DNA of 49,790 nt from a virus: positions 1-49,790 of the IMG/VR virus record IMGVR_UViG_3300046167_000452. One strand, given 5' to 3'. Each line of letters opens with the position of its first letter. Within the stretch, counting starts at the first letter, position 1. This document shows, one piece after another, positions 1 to 49,790 of the stretch. The notes beneath the pieces were generated by a model that saw nothing but the letters and a program-made list of their open reading frames with translations, did not search any database and was not told the origin of the DNA. A program made the position numbers and the translations under genes.

Positions 1-2
1 CC

Positions 3-1277
3 TGGCTGAAACCTATCCTTCTATTCCCACGTACTTCTATCAACGTACTAAGTATGTTTGCTAAGTACAGTCCATTAGGCATGGTATCTAAGGACTTCTG
101 GGATCTAGTGAAGTATGGAGACCAGCCACCTCTACAACATGTACAGGAAGTACTTTCAAAGAAAGGTATTACCTTTGATGAGAATGCAATGCAGACCTTC
201 AATCAAATGCGAAGGGAGGCTAAAGGCCGTATAGCTGTTGGATCTCTAACTACTGTAGGTATCTCTACAATGTTCTCAGAGGATCGTCTACGTGGCACTG
301 GACATTGGGACAAAGAACGTCAACGTGTCCGTACAGATAACGGATGGACATCAAAGACCTATAAAGGTTTAGATGGTAAGTGGCATAGTTATGAATGGTT
401 AGGACCAATTGGAGATTGGGTCTCTATTGTGGCTGATATCAGAGATAACTTTGATCTTATTAGCACTGCTCAGAGTGAGAAGATGATCGAGAAGATGGGT
501 TATATCCTGGCTAGTGCAGTTACTGATCGTTCATTGATGGCTCAGGTGGAACCTTTGGGTGACATCATGGCTGGTAACGGAGCAGCTGCAAATAGGTTTG
601 CTGCCAACATGATCAACGGTGCTGTTCCTATGGGCGGTCTTCGTAATACATTCAGTCGTCTAATGTCTGAAGGCATGAAGGAAGTTGATAATGAATTAAC
701 TGAACTTATCCGTAACAAGAATAACTACTTAGATCCTGTTGATGCTAATGGTGCCTTAGGTACTAAGTGGGGCTGGGTTGATAATGAGCCTATTGGATTT
801 GTAGAAGGCTGGGCACAACGTGCAGCTAATGCATTCCTCGGCCATCGCATGGGAGATAAGATGACACCTAATAAGCAGTTCCTTATTGATATTGAATATG
901 ACTCTCGTCCTGCAATGACAAAGGTCGATGGTATTGAATTGACATCCCAACAACGATCTAGAATCTTTGACAAGATGGGTGAACTTGGTACATTCTCAAG
1001 AGCATTGTCTACTATGAGAACTACTAAAGGAGAAGCCTATCTGAGAAAGATGAAGGAATTTAGGGAAAAAGGAGTACGTTCTAGTCAGATTGAATCTGAA
1101 GAGTACATGAGTGTTCATACTTATCTAGACAAGGAATTAAGGAAAGCTGCTAAACAAGCTATGGCTCACCTTGATGCAGAAGATAAGGCTGCTATTCGTA
1201 TCCTAAAAACTAACAAGAGTAAGAACGACGGTATGTCACGTCGTGGCACAATTACAACGGAGAATATGTACAAATGA
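3..1277 (+). CDS. internal virion (ejection) protein, gp16-like, C-terminal part
   Basis: This is the C-terminal ~424 residues of a very large protein whose N-terminal 937 residues are at the other end of the window. The frame is open from base 3, before the first ATG at 54, so the gene is truncated by the window edge rather than starting here. The sequence is rich in Met, Lys and short helical segments and has no catalytic motif that I recognise. By position (last core gene before the fibres) and by size (about 1,360 residues when joined) it corresponds to the T7 gp16-type internal core protein, which is ejected into the host to help DNA entry. Joining the two ends needs one extra base to keep frame. 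The stop overlaps the next start (ATGA), which suggests translational coupling. Confidence 0.75.
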   Translation, partial: WLKPILLFPRTSINVLSMFAKYSPLGMVSKDFWDLVKYGDQPPLQHVQEVLSKKGITFDENAMQTFNQMRREAKGRIAVGSLTTVGISTMFSEDRLRGTGHWDKERQRVRTDNGWTSKTYKGLDGKWHSYEWLGPIGDWVSIVADIRDNFDLISTAQSEKMIEKMGYILASAVTDRSLMAQVEPLGDIMAGNGAAANRFAANMINGAVPMGGLRNTFSRLMSEGMKEVDNELTELIRNKNNYLDPVDANGALGTKWGWVDNEPIGFVEGWAQRAANAFLGHRMGDKMTPNKQFLIDIEYDSRPAMTKVDGIELTSQQRSRIFDKMGELGTFSRALSTMRTTKGEAYLRKMKEFREKGVRSSQIESEEYMSVHTYLDKELRKAAKQAMAHLDAEDKAAIRILKTNKSKNDGMSRRGTITTENMYK

Positions 1278-1717
1278 AACATAAAGATGTAACCCAAAAC
1301 TATCAACCTCAATACGAGAAATATATCAAGTGCCACGTCTATCGTATCCATCCACGTACATTTGGTTATCACGGTTGTGGTGATCTTCAAAGACCAGGTG
1401 GACCTGGCGAATGCAACACTAAAGACCAATCAGGTCAAGGCTGCATGGGTCCGGGTGACCCTGGAATGCCTGGCCATGGCACTTCATTTACCTATGCAGA
1501 AGTTGTAGTTGATCAACCTGACTGCATGGATTTTGAAGCAATTTGCAGTCCATTTGATTATGGCTTTGACATGATGAACGGTAATAAGAAGTTCGATCAT
1601 GGTGAAATAACAGCTGCAACGCCAAAATGCTACAGAGGTTCTGATAGAGGACCAAACTCTATCTGCTATTCACCAGGCAATCCAAACGATTATAACCCAA
1701 ACTATAACTATGGCTGA
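1274..1717 (+). CDS. glycine-rich, collagen-like hypothetical virion protein
   Basis: 147 residues starting in an ATGA overlap with the internal core gene. A Gly-Pro-rich stretch in the middle (residues about 47-70, with GPGDPGMPGHG) resembles short collagen-like spacers in phage fibres, and cysteines are frequent. The C-terminus is rich in Asn, Pro and Tyr. It lies directly upstream of fibre genes and overlaps the next one by 8 bases, so a minor fibre or adhesin-accessory role is likely. I do not recognise the family. Confidence 0.6.
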   Translation: MKHKDVTQNYQPQYEKYIKCHVYRIHPRTFGYHGCGDLQRPGGPGECNTKDQSGQGCMGPGDPGMPGHGTSFTYAEVVVDQPDCMDFEAICSPFDYGFDMMNGNKKFDHGEITAATPKCYRGSDRGPNSICYSPGNPNDYNPNYNYG

Positions 1718-2678
1718 TCAAGTACAATGGCGTGGCGGATCACGAGAAAACTCCGATGACTTTACAGGTGCTCCAAGAGAAGTAACTGTAGATACCACCG
1801 ATTGGGTACTACGTGTCCATGATGGCATCAAGCCTGGTGGTCATAAGATGATGAAAGTCAACAACTGTTTGGTTGTTGAAACAGCAGACAAATGTGATCC
1901 TACTAAACCCTCTTGTAAGGTAACCATTAATGGTGACTTGGAAGTGCATGGTGATACAGAACTGGATGATACTGTTATTCGAGGCAATCTAATTGTTGAC
2001 GGTAGCTTTATTCAGAATGGAGCTACACTTGCTGTAGATACTTCTGAGGTTATTCTTACCAATCCTGGTTCAATCAACCGGATGGGTGATCCCAATAGGA
2101 CAACAGCAAACGGCTGTAAGATTCTTCCAACTTCTGGTAATATCAAAGTACAGGAAGATGCTAACCAGTACATTAATGAGTGTCTGTTAGCTCTGGAAGA
2201 GAAGACCTGTGACTGGCATACATTAACCCTCAATGAAATCATCGATATTAAAGATGACATTGAAAAGCTATGGATTGCTGTTGCATCTCTTGAGAATCGT
2301 ACAGATGCTCTTGAGCAGAGGATGGATGCTGTTGAAGCATCGATTACACAAATCCTCATTACTATTACTACCATCGAACAAGAGGTAGAAGCAAATCAGA
2401 ATACGCTTATCGATCATGAAGGACGTATTGCTGCACTAGAAGCATTGGGTGGAAATATCCATGGTGATATTAACAATCTTGAGACTGAACTCAAGAATCT
2501 GATTGCTGCATTAAATGACAAGGTAGATGCCCTTGTATTAGATGACCTAGTTGATGTTGATGCAGAGAATGCATTGCCTGGTCAAGTCTTGATCTTTGGC
2601 AGTCAACAATGGTCCAACGTAGCTGCCCCCTGGGTGCTACCAAATAGCTACATTCCATCACTTACAACAATCGTTTAA
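1710..2678 (+). CDS. tail fibre / adhesin protein with coiled coil
   Basis: 322 residues. The N-terminal part holds a motif common in cyanophage fibres (WVLRVHDG followed by PGG, around residues 32-45). Next comes a beta-rich region of repeated short strands (INGDLEV, IRGNLIVDG) typical of trimeric fibre shafts. Residues about 180-265 form a clear heptad pattern (LENRTDALEQRMDAVEAS and similar), predicting a coiled coil. The C-terminus resembles the short tip domains of virion structural proteins. It is probably a trimeric fibre component that contacts the host surface. Its ATG overlaps the stop of the gene before it. Confidence 0.75.
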   Translation: MADQVQWRGGSRENSDDFTGAPREVTVDTTDWVLRVHDGIKPGGHKMMKVNNCLVVETADKCDPTKPSCKVTINGDLEVHGDTELDDTVIRGNLIVDGSFIQNGATLAVDTSEVILTNPGSINRMGDPNRTTANGCKILPTSGNIKVQEDANQYINECLLALEEKTCDWHTLTLNEIIDIKDDIEKLWIAVASLENRTDALEQRMDAVEASITQILITITTIEQEVEANQNTLIDHEGRIAALEALGGNIHGDINNLETELKNLIAALNDKVDALVLDDLVDVDAENALPGQVLIFGSQQWSNVAAPWVLPNSYIPSLTTIV

Positions 2679-2697
2679 CTTTAACTAATTAATTATC

Positions 2698-3654
2698 ATG
2701 GCTTTTAAGACTTCTGATCAATTCCTTGTCAACCGCGACGGTGTTGACTACAAGACTACATATGCTGCACTTGTTACTGACCTAAATACCACACTTGAAC
2801 AGCCTGGAGCTGGTGAGCTTGTATTTAAGGATTCAAATGGTAATGAGGTTGGTCGCTTCAATGCTGACCAAGCTACTGGTTCTACCACTACTGTTACCTT
2901 CCCTAAGGGATTCTCTGGTGACTACACTGACCTTATCGGTGCTCCTACTGTTGGTGAAGGTGTACTGACTATTGCTGATGCAAACGGTCCTGTTGGCACC
3001 TTCAGTGCTAACGCTACTGCTAATGCAACAATCACTCTTCCTGCAATTGTAATCCCTGATGCTCTGCATCCTATGGGATTCATTAATGTCAAGCTGGTAG
3101 CACCTACTGGACGTGTTGGTGATGTTTACATCCAAAGCTCACTTAATGACTCTGAAACTGCTGATAACAGCTTTGCTGGTCTTGGTGGTGACACCATTCT
3201 GAACGGAACTCTTGTTCTGTTTGGTAGTGATAACAACTGGCACGCTGGTGGCACTGTTGGTGATCCTGTTGTTGGCGATGGTACGTTGACAATTAATAAC
3301 TCTGATGGTTCTAATGCTGGTACATTCAGCGCTAACGCTGAGGCTAATACTACTATCACCCTTCCTGCTGGATTCTCCGGTGCTTATGGTGACCTGTCTG
3401 GTGTACCTTCTGAGTTCAAACCTGAAGCTCACCGCCACGACTATAGCGAGATTGATAACCAGCCAACCATTGGTGATGGTGTACTGACCATTAAGCAGAA
3501 CGGTCTGCAAGTTGCAACCTTCTCTGCTAATGCTACTTCAGCTGTCGTTGTTGAATTGAGCGACACCAATACTTCTGTTGATGCTTACACCAAAGCCGAA
3601 TCAGATGCAAAATTCCTTGCCAAAGATATTTCACAACTGCAAACCCTTTCCTGA
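2698..3654 (+). CDS. virion structural / fibre protein with tandem beta repeats
   Basis: 318 residues. The N-terminus (FKTSDQFLVNRDGVDYKTTY) is a virion-attachment segment shared with the next gene (DDFLLVNREGVDYKI), so both proteins probably dock on the same virion site. Four degenerate repeats of about 30-40 residues follow, with a core like GxGVLTIxxxxGxxxGTFSANAxAxxTITLP. These are beta-strand repeats typical of cyanophage fibre and structural proteins. The C-terminal DAYTKAESDAKFLAK element is the widespread YTKxExD fibre motif. The likely role is a receptor-binding or decoration fibre. Confidence 0.75.
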   Translation: MAFKTSDQFLVNRDGVDYKTTYAALVTDLNTTLEQPGAGELVFKDSNGNEVGRFNADQATGSTTTVTFPKGFSGDYTDLIGAPTVGEGVLTIADANGPVGTFSANATANATITLPAIVIPDALHPMGFINVKLVAPTGRVGDVYIQSSLNDSETADNSFAGLGGDTILNGTLVLFGSDNNWHAGGTVGDPVVGDGTLTINNSDGSNAGTFSANAEANTTITLPAGFSGAYGDLSGVPSEFKPEAHRHDYSEIDNQPTIGDGVLTIKQNGLQVATFSANATSAVVVELSDTNTSVDAYTKAESDAKFLAKDISQLQTLS

Positions 3655-3668
3655 GTAAATAACAAAAA

Positions 3669-6125
3669 ATGAGTGAACTAAAAAGCGACGACTTCCTACT
3701 CGTCAATAGAGAGGGAGTCGATTACAAGATTACACTAGAGAGTCTTGCTGAATACCTGCAGGTAGAGACGGTTCCAGAACCAGAGCCTATTCCAATATAT
3801 TCCACCTCACTAACTACACCTAGCGCATCTAAAAAGAATTGCAAAATGGGTGAGTGGGTTGGTGGTACTACTGCCGGTTGGACGACTGAAGTTACTACAG
3901 CTTCTACCGAACCTCCTACGTTCTTCTACAGAATCATGAAGAACTGCAAGCCAGGTAATAATGCTTGGAACGATTACGAACCAGCTTCTGATTGGGTTGA
4001 ATACGACGGTACAGTTCAGGAAATTGGTGAAATTGTTCGGGTTGAAGCTAATTGGAAGGCTTACTATATCGAAGACAAAGCCGTCTGTGGTGACGAGGTA
4101 CAACAGTTAAGGAGTAACTGGCATGAATACATTTGTTGGCCATGTAACATCACACCTGGTGTAATTACTGGAACAGAAATCGGTAACTTCACTGCAGATA
4201 ATGTCAAACTTCCTGAATTCAAGGTTGATAACCCTCATACACAAGGTTGGGCTAGGTATGGCTTCAAGTGCAACGGATTTATCATGGGCGATGAAGTGGA
4301 CTATCAGAATGGTGATGTGCCGACCGCAGTGATCGACTTCCTCAATGGTGCAGAAAGTATGTGGGGAACAAAGGTTAAAGCTGGTGATGTTGTAACGATT
4401 GAAGGTGTGTATGAGTACGTTGGACATCAGGGTTGTACTGAAAACGTACCTGGGTTCGGTGCCCCCTATACAGATAGCAGCGCCACAGTTACTGTTACAG
4501 CTGCACCTCCAAAAAGTTATGCGGTAGAGGTTACATCAGAACCTACTGTTGACGGGAACCATACAAAAATCCTAACGCAGGCTAAAGCTACTCTTACTGG
4601 ATATGAGCTTAAAGAAGTAACAAGAGGTGCAGCCCCACCTAAATACTTCTATCGCTGGGAAGCATGTGGTGATGATGATGTCATGGAGCCAGATTCACAA
4701 TGGGTGGAGTATGACGGCACCGCACAAGATGTTGAAGACTATATGATTTGGTATTTCTGTAGATTCAATATTGTAACCAAGTGGGAATACAACGGACAGT
4801 CTGATACAGACACTACAAGGTGGGGGCAGGACGTTTACTATCCTATAATTAGTACAGGGGTACCCATAGTACGCAGCCATAAAATTGGATCAAGAGAGAT
4901 CGATATGGATGTACCCCTTATCCATAACTCTGGAAACAAGTATGACAAGGTTCGCTGCCATTGGACTCTATGTGCTCAAGCGGATACCACAGTACTTGAT
5001 GGTATAGATCCAGTCTACGAAGTCGGAAGGCCTACGTGTCCGATTGACACTGGTCGAGGATTGTCAGATGAAATGGGATGGGATGGTACTCCTGAAGGCT
5101 TTAAAGCATCCATTCCAGACAAAAATGATGATAATTTCTGGAGCAAGGTAGAGAACTCAACCAATGGTATCAAGGAAGGAGAGTTGCTTATTATTAGAGT
5201 TTGGTTCCAACCAGACAGCAATGATCATGCCTACACCTTAGGTGGATGTATCACTACTGCAGGTGCAGCTCCAAAAGTATGCAGAGTTGAAATGACTAGT
5301 CCACCAATTATTGATCCTGACACTGTGCCAAAGCCAGGCAGGGATAACACATATCTTTATGCCACACCTGCTGGGTATGAATTGGTAGATTGTGATGGTA
5401 ATCAGAATGCTAAATATGAGTACAGTTGGTGGAAAAAAAGTAGTGGCAATTGGTGGATAGATAAACGATTTGGTGTAGAAGGTTGGGTTGAATACGACGG
5501 AAAAGCTAAACCATTAGATGAATATTCATATATCTATAACGTCGAATCCTATAAGATTAAGTGTAGATATACTCACAACTACACTGTCAACGAAGAGATT
5601 GAATCTAATGAATGCCTTCCCCGTGAAGCGTGGCCGTGGGAGGAACATGTTGGTATGGGTAGCTGCCTCTTGCATATAAAAGATGCAACTGGTCCAGTAA
5701 AGTTCAAACCACAAAGGCGTGGAAGGGTATTTGACATAGACGGAAATGACCAAGGAGAGTGCGATACAATGAATCCTGGTCAGGAGTTTATAATCCTAGT
5801 CGAGAGAGAATTGACTGATTTCTTTAAGGGTAGTCAATCCAATTGGAACTTTGGGGAATGGACAACTACGCAAGGTGTAACGCATATGCAATCAGTATTC
5901 GAAGACTGTCCAGACTTTAATGGTGAAGGCATGAGCGACTGGGAAGTAACAAGTTGCGACTGGATGTATTGCATGTTCAAAGGTGCATCTAGTTTTAACC
6001 AAGACTTATCTAATTGGTGTGTATATCACCAAATTACATATAATCAGTTTGATTCAGGTTGTACTAGCTGGGAAGAAAAAAATAAACCTGGATGGGGAAC
6101 CTGTCCGCCCCATGGTATTCATTAA
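3669..6125 (+). CDS. large adhesin / tail fibre protein with Ig-like repeats and BspA-like (DUF285) C-terminus
   Basis: 818 residues. The first 25 residues copy the attachment segment of the upstream gene. Three divergent repeats of roughly 120-150 residues follow, each ending in a WVEYDGT or WVEYDGK signature and resembling beta-sandwich adhesin modules. The last ~90 residues (NFGEWTTTQGVTHMQSVF, FNQDLSNW) match the BspA/DUF285 surface-protein repeat known from bacterial adhesins. Aromatic residues and cysteines are unusually abundant. It is probably a host-recognition protein. The stop overlaps the next start (TAATG). Confidence 0.75.
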   Translation: MSELKSDDFLLVNREGVDYKITLESLAEYLQVETVPEPEPIPIYSTSLTTPSASKKNCKMGEWVGGTTAGWTTEVTTASTEPPTFFYRIMKNCKPGNNAWNDYEPASDWVEYDGTVQEIGEIVRVEANWKAYYIEDKAVCGDEVQQLRSNWHEYICWPCNITPGVITGTEIGNFTADNVKLPEFKVDNPHTQGWARYGFKCNGFIMGDEVDYQNGDVPTAVIDFLNGAESMWGTKVKAGDVVTIEGVYEYVGHQGCTENVPGFGAPYTDSSATVTVTAAPPKSYAVEVTSEPTVDGNHTKILTQAKATLTGYELKEVTRGAAPPKYFYRWEACGDDDVMEPDSQWVEYDGTAQDVEDYMIWYFCRFNIVTKWEYNGQSDTDTTRWGQDVYYPIISTGVPIVRSHKIGSREIDMDVPLIHNSGNKYDKVRCHWTLCAQADTTVLDGIDPVYEVGRPTCPIDTGRGLSDEMGWDGTPEGFKASIPDKNDDNFWSKVENSTNGIKEGELLIIRVWFQPDSNDHAYTLGGCITTAGAAPKVCRVEMTSPPIIDPDTVPKPGRDNTYLYATPAGYELVDCDGNQNAKYEYSWWKKSSGNWWIDKRFGVEGWVEYDGKAKPLDEYSYIYNVESYKIKCRYTHNYTVNEEIESNECLPREAWPWEEHVGMGSCLLHIKDATGPVKFKPQRRGRVFDIDGNDQGECDTMNPGQEFIILVERELTDFFKGSQSNWNFGEWTTTQGVTHMQSVFEDCPDFNGEGMSDWEVTSCDWMYCMFKGASSFNQDLSNWCVYHQITYNQFDSGCTSWEEKNKPGWGTCPPHGIH

Positions 6126-6361
6126 TGAAGAAAGCCACTGAAGACCAATTCAGTGAGCTGCATAATCTAGTTACAACAGAGTTCCTCTCCCGTATCAAAT
6201 CGGGGGAGGCCTCTACCCAAGATTTAAAAGCAGCCTGTGATTGGCTAAAAAATAATGACATCACTGGTGTCCAAATAGAAGGGAACCCCTTGGATAAGTT
6301 ACAAAAACTAATGCCAAAGGTAGATCCCGAACTTGTACAAAATAGACTTTATAAAAGGTAA
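6125..6361 (+). CDS. terminase small subunit (DNA packaging)
   Basis: 78 residues starting MKKATEDQF. The sequence matches the small packaging subunit of T7-like and related phages: a short helical protein with a conserved core (SGEASTQDLKAACDWLKNND). It recognises concatemeric phage DNA and presents it to the large subunit. A longer frame reaches back to 6092, but the ATG at 6125 lies in a TAATG stop-start overlap with the fibre gene and fits the family start, so I use it. The stop again overlaps the next ATG. Its position among fibre genes, about 6 kb before the large subunit, is noteworthy. Confidence 0.75.
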   Translation: MKKATEDQFSELHNLVTTEFLSRIKSGEASTQDLKAACDWLKNNDITGVQIEGNPLDKLQKLMPKVDPELVQNRLYKR

Positions 6362-6990
6362 TGCCTAAACAAAACAACTGCGATGATCTAAAAGTAGAAT
6401 CATGCGTAGACGACAATGGACAAACTATTAGTGGAGGAGACTCCTATGACGTGCCAACTGGGCGCTACGTTAAGCATGTTGTTAACGTATGTGAGACAGC
6501 TGGCAGCGGTGGTGGTGGAACTGGAGGATCACCCTTCGATCCATCTAAGTACTACACCAAGACTGAAGTAGATGCACTTCTTACAGCACTTGATGTTGAG
6601 GATCTGGATGATTACTACGATAAGGACGAGATTGATGCTCTAGTTGCTGAATTTTATAGTAAAGATGAGATTGATCAACTCCTAGACGACATTGAGGCGA
6701 TGAATCCCGATGACTACTACACTAAGGATGAAGTAGATGAGAAGTTCGATGAACTTGATACATCCAATGTCAGTGTTGTAGGTGGTACATTCTCTGCTCT
6801 TGATGACATTAAAACTCAGCAGGATGTAAATAGTCTGCTGTACAGCATGGCACTTAAGCCACCTGGTTCACCTACTACAGTTAAGACTGAGGTGTCTGGT
6901 GAGGAGTTTGCTACTGATAATGATCTAAAGAATCAGAAGGAAGTAAACGAGTTTCTTGACGAACGTCTTACTGTTATTGAAGAGAGCTGA
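6361..6990 (+). CDS. tail fibre, N-terminal part (YTKxEVD repeats); gene continues in another frame
   Basis: 209 residues, with a Gly-rich linker (SGGGGTGGS) and then repeats of the fibre motif YYTKDEVD (YYTKTEVDALL, YYDKDEIDALV, FYSKDEIDQLL, YYTKDEVDEKF). These are typical of cyanophage and lambdoid fibre shafts. The frame stops in the middle of a coiled-coil motif (LDERLTVIEES). Removing one base near 6984 would continue it smoothly as VIEEAEALDPSFW into the 901-residue frame that follows. Both frames are therefore probably one fibre of about 1,100 residues broken by an indel, though a real two-gene arrangement is possible. Confidence 0.7.
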   Translation: MPKQNNCDDLKVESCVDDNGQTISGGDSYDVPTGRYVKHVVNVCETAGSGGGGTGGSPFDPSKYYTKTEVDALLTALDVEDLDDYYDKDEIDALVAEFYSKDEIDQLLDDIEAMNPDDYYTKDEVDEKFDELDTSNVSVVGGTFSALDDIKTQQDVNSLLYSMALKPPGSPTTVKTEVSGEEFATDNDLKNQKEVNEFLDERLTVIEES

Positions 6991-9661
6991 AGCACTTGAC
7001 CCTAGCTTCTGGGTTACTAAGCCAGAGTTCACTGCTGGTCAAGCTGAGCAAGATGCAGAGCTAAAGAAATCACGTCGTATCTTAGAGCTTCAACTTCTAT
7101 ATTTAGCAAAGTACGGTCAATCTTGTAGCTTCCCTAGGCCAATCAAAACTTCAAATGGCCCACCGTTCCCTGGCAATAGTGAATTCAGTGCCTCTGGGAA
7201 TGTATTTAGCTTTTGCAGTGCAATTTTTGAAGATCGTGAAGGTGACTATGCCATACCAGAAATTGGCAACACTTTGCGGATTGATGGTGATGAGCTTGAT
7301 AGAAGCTGGTCTAGCGTAGTTACTGATGTCAAAGGACCAATCAAACCTCCTACGGGTTGGCACGTTTATGAAGTCACCGTAGAAGATACTATTCCTTCTG
7401 ATATTTCTGGTGCCGCTGCCTATACAGCATTCAGTGTGACTGTTTGCGGACCTAATAACTACGTCACTAATGACACGTTTGAAGTTGATCAGAAACGTCA
7501 GGATGATGCTATTTCAGCAGAACGTGCAACACGTGCTGTTGGTGAAGTCAAAGTCGATCAAACGATCAAAGAACTTGTCAGTAAGAACCAGCGAGAGCAT
7601 AGTGACCTTTATGCCAAGATTGATGACTTAGCAGCTAAGCCTGAGTTTGATCCATTCCCACTAGAGGAGAAGATTGAAACTGAGAAGGCTGCACGTATTG
7701 CTGATGACATTAAGATCTCAGCAAGCCTTGTAGAAGAAGCTCGCATTAGAGCTGATGAAGATTACAAGCTACTTGCACGTATCAATGGCCTAGACATCCC
7801 TGAGATGCCTGAGGATTATGAAGACAGTGGTCTACGTGAACTAATTGAACGTGAGTCTGCTCTTCGTGCTACAGGTGATGCTGGGTTGCAACGTTTGATT
7901 GAAGATAATACTGAGCGTATTTCTAACACTAACGATTCTATTGGTGCTGAACGTGCTACACGTGCTGATCAAATTGGTACGGTTAACGCCGAAGTAAAGG
8001 CTGAAACAGCAGAACGTAAGGCAACAGATAGTGACCTACAAGCACAAATTGATGCTATCGAAGTTCCCGATAACTTTGAAGAGATCATTGAGCGTCTTGA
8101 TAACGATATTAAGGTTACTAATCAGAAGGTTGACTTCAATGCTGAGGAAACCGTCAAGGATCAGAAACGTCAAGATGAAGCTAACCTGAAACTAGATGCT
8201 GTCATTGAAGCTGAGATCCTTGCTCTTGCTAAGAGAGAACAGGAAGATCATGATGATCATGAACAGCGTATTGAAGATAATAAGCAAGCTATTGCAGACA
8301 ATAAGCAAGCTATTGAAGCTAACAAGTCAGTCAATGATGACCACGAAACTCGTATCACTGCACTAGAGAGTGCTCCTCCTGCACCTCCTGGACCTCCTGC
8401 AACTGGTGGTGGTGTTGAATATCTTGGACAACTGAAGGACGTTAACCTTACTCCTACTCGTTCATTAGTCAGTCTCAGAGCAAATGATTATGCTACGACT
8501 TGGCAGAAGTACGTTAGGACTGATTACCCTCAAGCCGGTGCCTTTGCCCGAACTCCTACTGGTAGTTCCGATCGTACATTGGTTGTCAATAATAAAGCTA
8601 GAGGTGGTGTAGATCCTACTCCCCTGTTAGATCAGATTAAAGGTGGAGTTCGACTACGCCTAGAAACCAAGATTGAAGGCCAACAGTGGGATGAAGTCTG
8701 TGAAGCAGAAGGAATCATTGCTTATAGTGATTATCAATACATTAAATTCAAGACCATACCTAAATGGCTTGCGGAGATGACTAATGAGCCTGCCATTGAT
8801 GGTAGTGCTACTTGTACAGTCAGGCTTGCTGATGTTGTTCCAGATCCTATTGTTCCAGATCCAATTGATCCTAACCCTCCGGTAGATCCAATAGATCCAA
8901 TTGATCCAATTGATCCTATTAATCCACTTCCGATTCCTGGTGATCCATCAATACCAACTAAGAGGACTGATACTGTCCTTGGTTACGATAGGGGTACGAA
9001 GCTCTGGACGCCTCATAAAGCAGATTATCTGCCTCTTACTGGCGGAAGAATCACTGGCGGAATTAACTTCCGTAACGGTGGGGACTCTGATCAGTTCTCC
9101 ATTTCTCCTAAGCAATCAGCGACTGATTATGCCACTAACATCTTCCAACGTAATGGTGGTGAACTGAGGCTTAGAACTACACCTGATAAGAACGGCGATT
9201 CTAATTACACTACACATATTGTGTTGGCTGGTGGTAGTAATCCTGAGACACGTATCTACAACGTCTCTGAACCTCATCAACCCAACATGGCAACCAGTAA
9301 GGGCTATGTAGATAAAAAGATCAACGTATCTTTACCTGGCGCTTTCTACAAATATGCTGATCATACGACTGCATCAAATCTCACTGCTGGTGAGTTCTTC
9401 CTTGCTAGCGGGAATATCTACATGCACCCAACATGCCTTGGTGGTCAAGATATGTCGATGGATCAATCTTCAACATTTGATGCCATTATACGTATCTCTA
9501 ATGCAGATACCGGAATAATGATTAAATCGTTTAAGTGCTCGGTGAATACGGATAATGGTTCTAACAAATATGTCCGTGGTACAGGTTCAACCGTTTACGC
9601 TAATAGGTTTACCCCCGCCGCTGGTAATGAATACATCATTTCTGTTCCTGGCTGGATCTAA
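6956..9661 (+). CDS. tail fibre, main part (coiled-coil shaft, proline linker, tip)
   Basis: Open frame of ~901 residues with only a TTG at 6956, which supports the view that it is the continuation of the fibre starting at 6361. Order of parts: a short beta domain, then a long shaft (about residues 170-460) of repeated ERATR, EKAAR and QIDAIE units with coiled-coil character. A Pro-Gly segment follows, then a small beta domain, a Pro-Asp-Ile repeat linker (near 8840-8925), a domain with LPLTGGRITGGINFRNGG (common in phage fibre shafts), and a C-terminal tip. It probably forms the long trimeric tail fibre. The next start is adjacent (TAA then ATG). Confidence 0.75.
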   Translation: MTNVLLLLKRAEALDPSFWVTKPEFTAGQAEQDAELKKSRRILELQLLYLAKYGQSCSFPRPIKTSNGPPFPGNSEFSASGNVFSFCSAIFEDREGDYAIPEIGNTLRIDGDELDRSWSSVVTDVKGPIKPPTGWHVYEVTVEDTIPSDISGAAAYTAFSVTVCGPNNYVTNDTFEVDQKRQDDAISAERATRAVGEVKVDQTIKELVSKNQREHSDLYAKIDDLAAKPEFDPFPLEEKIETEKAARIADDIKISASLVEEARIRADEDYKLLARINGLDIPEMPEDYEDSGLRELIERESALRATGDAGLQRLIEDNTERISNTNDSIGAERATRADQIGTVNAEVKAETAERKATDSDLQAQIDAIEVPDNFEEIIERLDNDIKVTNQKVDFNAEETVKDQKRQDEANLKLDAVIEAEILALAKREQEDHDDHEQRIEDNKQAIADNKQAIEANKSVNDDHETRITALESAPPAPPGPPATGGGVEYLGQLKDVNLTPTRSLVSLRANDYATTWQKYVRTDYPQAGAFARTPTGSSDRTLVVNNKARGGVDPTPLLDQIKGGVRLRLETKIEGQQWDEVCEAEGIIAYSDYQYIKFKTIPKWLAEMTNEPAIDGSATCTVRLADVVPDPIVPDPIDPNPPVDPIDPIDPIDPINPLPIPGDPSIPTKRTDTVLGYDRGTKLWTPHKADYLPLTGGRITGGINFRNGGDSDQFSISPKQSATDYATNIFQRNGGELRLRTTPDKNGDSNYTTHIVLAGGSNPETRIYNVSEPHQPNMATSKGYVDKKINVSLPGAFYKYADHTTASNLTAGEFFLASGNIYMHPTCLGGQDMSMDQSSTFDAIIRISNADTGIMIKSFKCSVNTDNGSNKYVRGTGSTVYANRFTPAAGNEYIISVPGWI
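8837..8927 (+). repeat. tandem GATCCxATT repeats encoding a Pro-Asp-Ile linker
   Basis: Short tandem units of GATCCAATT or GATCCTATT encode about a dozen PDPI / DPID motifs inside the fibre. This is a flexible, repeat-prone linker likely to change length by slippage. Confidence 0.8.
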
Positions 9662-9934
9662 ATGGCTAAGACTTCTGACTACTATAAAAAGAACCCTGCT
9701 GCACGTAAGCGTCGTCTGAAGCAGCAGGCGAAATATAACAAGACTAAGAAGGCTACAGATAAGCGTGTTGAACTCAACCGTGAGAATCGTAAGCGTGGAA
9801 CATACGGTAACGGTGATGGTAAGGATGTCTCGCATACTAAGTGCGGGACAACCGTCCTAGAGAAAGCATCAACTAACCGTGCGAGAAATCGTGACAAACT
9901 TAAGTGTAACCACAAAAAGAAAAAGAAGAAATGA
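9662..9934 (+). CDS. small, very basic conserved phage protein
   Basis: 90 residues starting MAKTSDYYKKNPAA and ending in a lysine run. The family (SDYYKKNPxAxxRRLKQQAxYN, later ASTNRARNR) is widespread in cyanophages and usually sits beside an HNH nuclease gene, as here. The high Lys and Arg content suggests nucleic-acid binding, possibly in packaging. The function is not established. Its stop overlaps the next ATG (AAATGA). Confidence 0.65.
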   Translation: MAKTSDYYKKNPAARKRRLKQQAKYNKTKKATDKRVELNRENRKRGTYGNGDGKDVSHTKCGTTVLEKASTNRARNRDKLKCNHKKKKKK

Positions 9935-10302
9935 CACCACTACTTCCTACCTCTGACCACTACCTTTACAACCTAATAGCAATGACAAGCCCCGAAGCTA
10001 AACGCCTTTGGAGGCGTGCGATCAAAGAACACTTTGGTCAGACTTGTGTGTATTGCGGAAAATCTTATGACATTAATGAACTTACAATCGACCATGTGCA
10101 ACCCCGTAAACGAGGGGGAGAAGATTTGGATAGTAACTGTGTCTGCGCTTGCAGCACATGCAATCAGAGAAAAGGAAGTACCAATTGGCAAGACTGGATG
10201 AGGAATGAGTTTGGACTCAGGCCTCTCCGGGAATACATCATAGAAAAGCATATTTATGGATCTAGGAGACAAGCACCAAACTACGCCACGGGAAGCAACT
10301 AA
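9931..10302 (+). CDS. HNH endonuclease
   Basis: 123 residues, with an in-frame alternative start at 9982 (MTSPEAKRLWRR). All parts of the HNH fold are visible: a first zinc knuckle (CVYCG), the catalytic IDHVQPRKRGGED segment, and a second knuckle with the final N and K (CSTCNQRKGS). HNH nucleases next to terminase genes often take part in phage DNA packaging cleavage, and this one lies about 2 kb upstream of the large terminase. A free-standing homing enzyme is the alternative. Confidence 0.85.
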   Translation: MTPLLPTSDHYLYNLIAMTSPEAKRLWRRAIKEHFGQTCVYCGKSYDINELTIDHVQPRKRGGEDLDSNCVCACSTCNQRKGSTNWQDWMRNEFGLRPLREYIIEKHIYGSRRQAPNYATGSN

Positions 10303-10699
10303 CGATCCCGGTAACGATAATATAAATGCCCTTAAGAATGCACACTTAACTCCTAGAGCTATAAAAGCAATTCAGAAGGGTGTCGATATTAAGAATGAGG
10401 ATTCAACAGAAGACTCAACAACAAATGGGAGGAAGCGTCAAAAGGCTGCTCCTCCCGTTAAAAAGAATAGGGCTTCAGTAAGTACACCGAAGCCTAAATC
10501 AAAGTCTAACGTATCCACGAAGGTACAAGTTAAATCAGGAACGCCATCTAAGGCACCTAGAAAGACTTCTAAGGCCCCTAATAAGCCAGCTAAGTCTATT
10601 CCTACCAAACCGAATTCTAAGCCAGCTGTGAAAGCTTCTGGAGGAGATGCGACTGCATATGTAACTCTACTCGACATGGTTAAAGCAAATGTGGGATAA
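10256..10699 (+). CDS. Lys/Pro/Ser-rich hypothetical protein
   Basis: 147 residues, overlapping the HNH gene by 47 bases. After a short N-terminal segment with possible helices (LTPRAIKAIQKGV), most of the protein is low-complexity Lys-Pro-Ser-Thr sequence (KAPRKTSKAPNKP), so it is probably disordered and basic. It may bind DNA or other virion parts. The long overlap with both neighbours (47 and 11 bases) is compatible with compact phage coding. I do not recognise a family. Confidence 0.5.
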   Translation: MDLGDKHQTTPREATNDPGNDNINALKNAHLTPRAIKAIQKGVDIKNEDSTEDSTTNGRKRQKAAPPVKKNRASVSTPKPKSKSNVSTKVQVKSGTPSKAPRKTSKAPNKPAKSIPTKPNSKPAVKASGGDATAYVTLLDMVKANVG

Positions 10700-11837
10700 A
10701 ATTTTAAAGATTGGAAAGGACTTTGTACAAGGTCAAGTACAAGGTCTAACTATAGCCAAAGACAAAGCACTTAACGAAATTAACTATGGAGTAAATGAAA
10801 TAAAGAAGGGTAATGCAGCCCCGGCTGGACGAGCAATTCATACAGCAACTAGCGGAGCATTTGCACCATTAACTGATGCAATGTACAAACTGGCTGATGG
10901 TGAAGACGCTGTATTAGGACAGATCGGTCAAACAGTTGAAAAGCATACTGGCATACCTTCTCTCGCTACTGAGTTACTTATAGGTGCGGCAATACCAGGT
11001 GCTGGTGAAGCTAAGTCCCTAAGCAGGAAAGCTACCAAAGCAATTATAAACAGAGTACCTGCAGAAACTGTATATGCAGCTGGACGTACACCTAGTCCAG
11101 CAACCTTGAAAAAGATGAAGGCTAGAGATCTTCTAGTCGATAAAAACAAACCACCTGTTAGAGGTTCAGTCAGACCTGCTGATTTCAGAGGTATGAGTGG
11201 TGACATTCAAGGTGGTATTAAAGGTCAACCTATCCGAATGGAAGGCAGACCTGACTACCAAAGTGCAGCAACTGGCTTACCTGAAGGTCAGTTTAACTCT
11301 AAAACTCCTAAACCATTTACTCCACATCACCGTATGGGTATCCAAGATAACCGTGCATTCTTTGAAGGTAAGACTGGCCCAGAGGCAGCTGAACGCCGTC
11401 AACAGTTAGCAGTAGGTGGCTTACATCCTGGTAATAACAGTGCTAACTATGAGCCTATGTTTGATGGTGTTAAATCATCTAAGGCTTCTAAGAAAACAGG
11501 TATCAAAAGTCATGACCATAATGACGTTCATCTAGATGCTGACAAACAACGTAGAGATTGGAATGTCAAGCCAGGTAGCAAAGTTGTTGATGGTAAGAAA
11601 GTAAAAGACAGATCACTAGATACTTTCCACGGTACTCCAATTAAAGACCTACCTAAAGAGCAATCATTAGCACTTCAGTTACAGCTTGGCTGGGCTGATG
11701 AATTAGCTATCGACAAAGTTCAAGGTGCAAGGTTTAAAGCCTTCCAGAAAAAGTATGGTCACCTGCCATATGCAGAACGCCGGAAAATCATTCTTGAACA
11801 ATCTAAAAAATTCGCTAACCTGTCCACTAAGGAATAA
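10689..11837 (+). CDS. hypothetical protein with possible His-Me-finger nuclease-like C-terminal region
   Basis: 382 residues. The N-terminus is an amphipathic helical segment (WDKILKIGKDFVQGQVQG) followed by a small apolar stretch (LATELLIGAAIPGAGEA). From about residue 213 there is a pattern of HHRMG, GGLHPGNNSANYEPMFDG and HDHNDVHLDAD that resembles the H, N and H spacing of beta-beta-alpha-metal (His-Me finger) nucleases in polymorphic toxins and phage proteins. This is only a visual resemblance. The gene is in the late region next to terminase, so it may be a virion or ejected protein. Confidence 0.5.
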   Translation: MWDKILKIGKDFVQGQVQGLTIAKDKALNEINYGVNEIKKGNAAPAGRAIHTATSGAFAPLTDAMYKLADGEDAVLGQIGQTVEKHTGIPSLATELLIGAAIPGAGEAKSLSRKATKAIINRVPAETVYAAGRTPSPATLKKMKARDLLVDKNKPPVRGSVRPADFRGMSGDIQGGIKGQPIRMEGRPDYQSAATGLPEGQFNSKTPKPFTPHHRMGIQDNRAFFEGKTGPEAAERRQQLAVGGLHPGNNSANYEPMFDGVKSSKASKKTGIKSHDHNDVHLDADKQRRDWNVKPGSKVVDGKKVKDRSLDTFHGTPIKDLPKEQSLALQLQLGWADELAIDKVQGARFKAFQKKYGHLPYAERRKIILEQSKKFANLSTKE

Positions 11838-11841
11838 CTAA

Positions 11842-12105
11842 ATGAAAATTAAATACCCAAAGATTAAAGAACTGACTCCAGCGAAGAAACGCAAATTGCA
11901 GAAAGAGCAAGACCATTTACATTCAATGGACAAAGCTGTGGACAGAGCCGCCAAAAGAGCTAATAAACGTGAAAACGATTATCAAGCTGAACGTAAGACA
12001 AAAAAGAAAGCGATCTTACATCCTAAGCGTGTTGTCAACGAAGCTAAGTACGTTGGTAAACGTATTGGTAAAGGATTGAAAAAACTATTCATAAGTAATG
12101 ACTAA
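11842..12105 (+). CDS. small basic hypothetical protein
   Basis: 87 residues, almost wholly helical and Lys-rich (TPAKKRKLQKEQDH, AKRANKRENDYQ, GKRIGKGLKKLFI). It sits between the 382-residue protein and the terminase and overlaps the terminase start by 8 bases (ATG at 12098). A nucleic-acid-binding or packaging-associated role is possible, but no family is recognised. Confidence 0.55.
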   Translation: MKIKYPKIKELTPAKKRKLQKEQDHLHSMDKAVDRAAKRANKRENDYQAERKTKKKAILHPKRVVNEAKYVGKRIGKGLKKLFISND

Positions 12106-13493
12106 CACCCTTGAATTAATGAAGGGTGATTTCAAGATCTTTCTCCAAGGCACTTTGGGGTCAGCTTGATCTCCCTTCTCCTACCAGAGCACAATATGCA
12201 ATTGCAGACTATCTTCAACATGGGCCTAAACGTCTACAAATATCGGCTTTCCGTGGTGTTGGAAAAAGCTGGATCACAGGAGCCTTCGTCCTTTGGACGC
12301 TTTTCAATAACGCTGAAAAGAAAATCATGATCATCTCAGCTTCTAAAGAACGGGCAGACAACATGTCTATCTTCCTACAGAAGCTGATTATTGAAACACC
12401 TTGGCTAAAACACTTACAACCTAATGATGAAGGTGGACGTTGGTCTCGTATCTCATTTGACGTTAAGTGTTCACCTCACCAAGCACCGTCCGTGAAATCA
12501 GTAGGAATCACAGGTCAGCTGACTGGATCCCGTGCTGACTTAATGATCCTTGATGACATTGAAGTTCCTGGTAACTCAATGACTGAACTGATGCGTGAGA
12601 AGCTCCTTCAACTCTGTACAGAAGCTGAATCTATCCTCACACCAAAAGAAGACAGTCGAATTATGTACCTCGGTACTCCCCAAACTGTCTTTACTGTCTA
12701 CAAGAAACTAGCTGAACGTTCCTACAGACCATTCGTGTGGCCAGCACGCATGCCTAAGAACATCACCCAATACGCTAATACTCTCGCACCTCAACTCCTA
12801 GAAGACATAGAACATGGTGCTGAGTCCTGGTCCGTAACTGACCCTGATCGATTTGATGAAGATGACCTTATTGACCGCGAAGCCTCTATGGGCCGTAGCA
12901 ACTTTATGTTGCAGTTTATGCTGGACACCAGCCTTAGCGATGCAGAGAAGTTCCCCCTTAAAGCAGCCGATCTCATCGTCACTAGTGTCAACCCAAAAGA
13001 AGCCCCAGAACACATCGTCTGGTGTTCGGATCCCAGTAACGTTATCAAAGACCTCCCAACTGTTGGCTTACCTGGAGATTATTTCTACAGTCCAATGTCA
13101 ATCGGAGGAGATTGGGATTCCTACACAGAAACAATCTGCTCTATTGATCCATCGGGTCGAGGAACAGATGAAACAGCTGCAGCTTATATCTCCCAGCGAA
13201 ACGGTTTCCTGTACTTGCACGAAATGCGAGCTTACAGAGACGGGTATAGTGATAACACTCTTCTAGATATCCTTAAAGGTTGTAAGAAGTTTGGTGTTAC
13301 TAAACTCCTAATTGAGACAAACTTCGGTGATGGTATCGTTGGTGAGCTATTTAAGAAGCACCTACAACAAACTAAACAAGCTATAGACATCGAAGAGGTA
13401 CGAGCTAACGTTCGTAAAGAAGACCGTATCATTGATGCCCTTAGAACCTGTTATGAACCAACACAGATTGGTCGTAGACAGAAAGATTGTTGA
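12098..13493 (+). CDS. terminase large subunit, N-terminal part (frameshifted)
   Basis: ATPase part of the T7 gp19-type packaging motor. The likely true start is ATG 12098 (MTNTLELMKGDFK), but that frame runs into a stop after 23 codons. One surplus G at 12149-12150 separates it from the main frame (LWGQLDLPSPTRAQYA), which otherwise has only a GTG at 12126. A Walker A-like motif (FRGVGKS), a Walker B (LMILDDIE) and the first nuclease acidic motif (DPSGRGTDET) are present. The frame fails again at about 13443. The enzyme translocates and cuts concatemeric DNA at the portal. Both breaks look like one-base insertions in the sequence. Confidence 0.85.
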
Positions 13494-13833
13494 ATGGGAC
13501 TTTAACTCTAATCCTGATGCTGCTCCAGAAGAACGTCTCCTCTACATGCTCTTCTACCAAATGTCACGTATGTGTCGTGAGAAAGGTGCAGTTAAGCATG
13601 ATGACAGATTAGACTGCCTTGCACAAGGCGTTAAGTACTACACAGACGCTATGTCTATCTCAGCTTATGAGATGTCTAAACTACAAAGACGTGAAGACTG
13701 GGCTGATATACAGGAAGCCTTCCTTGATGACCCTGTTCAAGCTACTAATCATATGGTCTTAGGCTTTAGTTTAAGCCAACGAAAACAAGCAAGACACCTT
13801 AAAGGTAAAAGTTCAGTCCCCACCTGGACTTAG
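13432..13833 (+). CDS. terminase large subunit, C-terminal part (frameshifted)
   Basis: Continuation of the large terminase. Real homology begins around base 13444 (LEPVMNQHRLVVDRKIVEWD), and the ATG at 13432 is incidental. It includes the last nuclease-domain acidic cluster (VKHDDRLDCLAQG) and the C-terminal tail that contacts the portal. It joins the upstream frame if one base near 13443 is dropped (the CTTAGAA context). As written, neither fragment would make a complete nuclease. A strong terminator follows about 50 bases after the stop. Confidence 0.85.
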   Translation: MMPLEPVMNQHRLVVDRKIVEWDFNSNPDAAPEERLLYMLFYQMSRMCREKGAVKHDDRLDCLAQGVKYYTDAMSISAYEMSKLQRREDWADIQEAFLDDPVQATNHMVLGFSLSQRKQARHLKGKSSVPTWT

Positions 13834-13835
13834 GC

Positions 13836-13856
13836 AGATCACCACCCTATACAGGG
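13836..13856 (+). repeat. 21-bp exact direct repeat, copy 1 (copy 2 at 20681-20701)
   Basis: The 21-base string starting AGATCACCACC and ending CTATACAGGG occurs just after the terminase stop and again inside the RNA polymerase gene, in the same orientation. A chance match of this length in 50 kb is very unlikely. This noncoding copy also forms a 7-bp inverted repeat (CCACCCT and AGGGTGG) with the following bases. Confidence 0.8.
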
Positions 13857-13884
13857 GAGGGAAGGGTGGACCCGAACCTGTGCC

Positions 13885-13925
13885 GAAGGAAGGAACTCGT
13901 GTCTAACGACACTCCTTCCTTCTTT
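13885..13925 (+). terminator. strong intrinsic terminator after the terminase gene
   Basis: A 10-bp perfect stem (GAAGGAAGGA with TCCTTCCTTC) encloses a second 5-bp stem (GTGTC with GACAC) and is followed by a short T run. It sits at the end of the late transcription unit. Confidence 0.8.
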
Positions 13926-14074
13926 ACTAAGACATCCTTGAATGATGTCATCTTAAGTACTACTACTAACTACTAACTACTGAATCCAGTGAAACCCTGG
14001 GAAGACCGCCAATCCATCACGGAACGAAGTGGAGTCTCTCTCCCCCTGTTTCTACTTATACTATTACCCCACCT

Positions 14075-14353
14075 ATGAAGATACAAGAGTTTGAACTGAA
14101 TACTCAATACATGAGGTACGAATATCACCGTGTTAGAGAAGGACCAAACTATTTTGTCAGTTACTATAAAAATTCCTCAAGACTTCACTATGACCCTAAA
14201 AACTGTTGGCGTACTCTTGGTACTGCTAAGTTCACTGATACTGGTAAAGCTCTCAAAGAATGGTGTCTCCTGATGGATGATACCTACGGGGAAGAGCAGA
14301 AAGAGGGTTATGCTGATAATTCCTTTGCTAATGAGACTAAGATGGTCACATGA
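14075..14353 (+). CDS. small hypothetical protein
   Basis: 92 residues starting MKIQEFELNTQ, with several aromatic residues (YMRYEYHRV, YFVSYYKN), flanked by the terminase terminator and another hairpin that begins at its own stop codon. It looks like a free-standing unit at the late/early boundary. I do not recognise a family. Good hairpin boundaries and codon use like its neighbours support a real gene. Confidence 0.5.
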   Translation: MKIQEFELNTQYMRYEYHRVREGPNYFVSYYKNSSRLHYDPKNCWRTLGTAKFTDTGKALKEWCLLMDDTYGEEQKEGYADNSFANETKMVT

Positions 14354-14391
14354 AGCGTTTAAACAGGGCTAATCGCTTCATCCTTTAAATT
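14351..14391 (+). terminator. stem-loop after the 92-residue ORF
   Basis: A 7-bp perfect stem (TGAAGCG with CGCTTCA) with a 16-base loop overlaps the stop codon and is followed by an AT-rich tail ending in TTTT. It is a probable weak intrinsic terminator. Confidence 0.5.
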
Positions 14392-14525
14392 TTGGCAGAA
14401 ATGTCTGAAGCCTATCCGCTATTGGAGCTGGGAATATTTACCCCCCGGTGGGGGTGTTACTTTGCTCGCCAGTTGATTGGATTGAGAATCTAATCGATTC
14501 ATCTTATTTTTTCGTTGATATCGTG

Positions 14526-14571
14526 ATTTATTCTTGATTTATTCTCAATAAACACTATTTATTCTCAATAA
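14526..14571 (+). repeat. AT-rich direct repeats (iteron-like)
   Basis: The 15-mer ATTTATTCTCAATAA occurs twice (14537-14551, 14557-14571), and a partial copy of its first 9 bases occurs at 14526-14534. The spacing between the two full copies is 20 bases. Confidence 0.7.
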
Positions 14572-14837
14572 CTCTCTAAATCTCACAACATCTGTCCGCA
14601 ATTAATATTATCTATGATTAAGAATAGAAGACAATACTAATTCATATCAACAATGTAATACTATCACCTACTCACTGTGTATTAATATCACACTCACACT
14701 CATAGCATTAGTAACAGACAACACCCTCAATACATTTAGTGCGAGCTACTCGCTCACTAACACTGCATAGCCACACCATAACCACAGCTTATCAGTACAC
14801 ATAAGCACAGCTCATCTAACAATAGGTATTTATACTC

Positions 14838-14866
14838 TATCCAAAACCTGTGCAACCATGTATATT
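14838..14866 (+). promoter_or_regulatory. sigma70-like early promoter P1 (weaker -35)
   Basis: TATATT at 14861-14866 as -10, with a TATCCA -35 candidate 17 bases upstream. The spacer shares AAACCTGT and the downstream TATATTA with the stronger promoter at 14988, so the two look like related duplicates. Confidence 0.45.
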
Positions 14867-14987
14867 AGAACAGTGGAGGAAAGGAGGCGAGAACCCCACT
14901 CGCTAAACCACCAACACCATCGTAACTCAGTAGAACTGGAAACCAGAGTCGAACTGTTACAACATTGTTAAGAAGCCACCAAGGCAC

Positions 14988-15016
14988 TTGACAAAACCTG
15001 TCCACCCTGCTATATT
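14988..15016 (+). promoter_or_regulatory. strong sigma70-like early promoter P2
   Basis: Consensus TTGACA at 14988-14993 and TATATT at 15011-15016 with an ideal 17-base spacer. It points toward the early genes and is the best candidate for host-RNA-polymerase early transcription. Confidence 0.75.
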
Positions 15017-15029
15017 AATAGGGTAGACA
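14999..15029 (+). promoter_or_regulatory. dyad operator overlapping promoter P2
   Basis: TGTCCACCCT and AGGGTAGACA form a 10-base inverted repeat (9 of 10 matching) centred on the -10 box. A bound repressor here would block polymerase. Confidence 0.55.
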
Positions 15030-15158
15030 AAAAACAAGTTCATCGGGTTCTTTAATTAGAACACATCGTAGTTAACAACTGCGACTCACCAGAGGTAACC
15101 CTGTCCTGGGAGATGAATGAATAACAACCCAAGTTCGTATCGGGGAGTTAGTGCAATC

Positions 15159-15183
15159 TTATAGTGAACACAACTCACTATAA
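15159..15183 (+). promoter_or_regulatory. 9-bp stem-loop in the early leader
   Basis: TTATAGTGA and TCACTATAA form a perfect 9-bp stem with a 7-base loop, about 40 bases before the first early ORF. It may be an RNA processing site, a leader hairpin or a protein-binding dyad. Confidence 0.5.
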
Positions 15184-15200
15184 ACCCTTGTGATTATTAT

Positions 15201-15214
15201 ATTCACACACATCA
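15201..15214 (+). repeat. ATTCACACACATCA leader motif, first of about nine copies
   Basis: The same 13-14 base A/C-rich motif recurs just upstream of early starts: exact at 15201, 15479 and 16374, one base short at 16670, and variants at 15868, 17092, 17594, 18451 and 19837. Where an ATG follows, it is usually 2-15 bases away, and only a few of these starts have a Shine-Dalgarno sequence. Confidence 0.75.
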
Positions 15215-15221
15215 AATCATT

Positions 15222-15395
15222 ATGGCAATGTATAACCCATGTGTAACTAAAAGAAGCTCTCGCCCTATCACTGAAGTAAAAGTTCAGGGTGGCAAAAAGA
15301 GACATGGTTCACATCGTTCTACAATCATTGGTAAGTATCAGTTTAAAACTAAACCTGTTACTAACTTAAACCAGCCTGGTATTATCTGGCAATAA
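15222..15395 (+). CDS. small early hypothetical protein (57 aa)
   Basis: An ATG seven bases after the early leader motif opens a 57-residue frame (MAMYNPCVTKRSSRPITE) ending at TAA 15395. It is basic and Ser/Thr-rich (GGKKRHGSHRST). The leader motif, the start position and the hairpin terminator shortly after the stop argue for a real gene despite its small size. It would be the first product of the early transcript. No family is recognised. Confidence 0.55.
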   Translation: MAMYNPCVTKRSSRPITEVKVQGGKKRHGSHRSTIIGKYQFKTKPVTNLNQPGIIWQ

Positions 15396-15428
15396 GCCAC
15401 CTATCCACCTGGCTATATTCTTTCAACT

Positions 15429-15450
15429 AACTATCACATGTTGATAGTTT
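15429..15450 (+). terminator. stem-loop between early genes
   Basis: AACTATCA and TGATAGTT make an 8-bp perfect stem with a 5-base loop, followed by T residues. A second small hairpin (TGAAGG with CCTTCA) lies just downstream. Confidence 0.55.
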
Positions 15451-15494
15451 TCTGAAGGATTATCCCTTCATTCTTTACATTCACACACATCACT

Positions 15495-15794
15495 ATGTTC
15501 AACTTTACTATCACTCGTTCATCATCATCTATCGTTGCAGTTAACTGTCAACTATCATCTGGCTTTGTCCTTGTTACATTCAAGAGTGGTAAAACCTACT
15601 CTTACACTAATGTTAGCAAGCGAGCTATCATTCAACTCTGGTTAGATTATGCATTCACCACTGAGAACATCTCACTTGGTTTCTGGGTTAATAACAACTG
15701 CATTCGTCCTAATCGTGTTCGTTATGCAAATGTAACTGGCTTGGTTGATTACTATGGTTCACCTGAGAACTACTTTGCATCTGCAACTGTTTGA
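15495..15794 (+). CDS. KTSC-domain-like early protein
   Basis: 99 residues. The pattern (SIVAVNCQLSSGFVLVTF, then SGKTYSYTNVSKRAI, then SLGFWVNNNC) fits the KTSC fold, a small beta domain in which strands present LxVxFxxGxxYxYxxV. KTSC proteins are common in phages and usually of unknown role, sometimes linked to nucleic-acid processing. The exact leader motif ends two bases before the ATG. A second, more divergent KTSC-like gene lies at 16815. Two hairpins follow the stop. Confidence 0.65.
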   Translation: MFNFTITRSSSSIVAVNCQLSSGFVLVTFKSGKTYSYTNVSKRAIIQLWLDYAFTTENISLGFWVNNNCIRPNRVRYANVTGLVDYYGSPENYFASATV

Positions 15795-15801
15795 TAACCT
15801 A

Positions 15802-15851
15802 GAGTTCGTTCTAGAACTCACTTATCCACCTGGGTAGTTTAACACCTACCC
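15802..15851 (+). promoter_or_regulatory. paired hairpins after the KTSC gene
   Basis: GAGTTC/GAACTC (15802-15819) and GGGTAG/CTACCC (15832-15851) are two perfect 6-bp stems in the intergenic gap. The second is followed by TTTCT. They may act as an attenuator, a terminator or a processing site. Confidence 0.45.
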
Positions 15852-15885
15852 TTTCTCACTAAATAACATTCACACTCATTCACCT

Positions 15886-16374
15886 ATGTCTAACAACACT
15901 CTACTAACTGGCTCTATCCGTGAGCAATACATTGCAATGCGATTCAAAAACAATGAGCCTAGCAATGTTGATGTAAACAACCTCTCTGATTCATTTATGA
16001 AAGAACAACTTGATTATGATGCTTGGTATGAATCCAAGCCTCTAGAATATCAGCTCTTCATTGATACAATTGCAGAGCGAACTAACTTCATCATTGATGA
16101 GGCAGATTATGATACCTTCATCGAAGAGTTAGCTAACTATGGTATCAACGATGTTTCTGATTTCGAAGATGCATTCAATGGAGAATGTGAGGGTTATGGT
16201 GAGCGAGTATTCGCTGAGTTTAGTGAAGAACTAGTTGAATCATGTGGTTACACTATTGAACCAGAATTCATTGCCAATTGTATTGATTGGGAATTAGTTT
16301 GGTATTCTGCACTTCGTTATGATTATCAAGCGATTGAGTTCAAAGGTAACACCTACTTCTTCCACAATATCTAA
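15886..16374 (+). CDS. ArdA-like antirestriction protein
   Basis: 162 residues and very acidic. The order DFEDAFNGECEGYGERVFAEFSEE, then a C-terminal segment with EPEFIANCIDWELVW and YDYQAIEFKGNTYFF, follows the ArdA pattern (EAFxGxY, FAEE, IPxxLxxYIDxExxxR, FxxxxGxYxVF). ArdA proteins mimic bent DNA and block type I restriction enzymes. T7 places a different DNA mimic, Ocr, first among its early genes, so the location fits. It starts after a variant of the early leader motif. I am fairly sure of the family by eye, less sure of activity. Confidence 0.65.
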   Translation: MSNNTLLTGSIREQYIAMRFKNNEPSNVDVNNLSDSFMKEQLDYDAWYESKPLEYQLFIDTIAERTNFIIDEADYDTFIEELANYGINDVSDFEDAFNGECEGYGERVFAEFSEELVESCGYTIEPEFIANCIDWELVWYSALRYDYQAIEFKGNTYFFHNI

Positions 16375-16404
16375 TTCACACACATCATTCACCCGGAGTT
16401 TCTT

Positions 16405-16668
16405 ATGACTACTGCCTATTGCTTATCTTATGAGTACCTTGACTATTCACATCGTGATGAAGTAGATACAAGCACAGATAAAGCTGCTATTCTTAAACAA
16501 TACAACTCATTCGTTGCTGAGTGTAGAGAAGCGGATGATTTCGATGAAATTGATTACATTAGTGTAGAAGAAGTTATTGTAGAACTAAACGAAGATGGTT
16601 CAATTGATGATATCATTGATTATGGTGATGTTATTGCTGAAACTCAATTCGTAGAACCTGGTGAATAA
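16405..16668 (+). CDS. small, highly acidic early protein
   Basis: 87 residues with a strong excess of Asp and Glu (READDFDEIDYISVEEVIVELNED is representative of the second half). Such a charge suggests a DNA-mimic or inhibitor, and it follows an ArdA-like gene, but I see no family signature. The exact early leader motif lies upstream at 16374-16387, with a GGAG sequence closer to the ATG. Confidence 0.55.
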   Translation: MTTAYCLSYEYLDYSHRDEVDTSTDKAAILKQYNSFVAECREADDFDEIDYISVEEVIVELNEDGSIDDIIDYGDVIAETQFVEPGE

Positions 16669-16703
16669 CATTCACACACATCGGAGTTAATTACTCCTTC
16701 CCT

Positions 16704-16775
16704 GGGCTATTAGTGAAACGGTTATCACAACACTCTGTCTAAGTGTAAGTAGCAGTTCGATTCTGCTATAGCTCG
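16704..16775 (+). tRNA. tRNA-like gene, probable tRNA-Asp (anticodon GTC)
   Basis: A full cloverleaf folds by eye: acceptor GGGCTAT with ATAGCTC (one G-T pair), D stem GTGA/TCAC with a GG-containing loop, anticodon stem ACACT/AGTGT with loop CTGTCTA (T33, anticodon GTC), a 4-base variable region, and T stem AGCAG/CTGCT with loop TTCGATT. The base after the acceptor is G, the usual discriminator for Asp. CCA is not encoded. The T at position 37 is unusual. It lies between two early genes, directly upstream of a KTSC-like ORF. Confidence 0.7.
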
Positions 16776-16814
16776 TTGACACAATCCCGTGTCATTCTAT
16801 CCAAGTTAAATAAC

Positions 16815-17042
16815 ATGTTCTTGAACGTAAACATCAGCCCAGTATCATCCTCAGTTGCAGACTTGCGACTCAATGCAGTTACTAACCAAGCATTGGTTAA
16901 GTATCAAGGCTCTGAGAATGTGTACCTCTATGATAATGTATCGTTCGATGCTATCTTAGATTTTGTCACTGGTGAATTCGAGTCAGTTGGTAAGTTTGTC
17001 AATGCATATTGCAAGCCTATGATGACAACAATCTGCAAGTGA
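16815..17042 (+). CDS. second KTSC-like early protein
   Basis: 75 residues from ATG 16815. An upstream TTG frame exists at 16776, but it would begin on the base after the tRNA. The pattern (LRLNAVTNQALVKYQG, VYLYDNVSFDAILDF, SVGKFVNAY) resembles the KTSC gene at 15495. A strong terminator lies 18 bases after the stop, so the tRNA and this gene may close one early unit. Confidence 0.6.
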   Translation: MFLNVNISPVSSSVADLRLNAVTNQALVKYQGSENVYLYDNVSFDAILDFVTGEFESVGKFVNAYCKPMMTTICK

Positions 17043-17059
17043 TTTCCTCACTAAATATA

Positions 17060-17083
17060 CCTCTCCTTCGGGAGGGGTTTTTT
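17060..17083 (+). terminator. intrinsic terminator with TTCG loop
   Basis: CCTCTCC and GGAGGGG form a 7-bp stem (one T-G pair) with a TTCG loop and six T residues. It is a textbook rho-independent terminator. Confidence 0.9.
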
Positions 17084-17108
17084 AATGCCCTTTCACACTC
17101 ATAATCGC

Positions 17109-17381
17109 ATGGACGCACCTAACAGAACAGATGAATTAATGGAATTAACACTTCCTGATATGTGGGCCTCACCACTAATTAATGATGACCCTACAGGGTT
17201 ATCTGATGAGGATTATGAGACATTTACTGAGTTCTGTGATAACGAACTACGTGGTATGCATTGTCTTGATGTTAAAGACGATTCTACCTTTGTTACTTAT
17301 CACGATGCTAGGCAATATGTACTAGCAGGCTCTTGTTCAACCTTTGTATTTCTTCCACTAAGTAATGACTACACCTACTGA
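17109..17381 (+). CDS. small acidic hypothetical early protein
   Basis: 90 residues from ATG 17109 (MDAPNRTDELMELT). An in-frame ATG at 17085 almost touches the terminator T-run, whereas 17109 follows a TTTCACACTCAT leader variant, so I choose the latter. The protein is acidic in its first half (TGLSDEDYETFTEFCDNE) with a beta-like end. No family is recognised. The next ORF starts 17 bases before its stop. Confidence 0.55.
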   Translation: MDAPNRTDELMELTLPDMWASPLINDDPTGLSDEDYETFTEFCDNELRGMHCLDVKDDSTFVTYHDARQYVLAGSCSTFVFLPLSNDYTY

Positions 17382-17541
17382 AACTACTATCATCCTTGCA
17401 ATTATAGGGATGCTAGGACTATTTGCTACAGCCACAGTTTATCAACGTTCCAATCGTATTACATCTAGATATTATGCCAAAAGCAGGCTTTCAAACCGTA
17501 TGGGTACAGAAACAACTGAAGAAGTTGAAGCTCAAAGCTGA
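17365..17541 (+). CDS. small single-pass membrane protein
   Basis: 58 residues. A strongly hydrophobic segment (IILAIIGMLGLFATATVY, residues about 9-26) predicts one transmembrane helix, followed by a basic cytoplasmic-type region and an acidic tail. It overlaps the previous gene by 17 bases. It could modify the host membrane early in infection. The function is unknown. Confidence 0.5.
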   Translation: MTTPTETTIILAIIGMLGLFATATVYQRSNRITSRYYAKSRLSNRMGTETTEEVEAQS

Positions 17542-17584
17542 AGCTATTAAAGCACAGTTTATCAAGCCTAATGAAATCATCTAA
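17474..17584 (+). CDS. tiny basic ORF overlapping the membrane protein gene
   Basis: 36 residues (MPKAGFQTVWVQKQLKKLKL and a short tail) in a different frame, overlapping the end of the membrane protein gene. Its stop lies just before a copy of the early leader motif. It is Lys-rich and helical. It may be a real microprotein, but its size makes this uncertain. Confidence 0.35.
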   Translation: MPKAGFQTVWVQKQLKKLKLKAEAIKAQFIKPNEII

Positions 17585-17607
17585 TTCACAGTCATCACAC
17601 ACATCAC

Positions 17608-17784
17608 ATGGACGCACTCACCCTTGGAGGTACTTATTTGAATATGTATGACGTTGTTCTTTCAGTTAGTGGTGTTGTAAACATCCTAGCTCGGGACAAA
17701 GAGACAGCTGCTTATAACGCACTAGAACTAAGTCTTGACCGTGAGGAAACATTAATCGACGTGAGGTTATCAGATGAGTGGTAA
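17608..17784 (+). CDS. small early hypothetical protein (58 aa)
   Basis: 58 residues (MDALTLGGTYLNMYDVVLSV...), with the ATG two bases after a TCACACACATCAC leader copy. Its codon pattern (VVLSVSGVVNILARDKETA, ALELSLD) looks like a small alpha/beta domain. It overlaps the next gene by 11 bases. No family is recognised. Confidence 0.5.
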   Translation: MDALTLGGTYLNMYDVVLSVSGVVNILARDKETAAYNALELSLDREETLIDVRLSDEW

Positions 17785-18136
17785 GAAACAACCATACCTA
17801 GACAACAACTGGCAGGCTTATGCAGATGCACCTGCCGAACTATTTGAATCATGCGAATTCGAGGAGTTTATGGATTGGAAAGGGTGCTCATGGGAGTTAC
17901 CTGCAACCGTTAAATGTCTCATTCGCACACAGAATAAGAAGACAGGTAAGGTCAAAGAGTATACCTACCGTCAAGCTGCAGCTGCTGAAAAGAAGATTCA
18001 AGCACTGTTAGATAAACCCGAACTTGAGTTCACTGTTGTGGACCAAGCTTCAATGCACTTTATTATCCCCGAACTATTACACCATGAAGAAATCAACGAA
18101 ATCGGTTCTGACTTCCCGTTTGATGAAGGAGATTGA
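17774..18136 (+). CDS. hypothetical early protein (120 aa)
   Basis: 120 residues (MSGKKQPYLDNNWQAYADAP). It has an acidic Cys/Trp-containing first part (ESCEFEEFMDWKGCSWELP), then a basic middle (RTQNKKTGKVKEYTYRQAAAAEKK), and an acidic end. It may be a small regulatory or host-takeover protein. The next ATG lies inside its last codons. The function is unknown. Confidence 0.55.
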   Translation: MSGKKQPYLDNNWQAYADAPAELFESCEFEEFMDWKGCSWELPATVKCLIRTQNKKTGKVKEYTYRQAAAAEKKIQALLDKPELEFTVVDQASMHFIIPELLHHEEINEIGSDFPFDEGD

Positions 18137-18224
18137 GGCACACCCTCATCGTGATGAATTGCTCACACTCATGGCACAGCAGGTACAAGAGGATACGCAC
18201 ATCCTGCAAACTGTAAAACTGTAA
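18123..18224 (+). CDS. tiny early ORF (33 aa)
   Basis: Short frame from ATG 18123, in an overlap with the previous gene (MKEIEAHPHRDELLTLMAQQ...). A longer version back to 18024 is only a shadow of the previous gene. The helical, acidic sequence ends shortly before the ribbon-helix-helix ORF. Support is weak. Confidence 0.35.
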   Translation: MKEIEAHPHRDELLTLMAQQVQEDTHILQTVKL

Positions 18225-18254
18225 AGTAGTATATGTGACACTGCACAAAGTTCC

Positions 18255-18407
18255 TTGAAGCGAGTCACTGCACTTTTAACATTTGAGACTCACCGTAAGC
18301 TTAAGGAACTATCGTTTTCTCAAGGGCGGACCCTTATTCAAATCTTACAGGAAGCAGTCGATGATTACCTAGCAAAGGCTGGTCCCGTTAGGGCAAAGGA
18401 CAAGTAA
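18255..18407 (+). CDS. ribbon-helix-helix (CopG/Arc-like) DNA-binding protein
   Basis: 50 residues with a probable TTG start. The pattern is that of a ribbon-helix-helix dimer: a short beta strand (KRVTALLTFE), helix one (THRKLKELSFSQG), then the turn and helix two (RTLIQILQEAVDDYLAKAG). Proteins of this class bind operator dyads as repressors. It lies just before the MarR-like and integrase genes and about 3 kb downstream of the dyad at promoter P2, so it is a candidate regulator of the early unit or of integration. The TTG start is inferred, because the frame has no ATG. Confidence 0.55.
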   Translation: MKRVTALLTFETHRKLKELSFSQGRTLIQILQEAVDDYLAKAGPVRAKDK

Positions 18408-18461
18408 TCAGCAACACTGCTGTAAAACTGCAATTCATCATAGGCATGTCGCACACAACAC

Positions 18462-18632
18462 ATGACAATCTTTGACCTTGGTCCCCTTTATGTAGGGACT
18501 GATCCTCGGTTTGACTTATCTATCCATCTAGGTAGATTCGTGATACAATGGGATTGGTCACCTACACACCATGGACCCACTGAGGAGACAACAAACAGAT
18601 GCGAAAGTTCTGAGGGTATTAACTGCCCTTGA
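18462..18632 (+). CDS. small hypothetical protein (56 aa)
   Basis: 56 residues from ATG 18462 after a GCACACAACAC leader variant (MTIFDLGPLYVGTDPRFDLS). The beta-strand-rich first half (SIHLGRFVIQWDW) looks protein-like. Its 3' third overlaps the MarR-like gene in another frame. It is supported by leader position and composition only. Confidence 0.4.
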   Translation: MTIFDLGPLYVGTDPRFDLSIHLGRFVIQWDWSPTHHGPTEETTNRCESSEGINCP

Positions 18633-18924
18633 GAAGCTTAGGGAGCTTAATCGAGAGTTTCCTGCACAACTGTTATCCACCTTGCTATATGTTGCAGCTC
18701 ATAAAGACTGCCACAAACAAGCAATGGAGGAAGATCTTGATTTAACTACTGCCAGTGGTAGTAGGAATACAGATCTATTGTCACACTCACACCGCCTTGG
18801 TAAGGAAGGATTAGGTCTCATTATTAAAGAACCTGATCCATCCAATGGTAGGCGACTGCAACTAAGACTGACATTAGAAGGTCAGTGCTTAATAGACACC
18901 TTAAAGGAGATCCTTTATGACTGA
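18571..18924 (+). CDS. MarR-like winged-helix transcriptional regulator
   Basis: 117 residues. A winged helix is visible: helices with LLSTLLYVAAHKDCHKQAM, recognition part (LDLTTASGSRNTDLLSH), then a wing with LIIKEPDPSNGRRLQLRLTL. This is the arrangement of MarR-family repressors. A regulator of this type next to the integrase suggests control of integration or early expression. It overlaps the integrase start by 8 bases, so the two are co-expressed. Confidence 0.7.
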   Translation: MDPLRRQQTDAKVLRVLTALEKLRELNREFPAQLLSTLLYVAAHKDCHKQAMEEDLDLTTASGSRNTDLLSHSHRLGKEGLGLIIKEPDPSNGRRLQLRLTLEGQCLIDTLKEILYD

Positions 18925-19768
18925 CATAACCTGGCAACAGGGTATGGACTACACATTCAAAACACGACACTCTTGGAAACATGGAGGAGGGAAAGTATCA
19001 ACCCGCATCAATTGCAACCATTTCACTAAGTTTGCTGGCGCTGATTATCCACTTAGGGATATCACACGTAAATTCATTAAGTCTTACCAACAATACTGTG
19101 AAGACTTAGAGATACCTGGCTCAACTATTAACAGAAGAGTCACACCCATCACGACAGTATTGTCTCATCTATATGATGAGGAAGAGATAGACTTCGCTCC
19201 ACCACGTATCAAACAGTACAAAGAATCACAGGGACGCCCTTGGTTCTTTACTAAGGAAGAAGTGGATGAGCTATGCTCTATCACCAATCATCGTCTTTCA
19301 GAGATCATCAGGTTCGCTAGTTGTACTGGTGGACGCATGACTGAACTCCTTACCATTAAGGCTAAGGACATAGATCTTGATAAGAACTGTCTCTACTTTG
19401 GAGGTAGGCCTGGATTCAACACCAAGAATGGTGATTGGCGAGCCATACCTATTGCATCTCCAATAAGAGATATCCTTGAGAAACGAGTCATAGGGACGCA
19501 CCCAGACTGCTGTATCTTCGGGGATGAATGGACAGATGGACGATCAGTTCTCTGGTATTTCAAGAAAGCAACTAGACAGATAGGGAAGGAACCACATTAT
19601 GTTTTCCACTCACTACGACATAGCTTTGCAACTTGGAATATTGAAGCTGGTACACCACTCAGAGTGTTAATGGACCTAGGCGGCTGGAAGAAATACGAGA
19701 CCGTATTACGCTATGCCAAATCGACAGATAAGGCGAGAGATGAGGCCGTGTCTAGTGTATTTAACTAG
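18917..19768 (+). CDS. int: tyrosine site-specific recombinase (integrase)
   Basis: 283 residues. The N-terminal SAM-like core-binding domain (about residues 1-95) precedes the catalytic domain. The pentad is visible: R in CTGGRMTEL (about residue 140), a beta-hairpin Lys candidate near FNTKNGDWRAIPI, HxxR in HSLRHSF (about 230-233), the GGWKKYE segment replacing GHxxxxxT, and Tyr in VLRYAKS (about 266). A similar integrase occurs in several marine cyanopodoviruses, where integration has been proposed but rarely shown. It is co-transcribed with the MarR-like gene. Confidence 0.9.
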   Translation: MTDITWQQGMDYTFKTRHSWKHGGGKVSTRINCNHFTKFAGADYPLRDITRKFIKSYQQYCEDLEIPGSTINRRVTPITTVLSHLYDEEEIDFAPPRIKQYKESQGRPWFFTKEEVDELCSITNHRLSEIIRFASCTGGRMTELLTIKAKDIDLDKNCLYFGGRPGFNTKNGDWRAIPIASPIRDILEKRVIGTHPDCCIFGDEWTDGRSVLWYFKKATRQIGKEPHYVFHSLRHSFATWNIEAGTPLRVLMDLGGWKKYETVLRYAKSTDKARDEAVSSVFN

Positions 19769-19806
19769 ATGGTGCATCCATTCATTACAATCTAATTGAT
19801 TGCACT

Positions 19807-19830
19807 TGGGTATAGGTTCGCTTATACCCA
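19807..19830 (+). promoter_or_regulatory. 8-bp stem-loop upstream of the RNA polymerase gene
   Basis: TGGGTATA and TATACCCA form a perfect stem around an 8-base loop in the int-RNAP gap. It is followed by an ATTCACACCCATC leader copy. No T-run follows, so a processing or regulatory hairpin is more likely than a terminator. Confidence 0.5.
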
Positions 19831-19862
19831 TTCATAATTCACACCCATCATGGTTATTGCCT

Positions 19863-22214
19863 ATGCCAACACCGGCCCAAATCGAGGCACAAGTACAGCT
19901 AGAAAGAGATGCCATTGCATCAGGATTAAACAAGCTAAGGAAGCAGAATGACAAGCTAGAAGGCCAGTCATATGCATCAGCCACCATATATGGGGTAGCA
20001 AGTATTGATACCATGCTGCCGATTGTTATTAAAGAGATAGAGAAGACTGTTGAATATCAGATCAAGCGAGGTAAGAACGGTGTCTCATACAAAGAGATAG
20101 CTGTCTACCTTAAAGATGTTGAGCCTATGGCTGCAGCTGCTATCGCTTGTAAGGTGATCTTTGATCGTGTGTTCTCTAATGACAACAAAGCATCACACTT
20201 AGCTAAGGTTGCTGAGTGCGTAGGACAAGCGTTAGAGAACGAGTGTCAGATGCAGCATTACGAAAGGAATGCACCTGGCCTGCTAAATGTTCTTAAAAAG
20301 AACTATTGGCACCGCTCAATTGGCACACAACAAAAGATCACAGTCATCAAAACGTTGATGAATCGTTATGATGTAGCAAAATGGAACAATTGGGGCAGTG
20401 TTAACCGTGTCAAGCTCGGTAACTGGCTAATTAATTGTGTCTGTAGTGCTACTGGCTGGTTTCATGTAACAAAAGTTAAGGAAAAAGGTAAGACACCTTC
20501 AGTATTGTCACCCACACCTGAGTTTTTAGCGATAAAAGAGCAGGTAATGGCCAATAGTGAGCTGTTCTCACCCGAAGCTTGGCCAATGTTAATAGAACCT
20601 AACGATTGGGCACCAGGCAGAAGTGGTGGATATCTCCTCAATGAGGTGATGCGTGGCCATGATTACGTCAGAGCCAAAGGAGATCACCACCCTATACAGG
20701 GAGAAAAAACTTACGAGTTCATCAACCGGATTCAGAAGGTAGGACTAGCTATTAATCCATTCGTTATGGACGTAGCTGAGACACTGTATGAAAGAGGAAT
20801 GACAGTCGGTAAGTTTATACCTGTGTGGACAGCTGATACAGAACCTTCTAAGCCACCTGATATTGAGACCAATAAAGAAGCTAGGAAGGATTACTGTAGA
20901 AGGAAAGCAGAGTGGTACAACCGACTGAATGATAACGCTCAGAAGAGTGTTAGAACTAGGAAGGTTATGGAGATGGCAAGGAAGTTTAAGGATGCAGAAC
21001 AGTTCTTCCTCCCGTGGTCTTTTGACTATAGAGGTAGAGCGTATCCAATCCCTGCTTATCTAACACCACAAGAGACAGACTTTGGTAAGTCATTGCTACT
21101 CTTCTCTAAGAAAGCATTGATGACACCAGACGCTGAGGAGTGGTTAGCCTTTCAGGTAGCCACAACTTATGGTCTAGATAAAGCAACTATCGCTGATAGG
21201 TTGTCTTGGACTAGATCTAATCACAAACTAATCACACTCATTGCGGAGGATCCACTTGGTAACATCCAACTCTGGGAAGACACAGACGAGCCATGGCAAT
21301 TTCTGGCCAGTTGTGACGAGTATTTTAGGTGCTGCATCACTTGCGTATCTGATTTTACTTCCCTCCCTGTCGCTACTGATGCCACCTGCTCAGGATTACA
21401 GATACTCGCCGGGCTTGCGAGGGACAAATCAACAGCGCAGTATGTAAACGTACTACCTTCAGATAAGCCACAAGATGCTTATAAGGCTGTAGCTGAGTTA
21501 GCACTACCTGAGTGTCCTGCACACATGAGGCAGTATGTCACCCGTAAGGTGGCAAAACGCCTTGTCATGACATTGCCCTATAACGCACAGTTTAAGAGCA
21601 ATTGGGGCTATGTAAAAGAGGCGCTAATTGAGGAGTACAACCTTAAGCCTGAGAAAGAAGATGTAACAGCTATCACCCATGCATTACGCAATGCTGTATT
21701 CACACTCTTTCCTGGTCCTAAGGATGTAATGGACTGGATTAATAAAGAGGTAGTAGCAGCAATTAAGAGAGGTGCTAATAGCATCGAATGGGTCACGCCA
21801 TCTGGGTTTATTGCGACTCAACGCTTTATGAAGCTTGAGACGAAGCAGCTTGATCTACAACTGCTTGGTCGTGTAAGGGTAAACGTAGCTATAGGCGAGA
21901 CAGATAAAGTAGATCTCAATCACCATAAGAATGCCACATCACCCAATCTTATTCATTCTCTTGACGCTAGTCTCTTGCATCTTAGTGTCTTACGTTTCGA
22001 CGCTCCGATAGCGTTGATTCATGACTCGGTGTTATGCCGAGCAACTGATATGTCTATCCTATCCACCAAGGTACGAGAGACATACATGCATCTATTCGCT
22101 GAACAAGATTATCTAAAGTCTTGGGCAGCACAGATCGGGGCTGAAACCCCACCACCGATTATTGGTGACCTTGAACCGTCATCAGTAATTGAATCCACTT
22201 ATTTTTTCTGCTAA
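19863..22214 (+). CDS. T7-type single-subunit DNA-directed RNA polymerase
   Basis: 783 residues from ATG 19863 (MPTPAQIEAQVQLERDAIAS). An earlier in-frame TTG at 19800 would include the stem-loop and leader, so it is rejected. T7 RNAP hallmarks are present: FDYRGRAYP, catalytic Asp in ATDATCSGLQ (about residue 506), motif B with Lys and Tyr (KVAKRLVMTLPYNAQF), and the second catalytic Asp in LIHDSV (about 720). It is about 100 residues shorter than T7 RNAP, normal for cyanopodoviruses. It transcribes middle and late genes from phage promoters. Copy 2 of the 21-bp repeat lies inside it. The next start is adjacent to the stop. Confidence 0.95.
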   Translation: MPTPAQIEAQVQLERDAIASGLNKLRKQNDKLEGQSYASATIYGVASIDTMLPIVIKEIEKTVEYQIKRGKNGVSYKEIAVYLKDVEPMAAAAIACKVIFDRVFSNDNKASHLAKVAECVGQALENECQMQHYERNAPGLLNVLKKNYWHRSIGTQQKITVIKTLMNRYDVAKWNNWGSVNRVKLGNWLINCVCSATGWFHVTKVKEKGKTPSVLSPTPEFLAIKEQVMANSELFSPEAWPMLIEPNDWAPGRSGGYLLNEVMRGHDYVRAKGDHHPIQGEKTYEFINRIQKVGLAINPFVMDVAETLYERGMTVGKFIPVWTADTEPSKPPDIETNKEARKDYCRRKAEWYNRLNDNAQKSVRTRKVMEMARKFKDAEQFFLPWSFDYRGRAYPIPAYLTPQETDFGKSLLLFSKKALMTPDAEEWLAFQVATTYGLDKATIADRLSWTRSNHKLITLIAEDPLGNIQLWEDTDEPWQFLASCDEYFRCCITCVSDFTSLPVATDATCSGLQILAGLARDKSTAQYVNVLPSDKPQDAYKAVAELALPECPAHMRQYVTRKVAKRLVMTLPYNAQFKSNWGYVKEALIEEYNLKPEKEDVTAITHALRNAVFTLFPGPKDVMDWINKEVVAAIKRGANSIEWVTPSGFIATQRFMKLETKQLDLQLLGRVRVNVAIGETDKVDLNHHKNATSPNLIHSLDASLLHLSVLRFDAPIALIHDSVLCRATDMSILSTKVRETYMHLFAEQDYLKSWAAQIGAETPPPIIGDLEPSSVIESTYFFC
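20681..20701 (+). repeat. 21-bp exact direct repeat, copy 2 (inside RNAP gene)
   Basis: Same 21 bases as 13836-13856, here coding GDHHPIQG. The following bases (GAGAAAAAAC) differ from the flank of copy 1. Confidence 0.8.
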
Positions 22215-22796
22215 ATGGCACGCAACATTATCAAAACTGAACAGGCTGTAACTCTTGAAGGGTTCCAAGCCGTACTGAAGCCAAGTAAGTTTGGCTACTC
22301 ATTGAGTGCAGTAGTTGACCAAAGTATGGTCGATTGCCTTGAGACTGACCGAGAGGATAGCATCAAGTGGGCACAATCAAAGCTAAAGAATCCTAAGCGT
22401 TCGGTACTTAAGCCTGAGCCATGGGAGGAAGTAGCTGAAGGACAATACAAAGTTAAATTTAGTTGGAATGAAGAAACAAAGCCGCCAGTTGTTGACACTG
22501 AAGGGACACTTATCTCAGACGAAAACACACCTCTCTATAGTGGCTCGCAGTGTAAGCTTGCCTTCTACCAGAAACCATATATTCTCAAGGATGGTGTTAC
22601 TTATGGTACTAGCCTTAAGCTTGTCGGTGTTCAAGTTGTCGCACTTAATGGTCAGGCTGGCGTCGATACGGGTTCACTCTCATCAGAAGCAGTGGCAGAC
22701 CTATTTGGAAAAACGGCAGGATTCCGACTTGACGAACCTAACGTAACCCCAACACCAACAGAAACAACTACAGAGGATGACGACCTAGATTTCTAA
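22215..22796 (+). CDS. single-stranded DNA-binding protein, gp2.5-like
   Basis: 193 residues. The position directly after RNAP, the size, the OB-fold-like beta pattern (GFQAVLKPSKFGYSLSAVV, YKVKFSWNEETKPPV, VQVVALNG) and the very acidic C-terminal tail ending TEDDDLDF match T7 gp2.5. That tail with a terminal Phe contacts DNA polymerase and primase-helicase. It coats ssDNA and promotes annealing and recombination during replication. Stops and starts abut on both sides (TAAATG). Confidence 0.85.
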   Translation: MARNIIKTEQAVTLEGFQAVLKPSKFGYSLSAVVDQSMVDCLETDREDSIKWAQSKLKNPKRSVLKPEPWEEVAEGQYKVKFSWNEETKPPVVDTEGTLISDENTPLYSGSQCKLAFYQKPYILKDGVTYGTSLKLVGVQVVALNGQAGVDTGSLSSEAVADLFGKTAGFRLDEPNVTPTPTETTTEDDDLDF

Positions 22797-23150
22797 ATGG
22801 CATTCCGATCAGGCCTTGAAGAAAGGGTAGCTGATTTGATGTGTGAGTTAGGAGTGAAATATGAATATGAATCTACTAAGGTTCCTTATATTATACAGCA
22901 TATTTATACGCCTGATTTTCTCTTACCAAATGGCATATACCTTGAGACGAAGGGATTCTGGGAACCGGCAGACAGACGAAAGATCAAGAATGTAAAGGAG
23001 CAACATCCTGAACTAGATCTACGCATGGTCTTCCAGAACCCCTTCAATAAAATATCGAAAAAATCTAAGACTACATACGCACAATGGTGTGATAAACATG
23101 ATATCAAATGGACTTCATTCCAGAATATCCCCATTGAATGGTTCCTCTGA
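22797..23150 (+). CDS. endonuclease I (T7 gp3-like Holliday junction resolvase)
   Basis: 117 residues. Catalytic-site signatures fit the T7 endonuclease I family: Glu in SGLEERVADLM, Asp in IYTPDFLLP, and E-x-K in LETKGFW. It degrades host DNA and resolves branched concatemers before packaging. The next gene starts inside its last 60 bases. The order SSB, endonuclease, primase-helicase is as in T7 apart from the missing lysozyme gene. Confidence 0.9.
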   Translation: MAFRSGLEERVADLMCELGVKYEYESTKVPYIIQHIYTPDFLLPNGIYLETKGFWEPADRRKIKNVKEQHPELDLRMVFQNPFNKISKKSKTTYAQWCDKHDIKWTSFQNIPIEWFL

Positions 23151-24714
23151 GTTTGAACGTCACATAGCTTGCGAAGAATGTGGTTCGTCTGATGGCAATA
23201 GCCTATACACAGACGGCCACACTTATTGCTTTGTGTGTCACACACATAGACACTGTTCAGAACAACAACTTACAACTACTAAATTGACTAATGATTTTAG
23301 ATTCAAAGGATCTGCCGAACGGTTGCAATCCCGTGGAATTTCGGAAGCAACCTGTCAAAAATACAAAATCTTTCGAGACGGTAACACATTACGCTTCCAT
23401 TATTTCACACGTGATGGAATCGTACAAGGCTGCAAAGTAAAGAACAAACAGAAAGAATTTAGCTATGAAGGTAGTACGCCGGGAACTCTTTTCGGACAAC
23501 ATCTATTCCCATCAACAGGAAAGCGTGTTGTTATCACTGAAGGCGAACTGGATGCAGCGAGCTGTGCCGAAGTCATGCCGGGTTGGCCCATGGTTTCACT
23601 CCCGACCGGGGCAGCGGCAGCCAAGAAATCAGTGCAGCGCAATCTTGACTGGCTACAGGGCTATGAAGAGATCGTCTTGTTCTTCGACAACGACCTACCT
23701 GGCCGTGAGGCGACGGAGGAAGCGGCAAGCGTCCTACCACCTGGCAAGGTCTCGATCGCTTACTTACAAGACGACTATAAAGATGCGTCAGACGCCCTCA
23801 TTGCCAATGACGCTGACGCGATTCGTAGAGCTATTTGGGACGCGAGGCCTTACCGTCCAGATGGGATCGTTGAAGCTAAATCTCTTTTAAACCTAGTAAC
23901 TACACCACTACCACCATCTAATTATGACTACCCCATTCAAGGATTACAGAAGCTTCTTCATGGGATCAGACACGGAGAACTTTGCACTATCACTTCAGGA
24001 AGTGGTCAAGGCAAGTCCTCACTCTGCCGGTTTCTTGCCGCTTCGCTTTTACAGACTGGAGAGCGGGTTGGTTATCTTGCTCTTGAAGAATCAAACAGAA
24101 GAACTGCACTAGGCTTGATGTCTAATGCCGTGGGCAAAAGCTTACACATTGGCAATCACACTCATGAAGAACTTACAGAAGCGTTTGATTCCAGTATTAA
24201 TAACTGGAACCTTTATCTTTTTGACGGGTTCGGTAGTTATGATCCTGATCTTATTTATAACAGGATTGAATACCTAGCCTCAGGCTTAGACACAAAGGTT
24301 ATATTCCTTGATCACTTATCTATCTTACTTAGTGGGTTAGATGGAGACGAGAGAAGAATGATCGACACCACCATGACTCGTTTACGTTCACTAGTTGAGC
24401 GGACGGGCATATCACTATTTTTAGTCTCACATTTAAAACGAACAGGAGGAGATCAGAATCATGAGGAGGGAGCAAGAGTTACTCTCGGTCAGTTACGTGG
24501 CAGCGCAGCAATTGCACAGCTCTCTGACAGCGTTATCGCACTTGAGCGGAATCAGCAATCAGAGTCTGGACCTAGCAAAACAACTGTCAGAGTCCTTAAG
24601 AACAGATACTCGGGAGAGACGGGCATAGCCTGCACACTCTCATATAACAACGATACTTCACAATTTACTGAACATGCCGTCGAACAAGAATTCGATCCAG
24701 CAACAGATTTCTAA
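23089..24714 (+). CDS. primase-helicase, T7 gp4-like
   Basis: 541 residues from ATG 23089. The zinc-binding primase domain shows CEECG and CFVCH (about residues 28-50). A TOPRIM fold follows with VITEGELDAAS and FFDNDLPG. The DnaB-like helicase has Walker A (SGSGQGKSS, about 302-310), Walker B (VIFLDHLSI) and a later VSHLKR sensor-type motif. It unwinds DNA and lays primers at the fork together with the polymerase and SSB. The first ~20 residues overlap the endonuclease gene and may be untranslated if a downstream start is used. The gene is intact, unlike its polymerase neighbour. Confidence 0.92.
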   Translation: MINMISNGLHSRISPLNGSSEFERHIACEECGSSDGNSLYTDGHTYCFVCHTHRHCSEQQLTTTKLTNDFRFKGSAERLQSRGISEATCQKYKIFRDGNTLRFHYFTRDGIVQGCKVKNKQKEFSYEGSTPGTLFGQHLFPSTGKRVVITEGELDAASCAEVMPGWPMVSLPTGAAAAKKSVQRNLDWLQGYEEIVLFFDNDLPGREATEEAASVLPPGKVSIAYLQDDYKDASDALIANDADAIRRAIWDARPYRPDGIVEAKSLLNLVTTPLPPSNYDYPIQGLQKLLHGIRHGELCTITSGSGQGKSSLCRFLAASLLQTGERVGYLALEESNRRTALGLMSNAVGKSLHIGNHTHEELTEAFDSSINNWNLYLFDGFGSYDPDLIYNRIEYLASGLDTKVIFLDHLSILLSGLDGDERRMIDTTMTRLRSLVERTGISLFLVSHLKRTGGDQNHEEGARVTLGQLRGSAAIAQLSDSVIALERNQQSESGPSKTTVRVLKNRYSGETGIACTLSYNNDTSQFTEHAVEQEFDPATDF

Positions 24715-24832
24715 TGCTGAGAAAGAATACTGGGGTTACTTAGTTAAACCCAACCCACCTACAGCAGAAGCTATTAAGCGAGCTGCATTTATTGATAAGA
24801 CCTACGTTTGGAAAACTAATGCTGGTGTTTGA
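24674..24832 (+). CDS. small conserved-looking protein before DNA polymerase
   Basis: 52 residues in another frame, starting inside the last 40 bases of the helicase gene and ending 14 bases inside the polymerase start. The sequence (EYWGYLVKPNPPTAEAIKRA, then FIDKTYVW) looks like a real folded peptide. It is positioned like small cyanopodovirus genes between gp4 and polymerase. The function is unknown. Confidence 0.5.
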   Translation: MPSNKNSIQQQISNAEKEYWGYLVKPNPPTAEAIKRAAFIDKTYVWKTNAGV

Positions 24833-25346
24833 CATTGAGACAGATGGTTTCATCAGTCAAGTCTCAACTATTCATTGCCTTGTAATTCATGATACGGAGG
24901 AAAACGAAACGTTCACGTACAGCGATAAAGGGCATAACGACCCTGTGGTTCGAGGTGTGCAGCTGCTGGATCAAGCGGACTGCATTTCTGGTCATAACAT
25001 TATTGGCTACGATATACCTGTCATCCACAAGCTCTATCCCTGGTTTAATCGCAATACTGGCGTGGCTGATACTTTATTGCTTAGCCGTCTTGTCCATCCT
25101 AACTTGATGGAGATTGACAAGAAAAACAAATGGAAACATATGCCATTACAACTATATGGGAGACACTCACTAGAAGCTTATGGACACCGCTTAGGTGAAT
25201 ATAAGGGTGAGTTCTCCAAGCACACAGACTGGAAGGAATGGTCCCCTGAAATGGAGCTTTACTGCCAGCAAGATGTAAAAGTAACCACCAAACTATGCGA
25301 TCACTTTGCAACCCGCCTGGATGGGTACAACTCGAATACGAAGTAG
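24819..25346 (+). CDS. DNA polymerase A, fragment 1 (3'-5' exonuclease domain)
   Basis: Start at ATG 24819 (MLVFDIETDGF); an in-frame TTG at 24792 is less likely. The exonuclease motifs are present: DIETDG, then HNIIGYDIPVIHKL, then the late YCQQDVKVTTKL with its catalytic Asp. In T7 this domain proofreads. The frame is lost after residue ~165: a base is missing between 25311 and 25322, and homologous sequence (WVQLEYEVAHIL) goes on in another frame. One polymerase gene is therefore spread over four frames in this window. Confidence 0.85.
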   Translation: MLVFDIETDGFISQVSTIHCLVIHDTEENETFTYSDKGHNDPVVRGVQLLDQADCISGHNIIGYDIPVIHKLYPWFNRNTGVADTLLLSRLVHPNLMEIDKKNKWKHMPLQLYGRHSLEAYGHRLGEYKGEFSKHTDWKEWSPEMELYCQQDVKVTTKLCDHFATRLDGYNSNTK

Positions 25347-25573
25347 CACACATTTTACAGGAACAAGAAGAATATGGATGGAGATTTAACGAGAGAGCTG
25401 CATGGGAACTTGCATCGACTCTCCGAAGTGAGTTGGAGGAAACTCAAGGGGTACTACGAAACAGGCACCCTTTCGTCTTCGGATCGGAATTTACTCCTAA
25501 ACGAAATAACAAAACACAAGGCTATGTGGAAGGATGTCCCCTTCACAAAGCTGAAAGATTTCTCTCCTACTAG
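25295..25573 (+). CDS. DNA polymerase A, fragment 2
   Basis: Real coding sequence starts around 25322 (WVQLEYEVAHILQEQEEYG) and continues to about 25545; the ATG at 25295 is not a true start. This is the linker between exonuclease and polymerase domains, matching the T7 gp5 region with a characteristic WRFNERAAWEL. The frame ends because a CCCC tract at about 25543-25546 has one C too many. Without it the sequence runs on as GCPFTKLKDFSPTSRDHIAW. Confidence 0.75.
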   Translation: MRSLCNPPGWVQLEYEVAHILQEQEEYGWRFNERAAWELASTLRSELEETQGVLRNRHPFVFGSEFTPKRNNKTQGYVEGCPLHKAERFLSY

Positions 25574-26306
25574 CAGAGATCACATTGCATGGATCCTTAC
25601 TACTCACTACTCATGGACACCAGAACTACTAACAGCAACAGGCAAAGCAATTATCGACGAGACAACACTCTCGAAGATAGACAACGACTTTGCGCGTGGA
25701 TGTCTGAGGATCTTGGATTTGACGAAGAAGCTAGGGATGCTTGCCGAAGGGCAGAACGCATGGCTCAAGCTTGTTACGAGTGCTGAGAGGATTCATCATC
25801 ACTGTTCAATATCCACATCAACCCATAGAGCAGCACACCGAAACCCCAATCTTGCCCAAGTACCATCCGACCTCGCTTATCGAGCATTGTTCAGAGCTTC
25901 TGAAGGAATGCGGATGGTTGGCGCAGACTTGTCTGGAATTGAGTTGCGGATGCTTGGTAGTTATCTATCTAAGTATGATGGTGGTGCCTACGTTGACATC
26001 TTGCTCAACGATGACATTCACCAAGTTAATGCAGACAAGATTGGAATATCTCGCAGGCTTGTCAAGACCGTAACCTATGCCTTTCTATATGGCGCAGGTG
26101 ATGAAAAAATAGGAAAGAGTTATGACCAAAGCTTACCCACGAACAAGGCTAAATCAAAGGGCAAAGAAATACGTACCGCATATGTTGAGGCCATTGACGG
26201 ACTTGACACTCTTCTACTTAATGTCAGGAAGGCGGCGGATCGAGGATACATTAAGGCGATTGATGGTCGCAGGATACCAGTAGACAGTCACCCCATAAAG
26301 CCTTAA
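25374..26306 (+). CDS. DNA polymerase A, fragment 3 (palm/fingers, motifs A and B)
   Basis: Genuine sequence begins around 25546 (FTKLKDFSPTSRD); what precedes it in this frame is a shadow. Motif A (GADLSGIELRML) carries the first catalytic Asp. The O-helix/motif B region has RRLVKTVTYAFLYGAG with Lys and Tyr. The end (DGRRIPVDSHP) is cut off just before the next conserved block by loss of one C at 26291-26294. Because motif C is in the next frame, this fragment alone cannot be an active polymerase. Confidence 0.85.
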   Translation: MDGDLTRELHGNLHRLSEVSWRKLKGYYETGTLSSSDRNLLLNEITKHKAMWKDVPFTKLKDFSPTSRDHIAWILTTHYSWTPELLTATGKAIIDETTLSKIDNDFARGCLRILDLTKKLGMLAEGQNAWLKLVTSAERIHHHCSISTSTHRAAHRNPNLAQVPSDLAYRALFRASEGMRMVGADLSGIELRMLGSYLSKYDGGAYVDILLNDDIHQVNADKIGISRRLVKTVTYAFLYGAGDEKIGKSYDQSLPTNKAKSKGKEIRTAYVEAIDGLDTLLLNVRKAADRGYIKAIDGRRIPVDSHPIKP

Positions 26307-26563
26307 ACTACCTCCTGCAAAGCTCTGCCGCGTGCGTAGCGAAGCGTTGGCTTGTCATTGCCCACCCACTATGTAAAGACCTCCTAGGGAGGCAGCTGGC
26401 GTTCGTTCATGACGAACTTCAGTATGAATGTCCACCAGAAAAAACAGAAGACGTGAAATTTGCTTTAGAATTAGCTGCAGTACAAGCAGGTGAGTACTAT
26501 AACTTACGCTGCCCTATCGCTGCCGAAGGAAAGATAGGAGTCAATTGGGCTGAGGTTCATTGA
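26294..26563 (+). CDS. DNA polymerase A, fragment 4 (motif C)
   Basis: Open continuation without its own start. It carries HKALNYLLQSSAACVAKRW, then motif C (FVHDELQYE) with the second catalytic Asp, and the C-terminal thumb/palm end (IAAEGKIGVNWAEVH). Adding one C to the CCCC tract at 26291 restores DSHPHKALNYLL. The stop overlaps the start of the exonuclease gene (TGATG). Confidence 0.8.
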   Translation, partial: HKALNYLLQSSAACVAKRWLVIAHPLCKDLLGRQLAFVHDELQYECPPEKTEDVKFALELAAVQAGEYYNLRCPIAAEGKIGVNWAEVH

Positions 26564-27328
26564 TGAAATTATTGATAGATGCAGACTACATTGTCTATAA
26601 ATGTTGTGCTGCAGCAGAGACAGAGGTTGACTATGGCAATGATGTCATTGTTGTCTCCTCTAAATTTCACAGATGCAATGAAGAATGTAGAGAGGGATCT
26701 AGATAAGATCAGCCTTGCATTCCCATTCAAAACAGAACTCAACTTATATTTCTCTGACTCAGTAAACTTTCGTAAGTCTATTGAGCCATCGTATAAAGGC
26801 CACCGTAATCGGAAGAAACCGTGTGGTTATAAGAGAGTTATCAATGAACTATACAGTCGCTATCCATGCAAGATCCTGCCCACACTTGAGGCAGATGATG
26901 CAATGGGTATATTTGCAACCTTAGAAGAAGGGAACGTTATTGTTTCACCTGATAAGGACATGCGACAGATACCCGGTCAGCTATACAACATGACCGAGAT
27001 GATGAGTGTGACTCCTGAAGAAGGACATAATTGGCACTTCATCCAGACATTAGCAGGCGATCAAACTGACGGATACAGCGGAGTTCCCGGAATCGGCATC
27101 AAACGGGCAGTAAGCCTATTTGAAGAGAACGGTTACAACTGGAAGACTGTTGTAGAAGCATTTGAAGCTAAAGACCTTGATGAAGAGCACGCTCTGATGA
27201 ATGCAAGGCTTGCCAAGATACTTACATGTAAAGAGTATGACTTTAAAAAAGGAGAACCAATCCTTTGGACCCCCTCCAGTACTACTGGAGCTGACAATGG
27301 AGCAACAGCTAAAGTTGCGGCAAATTGA
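26563..27328 (+). CDS. 5'-3' exonuclease, gp6-like (frameshifted near 26668)
   Basis: True start at ATG 26563 (MKLLIDADYIVYKCCAA, with the first metal-binding Asp). That frame stops at 26706, but dropping one base at about 26668 joins it to the long frame (KFTDAMKNVERDLDK). Later FEN-type motifs are present: LEADDAMG, VSPDKDMRQIPG and the helix-hairpin-helix LAGDQTDGYSGVPGIGIKRA. It degrades host DNA and removes primers, as T7 gp6 does. The break looks like a one-base insertion error. Confidence 0.85.
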
Positions 27329-27533
27329 ACTCATCCTTGAGAGAGGAGAGTTCCAACTAGAAGATTTAGGAACAATATTTTTAGCATTACAGAAGCAGTG
27401 CTTCGTCTTATCCAACAACGTATCTAATTTAGTAAAACAATGGCCTCACCTCCCCACTACACCAGAGGAAGAATCGATGTCTGGGATTTTATTCGCGATC
27501 AATCGCTCGGCTTCCACCGAGGAAACGCAATAA
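27297..27533 (+). CDS. small helical hypothetical protein
   Basis: 78 residues from ATG 27297 (MEQQLKLRQIELILERGEFQ). The first 60 residues look helical and conserved-type (LEDLGTIFLALQKQCFVLSN). The last ~20 residues overlap the DUF3310 gene by 94 bases and look low quality, so the true stop may be earlier if another indel is present. It overlaps the exonuclease end by 32 bases. The function is unknown. Confidence 0.5.
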   Translation: MEQQLKLRQIELILERGEFQLEDLGTIFLALQKQCFVLSNNVSNLVKQWPHLPTTPEEESMSGILFAINRSASTEETQ

Positions 27534-27715
27534 AATATATTTGTAGAGCTGGTTATAAACAGAACGAAATTGAAGATTTAGAAAAAGCAATCCACTACCT
27601 ACAGAACGAAATTGAACACCTTACTTCAACAGGCGAAAGAGTTCAGAACTGTCTTTCAAGTATCCCCGACCTTTTCCCAGAATGGACGTTCGACTCAGAA
27701 GAGTTTGATCGATGA
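27440..27715 (+). CDS. DUF3310-family protein
   Basis: 91 residues. It matches the DUF3310 pattern: PPHYTRG near the start, IDVWDFIRDQ, GNAIKYICRAGYK and the EDLEKAIHYL helix. The family is common in phages and sits among nucleotide-metabolism genes, often near MazG-like genes, as here. The last 30 residues extend beyond the usual family end and overlap the next gene by 104 bases. Confidence 0.75.
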   Translation: MASPPHYTRGRIDVWDFIRDQSLGFHRGNAIKYICRAGYKQNEIEDLEKAIHYLQNEIEHLTSTGERVQNCLSSIPDLFPEWTFDSEEFDR

Positions 27716-27971
27716 GGAATGGTCTGAATTCCATGAAGCCTATCACCACGAACCACTAGATCACGTCTTAAAAGAACTAGCTGATCTAGTTTATGTCTGC
27801 TATCAATATGCCGCCCATGAGGGTTGGAATCTAGACGAAGCTATGAACCGTCTACATGAATCCAACCTATCCAAGCTCGATGAAAACGGAGACCCTATCT
27901 TCAGAGCTGATGGCAAAGTACTAAAGGGACCAAACTATCAACCACCATATCTTGGCGACCTAATTAAATGA
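27612..27971 (+). CDS. MazG-like nucleotide pyrophosphohydrolase
   Basis: 119 residues. The all-alpha NTP pyrophosphohydrolase pattern is visible: AKEFRTVFQ at the start, SLIDEEWSEFHEAY with the metal-binding E-E-x-x-E, and later LKELADLVYVCYQYAA with E-x-x-D. It ends in LSKLDENGDPIFRADGKVLKGP, a tail common in phage MazG proteins. Possible jobs are hydrolysing unwanted nucleotides or modulating ppGpp. The only start in frame before the conserved part is TTG, 104 bases inside the DUF3310 gene. The stop overlaps the RNR start (ATGA). Confidence 0.75.
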   Translation: MNTLLQQAKEFRTVFQVSPTFSQNGRSTQKSLIDEEWSEFHEAYHHEPLDHVLKELADLVYVCYQYAAHEGWNLDEAMNRLHESNLSKLDENGDPIFRADGKVLKGPNYQPPYLGDLIK

Positions 27972-29344
27972 CACCTTCACTTATTTCTCGTACCGGACGT
28001 GTGCAGAGTTGGATCGATGATCCTACTTCCCGGTTACCCGTATCATGCACAGTTTTTGAAGTACAGAATGAGATGGACACTGCTGACGGCATTGAAGCCA
28101 GTTGGCGTTTCTGCTCCTATGCACTTAGGCATGGAGCGGGTGTTGCTATTCACTTATCAAACTTAGATCCTGCAGGACATGTACGCCCATCAGGCGTTAT
28201 GGCCTCTGGTCCTGTTTCCTTTGCAAAAATCTATTCAGTACTAAATGAAACGTTACGACGTGGGGGGCATTATAAGAATGGTGCCGTTGTATGCCATCTT
28301 GACGCTGACAATGCTGACCTTCTTAGCTTTATTCAGACCCCGAGAAGTGAACTCCCCTGGGTTAAACGATGCGTCAACATTGACCAAGAAAAGTGGGACA
28401 ACCTTGACCGTGGAGTTAGAGACGCCCTCCTCCAAGGTATTAAGAAAGGGGATATCTGGCTCAATAAAATAAAATTCGATAAAGATGGAAAACGAATCAG
28501 AGGAAATGTATGTCTTGAAGTGTACTTGCCTTCAAGAGGAACCTGCTTACTCCAGCACGTCAATCTCGGTGCCTGTGAGTTCGAAGACATTCCAAAGGCT
28601 TTTGCTTCAGGTATGTCCGAATTGTGTGGACTCCATGCTACTACAAATGTCGGGAAAGATAGAGAGTACCTCTCACCCGAGGTGGACCGTCAAGTTGGAC
28701 TCGGGATGCTTGGTCTTGCAAACTTGCTCAGACGGTACGGAGTAACTTACCAACAATTTGGTGATGCACTTGAGCAGTACAACAATTTAGATGTAGTACA
28801 TACACCAGCATTTGAGCTGGTAACAAAATTAGCAGAGGGCATTAGAACAGCAGCAACTATTGCCCGAGAATACAAGATGGTTAGAGCGTTTGCTATTGCT
28901 CCTACCGCGTCCTGTAGCTATAGGTCACAAGACCTTAGTGGTTACACATGCTGCCCTGAAATTGCACCACCTATTGCAAGATCAGTGGACCGTGACTCTG
29001 GCACCTTTGGTGTGCAGACGTATGACTATGGTGACGTAGAAATTGCGTCAGAAGTTGGTTGGGATGATTATAAAGCTGTCGCTGATGGCATTATGAGAAT
29101 CTTGGACCGTACTGGACTTCTTCACGGATACAGCTTCAACTCATGGAGTGACGCGGTAACCTACAACGATGAGTTTGTTGAAGAGTGGCTGAAATCGCCC
29201 CAGACTTCACTCTATTACTCCTTACAGGTAATGGGTGATGTTCAGGACAAATCAGACGCTTACGCTGCATTAGATGCAGAGGATGTCGATAGGTACTTGA
29301 ACGAAATTTTAAATAATGAACCAGATTGCGATTGTGCAGAATGA
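27968..29344 (+). CDS. nrdA: ribonucleotide reductase class I alpha subunit, short cyanophage form
   Basis: 458 residues, far shorter than bacterial NrdA because the N-terminal ATP-cone is absent. Catalytic hallmarks are present: an early cysteine (PVSCTVFE), NVCLEV (the N-x-C-x-E of the active site), a second cysteine in TCLLQHVNLG, and the LYY pair (TSLYYSLQ), the radical-transfer tyrosines of class I enzymes. The C-terminus CDCAE supplies the redox cysteines. It makes deoxynucleotides for replication. The beta-like gene starts in the overlapping ATGA, supporting a class I pair. Confidence 0.85.
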   Translation: MTPSLISRTGRVQSWIDDPTSRLPVSCTVFEVQNEMDTADGIEASWRFCSYALRHGAGVAIHLSNLDPAGHVRPSGVMASGPVSFAKIYSVLNETLRRGGHYKNGAVVCHLDADNADLLSFIQTPRSELPWVKRCVNIDQEKWDNLDRGVRDALLQGIKKGDIWLNKIKFDKDGKRIRGNVCLEVYLPSRGTCLLQHVNLGACEFEDIPKAFASGMSELCGLHATTNVGKDREYLSPEVDRQVGLGMLGLANLLRRYGVTYQQFGDALEQYNNLDVVHTPAFELVTKLAEGIRTAATIAREYKMVRAFAIAPTASCSYRSQDLSGYTCCPEIAPPIARSVDRDSGTFGVQTYDYGDVEIASEVGWDDYKAVADGIMRILDRTGLLHGYSFNSWSDAVTYNDEFVEEWLKSPQTSLYYSLQVMGDVQDKSDAYAALDAEDVDRYLNEILNNEPDCDCAE

Positions 29345-30060
29345 ACCCTTATCAGAAGCTACAAGACAGAAAAAGAAAATGGACACCAGTACAGACAACT
29401 GCGGGTGCAGTGAAGGATGGAGCCGAGGAAGCTATCCATCGTGTACTGGCCTTACGACACATGGAATTGCCTGTAGGGAATTTTATCAATGATGCGCTCA
29501 CCACTGAGATTCCAGGGATGGCGAGGGAGTTACTCGAATCCAATGTCCAAGATGAGATTAACCACGACTTGGCTCTCGGTTACATCGCCTCTAGCTACGG
29601 AGTTGATGAAAAAGCTGAGAGGGAAGCCTTCGCCTTACGCGATGCTTGGGAGACGCATAAAGATCACACTATCCTCAAAGCGATGGTTGCCGAGCGTGCA
29701 ATTTTCTTCGTATTACTGCCCTTTCTACGCGCTAACGGTGATGCTGGAATGCGGACGGTATCAGCTGACATCAGCCGAGATGAACAAATTCATGTCGCGT
29801 GTAACTCGTTAGTTTGTGCAGAGCTTAATTTAAAGCCTTCACAATCATTAGATAAGTTACGCAAAGCCACTATCCACTGGGTAATGGAACCACTAAGTAA
29901 AAATACTCAAGGCGATAGATTTTTAGCTAAAAATTTTTGGACCAACTCTAGCGATCGGCTTATGTATGAGGGAAAGGCACCTGAACTTTCCTACACACAA
30001 TCTGCCCGGATGCCAGCGTTCTTTGAGCATTCGAATAATAATTTACCACAATATGCCTAA
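29341..30060 (+). CDS. nrdB: ribonucleotide reductase class I beta-like (ferritin-like) subunit
   Basis: 239 residues from ATG 29341 (MNPYQKLQDRKRK). Two ExxH motifs of a diiron helical bundle are clear (DEINH, about residue 70; RDEQIHV, about 150), plus a third helix with AERAIFFVLL. In canonical beta subunits a tyrosine sits four residues after the first ExxH histidine; here the segment reads EINHDLAL, with Leu in that place. The protein is therefore tyrosine-less, and the radical must be formed differently, perhaps by another metal centre. The C-terminal QYA retains a Tyr near the end. Confidence 0.75.
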   Translation: MNPYQKLQDRKRKWTPVQTTAGAVKDGAEEAIHRVLALRHMELPVGNFINDALTTEIPGMARELLESNVQDEINHDLALGYIASSYGVDEKAEREAFALRDAWETHKDHTILKAMVAERAIFFVLLPFLRANGDAGMRTVSADISRDEQIHVACNSLVCAELNLKPSQSLDKLRKATIHWVMEPLSKNTQGDRFLAKNFWTNSSDRLMYEGKAPELSYTQSARMPAFFEHSNNNLPQYA

Positions 30061-30235
30061 CCCTTCATTGAATGCTCTCGAAGCATTAGGGATGCAGTCA
30101 ACAGCCATCCTAAATGATATGGATGCAACCTTCCCACCACTAAGTGCTGGTCCCAACGATGAGATCAAGCACATCATGTACCGTGCTGGTCAACGTTCAG
30201 TTGTTGACTGGCTTATAAAAAGATTGGAGAATTAA
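30053..30235 (+). CDS. small hypothetical protein before the portal unit
   Basis: 60 residues from ATG 30053 (MPNPSLNALEALGMQSTAIL), overlapping the RNR beta end by 8 bases. A longer in-frame start at 29966 is only a shadow of the beta gene. The helix-rich end (IKHIMYRAGQRSVVDWLIKR) resembles small cyanopodovirus genes just upstream of the portal, sometimes regarded as virion-associated. The function is unknown. Confidence 0.6.
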   Translation: MPNPSLNALEALGMQSTAILNDMDATFPPLSAGPNDEIKHIMYRAGQRSVVDWLIKRLEN

Positions 30236-30237
30236 CT

Positions 30238-30513
30238 ATGTGTATGGGAGGTTCAGCGCCAAGCGCACCGGATCCTATTCCGGCACCACCACCACTGCCA
30301 CAGTCCACACCACCACCCCCACCACCAAAGCCACCTGCACCACCACCACTACAGCAGTTGAACAACGAACCAACTCAAGTAGCAGTGGCTGCAGCAACTA
30401 AGCGTAAGAAGAGTACGCAACAGAGCAGTGCTAGTAACAGACAGATGTTGTCTGCCGGTAGCACCGGAGTAAACACAGGAACAAGTGGGCCATCTAATGG
30501 CGTAAACATATGA
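30238..30513 (+). CDS. proline-rich hypothetical protein
   Basis: 91 residues starting MCMGGSAPSAPD, then a run of Pro-rich repeats (PPPPPKPPAPPPLQ) and a Ser/Gly-rich end. This MCMGG-plus-polyproline type of protein is common next to portal genes of podoviruses and is probably a disordered virion-associated component. The next start lies within its last codon. Confidence 0.6.
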   Translation: MCMGGSAPSAPDPIPAPPPLPQSTPPPPPPKPPAPPPLQQLNNEPTQVAVAAATKRKKSTQQSSASNRQMLSAGSTGVNTGTSGPSNGVNI

Positions 30514-32171
30514 TTAAAGCGAGACAAAGATACGATCAACTCTCCTCTATGAGAGGGGCATTCCTTACAACAGCTAAGGAGTGCTCACGTTTGACGTTAC
30601 CTTATCTCGTTCACGAACAAGGCGAAGGAACTAAGGGTGGTCATGTAGAACTCAAGACACCCTGGCAATCAGTTGGTGCTAAGTCGGTAGTCACATTAGC
30701 TGCAAAGTTAATGATGGCATTGATGCCACCTAGCACTACGTTCTTTAAGCTTCAGATTAATGATAGCAAGATCGGTGTTGAGCTACCTCCCGAAGTAAGG
30801 AGTGAGCTTGACCTGTCTTTCTCTAAGACAGAGAGACTGATCATGGATTATGTCAACGCACAGAACCATCGCGTTGCTATTCATCAAGCACTGAAGCATC
30901 TGATTGTATCCGGCAACGCCCTGTTGTACATGGACAAGGATGGGATGAAGAACTACCCATTCAATAGGTTCGTACTTAACCGTGACGGGAACGGAAACGT
31001 AACTGAGATTGTTACTAAAGAAATCATCAATAGAAAGGCACTAGGTAAGGACTTGCCAGAGCCTAAACCCAACGCTGTTGGGGATGATGGTCCCAAGCCA
31101 CAAGGTGATGACGTTGAGGTGTATACCTACGCGAGACTTGAGAAGTCAGGCCAATGGGTCTGGCATCAGGAAGCAATGGACAAGATCATTCCAGGTAGCA
31201 GATCATCTGCACCTAAGAGTTCAAGTCCTTGGTTCCCGATTAGATTTAATCAAGTTGACGGTGAGAATTATGGAAGAGGTAGGGTTGAAGAGTTCCTAGG
31301 TGATCTTAAGTCACTCGAAGCACTCTCTCAGGCCCTAGTAGAAGGCGCTGCACAGGCTGCCAAAGTTATCTTCCTTGTATCTCCATCATCGACTACTAAA
31401 CCACAGGCTCTAGCCGCTGCAGGCAACGGTGCAATCATTCAGGGAAGACCTGAAGATGTAGGTGTTGTGCAGGTCGGTAAGACAGCAGACTTTAAGACTG
31501 CATGGGACATGGCAACACAACTAGGACAACGCATCCAAGATGCATTCCTTGTGTTGAATGTTCGACAGTCAGAACGTACTACTGCAGAAGAAGTACGACT
31601 AACTCAGATGGAATTGGAACAACAACTAGGTGGACTGTTCAGTCTCCTTACTGTTGAGTTCCTTGTGCCATACCTGAGTCGTGTGATGAATGTACTGACA
31701 CGTAGCAGACAGATCCCATCACTACCTAAAGGCTTAGTCAGTCCACAGATTGTGGCTGGTGTACAAGCACTAGGTAGAGGGCAGGATCGTGAGTCTCTCA
31801 TCCAGTTCATCACCACCATCTCACAAACAATGGGACCAGAAGCATTGGTCAAACATGTGGATGCAACTGAGTACATCAAACGACTCGCTGCTTCACAAGG
31901 TATTGACTACCTGAATCTCATCAAGTCTCCAGAAACTATGGAGGGTGAGATGCAACAACAGATGCAACAACAGCAACAGTTAGAGATGACTAAGCAGGCT
32001 GGTCAGTTGGCATCTGCACCAATGATGGACCCAAGTAAAAACCCTGAATTATCTAATGGAGAAAACGAAACCGACCCGGCCACGCAAACCCCGCAAGACG
32101 CCGAGCCGCCAAGCGGCGGTGCAGCCGGACCCCAACAGCCTGGGAACGGCGGGGCTGCCCCCGGCCAATAA
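30510..32171 (+). CDS. portal (head-tail connector) protein
   Basis: 553 residues, close to T7 gp8 (536). The family pattern is clear: an N-terminal SSMRGAFLTTAKECSRLTLPYL, then LMPPSTTFFKLQINDS, and the middle NVRQSERTTAEEVRLTQMELEQ helix typical of portal proteins. The end is a Gln-rich segment (EMQQQMQQQQQLEM) followed by a Pro/Gly-rich tail. It forms the 12-subunit ring through which DNA is packed. The C-terminal ~39 codons overlap another ORF (32056-32298). Confidence 0.92.
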   Translation: MIKARQRYDQLSSMRGAFLTTAKECSRLTLPYLVHEQGEGTKGGHVELKTPWQSVGAKSVVTLAAKLMMALMPPSTTFFKLQINDSKIGVELPPEVRSELDLSFSKTERLIMDYVNAQNHRVAIHQALKHLIVSGNALLYMDKDGMKNYPFNRFVLNRDGNGNVTEIVTKEIINRKALGKDLPEPKPNAVGDDGPKPQGDDVEVYTYARLEKSGQWVWHQEAMDKIIPGSRSSAPKSSSPWFPIRFNQVDGENYGRGRVEEFLGDLKSLEALSQALVEGAAQAAKVIFLVSPSSTTKPQALAAAGNGAIIQGRPEDVGVVQVGKTADFKTAWDMATQLGQRIQDAFLVLNVRQSERTTAEEVRLTQMELEQQLGGLFSLLTVEFLVPYLSRVMNVLTRSRQIPSLPKGLVSPQIVAGVQALGRGQDRESLIQFITTISQTMGPEALVKHVDATEYIKRLAASQGIDYLNLIKSPETMEGEMQQQMQQQQQLEMTKQAGQLASAPMMDPSKNPELSNGENETDPATQTPQDAEPPSGGAAGPQQPGNGGAAPGQ

Positions 32172-32298
32172 GTACGCACAGAAAGATCGCATCGGAGCTA
32201 ACCCACCCATCCGAGTCGGCGGTCAGAAAGTAACTCGGGTGGGTCTTGGAAACTTAATCGTAGAGGACATTGATGGCAGAACTTACAGTCAATACTGA
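32056..32298 (+). CDS. small protein overlapping the portal C-terminus
   Basis: 80 residues in a different frame, sharing 116 bases with the portal gene. The first half is basic and Pro-rich (TRPRKPRKTPSR). The second half (KDRIGANPPIRVGGQKVTRV, then LIVEDIDG) looks like a folded, conserved-type sequence and extends past the portal stop. The local GC is higher than around it. It may be a real dual-coding gene, or the portal tail may be mis-framed. Confidence 0.55.
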   Translation: MEKTKPTRPRKPRKTPSRQAAVQPDPNSLGTAGLPPANKYAQKDRIGANPPIRVGGQKVTRVGLGNLIVEDIDGRTYSQY

Positions 32299-32902
32299 GA
32301 GGGATCCTGACATACTTACTGAAGATGAGCTTGACTCTCTTCGAGTGGGTGAAGAGCTTCAGGCAGAACAGCAAGACATGCTCGCCGGAAAGTTCCGAGA
32401 CGCAGAAGAGTTGGAGAAAGCCTACATGGAACTCCAACAAAAACTTGGACAACCAAGAGATGACGAAGCTACCTCTGAACCCAAAGAAGAAGAAGAGAGT
32501 GAGGTTCCCAAACAAGATGAAGAACTAACAGAAGCACAGACACTTATCGGTGAAGCATCTGCTGAGTTCTACGCTAATGATGGAACCATCTCAACAGAGA
32601 TGATGGACAAGCTAGGCAGCATGGATGCCAAGGATCTTGTTCAGACCTACATGGATATGCAAGCAGCAAATGATGCTGCACCTACAGAAGTACCTGACCT
32701 TTCCGATAGGGAAGTGATGGAGATTCAAAGCATGGCCGGTGGCTCTGATGAATACTCACAGATGACAGCGTGGGCAGGTGAGAACCTACCCCCTGAAGAT
32801 GTCCAAGCATTTGATTCACTCATTGCAACCGGACAGATGGGAGCGATTCCGACTGGCAGTAGCTGGTCTTCGTTCTATCTACTCAGAGAAGGTTGGTTAT
32901 GA
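32273..32902 (+). CDS. scaffolding protein, N-terminal part (frameshifted)
   Basis: From ATG 32273 (MAELTVNTERDPDILTEDE). Acidic and coiled-coil rich (AEELEKAYMELQQKLGQ, EPKEEEESEVPKQDEE), as expected of a T7 gp9-like scaffold that guides procapsid assembly. The last correct residues are around TGQMGAI; then one surplus C at 32849-32850 turns the frame to a false end. Its position between portal and capsid supports the call. Confidence 0.8.
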   Translation: MAELTVNTERDPDILTEDELDSLRVGEELQAEQQDMLAGKFRDAEELEKAYMELQQKLGQPRDDEATSEPKEEEESEVPKQDEELTEAQTLIGEASAEFYANDGTISTEMMDKLGSMDAKDLVQTYMDMQAANDAAPTEVPDLSDREVMEIQSMAGGSDEYSQMTAWAGENLPPEDVQAFDSLIATGQMGAIPTGSSWSSFYLLREGWL

Positions 32903-33062
32903 AGGACGAATGCTTAGTGGTAAAGCAGCAACAGAAACAGTTGATGCCTTTAGATCACAGGCAGAAGTAGTACGAGCGATGCAAGATCCTCGTTACGAGA
33001 ATGACCCTGCATATAGGAATGATGTATTCAACAAATTGGACAGGTCGAACCTGGACTGGTGA
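32778..33062 (+). CDS. scaffolding protein, C-terminal part (frameshifted)
   Basis: Genuine sequence from about 32851 (RLAVAGLRSIYSEKVGYEG) to SNLDW. The upstream ATG is not real. The helical C-terminal region with GKAATETVDAFRSQAEVVRA and AMQDPRYENDPAYRNDVF is the typical capsid-contacting end of cyanophage scaffolds. It joins the upstream frame when one C is removed at 32849-32850. Confidence 0.75.
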   Translation: MRTYPLKMSKHLIHSLQPDRWERFRLAVAGLRSIYSEKVGYEGRMLSGKAATETVDAFRSQAEVVRAMQDPRYENDPAYRNDVFNKLDRSNLDW

Positions 33063-33142
33063 AACGATCCAGCAGATGGGCCTCAATAGGTATCAGGTGG
33101 CGGCGCTTCGCTTCGGCCATAGGCGTGGAGATTGTGGGAGAT

Positions 33143-33457
33143 ATGACCACCCCTCCTGTCCACCTGGACCGCAAATTGTACACACGAAATATCCTCACTT
33201 CTCTCAATCGCAATGGTGTGAGTGCGAGGAGAAAGGATGTGACTTATCACCCGGAAAAATTTAACTTGACAACAGTAACAGAAGACGGCGGTCGTACAAA
33301 CATCTACGCAATTGAACCCCCTATGGAAATCATGGAAGTAAACGAAACACACAACGAAAAGGCAGAACGTCTCAATGGACGGTTCGCAATGATGGGCATC
33401 ATCGCAGCACTCGGTGCTTATGCAGTAACAGGTCAAATCATCCCAGGTGTTTGGTAG
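33143..33457 (+). CDS. hli: high-light-inducible protein (Hli)
   Basis: The C-terminal ~60 residues are a classic Hli: an extrinsic segment (TVTEDGGRTNIYAIEPPMEI) and then the chlorophyll-binding helix ERLNGRFAMMGIIAALGAYA. Hli proteins quench excess light and protect photosystem II. Several starts are possible: ATG 33143 with a GGGAG site just before it (used here), TTG 33266, which would give a compact 63-residue Hli of usual size, or GTG 33059. The N-terminal ~40 residues before the Hli part are unfamiliar. The stop is followed directly by the RlpA-like gene. Confidence 0.75.
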   Translation: MTTPPVHLDRKLYTRNILTSLNRNGVSARRKDVTYHPEKFNLTTVTEDGGRTNIYAIEPPMEIMEVNETHNEKAERLNGRFAMMGIIAALGAYAVTGQIIPGVW

Positions 33458-33751
33458 ATGGTATTTGGCACAGCAATAGCTCTCCTGACCAGCTTCTATG
33501 GTCCTGGTTTTCATGGAAACTTGACAGCTAACGGAGAGATCTTTAATCAACAGGCAGCAACCGCTGCACATAAGACACTACCTTTCGGAACCAAACTCAA
33601 GGTTTGCTACAAGGGTTGTGAAGTTGTACGCATTAATGACCGTGGACCATTCATTGGTGGACGGCAACTAGACATCAGTCTAGGTACTGCAGTACGCATT
33701 GGTTTGTATAACCGTGGTGTGGATTACACAACGGTGACACGACTCAGCTGA
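33458..33751 (+). CDS. RlpA-like double-psi beta-barrel protein
   Basis: 97 residues. The RlpA/DPBB pattern is clear: [16 protein letters not shown], then [12 protein letters not shown], then [19 protein letters not shown], and LGTAVRIGL. RlpA homologues bind or cleave peptidoglycan; the cellular lytic transglycosylase type uses an acidic residue in this fold. No clear lipobox is seen, only a short hydrophobic start. It may add to host lysis or wall remodelling. It lies between two photosynthesis genes, an unusual place. Its stop codon is inside the tRNA-like hairpin. Confidence 0.8.
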
Positions 33752-33784
33752 TGGTGTAGGAGGGGTTCGATTCCCCTCCCAGCT
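33746..33784 (+). other. tRNA-like T-arm hairpin / candidate attachment-site core
   Basis: A 7-bp stem GGAGGGG/CCCCTCC with the T-loop sequence TTCGATT is followed directly by CAGCT, which pairs with AGCTG upstream. Together they look like the acceptor and T-arm half of a tRNA, without D and anticodon arms. Such 3' tRNA ends are typical phage attachment sites. Confidence 0.5.
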
Positions 33785-33851
33785 TTAGACAGCCAAGTCT
33801 TTAAAATGGTCTTACTTACTAGAACAATAAAAACAATGAACTACTATTTAA

Positions 33852-34931
<1,080 letters not shown>

Positions 34932-34938
34932 AGGATCC

Positions 34939-34967
34939 AGTGACATCCCAAACCACCCTAAGTCACT
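34939..34967 (+). terminator. stem-loop after psbA
   Basis: AGTGAC and GTCACT make a 6-bp stem with a 17-base loop. No T-run follows, so it may stabilise the psbA transcript end or act as a weak terminator. Confidence 0.4.
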
Positions 34968-34988
34968 AGTAACTATTAGAGATTTATT

Positions 34989-35114
34989 ATGTTTCATCTT
35001 CGAGTACCTCCCGTGCTTCAAACCACGGACAATGTGACTCCTCCTGCAGGATGTCAGCCACGTGTACCCTTCGTATCTGAAGTGCAGTACGTGGACATCC
35101 CTTGGTGCGTCTAA
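34989..35114 (+). CDS. small hypothetical protein (41 aa)
   Basis: ATG 34989 opens 41 residues (MFHLRVPPVLQTTDNVTPPA) with two cysteines and several prolines, ending 6 bases before the holin-like ORF. It fits the compact spacing of the lysis region, but no family is recognised. Confidence 0.4.
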   Translation: MFHLRVPPVLQTTDNVTPPAGCQPRVPFVSEVQYVDIPWCV

Positions 35115-35120
35115 GGAACT

Positions 35121-35300
35121 ATGAGGCTACTAGCTTTTAAGTTAGTAGCGTTTGTTGTCGGCTTCCAGCTATTCATTGTCGCAAGCATATTAGCTGGATG
35201 CCTCATCACCCGTGATGAACGCTGCACTGGGGAGAATGCTTCAAATTTACTAGCAAGTATTGGAGCACAAGCGTTCGCATTATACGCTGCAGAAAAATGA
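35121..35300 (+). CDS. holin-like small membrane protein
   Basis: 59 residues. The N-terminal LVAFVVGFQLFIVASILAG is a strong transmembrane helix, a short basic/acidic segment with two cysteines follows, and the C-terminal ASNLLASIGAQAFALYAA is a second apolar helix. The gene ends in an ATGA overlap with the M15 peptidase, so a hole-forming or lysis-accessory role is a good guess. No sequence family is recognised. Confidence 0.5.
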   Translation: MRLLAFKLVAFVVGFQLFIVASILAGCLITRDERCTGENASNLLASIGAQAFALYAAEK

Positions 35301-35863
35301 TTAAATTTACAGATGCTGCTTTCTATTATAAGCAGGAACCGCAACAGATTAAAGCTTGGGAGTATCTACAAGATAAAGTATCGGAAGATATCTTAGGTGA
35401 GTTCACTACAATCTATAGAGAAACACCGCCCACTCCTCCACGTACTAAGCTGACTCCAGGGTCTCCTATGTCCCAACTAGTTACACCTAACTTCACGTAC
35501 AGTGAGTTGTGTAATGGTGGACAAGAGGCACGACGTTTCACAGCACAAGATCAATGTGATATTGCTACTGAAATTTGTGAGTATCTAGAGAAGCTGCGTG
35601 ATAAGTTCGGACCTATTAAGATCACGTCCGGGCATCGACCTCCTGCTATTAATGCAAGTGTTGGTGGAGCATCTCAATCTGAGCACCTATATCAAGTTGG
35701 TTGTGGTGCTGTGGATATCTATCCAGTCAATGGTAGAGGCCAGGAGATGGAGAACTTCTGTGATCAAGACTGGCCATATTCAGTTGGCTACGGTATGAGT
35801 TACCGTGGCTTTGTACACCTAGGGATTCGTGCCGGTAGGCCACGGGTTCGCTGGGATTACTAG
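35297..35863 (+). CDS. endolysin, M15-family peptidase
   Basis: 188 residues. The first ~40 residues (FTDAAFYYKQEPQQIKAWEY) form a segment seen in cyanophage endolysins. The catalytic part is an M15 D-Ala-D-Ala-type peptidase: TSGHRPPAIN, SEHLYQVGCGAVDIYP (His and Asp of the zinc site), WPYSVGYG, and FVHLGIRAG (third ligand). It cleaves peptidoglycan cross-links to release progeny. A terminator follows closely. It is co-expressed with the holin-like ORF. Confidence 0.88.
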   Translation: MIKFTDAAFYYKQEPQQIKAWEYLQDKVSEDILGEFTTIYRETPPTPPRTKLTPGSPMSQLVTPNFTYSELCNGGQEARRFTAQDQCDIATEICEYLEKLRDKFGPIKITSGHRPPAINASVGGASQSEHLYQVGCGAVDIYPVNGRGQEMENFCDQDWPYSVGYGMSYRGFVHLGIRAGRPRVRWDY

Positions 35864-35878
35864 AAAGCTAGAGCTGAC

Positions 35879-35906
35879 GGGAGGTGCAATTCCTCCCATT
35901 TCTTTT
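35879..35906 (+). terminator. intrinsic terminator after the lysis gene
   Basis: GGGAGG and CCTCCC form a 6-bp stem around a 7-base loop, followed by ATTTCTTTT. The loop, TGCAATT, again recalls a tRNA T-loop. Confidence 0.75.
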
Positions 35907-35935
35907 GGCAATGACCCATACGTGGATACTCATTG

Positions 35936-35961
35936 TCGTCTAGACGATAGGGAGAGACCTA
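35936..35961 (+). promoter_or_regulatory. candidate phage RNA polymerase promoter upstream of the capsid gene
   Basis: A 12-bp palindrome TCGTCTAGACGA is followed at once by TAGGGAGAGACC. The second half equals the T7 promoter initiation block TAGGGAGA. T7 itself has its strongest promoter just before the capsid gene, so the position fits. Confidence 0.45.
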
Positions 35962-35982
35962 TAAAAATGCTACAAAAAATTT

Positions 35983-35998
35983 TACTAACATGTTAGTA
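35983..35998 (+). promoter_or_regulatory. 16-bp perfect palindrome before the capsid gene
   Basis: TACTAACATGTTAGTA is its own reverse complement, 34 bases before the capsid ATG. It could be an RNA hairpin in the capsid leader, a processing site or a protein-binding site. Confidence 0.6.
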
Positions 35999-36032
35999 GT
36001 CCGTTAATTAAACTTACTACTAGGAAAGAACA

Positions 36033-37127
36033 ATGGCTACATGGTCAAACGATAATGTTGGAGCACCCAACACAACCGGAACCTCTATTGGTTCCCTTAA
36101 CAAAGAGCCCGGTCTTGGCCGGACTAAGTACGGTGATTCGTACACCTACCCAGCTGGACATCCTAATGCTGGACAAACAGTGTCCGCTTACGATGCTAAG
36201 TATGCAACCTATCTGAAGTTGTTTACTGGTGAGATGTTCAAAGCTTATGAGACAGCTCTGATCTCTAAAGGTACTGTCCAGAACCGTACCCTTAAGTCAG
36301 GCAAAGCTGCAAGCTTCATCTTCACTGGTCGCATGACTGCTGATTACCACGTTCCTGGGACTCCGATCCTCGGTTCAGGTGATCCCCCAGTTGCAGAGAA
36401 GACAATCGTGATGGATGACCTGTTGGTCTCCAGTGCTTTCGTCTACGACTTGGATGAGACACTTGCTCATTATTCGCTTCGAGGAGAGATCGCTAACAAG
36501 ATTGGCTACGCTCTTGCCGAAGCTTATGACAAGAAAATCTTTAGCACTATTGCTCTCGCTGCACGCGAAGCACATCCTATCCAAGCTTCACCTGGCCCTG
36601 AACCAGGCGGTTCTATCATCAAACTTGGTGGTGGTAATGAGTACAACGCACAAGCACTTGTGGATGGTTTCTTTGAAGCCGCTGCAATTCTCGATGAGAA
36701 GAATGTGCCTCGGGCAGGACGCCATGCGATCCTCTCCCCTCGTCAGTACTATGCACTGATCGCTCAGGTTGATTCAAACATCCTGAACCGTGACTACGGC
36801 AACACTCAGGGTAACCTTAACTCCGGTGAAGGACTCTATGAGATTGCTGGTATCTCCATCAAGCGTTCTAACAACCTGCCATTCATGGCTGGAACTGTTG
36901 GCACTGTTGAAGGTGAGAACAACAACTACGCTGGTGACTTCACTAGCCACTGTGGTCTGATCTATCAGAAGGATGCAGCTGCTGTTGTTACAGCAATTGG
37001 TCCACAGATCCAGACAACTGGTTCAGACGTTCATACTCTCTATCAGGGTGACGTTGTTGTAGGACGCTTGGCAATGGGTGCAGGTACTCTTAACCCTGCA
37101 GCTGCAATTGAATTGCGTGCTGAGTGA
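36033..37127 (+). CDS. major capsid protein
   Basis: 364 residues, of usual length for T7-like capsid proteins (T7 gp10A is 345). Recognisable elements are TYLKLFTGEMFKAYETALI, GKAASFIFTGRMTADYH, and later GRHAILSPRQYYALIAQV and AGISIKRSNNLPFM. These fit the HK97-fold capsid of marine podoviruses. The gene is first after a terminator and a candidate phage promoter, and the stop overlaps the next ATG (TGATG). Confidence 0.93.
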   Translation: MATWSNDNVGAPNTTGTSIGSLNKEPGLGRTKYGDSYTYPAGHPNAGQTVSAYDAKYATYLKLFTGEMFKAYETALISKGTVQNRTLKSGKAASFIFTGRMTADYHVPGTPILGSGDPPVAEKTIVMDDLLVSSAFVYDLDETLAHYSLRGEIANKIGYALAEAYDKKIFSTIALAAREAHPIQASPGPEPGGSIIKLGGGNEYNAQALVDGFFEAAAILDEKNVPRAGRHAILSPRQYYALIAQVDSNILNRDYGNTQGNLNSGEGLYEIAGISIKRSNNLPFMAGTVGTVEGENNNYAGDFTSHCGLIYQKDAAAVVTAIGPQIQTTGSDVHTLYQGDVVVGRLAMGAGTLNPAAAIELRAE

Positions 37128-37279
37128 TGGCTGTAACTAAGCCAGGTGAGTGCCGGATCAAAGAAGTTGATTACGTCGCATCCCGCACTATCACCGATGC
37201 CAAGAAAGAACTTGTCATCAAATCGTACACAGTGAACCCTCCTTCTCATGTTGAGTTTGGTAGGGATTACGAAAACTGA
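37127..37279 (+). CDS. small protein downstream of capsid (50 aa)
   Basis: ATG 37127 overlaps the capsid stop (TGATG). It gives 50 residues (MAVTKPGECRIKEVDYVASR) ending just before a GAGGAAT ribosome-binding site of the next gene. It may be a minor head protein. No family is recognised. Confidence 0.5.
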   Translation: MAVTKPGECRIKEVDYVASRTITDAKKELVIKSYTVNPPSHVEFGRDYEN

Positions 37280-37289
37280 GGAATAACTA

Positions 37290-37550
37290 ATGGCAATGAC
37301 TGATACCTGGATTCAGGCACCGTATACTGATGCGGATTTCCTGTCCTATGTACAACCCGGTGTTCAGACTCACCCCGGCAACGGCGTGGCTGATGGTGTA
37401 GCAGTTCGCTACAGCGTCGCACGTACCCGTCGTGGTTACTGCACCGATACTCCTGCCTCTGCTGTTACATCTAGCACCTGTGGTTTCCGCAGTGCTTATG
37501 CATCACAGTCTGAGAATGTAGGACCATACGTCTTTACAACTGACGTTTAA
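37290..37550 (+). CDS. small virion-associated hypothetical protein
   Basis: 86 residues (MAMTDTWIQAPYTDADFLSY). A good GAGGAAT ribosome-binding site lies just upstream. Mostly beta/Ser-rich (PASAVTSSTCGFRSAYAS). Being last in the capsid unit before a strong terminator, it is probably a capsid decoration or head-completion component, but the family is not recognised. Confidence 0.55.
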   Translation: MAMTDTWIQAPYTDADFLSYVQPGVQTHPGNGVADGVAVRYSVARTRRGYCTDTPASAVTSSTCGFRSAYASQSENVGPYVFTTDV

Positions 37551-37558
37551 CTAATACT

Positions 37559-37588
37559 GGCTCACCTTCGGGTGGGCCTTTTTTTTTT
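37559..37588 (+). terminator. strong intrinsic terminator after the capsid unit
   Basis: GGCTCACC and GGTGGGCC form an 8-bp stem with a TTCG loop and a ten-T run. T7 also has its main terminator just after the capsid gene. Confidence 0.95.
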
Positions 37589-37605
37589 ATCTATACGAGA
37601 CACAG

Positions 37606-37977
37606 ATGACCTACGAATTATATGAAGACAATCCCGACACGTACCTGTCCGCTGTAAACAGTGTTCTATCTGCCATAGGTCAGGCACCTGTGTCCGAAGT
37701 AGATATGAATAACCCTGAGGTTATGATGATCCTTCAGATTGTTAAAGAAGTATCTAAGGATCTACAGAATGAAGGTTGGATCTTTAATACTGAAGAGCGG
37801 TTGTGTTGGCAGCCTGACGAGAATGGATACATACCCATCCCCAATGATGTTCTAAGACTAGACATTAGCGATGGACAATACATTAAGAATACAGATGTAG
37901 TCAGACGGCCAGGCGCTAAACCTGTCGTGGATGCACCAACACTAAAACCTAAGAAGAGGAAGAAATGCGACTGCTAA
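37606..37977 (+). CDS. tail tubular protein A, N-terminal half (split gene)
   Basis: 123 residues. Residues 1-95 are the usual start of T7 gp11-type tail tube A: YLSAVNSVLSAIGQAPVSEV, then a stretch with LQIVKEVSKDLQNEGWIFNT and PIPNDVLRLDIS. The protein then departs into a Pro/Lys-rich tail (KPVVDAPTLKPKKRKK) ending CDC. The second half of the same family appears at the C-terminus of the next ORF, whose ATG lies in the last codons here (AAATGCGACTGCTAA). The two products may reassemble, or a -1 frameshift could fuse them. Confidence 0.8.
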   Translation: MTYELYEDNPDTYLSAVNSVLSAIGQAPVSEVDMNNPEVMMILQIVKEVSKDLQNEGWIFNTEERLCWQPDENGYIPIPNDVLRLDISDGQYIKNTDVVRRPGAKPVVDAPTLKPKKRKKCDC

Positions 37978-39539
37978 AGATTGGAAGTAGAACGTGCCCA
38001 GCATGTACTGCAAACAAGAGGTTTGATAAAGAGATTGCTTGGCAGTTAGGATATGAACTAGTTGATATCTATAAAGGCACAGCAGATTATGATGCAATAC
38101 AAAGTGTACGGGAAAGGTTTACCAAACAAGGTTATAAACTATCGTTCCCAACGTATGTATTTGTAGATGAGCAGCTAGAAATATTAGGTTCTGTGTCTGA
38201 TGTAAGCACACCTAGTATGTTTAAGTCAGCACTGCAGGCTTGTCTTCATAGAAGTCCTAAGCCTAAGGGAGAGGTAATGGACTGTACACCTAAAGGTGAG
38301 CAGTGTGGTGCAGCTAACTTTGTGAACTGGATCATCCTCACTGGTGAAGATGGTCATGTCGTTCGCTATGACAAGCGAGAAGATAAGGGTTGCAAGGCTT
38401 TTGGTGACGGCATCGCACCACTACATAGGAATACTAAATATACTTATGAGTTATTCAGTACCTTTGCTGACCCTGGTCAAGGTCAAGGTGAAGGCAGAAT
38501 CTTACATAGGATCACCAATGGTGGCCGTAAGTTGGAGATGGAAGAGTCCGAAGACATGGACTACACTGACCTAACTATCGAGATGGCTCCCGGTTACGGT
38601 ACTTTTGAATGGACAAGTGACACCACTGGTATTCTTACTGTCCCCGAAACTTGTGGTGACGCTCCTGGTCTAGGTGACCATGACTGTAATGATAAGGAAA
38701 CACTAGCTAACTGTGTACCTACCACCATCTTCACGGAGATGAATAACATCCCTAGGTTCTATAGCCATGTATGGGATAGGGCTAAGATCTCCTCAGTAGC
38801 TGTATTGAATATCTATGATGAGCAAGAGCACCGTGTTGTTGTTGAGTTCAATAGGAACGTCTGTGACCTACCTGACATAGCTAACTCTTGGTGTCTATGT
38901 AATGACATCACAGCAGCTGGTGCAGGAGACTCAGACTACGGTAAAATCATGGAGGTTTTATCAGTCGATATCACAGCACTAAATGAGAATACCTTTGAGT
39001 ACTTCTTCTACGGTACTATCGAACAAGAGCATGGAATTAATGATAAAGCATTTGTTCCTTCCTGCCTTACGTTCTACTGCTGTAACAACGGTGGTGGTGG
39101 TAACGGTTGTGAAGATGGTAGACCTGATGGGAACATTGACATTGGAGATGGTGATGGAGATGGTCTAGGAGATTGCGATAAGCGACCTACACCTGAGCCT
39201 GTACCTGGGTCTAATGATCGTAACCCTGTCTATCTATATGACAGGTTGAATCATACCTATATCTTCTGCTGTCCTATCAAGGCTGATGTAACTTGGCTAC
39301 TGCCATTCGATACACTACCTCCTGTATTCCAGAGATACATCACAGCGGTTGCATCAGTAAGAGCAGCTGCACAGATGAATGCTAACCCACAGCTATTCCA
39401 GCTACTGAAAGATAGAGAGAATACATTGAGGATGGAATGTATGAACTATGAATTAGAACAGGGTGATCTTAACTTCTTAAATCAACCTGATCATTCTACA
39501 TACCTTAGCTATCAAACTATGCAAACATTAAATAGATAA
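37965..39539 (+). CDS. thioredoxin-fold + unknown insert + C-terminal half of tail tubular protein A
   Basis: 524 residues. Residues 1-95 form a thioredoxin/glutaredoxin-like fold: KIGSRTCPACTANKRF with the CxxC active site and SFPTYVFVDEQLEIL with the cis-Pro strand. Residues about 105-410 are an unknown Cys-rich beta region (for example PETCGDAPGLGDHDCNDK), ending in a Gly/Asp-rich linker. The last ~105 residues (YLYDRLNHTYIFCCPIKADV, LPPVFQRYITAVASVRAA) are the missing C-terminal half of tail tube A. The tail gene therefore carries a ~1.3 kb insertion. It probably builds an unusual tail-tube gatekeeper ring. Confidence 0.8.
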   Translation: MRLLKIGSRTCPACTANKRFDKEIAWQLGYELVDIYKGTADYDAIQSVRERFTKQGYKLSFPTYVFVDEQLEILGSVSDVSTPSMFKSALQACLHRSPKPKGEVMDCTPKGEQCGAANFVNWIILTGEDGHVVRYDKREDKGCKAFGDGIAPLHRNTKYTYELFSTFADPGQGQGEGRILHRITNGGRKLEMEESEDMDYTDLTIEMAPGYGTFEWTSDTTGILTVPETCGDAPGLGDHDCNDKETLANCVPTTIFTEMNNIPRFYSHVWDRAKISSVAVLNIYDEQEHRVVVEFNRNVCDLPDIANSWCLCNDITAAGAGDSDYGKIMEVLSVDITALNENTFEYFFYGTIEQEHGINDKAFVPSCLTFYCCNNGGGGNGCEDGRPDGNIDIGDGDGDGLGDCDKRPTPEPVPGSNDRNPVYLYDRLNHTYIFCCPIKADVTWLLPFDTLPPVFQRYITAVASVRAAAQMNANPQLFQLLKDRENTLRMECMNYELEQGDLNFLNQPDHSTYLSYQTMQTLNR

Positions 39540-39541
39540 AT

Positions 39542-42500
39542 ATGGCTAGCGTTTCACAAGTAATCCCGAATTATGTTCAGGGTATGTCACAACAACCGGA
39601 CCAACTTAAGGTGCCGGGACAATTAAAAGATTTAGTCAATGCCTACCCTGACGTAACACGTGGATGCATGAAGCGTCTAGGGTCTAAGAAGATTGCACAG
39701 CTAGGTTCAGCACCTGATGGTACTTGGTTTGCTATTGATAGGGGGCGTGATCCTGCTAATCAATACATAGGTAACATCAGCTCTGGCCTGTATTCAGGGC
39801 AAGTACAGATCTGGAACATGCTAGGTCAACAGTGCAATGTGATGTACTCACCTGAACCTTATGATGATCCAGATCGTGAAGGTAAGCCTGGGTTAGTGAG
39901 TAGGTATCCCAATAATTATAGCTACTTAGTACCAGACAGGAACCCTTTATACAATCCTAATTCAGATAGAAATCAATACGAGAAGTATAAGAAGTTAAAA
40001 GTATTTCAAGGTGACGGTAAAGTCTTTGTCTTGAATGATCAAGTAGTTCCTAAGCTAACTGCTGATGATGTTAACGATGACGAGATGTGGCATGAAGCAT
40101 TCGTCAGCCTACGTCAGGTGCAGTATCAAAGAGATTACCTCTTAGCGTTTGACGATCCAATGAAGAATGATTCTGAGGAGAACATCTCATGGGACTACGC
40201 TAAAGGTATCAGTGATGTGCAGTTCGTAGAAGGTAGTCCTAATAAGAGAGATCCATTCCCTGAAGATAAGATCGGAATGGTTTGTGATCTATCAATGGGT
40301 TATCAAACAGCAGACATCACTGCAACTGAGACAGACACAGGAGGTAAGATACAATTAGTATCTAGTTCTAATCCTGATGGAGAAGATCTTAGGATCAGTC
40401 TAGAGGTTGTCTGTGTCACACAACAGGTAAGAGAAGGTAGTGGAGAGAAGACAAACTACTTATGGCAAGCTGACTACACACCACGTCTACAATTAATTAA
40501 AGGTGGTAAGAACTGGAAGGACGGTGATATAATTGTCATCAGATACCAGGCTGACCAATTCATTAATAGTGAGTGGAGGAAGTGGGGTTCATCTGATGGT
40601 TGGGTAGAGATTAGTTTTAGGATTGGTGGTAGCGGTACACAAACCGTCCAAGCTGATATCGGATACATCTCTGTCAAGACTGACATCGCTACTGGTGATG
40701 AACAGATCCCATTTGCTAGTGCTAACGATATTATCACTGGCTTCTGCTTTGCATTAGAAGCAGCTGGAGCCTTCCCACTTAAGTATGACGAGGAAGGTAA
40801 CGAGGTTGTAGGTGAGAATATGTACACCGAACCTGATACTGTTACTGTGTCATTTGGTGGTAGTGGTGACGAACGAGTCACTGAAGATGTAGACGGACCT
40901 GATGATAATAGAGAGAAGTTCCTAGAAGGAATGGATATTAGATTTAAACCTGTCGGTAATGGCATCTACATGCAACGCCGAGCTAATAGAAATAATGGAG
41001 AGGCATCGTTCAATCTGGTAACACCAGAAGAACAGTTGTTCAACCATATGTCTACTAAGAAAAGAGGTGAGTGGTACTCAGTTGTCAATAGTGTCACACG
41101 TCTTCCTAACCAATGCCGTCATGGCTACATGGTACAGATTGCTAACTCTGATTCAGAGGATGATGATTACTACCTGAAGTTTGAAGGCAACACTGACACT
41201 GATGGTGAAGGTGTATGGCGTGAGTCCGTTAAGCCTGGCATGAGAGTAGGACCAGTGTTCAGCACTATGCCACATGAGATCATCCGTATTGATGAATCAA
41301 CCTTTGTCGTTACTCCAATCAAATGGCAGAAGCGTGAAGTAGGTGATGAGAACACAGCACCAACTCCTTCTTTCTTACCTATCAAGGGTGGAGAGAAACG
41401 AGGCTTCTTACGTTCAATTACAGGCATGGCCTGGTATAGGAATCGCTTTGTCTTAATGGCAGATAAACATGTCTGTTGTTCAGCTGCAGGTGATTACTAT
41501 AACTTCTGGCCACGTACTGCAATGACAGTCAGTGAGGATGATCCTATTGATATCCAAGCTGCAGGTGAATTTCCAACACCACTTGTACAGTCTATGGAGA
41601 CAACAGCTGGCCTGGTGATGTTCACTAAGGAAGAGCAGTTTCTGTTTACTACAGATGCTGATATGTTGAAACCTCAGAGTGCAAAGATAATGTCACTCTC
41701 TAGCTATAACTGTAACCCTCACGTACCACCTATCAAGATAGGACAGAACATTGGATTCATATCTGATGCTGGTCTCAATGATAAGTTCTTTGAGATGTCT
41801 GGTGTTAGTAGGGAAGGTTCAGAACCTAGTGTTGTTGAACTATCTAAGCTAATTGAACCACGACTTGCTGATAACAATCAGTTACTAGCTCATTCAAAGA
41901 GCAACATGACTGTATTCATTGGTAAGTACTGGGATCCCGAGTGGCTACAAGCTCCACAGAACACCACTGAGGTGACCTGTGAGGGCACTGAAGTTAACCC
42001 TTGGGCAATGTATGAGGCAGAACAGATTAGAGAGGTGTGGGGCTATAAGTACTACGACAACGGTAGAGAACGAGTTCAGTCAGCATGGTTCAGGTGGGTC
42101 TTTGATTGGCCTATTTGTTTCCACGTCTGTATGGATGATAACTACTACCATGTAATACATAACGGTGGTGATACAGAGCTAAGGGTTATCGGCATGAAGC
42201 ATGAAGATAACTTGATGGCTGCATACTTAGATGGTCACTACAATCAGATGTTGCCTGGTGAATGTTTCTATGAACAGGACGGTAACACTGTATTCCCGAT
42301 TGATAGCGAGTTCCATCGTAATGATGAATGCTATTACTTTGAGATGTATAACATCCATGATGCTATTAAGGAGTACACTTGTGGTGAAGAATACACACCA
42401 ATATACTCTGGCTATAGTAAGCTATTCAACAACGTAGGTACAGACGATTGCAACAGGAAGTGGGCAGTATTGCCTGGCAACTGGTTAGAAGTATGTGGTG

Positions 42501-42904
42501 AAGAGATTGACCCTACTGATCCAGATAGTCCTTATCGCTTACTAGTTGGTAAGACATTTGACATGGTTGCTATCTTCCCTACTATCTATGTCACCAAAGC
42601 AGAAGGAGATAAGTCCCGATCTAAGTGGGATCCAAACCTAACAGTTCATAGAGCTAAGTTTAGTGTTGGTAAACCTTCTACATATCAAATACATATTAAA
42701 CGTAAATCAAGGGATCCAGTGGTTAAGTTCCACGATGTAGATTTTCCATACCCACGACAATCTGAGGAAGCCTTTACGCAACCTATTTATATGCGTAATG
42801 ATGAGATCCAGATGAAGATGGTATGTGGTGATCCACATGGAGGGATTCTCTATTCCATGCAATGGGAAGGAGACTTCAATCCCAAATGGTATAAGTATGT
42901 CTAA
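39542..42904 (+). CDS. tail tubular protein B (nozzle)
   Basis: 1,120 residues, larger than T7 gp12 (794) because of insertions in the middle. Family marks are clear: SQVIPNYVQGMSQQPDQLKV at the start, LVNAYPDVTRGCMKRLGSKK, WYRNRFVLMADKHVCCSAAG, FFGMS-type FFEMSGVSR, and near the end HRAKFSVGKPSTYQIHIKRK. It forms the lower tail nozzle below protein A and carries fibre attachment sites. The next start lies in an overlap at 42897. The gene seems free of indels. Confidence 0.9.
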   Translation: MASVSQVIPNYVQGMSQQPDQLKVPGQLKDLVNAYPDVTRGCMKRLGSKKIAQLGSAPDGTWFAIDRGRDPANQYIGNISSGLYSGQVQIWNMLGQQCNVMYSPEPYDDPDREGKPGLVSRYPNNYSYLVPDRNPLYNPNSDRNQYEKYKKLKVFQGDGKVFVLNDQVVPKLTADDVNDDEMWHEAFVSLRQVQYQRDYLLAFDDPMKNDSEENISWDYAKGISDVQFVEGSPNKRDPFPEDKIGMVCDLSMGYQTADITATETDTGGKIQLVSSSNPDGEDLRISLEVVCVTQQVREGSGEKTNYLWQADYTPRLQLIKGGKNWKDGDIIVIRYQADQFINSEWRKWGSSDGWVEISFRIGGSGTQTVQADIGYISVKTDIATGDEQIPFASANDIITGFCFALEAAGAFPLKYDEEGNEVVGENMYTEPDTVTVSFGGSGDERVTEDVDGPDDNREKFLEGMDIRFKPVGNGIYMQRRANRNNGEASFNLVTPEEQLFNHMSTKKRGEWYSVVNSVTRLPNQCRHGYMVQIANSDSEDDDYYLKFEGNTDTDGEGVWRESVKPGMRVGPVFSTMPHEIIRIDESTFVVTPIKWQKREVGDENTAPTPSFLPIKGGEKRGFLRSITGMAWYRNRFVLMADKHVCCSAAGDYYNFWPRTAMTVSEDDPIDIQAAGEFPTPLVQSMETTAGLVMFTKEEQFLFTTDADMLKPQSAKIMSLSSYNCNPHVPPIKIGQNIGFISDAGLNDKFFEMSGVSREGSEPSVVELSKLIEPRLADNNQLLAHSKSNMTVFIGKYWDPEWLQAPQNTTEVTCEGTEVNPWAMYEAEQIREVWGYKYYDNGRERVQSAWFRWVFDWPICFHVCMDDNYYHVIHNGGDTELRVIGMKHEDNLMAAYLDGHYNQMLPGECFYEQDGNTVFPIDSEFHRNDECYYFEMYNIHDAIKEYTCGEEYTPIYSGYSKLFNNVGTDDCNRKWAVLPGNWLEVCGEEIDPTDPDSPYRLLVGKTFDMVAIFPTIYVTKAEGDKSRSKWDPNLTVHRAKFSVGKPSTYQIHIKRKSRDPVVKFHDVDFPYPRQSEEAFTQPIYMRNDEIQMKMVCGDPHGGILYSMQWEGDFNPKWYKYV

Positions 42905-43343
42905 ATTTATTCATCCAATAACTATGGAGGCTGCCTACGAGGTGGCCTCGAACCTACGCCCCGAAGACCTAGAAGAGGTAGTTGAGGGGCATGGTTTAAA
43001 TCCAATCATTGATATTCCACTATCTTGTCTGCATGGTGACAACGTGTATTTCACAGTACCAGACGGCAGGATTGCTGGACTGGCTGGTGTACAAGACCAC
43101 GGACAAGTGTGGATGTTAACTACACCCGCTATACATGACTTTCCAATTACCTTTGCTAGAGAAGCCAAGCGTTTTATAGACGCTAGGACTGAGCCTAGGT
43201 TATGGAATATTGTATATGCACAAAATACAGTTCATATAAAACTTCTCAAACATCTTGGTTTCAAGTTTGGAGGGGAGTTTCCTTATGGGCCTTTTAATCG
43301 TCATTTTATTGAGTTTCAAAAATGTGTGCCCCCGCAGCATTAG
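42897..43343 (+). CDS. internal virion protein / GNAT-fold protein
   Basis: 148 residues from ATG 42897, overlapping the tail tube B stop; a longer frame to 42825 is a shadow of that gene. The order of strands and helices (VYFTVPDGRIAGLAGVQDHG, WMLTTPAIHDFPITFAREA, NTVHIKLLKHLGFKFGGEF) resembles a GNAT acetyltransferase fold. This kind of protein occupies the gp13-like internal protein A position in many podoviruses. Acetyltransferase activity is not shown. The next start is 22 bases before its stop. Confidence 0.7.
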   Translation: MSKFIHPITMEAAYEVASNLRPEDLEEVVEGHGLNPIIDIPLSCLHGDNVYFTVPDGRIAGLAGVQDHGQVWMLTTPAIHDFPITFAREAKRFIDARTEPRLWNIVYAQNTVHIKLLKHLGFKFGGEFPYGPFNRHFIEFQKCVPPQH

Positions 43344-44113
43344 GTATTGCTCAAGCTGGTGTAGGACTTATGGGAGCCGCTGGTTCCGCACAATCCGCAT
43401 CAGCATCAGCAGCTGCCCAGAATGCACAAATTTCTGCACAGAATAAGCAGAACAAGATCAACTATATGTTCAGGAACGCTCAACAAACAGATGAGTGGTC
43501 TAATACACAAGAACAGTGGAGAGCAAAGAAGAGTCAATACAGTGAGCAGCTGTATGAGAATCGTGATTCCATTGGTAAAGCCTATGGTGCTGCGTCAATG
43601 GCTAACGAGAAACTCTACAGAGACTTTCTTGGCCAATCACAAAGTATCAGGATGCAGCAACTAGCTGCTTCTACAGGTACTGGTGAGACACGTGGTAAGA
43701 CAGCTAATAGGTTGTCGAAACTACCTGAAGCACAAGCTGGTATGCAGATGGCTGCCGCTAGAGATAACGTGAAATATGCACAAGATAATATTAACTTCTC
43801 TATGCATGAAGCAAGAGACCAATACGCTAAACAGAACCGTGAGAACTGGAGAGCAGTATCTATTGCTCCTAAGCCAGGTATGAGAGCACCTGCTCTACAA
43901 CAACAGGCTGGTGTCGCTGGTCCTAGTGGACTGGGAGCTATGGCAGATATTGGTGGTGCAATTCTTGGTGGATTTAAAACATTCAATTCACTCAAACCTC
44001 CTACAAGTAACCCGTGGGGTGGACCAGGAGGAGGAGTTACACCCTCAGCAAATCTAGGTGCCTTATCAATTGGACAGGCAGCATCAACATTTACACCGGG
44101 TAGTATCGGATGA
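43322..44113 (+). CDS. internal core protein, gp14-like
   Basis: 263 residues. The N-terminal apolar segment rich in Ala and Gly (ALGIAQAGVGLMGAAGSAQS) and long helical middle (QISAQNKQNKINYMFRNAQ) match the T7 gp14-type core protein, which forms the outer-membrane pore after ejection. It is followed directly by the gp15-like gene, in an ATGA overlap. A Pro/Gly-rich C-terminus ends the protein. Confidence 0.75.
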   Translation: MCAPAALGIAQAGVGLMGAAGSAQSASASAAAQNAQISAQNKQNKINYMFRNAQQTDEWSNTQEQWRAKKSQYSEQLYENRDSIGKAYGAASMANEKLYRDFLGQSQSIRMQQLAASTGTGETRGKTANRLSKLPEAQAGMQMAAARDNVKYAQDNINFSMHEARDQYAKQNRENWRAVSIAPKPGMRAPALQQQAGVAGPSGLGAMADIGGAILGGFKTFNSLKPPTSNPWGGPGGGVTPSANLGALSIGQAASTFTPGSIG

Positions 44114-45216
44114 AGTATCAACCAACACCTGATGCTCCAGGTTCAATTCAATTCAAACCCAAACAGATTGGTTCTATAGCTAGTCAGCTTGAAGAGCAGA
44201 ATGCTAGAGATCGTAGAGACATGGAAGTTGTTAAAGCAACCATGGATGCTAACTCTGAAACTGCAAAGGCTAACGCTAAGAACCAAGAGTTCAATAACAG
44301 GATGAAGGAAAAAGAGTTTCAAAAACTCATGACCTTCTCTAAGTCATTGATGGAGTATGGAGTTAAAGAGCAAGAGAAAAAGAATGAAGCAGAGATGCAA
44401 GAGGGTATTGCTATGGCATACACCGATGGTATTTCTGAAGAGCAAGAGCAAGGACTAGAAGCATTTGAATCACAGCTAGCTTCTGATGATCAGGAGACAC
44501 AAGCTGCAGGTGGTCTGGTCTTTGATCAAACAAATAACTACGAGGTATCTAGTCGAGTTAAAAACCTATCAGGTTGGAGACAGTACGGATACCAACAGGG
44601 TATGGCTCAGAGAGCTGGTACTGAATATAAAGGCTTCATTGCTAATGCGATGGAGAACGATAACCAAACTCAGATCACTGTTGATGGAGTGACCTTTACT
44701 CCTGCTACTGCTAATGGAACTGCACAAGTTCAAGCTGCAATGGCTGCTGTAAGGAATCAATTCATCAGTGAGTATGGTCTGATTGGTACTGATGTAGCTG
44801 TTCTCAATAAGTATGCTTTCCCTGAGATGAGGAAGGCAGAGAGTGGTTTGTCTCAAGAGTACTCTGCACGCTTTGCTGTAGATGAGTCTTATGCAGAGCA
44901 ACAGGAAGCACTATCTACATTCCAAGCTGACGGTAACTTCGGTTCTCTAATCCAACGTCTCACTAATACTGTGGACGGTAGCGGTAAGAGACTAGGAACC
45001 CGTGGCGCTCACAAGATGGCTAAAGAATATCTCACTGAATCTATTGCTAATGGCAACATGAGTGATGAAGAGGTAGAGGCTATTGAAGGCCAGTCCGTGC
45101 CCTGGGATAAGAAGGGACGGACCTTTGGACAGTTGTATCCCAACATGATCAAGGATGCTGTCAGAGAGGCATATGCATTCGATAGAGCAGAGGCAAGCGT
45201 TAGAGAAGGAAGCTAA
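44110..45216 (+). CDS. internal core protein, gp15-like, N-terminal part (frameshifted)
   Basis: 368 residues, helical and Gln/Glu-rich (LEEQNARDRRDMEVVKATMD). It is the first part of a core protein of ~940 residues broken by an extra base at about 45195 (FDRAEA then LEKEAKNEARSARES in the other frame). It corresponds to T7 gp15, part of the periplasmic ejection tube. The start overlaps the previous stop (ATGA). Confidence 0.8.
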   Translation: MKYQPTPDAPGSIQFKPKQIGSIASQLEEQNARDRRDMEVVKATMDANSETAKANAKNQEFNNRMKEKEFQKLMTFSKSLMEYGVKEQEKKNEAEMQEGIAMAYTDGISEEQEQGLEAFESQLASDDQETQAAGGLVFDQTNNYEVSSRVKNLSGWRQYGYQQGMAQRAGTEYKGFIANAMENDNQTQITVDGVTFTPATANGTAQVQAAMAAVRNQFISEYGLIGTDVAVLNKYAFPEMRKAESGLSQEYSARFAVDESYAEQQEALSTFQADGNFGSLIQRLTNTVDGSGKRLGTRGAHKMAKEYLTESIANGNMSDEEVEAIEGQSVPWDKKGRTFGQLYPNMIKDAVREAYAFDRAEASVREGS

Positions 45217-46975
45217 GAATGAAGCTAGGTCTGCTAGAGAGTCTGAGCTATATCAAGAGATTGCTGCTAACCCTGGCAAATATACTGCAGATGATATCGA
45301 ATCATTCCAGAAAGAGTTCATCGCTACCTTTGGACAACGAAGCTCACAGCTAGATGATGCTGCTAAGGCGTACTCAGCTAATGCTGAACAGAAGAAAGAG
45401 CAACGTCAGAATCTACTTGACCTACAGATGACAGGTAGGCTACTACCACGTCACTTGAAAGGTATACATCCTGAGGTTGCACAGCAATTCATGAGTGCTG
45501 CTCAAGCCAACCAAAACGCTAGAGGTAAGGGTGGTGCATATACAGATAGCCTGAAGTCAATTGCTGCAACAGTTAAGGATGCACGTAGTGATACTACTGG
45601 TGAGAATGGAGCACTGATTCCAACCCAGATGATCATTGCTGACCTACAGGATAAGTTCCTAGCTAAGGTTGCAGAGAACATTGCTAATGGTGTACCTAAT
45701 GCAGAAGCGCAGGCTCTGTTAGAAGTACGTCAGCAGTTCATTGATGGTGGCGGTACACCTGAGAAGGTAGTAGAAAATGGTAAGTACTACTACAACGCAG
45801 AAGCTGGTAGAGATAACTATCTACGACAATTACAAAATAACAGAACTGGTGCTATTGAAGTTACCGAGAAAGTAGCTGCATCAGTTGAACAAGTGGGTAC
45901 GAAAAAGACTTTAGAGAAGCCTAACTTCATCTTTAATGAGAAAGAATTACTCAAGATGGAGGAAACATATGGCACTCCTGACTTCCAAATCCCTGCTATT
46001 GCAACGTATCTAGCGCAGAAGCTGAATGTTGATGCTTATCAGATCATCAACGAACAGCGTTCAGCCTTAGGCATGGAACCACTGGAGTCTGTAGCTGGCG
46101 ATACTGTCAGTGGTATGACACCAGCTGGTAGAGCACTACTAAATAAATTCAAGTCACAGAACAGATCTATCCGTGCTTACTCAAGTGAGCTAGGTGATGG
46201 GTTCAGACCTGAGATGAATCAGTATGGCGACATAATCCAGCAACACGCTCAGACTCATGGTGTCGATCCTGCATATGTTGCAGCAATGATCGAGATCGAG
46301 AGTGGTGGTATTGCAGGAAACATTAGTTATAACGGTAGCTCCTTTGGTCTGATGCAGATCAATAAAGCAGCACACCCTGCCTTCTTTGCAGGTGGTGATT
46401 GGGAAGACCCTTCCTATAACATTGAGTATGGTACTAAGTACTTTGCACAGCTACTACAACAATATGGTGGCAATGTAGAACATGCTGCGATGGCCTATAA
46501 CGGTGGTCCAGGCAACCTACAGAAATATTTAGATGGCACATTACCTAATGGTCGTGTCAAAACAGAGATGATTAATCATGGTAGGAAGTTTATGAAAGCC
46601 CTATCACGACACTCTCGCCAAGCTTTGAACAGCCCTTTGACACGTCGTGGGGAGTTTGAAGTTGTTCAAATTGTATCCACAGATCCCCGCTACGAAGGCG
46701 ATAACGACCCTAAGACTTTACGTGATGTACCTGGCCACGGTGGAGATGCTATGCATCAACACTATGAGTTTGCTTCACAAAGGCAGGCTAAGTTAGCTAA
46801 GGCATTGTATGAAAGTAAAGGGTTTAGAGTAACAAGTTACTTAAGACCACACGATCACGGTTCAGCTCACCAACATGGTTATGCCATTGATGTAGCTCCA
46901 CCGCTTGATCTACCTCGCAACGACACAGCGGAGATGGCATGGATAGACAAAGCTAATGCCTTAATCGGCTTATAA
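45155..46975 (+). CDS. internal core protein, gp15-like, C-terminal part with lytic transglycosylase and M15-like peptidase domains
   Basis: Genuine continuation from about 45196 (LEKEAKNEARSARESELYQE). After a helical part, a lytic transglycosylase (SLT) domain appears: AAMIEIESGGIAGN with the catalytic Glu, GSSFGLMQI and AMAYNGGPGNL. Near the C-terminus, FRVTSYLRPHDHGSAHQHGY and IDVAPP carry a SxHxxGxAxD zinc-peptidase signature. The protein therefore can cut both glycan and peptide bonds of peptidoglycan during DNA entry. In T7 the SLT domain is in gp16 instead. The next gene starts 5 bases after the stop. Confidence 0.85.
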   Translation: MLSERHMHSIEQRQALEKEAKNEARSARESELYQEIAANPGKYTADDIESFQKEFIATFGQRSSQLDDAAKAYSANAEQKKEQRQNLLDLQMTGRLLPRHLKGIHPEVAQQFMSAAQANQNARGKGGAYTDSLKSIAATVKDARSDTTGENGALIPTQMIIADLQDKFLAKVAENIANGVPNAEAQALLEVRQQFIDGGGTPEKVVENGKYYYNAEAGRDNYLRQLQNNRTGAIEVTEKVAASVEQVGTKKTLEKPNFIFNEKELLKMEETYGTPDFQIPAIATYLAQKLNVDAYQIINEQRSALGMEPLESVAGDTVSGMTPAGRALLNKFKSQNRSIRAYSSELGDGFRPEMNQYGDIIQQHAQTHGVDPAYVAAMIEIESGGIAGNISYNGSSFGLMQINKAAHPAFFAGGDWEDPSYNIEYGTKYFAQLLQQYGGNVEHAAMAYNGGPGNLQKYLDGTLPNGRVKTEMINHGRKFMKALSRHSRQALNSPLTRRGEFEVVQIVSTDPRYEGDNDPKTLRDVPGHGGDAMHQHYEFASQRQAKLAKALYESKGFRVTSYLRPHDHGSAHQHGYAIDVAPPLDLPRNDTAEMAWIDKANALIGL

Positions 46976-46979
46976 ACTT

Positions 46980-49790
46980 ATGACATATTCTCCTTATGGC
47001 GAAATAAAAGAACTAGATGATGAAGAGAAGAAGAGGTATTTAGCAGAACAAGCTCAGCTAAATGAGATGGGTGATGCTGTTGACTATGCAGCACAAGAGC
47101 AAGCCATCGCTGATGGTACTGAAGCAGGACCAACCTTAGAGCAGACCCCTGGTCAAACAGAGGCTAATGCTGTCGCTTCATCGAAACCAGCTGCTAAACC
47201 TCTAGGAGATAAGCCAGCTCAACAGAAACAAACATCAGACAAACCACAGAAGCAAGTACCTGGATGGGGTGCAGATCCTAAGCCAGAAGATCGCTGGAAC
47301 ATCAGAGACAGAGCACCTGCTAAGTCTGAGATGGAGGGCATGGTTAGTACGTCTGCTTCAGAAGCTGTACTAGCACCTGCTGTAGGAACACTAGATGGAT
47401 TCGTTGGACTGTATAACACAGTTACTCCTGGTCCTGATATCCCTAAGATCCCACAATTCCAAGATGAGAACCTAACAGTAATTAGAGAAGTCTCTAGTTT
47501 CATTGGCCCACAACTAGTGGGTGTAGGTCTTATTGACAAAGGAGCCAAGGCAGCACAGGCTGCAAGGTTAGGGCCAGCAGCATTACAGAAGCTTGGAACT
47601 AATCCTATCTTCCAGTTGTTTGCTACCACTGGTGCAGACATGGGAGTTGGAGCAGTAGTAGATACTGCTATCTCTAAACCTGAAGATGAGAACCTACAAC
47701 GTGAAATCAGAAAGGCTTTAGGCACACCTGAGAATGAACGGTTGTTTGGTCTCTTCCCATCTAGCTGGGCTACCAATTCAATGGATGGTCCAGATGAGAA
47801 GAATGCAAAGATCAGGAATGAAGGTATGGGTCTTGGCTTGTTCTCTGGTATTGCTGAGGGAATCGTTAAGACTGGTGCTGCTATCTTTGATACAACTCAA
47901 GCCACTAGGTTCCTACCAAAGAATGTAGCTGAACAAGAGTATCTAGAGAAGATTGCTAAGGGCGATCAATTCACTAATATCAAATACTCAGACGATCCTA
48001 TTCAGGATGCTGTGATGAGATCAGAAGCTAGAGCTGAGTACAACCTAGACGAACTAGGTGAGTACTATGTAGCTAGAAAGAATGCAGATAACATTGCAGA
48101 AGGTAAGCCCTTCCAGACTGCAGATGAGCTGGAGTTTGAAGGACCAGTAAAAGGTATTCATGACTCCTTCGATCAACTAGAGACTGGTGTTATTAATGCT
48201 GACCCTGCTGGTGTACCTGGAGCCATGGTAGATGCTGCCAGGATCAAAGGAGATATCCAGACAGCTAATGGTCGTTTGGGTTCTATGACTACTCCGGGTG
48301 CATTGAAGTATGGACTGGAAGTTGACAACCTACAGAAGGGATTACTTGTAAGTCAGATCCAAGATCGTATTACTAAGAGTGGAAAGTTTGACTACCTACT
48401 TAATGGCAAGCTGATCAGTGCTCAGAAGATCGATGATGCTGGCACATGGCTAGCAGAAGAGATGATCAATATGAATCCTGGTGAGATGAATGCATTACTC
48501 GATGGTTTTAGAAAAATGAGTGATGATTTAAGTACCCCTGTAATTAATAATGTAGGTTATGACGCTGTTATGAAGTCTCTCAAGACTTACATGGACACGT
48601 TCTTAACCATGGATGCTATCAAGGCAAGAGCATTCCTTACTACCTCATATGCTGGACAGGCATCTGACCTGGCTGGTGAATGGGCAAAGGTTAGTGATGG
48701 TGCAGCTGTTACATCAGCTAGGAACATGATCATGGATCGCATGGAGTTCCTGATGGTGAACAAAGCACTTGCTAGTTATGACTCTGGCGCAGCACTTCAA
48801 GGTAAGAATGTCTGGGACAGAATTGCACGTCTTGGCCAAAAGAAAGAAGCTAAGGATTTTGTACTAGAACAGGTACAAGCTAGAGAGAAGTTCTTAGGGC
48901 AGATTGTTCCCAACGTTAAAGGCTTTACTACCAACCTGATTCAGATCATGGAGGAGAAGCCTCAATTCATGAAGCCACTGTTTGATGCTTATCATCTGAC
49001 AGATGGAAAGGTCAGCTCTATGTATGACCTGAACAAGTATGTCTATGAGAACCTAGCTGCTGTACAACAAGCCTTTGTTAGAGGTGAAGATACGATGCCT
49101 AATCTCATTGTATCTGGTATGTATAGTAACTATTATAACTCCATCCTCTCTGCCACCGCTACGCCCATCAGAGCGATGGTAGGTAACTTAGGCGGAATCA
49201 TAGCCAGGCCACTCACAACGATGGCTGGAGCCCTAATGGAGGGTGATACACAGGCCATCATGCGTGCTTCTTATCAATACGCTGGTGTTAAAGATGCACT
49301 GGTTAATGGTTATAAGCATATGTCTCACTTCTGGAAGAAGACACTGGAGAATCCTATGTCTACAATGGAGTATGGCAGAGGTGATTTAGCTGTTGTCCGT
49401 AATGAAAAGAACATTGAGGTTCTAAGGACTACTGCTGATGCAATGGCAAAAGACGGGCACTATGGTCCTGAGTATCTCCTCAATCAATACGAGGATATGC
49501 ACGCTATTGCTACTAATCCTTGGTTCAGGTACTCAGCAAATATGATGGGTGCAGCTGATGCCTTTACTAGAGCAGTAATTGCTACTGCAGAATCTAGAGG
49601 TATGGCATATGACAAGGTATTGAAGCCTGGTAAGAAAGTAAAGCCAGGTGACTTTAAGAAGGTAGCTGATGAATCCTACTCTTCTATGCATAACTCAAAA
49701 GGTTGGATATCGGATACTTCAATTAGTCACTACACTGGTGAGATTGCACTGAACCTAGACTCACCATTGTCTAGAGGTATGTCTAGCCTT
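46980..49790 (+). CDS. internal virion (ejection) protein, gp16-like, N-terminal part (continues at window start)
   Basis: 937 residues, open to the window end. It starts MTYSPYGEIKELDDEEKKRY after ACTT. A Gln/Pro-rich linker (about residues 55-100) precedes long helical stretches such as NEGMGLGLFSGIAEGIVKTG and TTSYAGQASDLAGEWAKVSD. The last read part (HYTGEIALNLDSPLSRGMSS) joins the beginning of the window (WLKPILLFPRTSINVL) if one base is added. It is the largest virion gene. No SLT domain is seen in it; that domain is in the preceding protein. Confidence 0.8.
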   Translation, partial: MTYSPYGEIKELDDEEKKRYLAEQAQLNEMGDAVDYAAQEQAIADGTEAGPTLEQTPGQTEANAVASSKPAAKPLGDKPAQQKQTSDKPQKQVPGWGADPKPEDRWNIRDRAPAKSEMEGMVSTSASEAVLAPAVGTLDGFVGLYNTVTPGPDIPKIPQFQDENLTVIREVSSFIGPQLVGVGLIDKGAKAAQAARLGPAALQKLGTNPIFQLFATTGADMGVGAVVDTAISKPEDENLQREIRKALGTPENERLFGLFPSSWATNSMDGPDEKNAKIRNEGMGLGLFSGIAEGIVKTGAAIFDTTQATRFLPKNVAEQEYLEKIAKGDQFTNIKYSDDPIQDAVMRSEARAEYNLDELGEYYVARKNADNIAEGKPFQTADELEFEGPVKGIHDSFDQLETGVINADPAGVPGAMVDAARIKGDIQTANGRLGSMTTPGALKYGLEVDNLQKGLLVSQIQDRITKSGKFDYLLNGKLISAQKIDDAGTWLAEEMINMNPGEMNALLDGFRKMSDDLSTPVINNVGYDAVMKSLKTYMDTFLTMDAIKARAFLTTSYAGQASDLAGEWAKVSDGAAVTSARNMIMDRMEFLMVNKALASYDSGAALQGKNVWDRIARLGQKKEAKDFVLEQVQAREKFLGQIVPNVKGFTTNLIQIMEEKPQFMKPLFDAYHLTDGKVSSMYDLNKYVYENLAAVQQAFVRGEDTMPNLIVSGMYSNYYNSILSATATPIRAMVGNLGGIIARPLTTMAGALMEGDTQAIMRASYQYAGVKDALVNGYKHMSHFWKKTLENPMSTMEYGRGDLAVVRNEKNIEVLRTTADAMAKDGHYGPEYLLNQYEDMHAIATNPWFRYSANMMGAADAFTRAVIATAESRGMAYDKVLKPGKKVKPGDFKKVADESYSSMHNSKGWISDTSISHYTGEIALNLDSPLSRGMSSL

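Follow-up and report, generated by a model that had tools for sequence, protein, structure and literature searches.

Two overlapping ORFs on the plus strand of the window (the whole stretch of viral DNA analysed, 49,790 nt long) encode the two halves of tail tubular protein A, known in T7 as gp11. The first ORF (37606..37977) specifies a gp11-N chain of 123 aa, in which residues 1-103 correspond to adaptor helices 1-2 and strands 1-3, and are followed by the linker AKPVVDAPTLKPKKRKKCDC. The second (37965-39539) specifies a protein of 524 aa, formed by a thioredoxin/glutaredoxin-fold (Trx) domain, a Cys-rich region, a linker and the gp11-C part (39228..39539, plus strand), which corresponds to adaptor strands 4-5, helices 3-4 and the C-terminal segment. 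The second start codon falls within the closing codons of the first gene, and the overlap measures 13 nt (37965..37977). ORF positions and overlap are exactly those given in the original prediction, which had described a tail tubular gene split by an insert. The split was confirmed, and the inner boundaries were corrected: the N half extends to about residue 103 (37914), 20 linker residues come after it, and the C half starts at about 39228.

Both halves were recognized in profile searches. The gp11-N chain matches positions 1-80 of the Pfam Tube family PF17212 (E 4e-18), and residues 423-501 of the second protein match positions 90-168 (E 1.2e-11). Both matches are well over the family cut-off, and the model is thus covered along its length, but by two ORFs. 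The significance of the C-terminal match had been set beforehand as a test of the split. The same division is seen with phrog_446, matched by residues 8-98 of the gp11-N chain with an E value of 1.4e-26. Among solved structures, the N half corresponds to T7 gp11 residues 12-95, and the C half to residues 102-187. The two half matches are the sole PF17212 matches in the near-complete 49,790-nt record, and an intact tail tube A, searched also in the contigs of related viruses sharing the split, was found in none of them. Members of PF17212 are usually, if not by strict definition, single polypeptides; this feature is missing here, as two overlapping ORFs in different frames are found in seven lineages. 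The split of gp11 is real in this virus. The term gatekeeper, used in the original prediction, is loose, because in T7 DNA gating is assigned to gp12, and gp11 forms a 12-fold adaptor ring (PMC6702177).

Relatives and selection

Ten further split contigs were found by scanning IMG/VR, and the 11 contigs obtained by including the window define seven lineages. One contig (L001) is of the window's own type (100%). The six added lineages are the group formed by L002, L003, L004 and L016, which is 83% identical to the window over the second protein, and L005, L006, L019, L020 and L022. The L020 contig stops inside the insert, its C half being unseen, and that of L016 stops just past the start of the second gene. 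All members of the split clade seen here are uncultured. A single-ORF gp11 carrying an insert was not encountered in the scans of viral contigs, and the cellular genomes searched with the C part yielded no relative. All the 20 next nearest contigs bearing gp12 (L031-L050) host one intact gp11 of about 200 residues, as do the cultured cyanophages P-SSP7, S-TIP37 and P-SSP3. In a tree of the gp11 core, split genes form a single clade (support 100/100).

Every part of the two proteins is under purifying selection, strongest on the gp11 halves and weaker on the insert. Relative to L003, dN/dS values are about 0 for the N half, 0.06 for the C half, and 0.2 for both the Trx domain and the middle region; relative to L019, the value for gp11-N is 0.11. 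In the latter comparison the middle region, with a dN of 0.85, is far more diverged than the halves (0.06 and 0.11).

Domains of the insert

The window insert comprises about 440 residues, counted across both chains. The second chain opens with the Trx domain (residues 1-95; 37965..38249, plus strand), marked by a CPAC motif and an invariant P62-T63. Profile comparison with PDB entries retrieved thioredoxin 1r26 (E 9e-6) and glutaredoxin 3nzn (E 1e-4). The AF2 model has the order b-a-b-a-b-b-a, with pLDDT mostly between 70 and 85, and Foldseek matched it to many thioredoxins with probability 1.00. As in thioredoxin/glutaredoxin proteins, a CxxC and a cis-Pro motif, the P-T ahead of strand 3, lie on the b-a-b-a-b-b-a fold, and residues 1-95 are a genuine thioredoxin/glutaredoxin fold, in agreement with the CxxC thioredoxin-fold domain originally predicted in the insert. 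Unlike stand-alone enzymes of this type, the domain is fused by its C end to a virion protein, and is absent in one relative. A comparison with 50,697 phage records provided no convincing match to the domain or the insert, and none to the Cys-rich beta region.

The Trx domain is followed by the hypervariable Cys-rich beta region (38250..39083, plus strand) announced by the original prediction, and by a Gly/Asp-rich linker, DGNIDIGDGDGDGLGDCDKRPTPEPVPG (39084..39227, plus strand), which leads back into gp11 and ends with conserved D-C-D and P-V-P-G motifs. Past the Trx domain, inserts contain 4-10% Cys; those complete on the C chain vary in length from 379 to 612 residues. The AF2 model of the 524-aa chain is poor except at residues 1-95, at residues about 250-373 and at the C-terminal helices, and for this reason the rest of the insert is given no identity. 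Residues 250-373 (38712-39083, plus strand) form the only confidently modelled beta domain, diverged forms of which occur across the clade. Foldseek matches of parts of the appendage to antibodies had low probability, and were set aside.

Appendage sequences are not confined to one chain. The N chain of L022 itself bears about 310 residues of appendage, and includes a domain related to the beta domain of the window (residues about 223-350). Residues 427-580 of the L020 C chain form a 150-aa domain that shares 62% identity with residues 142-290 of the L022 N chain, and this similarity between opposite chains indicates that the insert is modular, its modules being apparently exchanged across chains.

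Coupling of the two genes and alternative readings

In every lineage the ATG of the second gene is nested in the stop of the first or straddles it, as originally noted for the window. The overlap is 13 nt also in L003, 4 nt in L005, L006, L019 and L020, and 11 nt in L022. The second gene always opens with an ATG that marks the start of its first domain, and its frame relative to the first gene is -1 in six of the seven lineages and +1 in L022. In the window, direct reading of the sequence reveals a Shine-Dalgarno-like AGAGG (37955..37959, plus strand) 5 nt ahead of the second start codon; the sequence upstream of this codon varies among relatives, and L005 and L006 are among those lacking a Shine-Dalgarno signal at the junction.

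Two translationally coupled polypeptides provide the simplest reading of these data. The original prediction had contemplated either two coupled proteins building one tail subunit, or a -1 frameshift making a giant one. The former is supported, and the two products would assemble. Programmed -1 frameshifting within the 13 nt of overlap, fusing the frames into an adaptor of about 645 residues, might be suggested by the short overlaps and the prevalence of the -1 frame among second genes, and the last sense codon AAA before the TGA of L005 and L006 could slip one base. The +1 frame of L022 disallows a conserved -1 frameshift, however; moreover, no slippery X-XXY-YYZ heptamer occurs in the window overlap, read codon by codon as AAG AGG AAG AAA TGC GAC TGC TAA (37950-37977), RNA structure at the junction is weak (z -1.7), and each second gene has its own ATG at a domain boundary. 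Coupling of two chains is therefore preferred, and a frameshift looks very improbable. Removal of the insert by a split intein or an intron, restoring a plain gp11, would be suited by flanks that join to an ordinary gp11, one residue short; nonetheless, Pfam searches gave no intein family match and Rfam searches no intron match, and the insert is an open frame continuous with the C half, free to change its domains. In five of the seven lineages the N-side extension consists of 13-21 aa, too short for an N-intein, and splicing of either kind is even harder to credit than frameshifting. Split genes frequently prove to be artefacts: an ordinary gp11 that had picked up a passing insertion might have decayed, been assembled as a chimera or contain a sequencing frameshift. 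The same architecture is repeated in 11 contigs from several metagenomes, with differing overlaps, and dN/dS is low on both gp11 halves. Artefacts are already refuted by these independent relatives, and were rejected as having practically no chance of being correct.

A different alternative concerns the meaning of the Trx domain. According to the original prediction, a redox domain in the tail would make a new architecture, and disulfides could trigger or stabilize the structure. A functional switch, in which disulfide exchange in the tail stabilizes or triggers the adaptor, could account for the preservation of CxxC in all the six Trx-bearing lineages, as CPAC, CGPC or CGSC. Five lineages have both Cys67 (N chain) and Cys436 (C chain), L022 has neither, and they are missing in 18 of 18 aligned intact relatives; since the two are present or absent together, an inter-chain disulfide is possible, but the hint is weak, their co-variation amounting to one event within the clade. 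Moreover L019, which is nested inside the clade, has lost the Trx domain except for a stub, VKKIG, yet retains both the split and the Cys pair. The Trx domain appears on these grounds as a common yet dispensable component of the arm that the split does not require, and the constant feature is a split at the fibre dock accompanied by a variable appendage. Disulfide triggering of the tail is left unsupported, and a redox switch is regarded as improbable, albeit less so than the frameshift, splicing and artefact readings. The suggested connection with the thioredoxin borrowed by T7 DNA polymerase finds no support.

The fibre dock and its genomic setting

The adaptors of cyanophages P-SSP7 (gp11) and P-SCSP1u (gp22, PDB 8i4m) are the closest cultured relatives, 45-50% identical to the window in the N half and about 43-47% in the C half, and are encoded by an intact single gene. 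In P-SSP7 the stretches matching the two halves are only 3 nt apart, and the insert stands in place of one gp11 residue, between 'RNG' and 'LYD'. For L043, a relative with an intact gp11, the AF2 model (mean pLDDT 77) matches T7 gp11 (E 2.8e-14) and the P-SCSP1u adaptor (E 2.6e-13), and exhibits five strands (61-66, 80-85, 96-99, 102-105, 117-123). The insertion point coincides with the two-residue beta-turn N100-G101 between strands 3 and 4. In the T7 and P-SCSP1u adaptors the five-stranded lobe is the fibre dock, and tail fibres are held by it together with a dock on gp12 (PMC6702177, PMC10575957). As the break falls on this turn, at the tip of the lobe, the insert would hang from it.

The overall similarity to T7 gp11 (PF17212; PDB 6r21, 7box) is clear, since the two halves are homologous and in order, the gene position between capsid and gp12 is the same, and intact relatives have the same predicted fold. 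T7 gp11, in contrast, is one chain of about 196 residues, whereas here two chains carry an appendage of about 400-900 residues at the fibre-dock hairpin.

We consider it probable that this clade of T7-like cyanophages possesses a two-chain gp11 adaptor, encoded by coupled overlapping genes and bearing exchangeable appendages at the fibre dock. Helices 1-2 would come, with strands 1-3, from the N chain, and strands 4-5 from the C chain together with helices 3-4; homology and conservation of the halves suggest that the two chains fold together into a single protomer of the adaptor. From the fibre-dock lobe would hang a modular appendage, rich in Cys and in most cases starting with the thioredoxin-fold domain, in up to 12 copies per virion, if the T7 arrangement applies. 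By analogy, the appendage is plausibly outward-facing and exposed. Its variability suggests contact with the host; exposed position, modularity and fast change together point to an outward arm, swapped quickly between relatives, that may touch the host or carry fibres. At the least certain step, the CxxC domain would most likely be a folding or disulfide helper, or a structural module, for the Cys-rich appendage. A bolder version, which we hold only tentatively and think rather unlikely, makes the fibre dock a variable host-contact organ, where up to twelve exchangeable Cys-rich arms replace T7-type anchoring and the Trx fold would set disulfides, either in the arms or at the junction of the two chains.

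T7-like phages have branched or anchored fibre systems, in which separate fibre proteins sit on the gp11/gp12 tail hub. Exchangeable domains on this hub recall those described here, which are instead built into the adaptor itself. No description of such a split adaptor was found in the open literature. Gp11 is highly constrained in T7-like phages, yet the clade tolerates its being cut in two, and a two-chain gp11 offers a clear test of how the 12-fold ring is assembled. In the fibre-lobe hairpin a phage tail has a naturally permissive place for display, and abundant marine viruses may have here a second route to altered host contact.

The record also hosts genes for a T7-type RNA polymerase, psbA, ribonucleotide reductase, portal and nozzle, which identify the virus as a T7-like cyanophage. 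The split gp11 lies between capsid and gp12, in the P-SSP7 order; the ORF at 36033 was taken as the capsid gene from position and size. The gp12 nozzle gene (39542..42904, plus strand; 1120 aa; PF25675, E 2.5e-104) directly follows gp11-C, as in T7-like cyanophages, and the gp12 alignment contains no insertion comparable to that in gp11. ORFs cut by the right and left ends of the record correspond to positions 33-947 and 971-1361, respectively, of the same internal virion protein family. Because both ends cut one gene, the record looks circularly permuted (positions 1 and 49790), and is close to a whole genome, only about 24 codons seeming to be missing in that case. Exact terminal repeats of at least 12 nt do not occur in it.

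The T7-type fibre anchor PF03906, present in P-SSP7, S-TIP37 and P-SSP3, was not found in this genome, and a custom profile of two sequences retrieved nothing above noise. Its absence may reflect divergence beyond detection instead of loss, and is at most suggestive of an arm touching the host or carrying fibres.

Several other genes deserve mention. A 322-aa fibre gene of the Mtd_N type (1710-2678) features the Major tropism determinant N-terminal domain PF18454 (E 4.6e-9), which is found also in S-TIP37, and is absent from P-SSP7 and P-SSP3. A Cys-rich ORF of 147 aa (1274-1717), lacking PHROG matches, overlaps the end of the gp16-like gene and lies where one might look for a fibre gene of the P-SSP7 type. 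An 818-aa protein (3669-6125) with DUF285 (PF03382) near the C end is probably a fibre or adhesin. An HNH endonuclease gene (9931-10302) is located between a large ORF without family matches (6956-9661) and the terminase. The interval 13834-18570 includes only short ORFs and a tRNA-Asp (16703-16776), and an integrase is found downstream at 18917. The ribonucleotide reductase large subunit (27968-29344) is short (458 aa), and the front of the family profile is missing. The DNA polymerase is encoded by two ORFs set 27 nt apart, 24792-25346 (184 aa, RNase_H_2/exonuclease-like) and 25374-26306 (310 aa, DNA polymerase I), which represent either a second split gene or an interrupted one.
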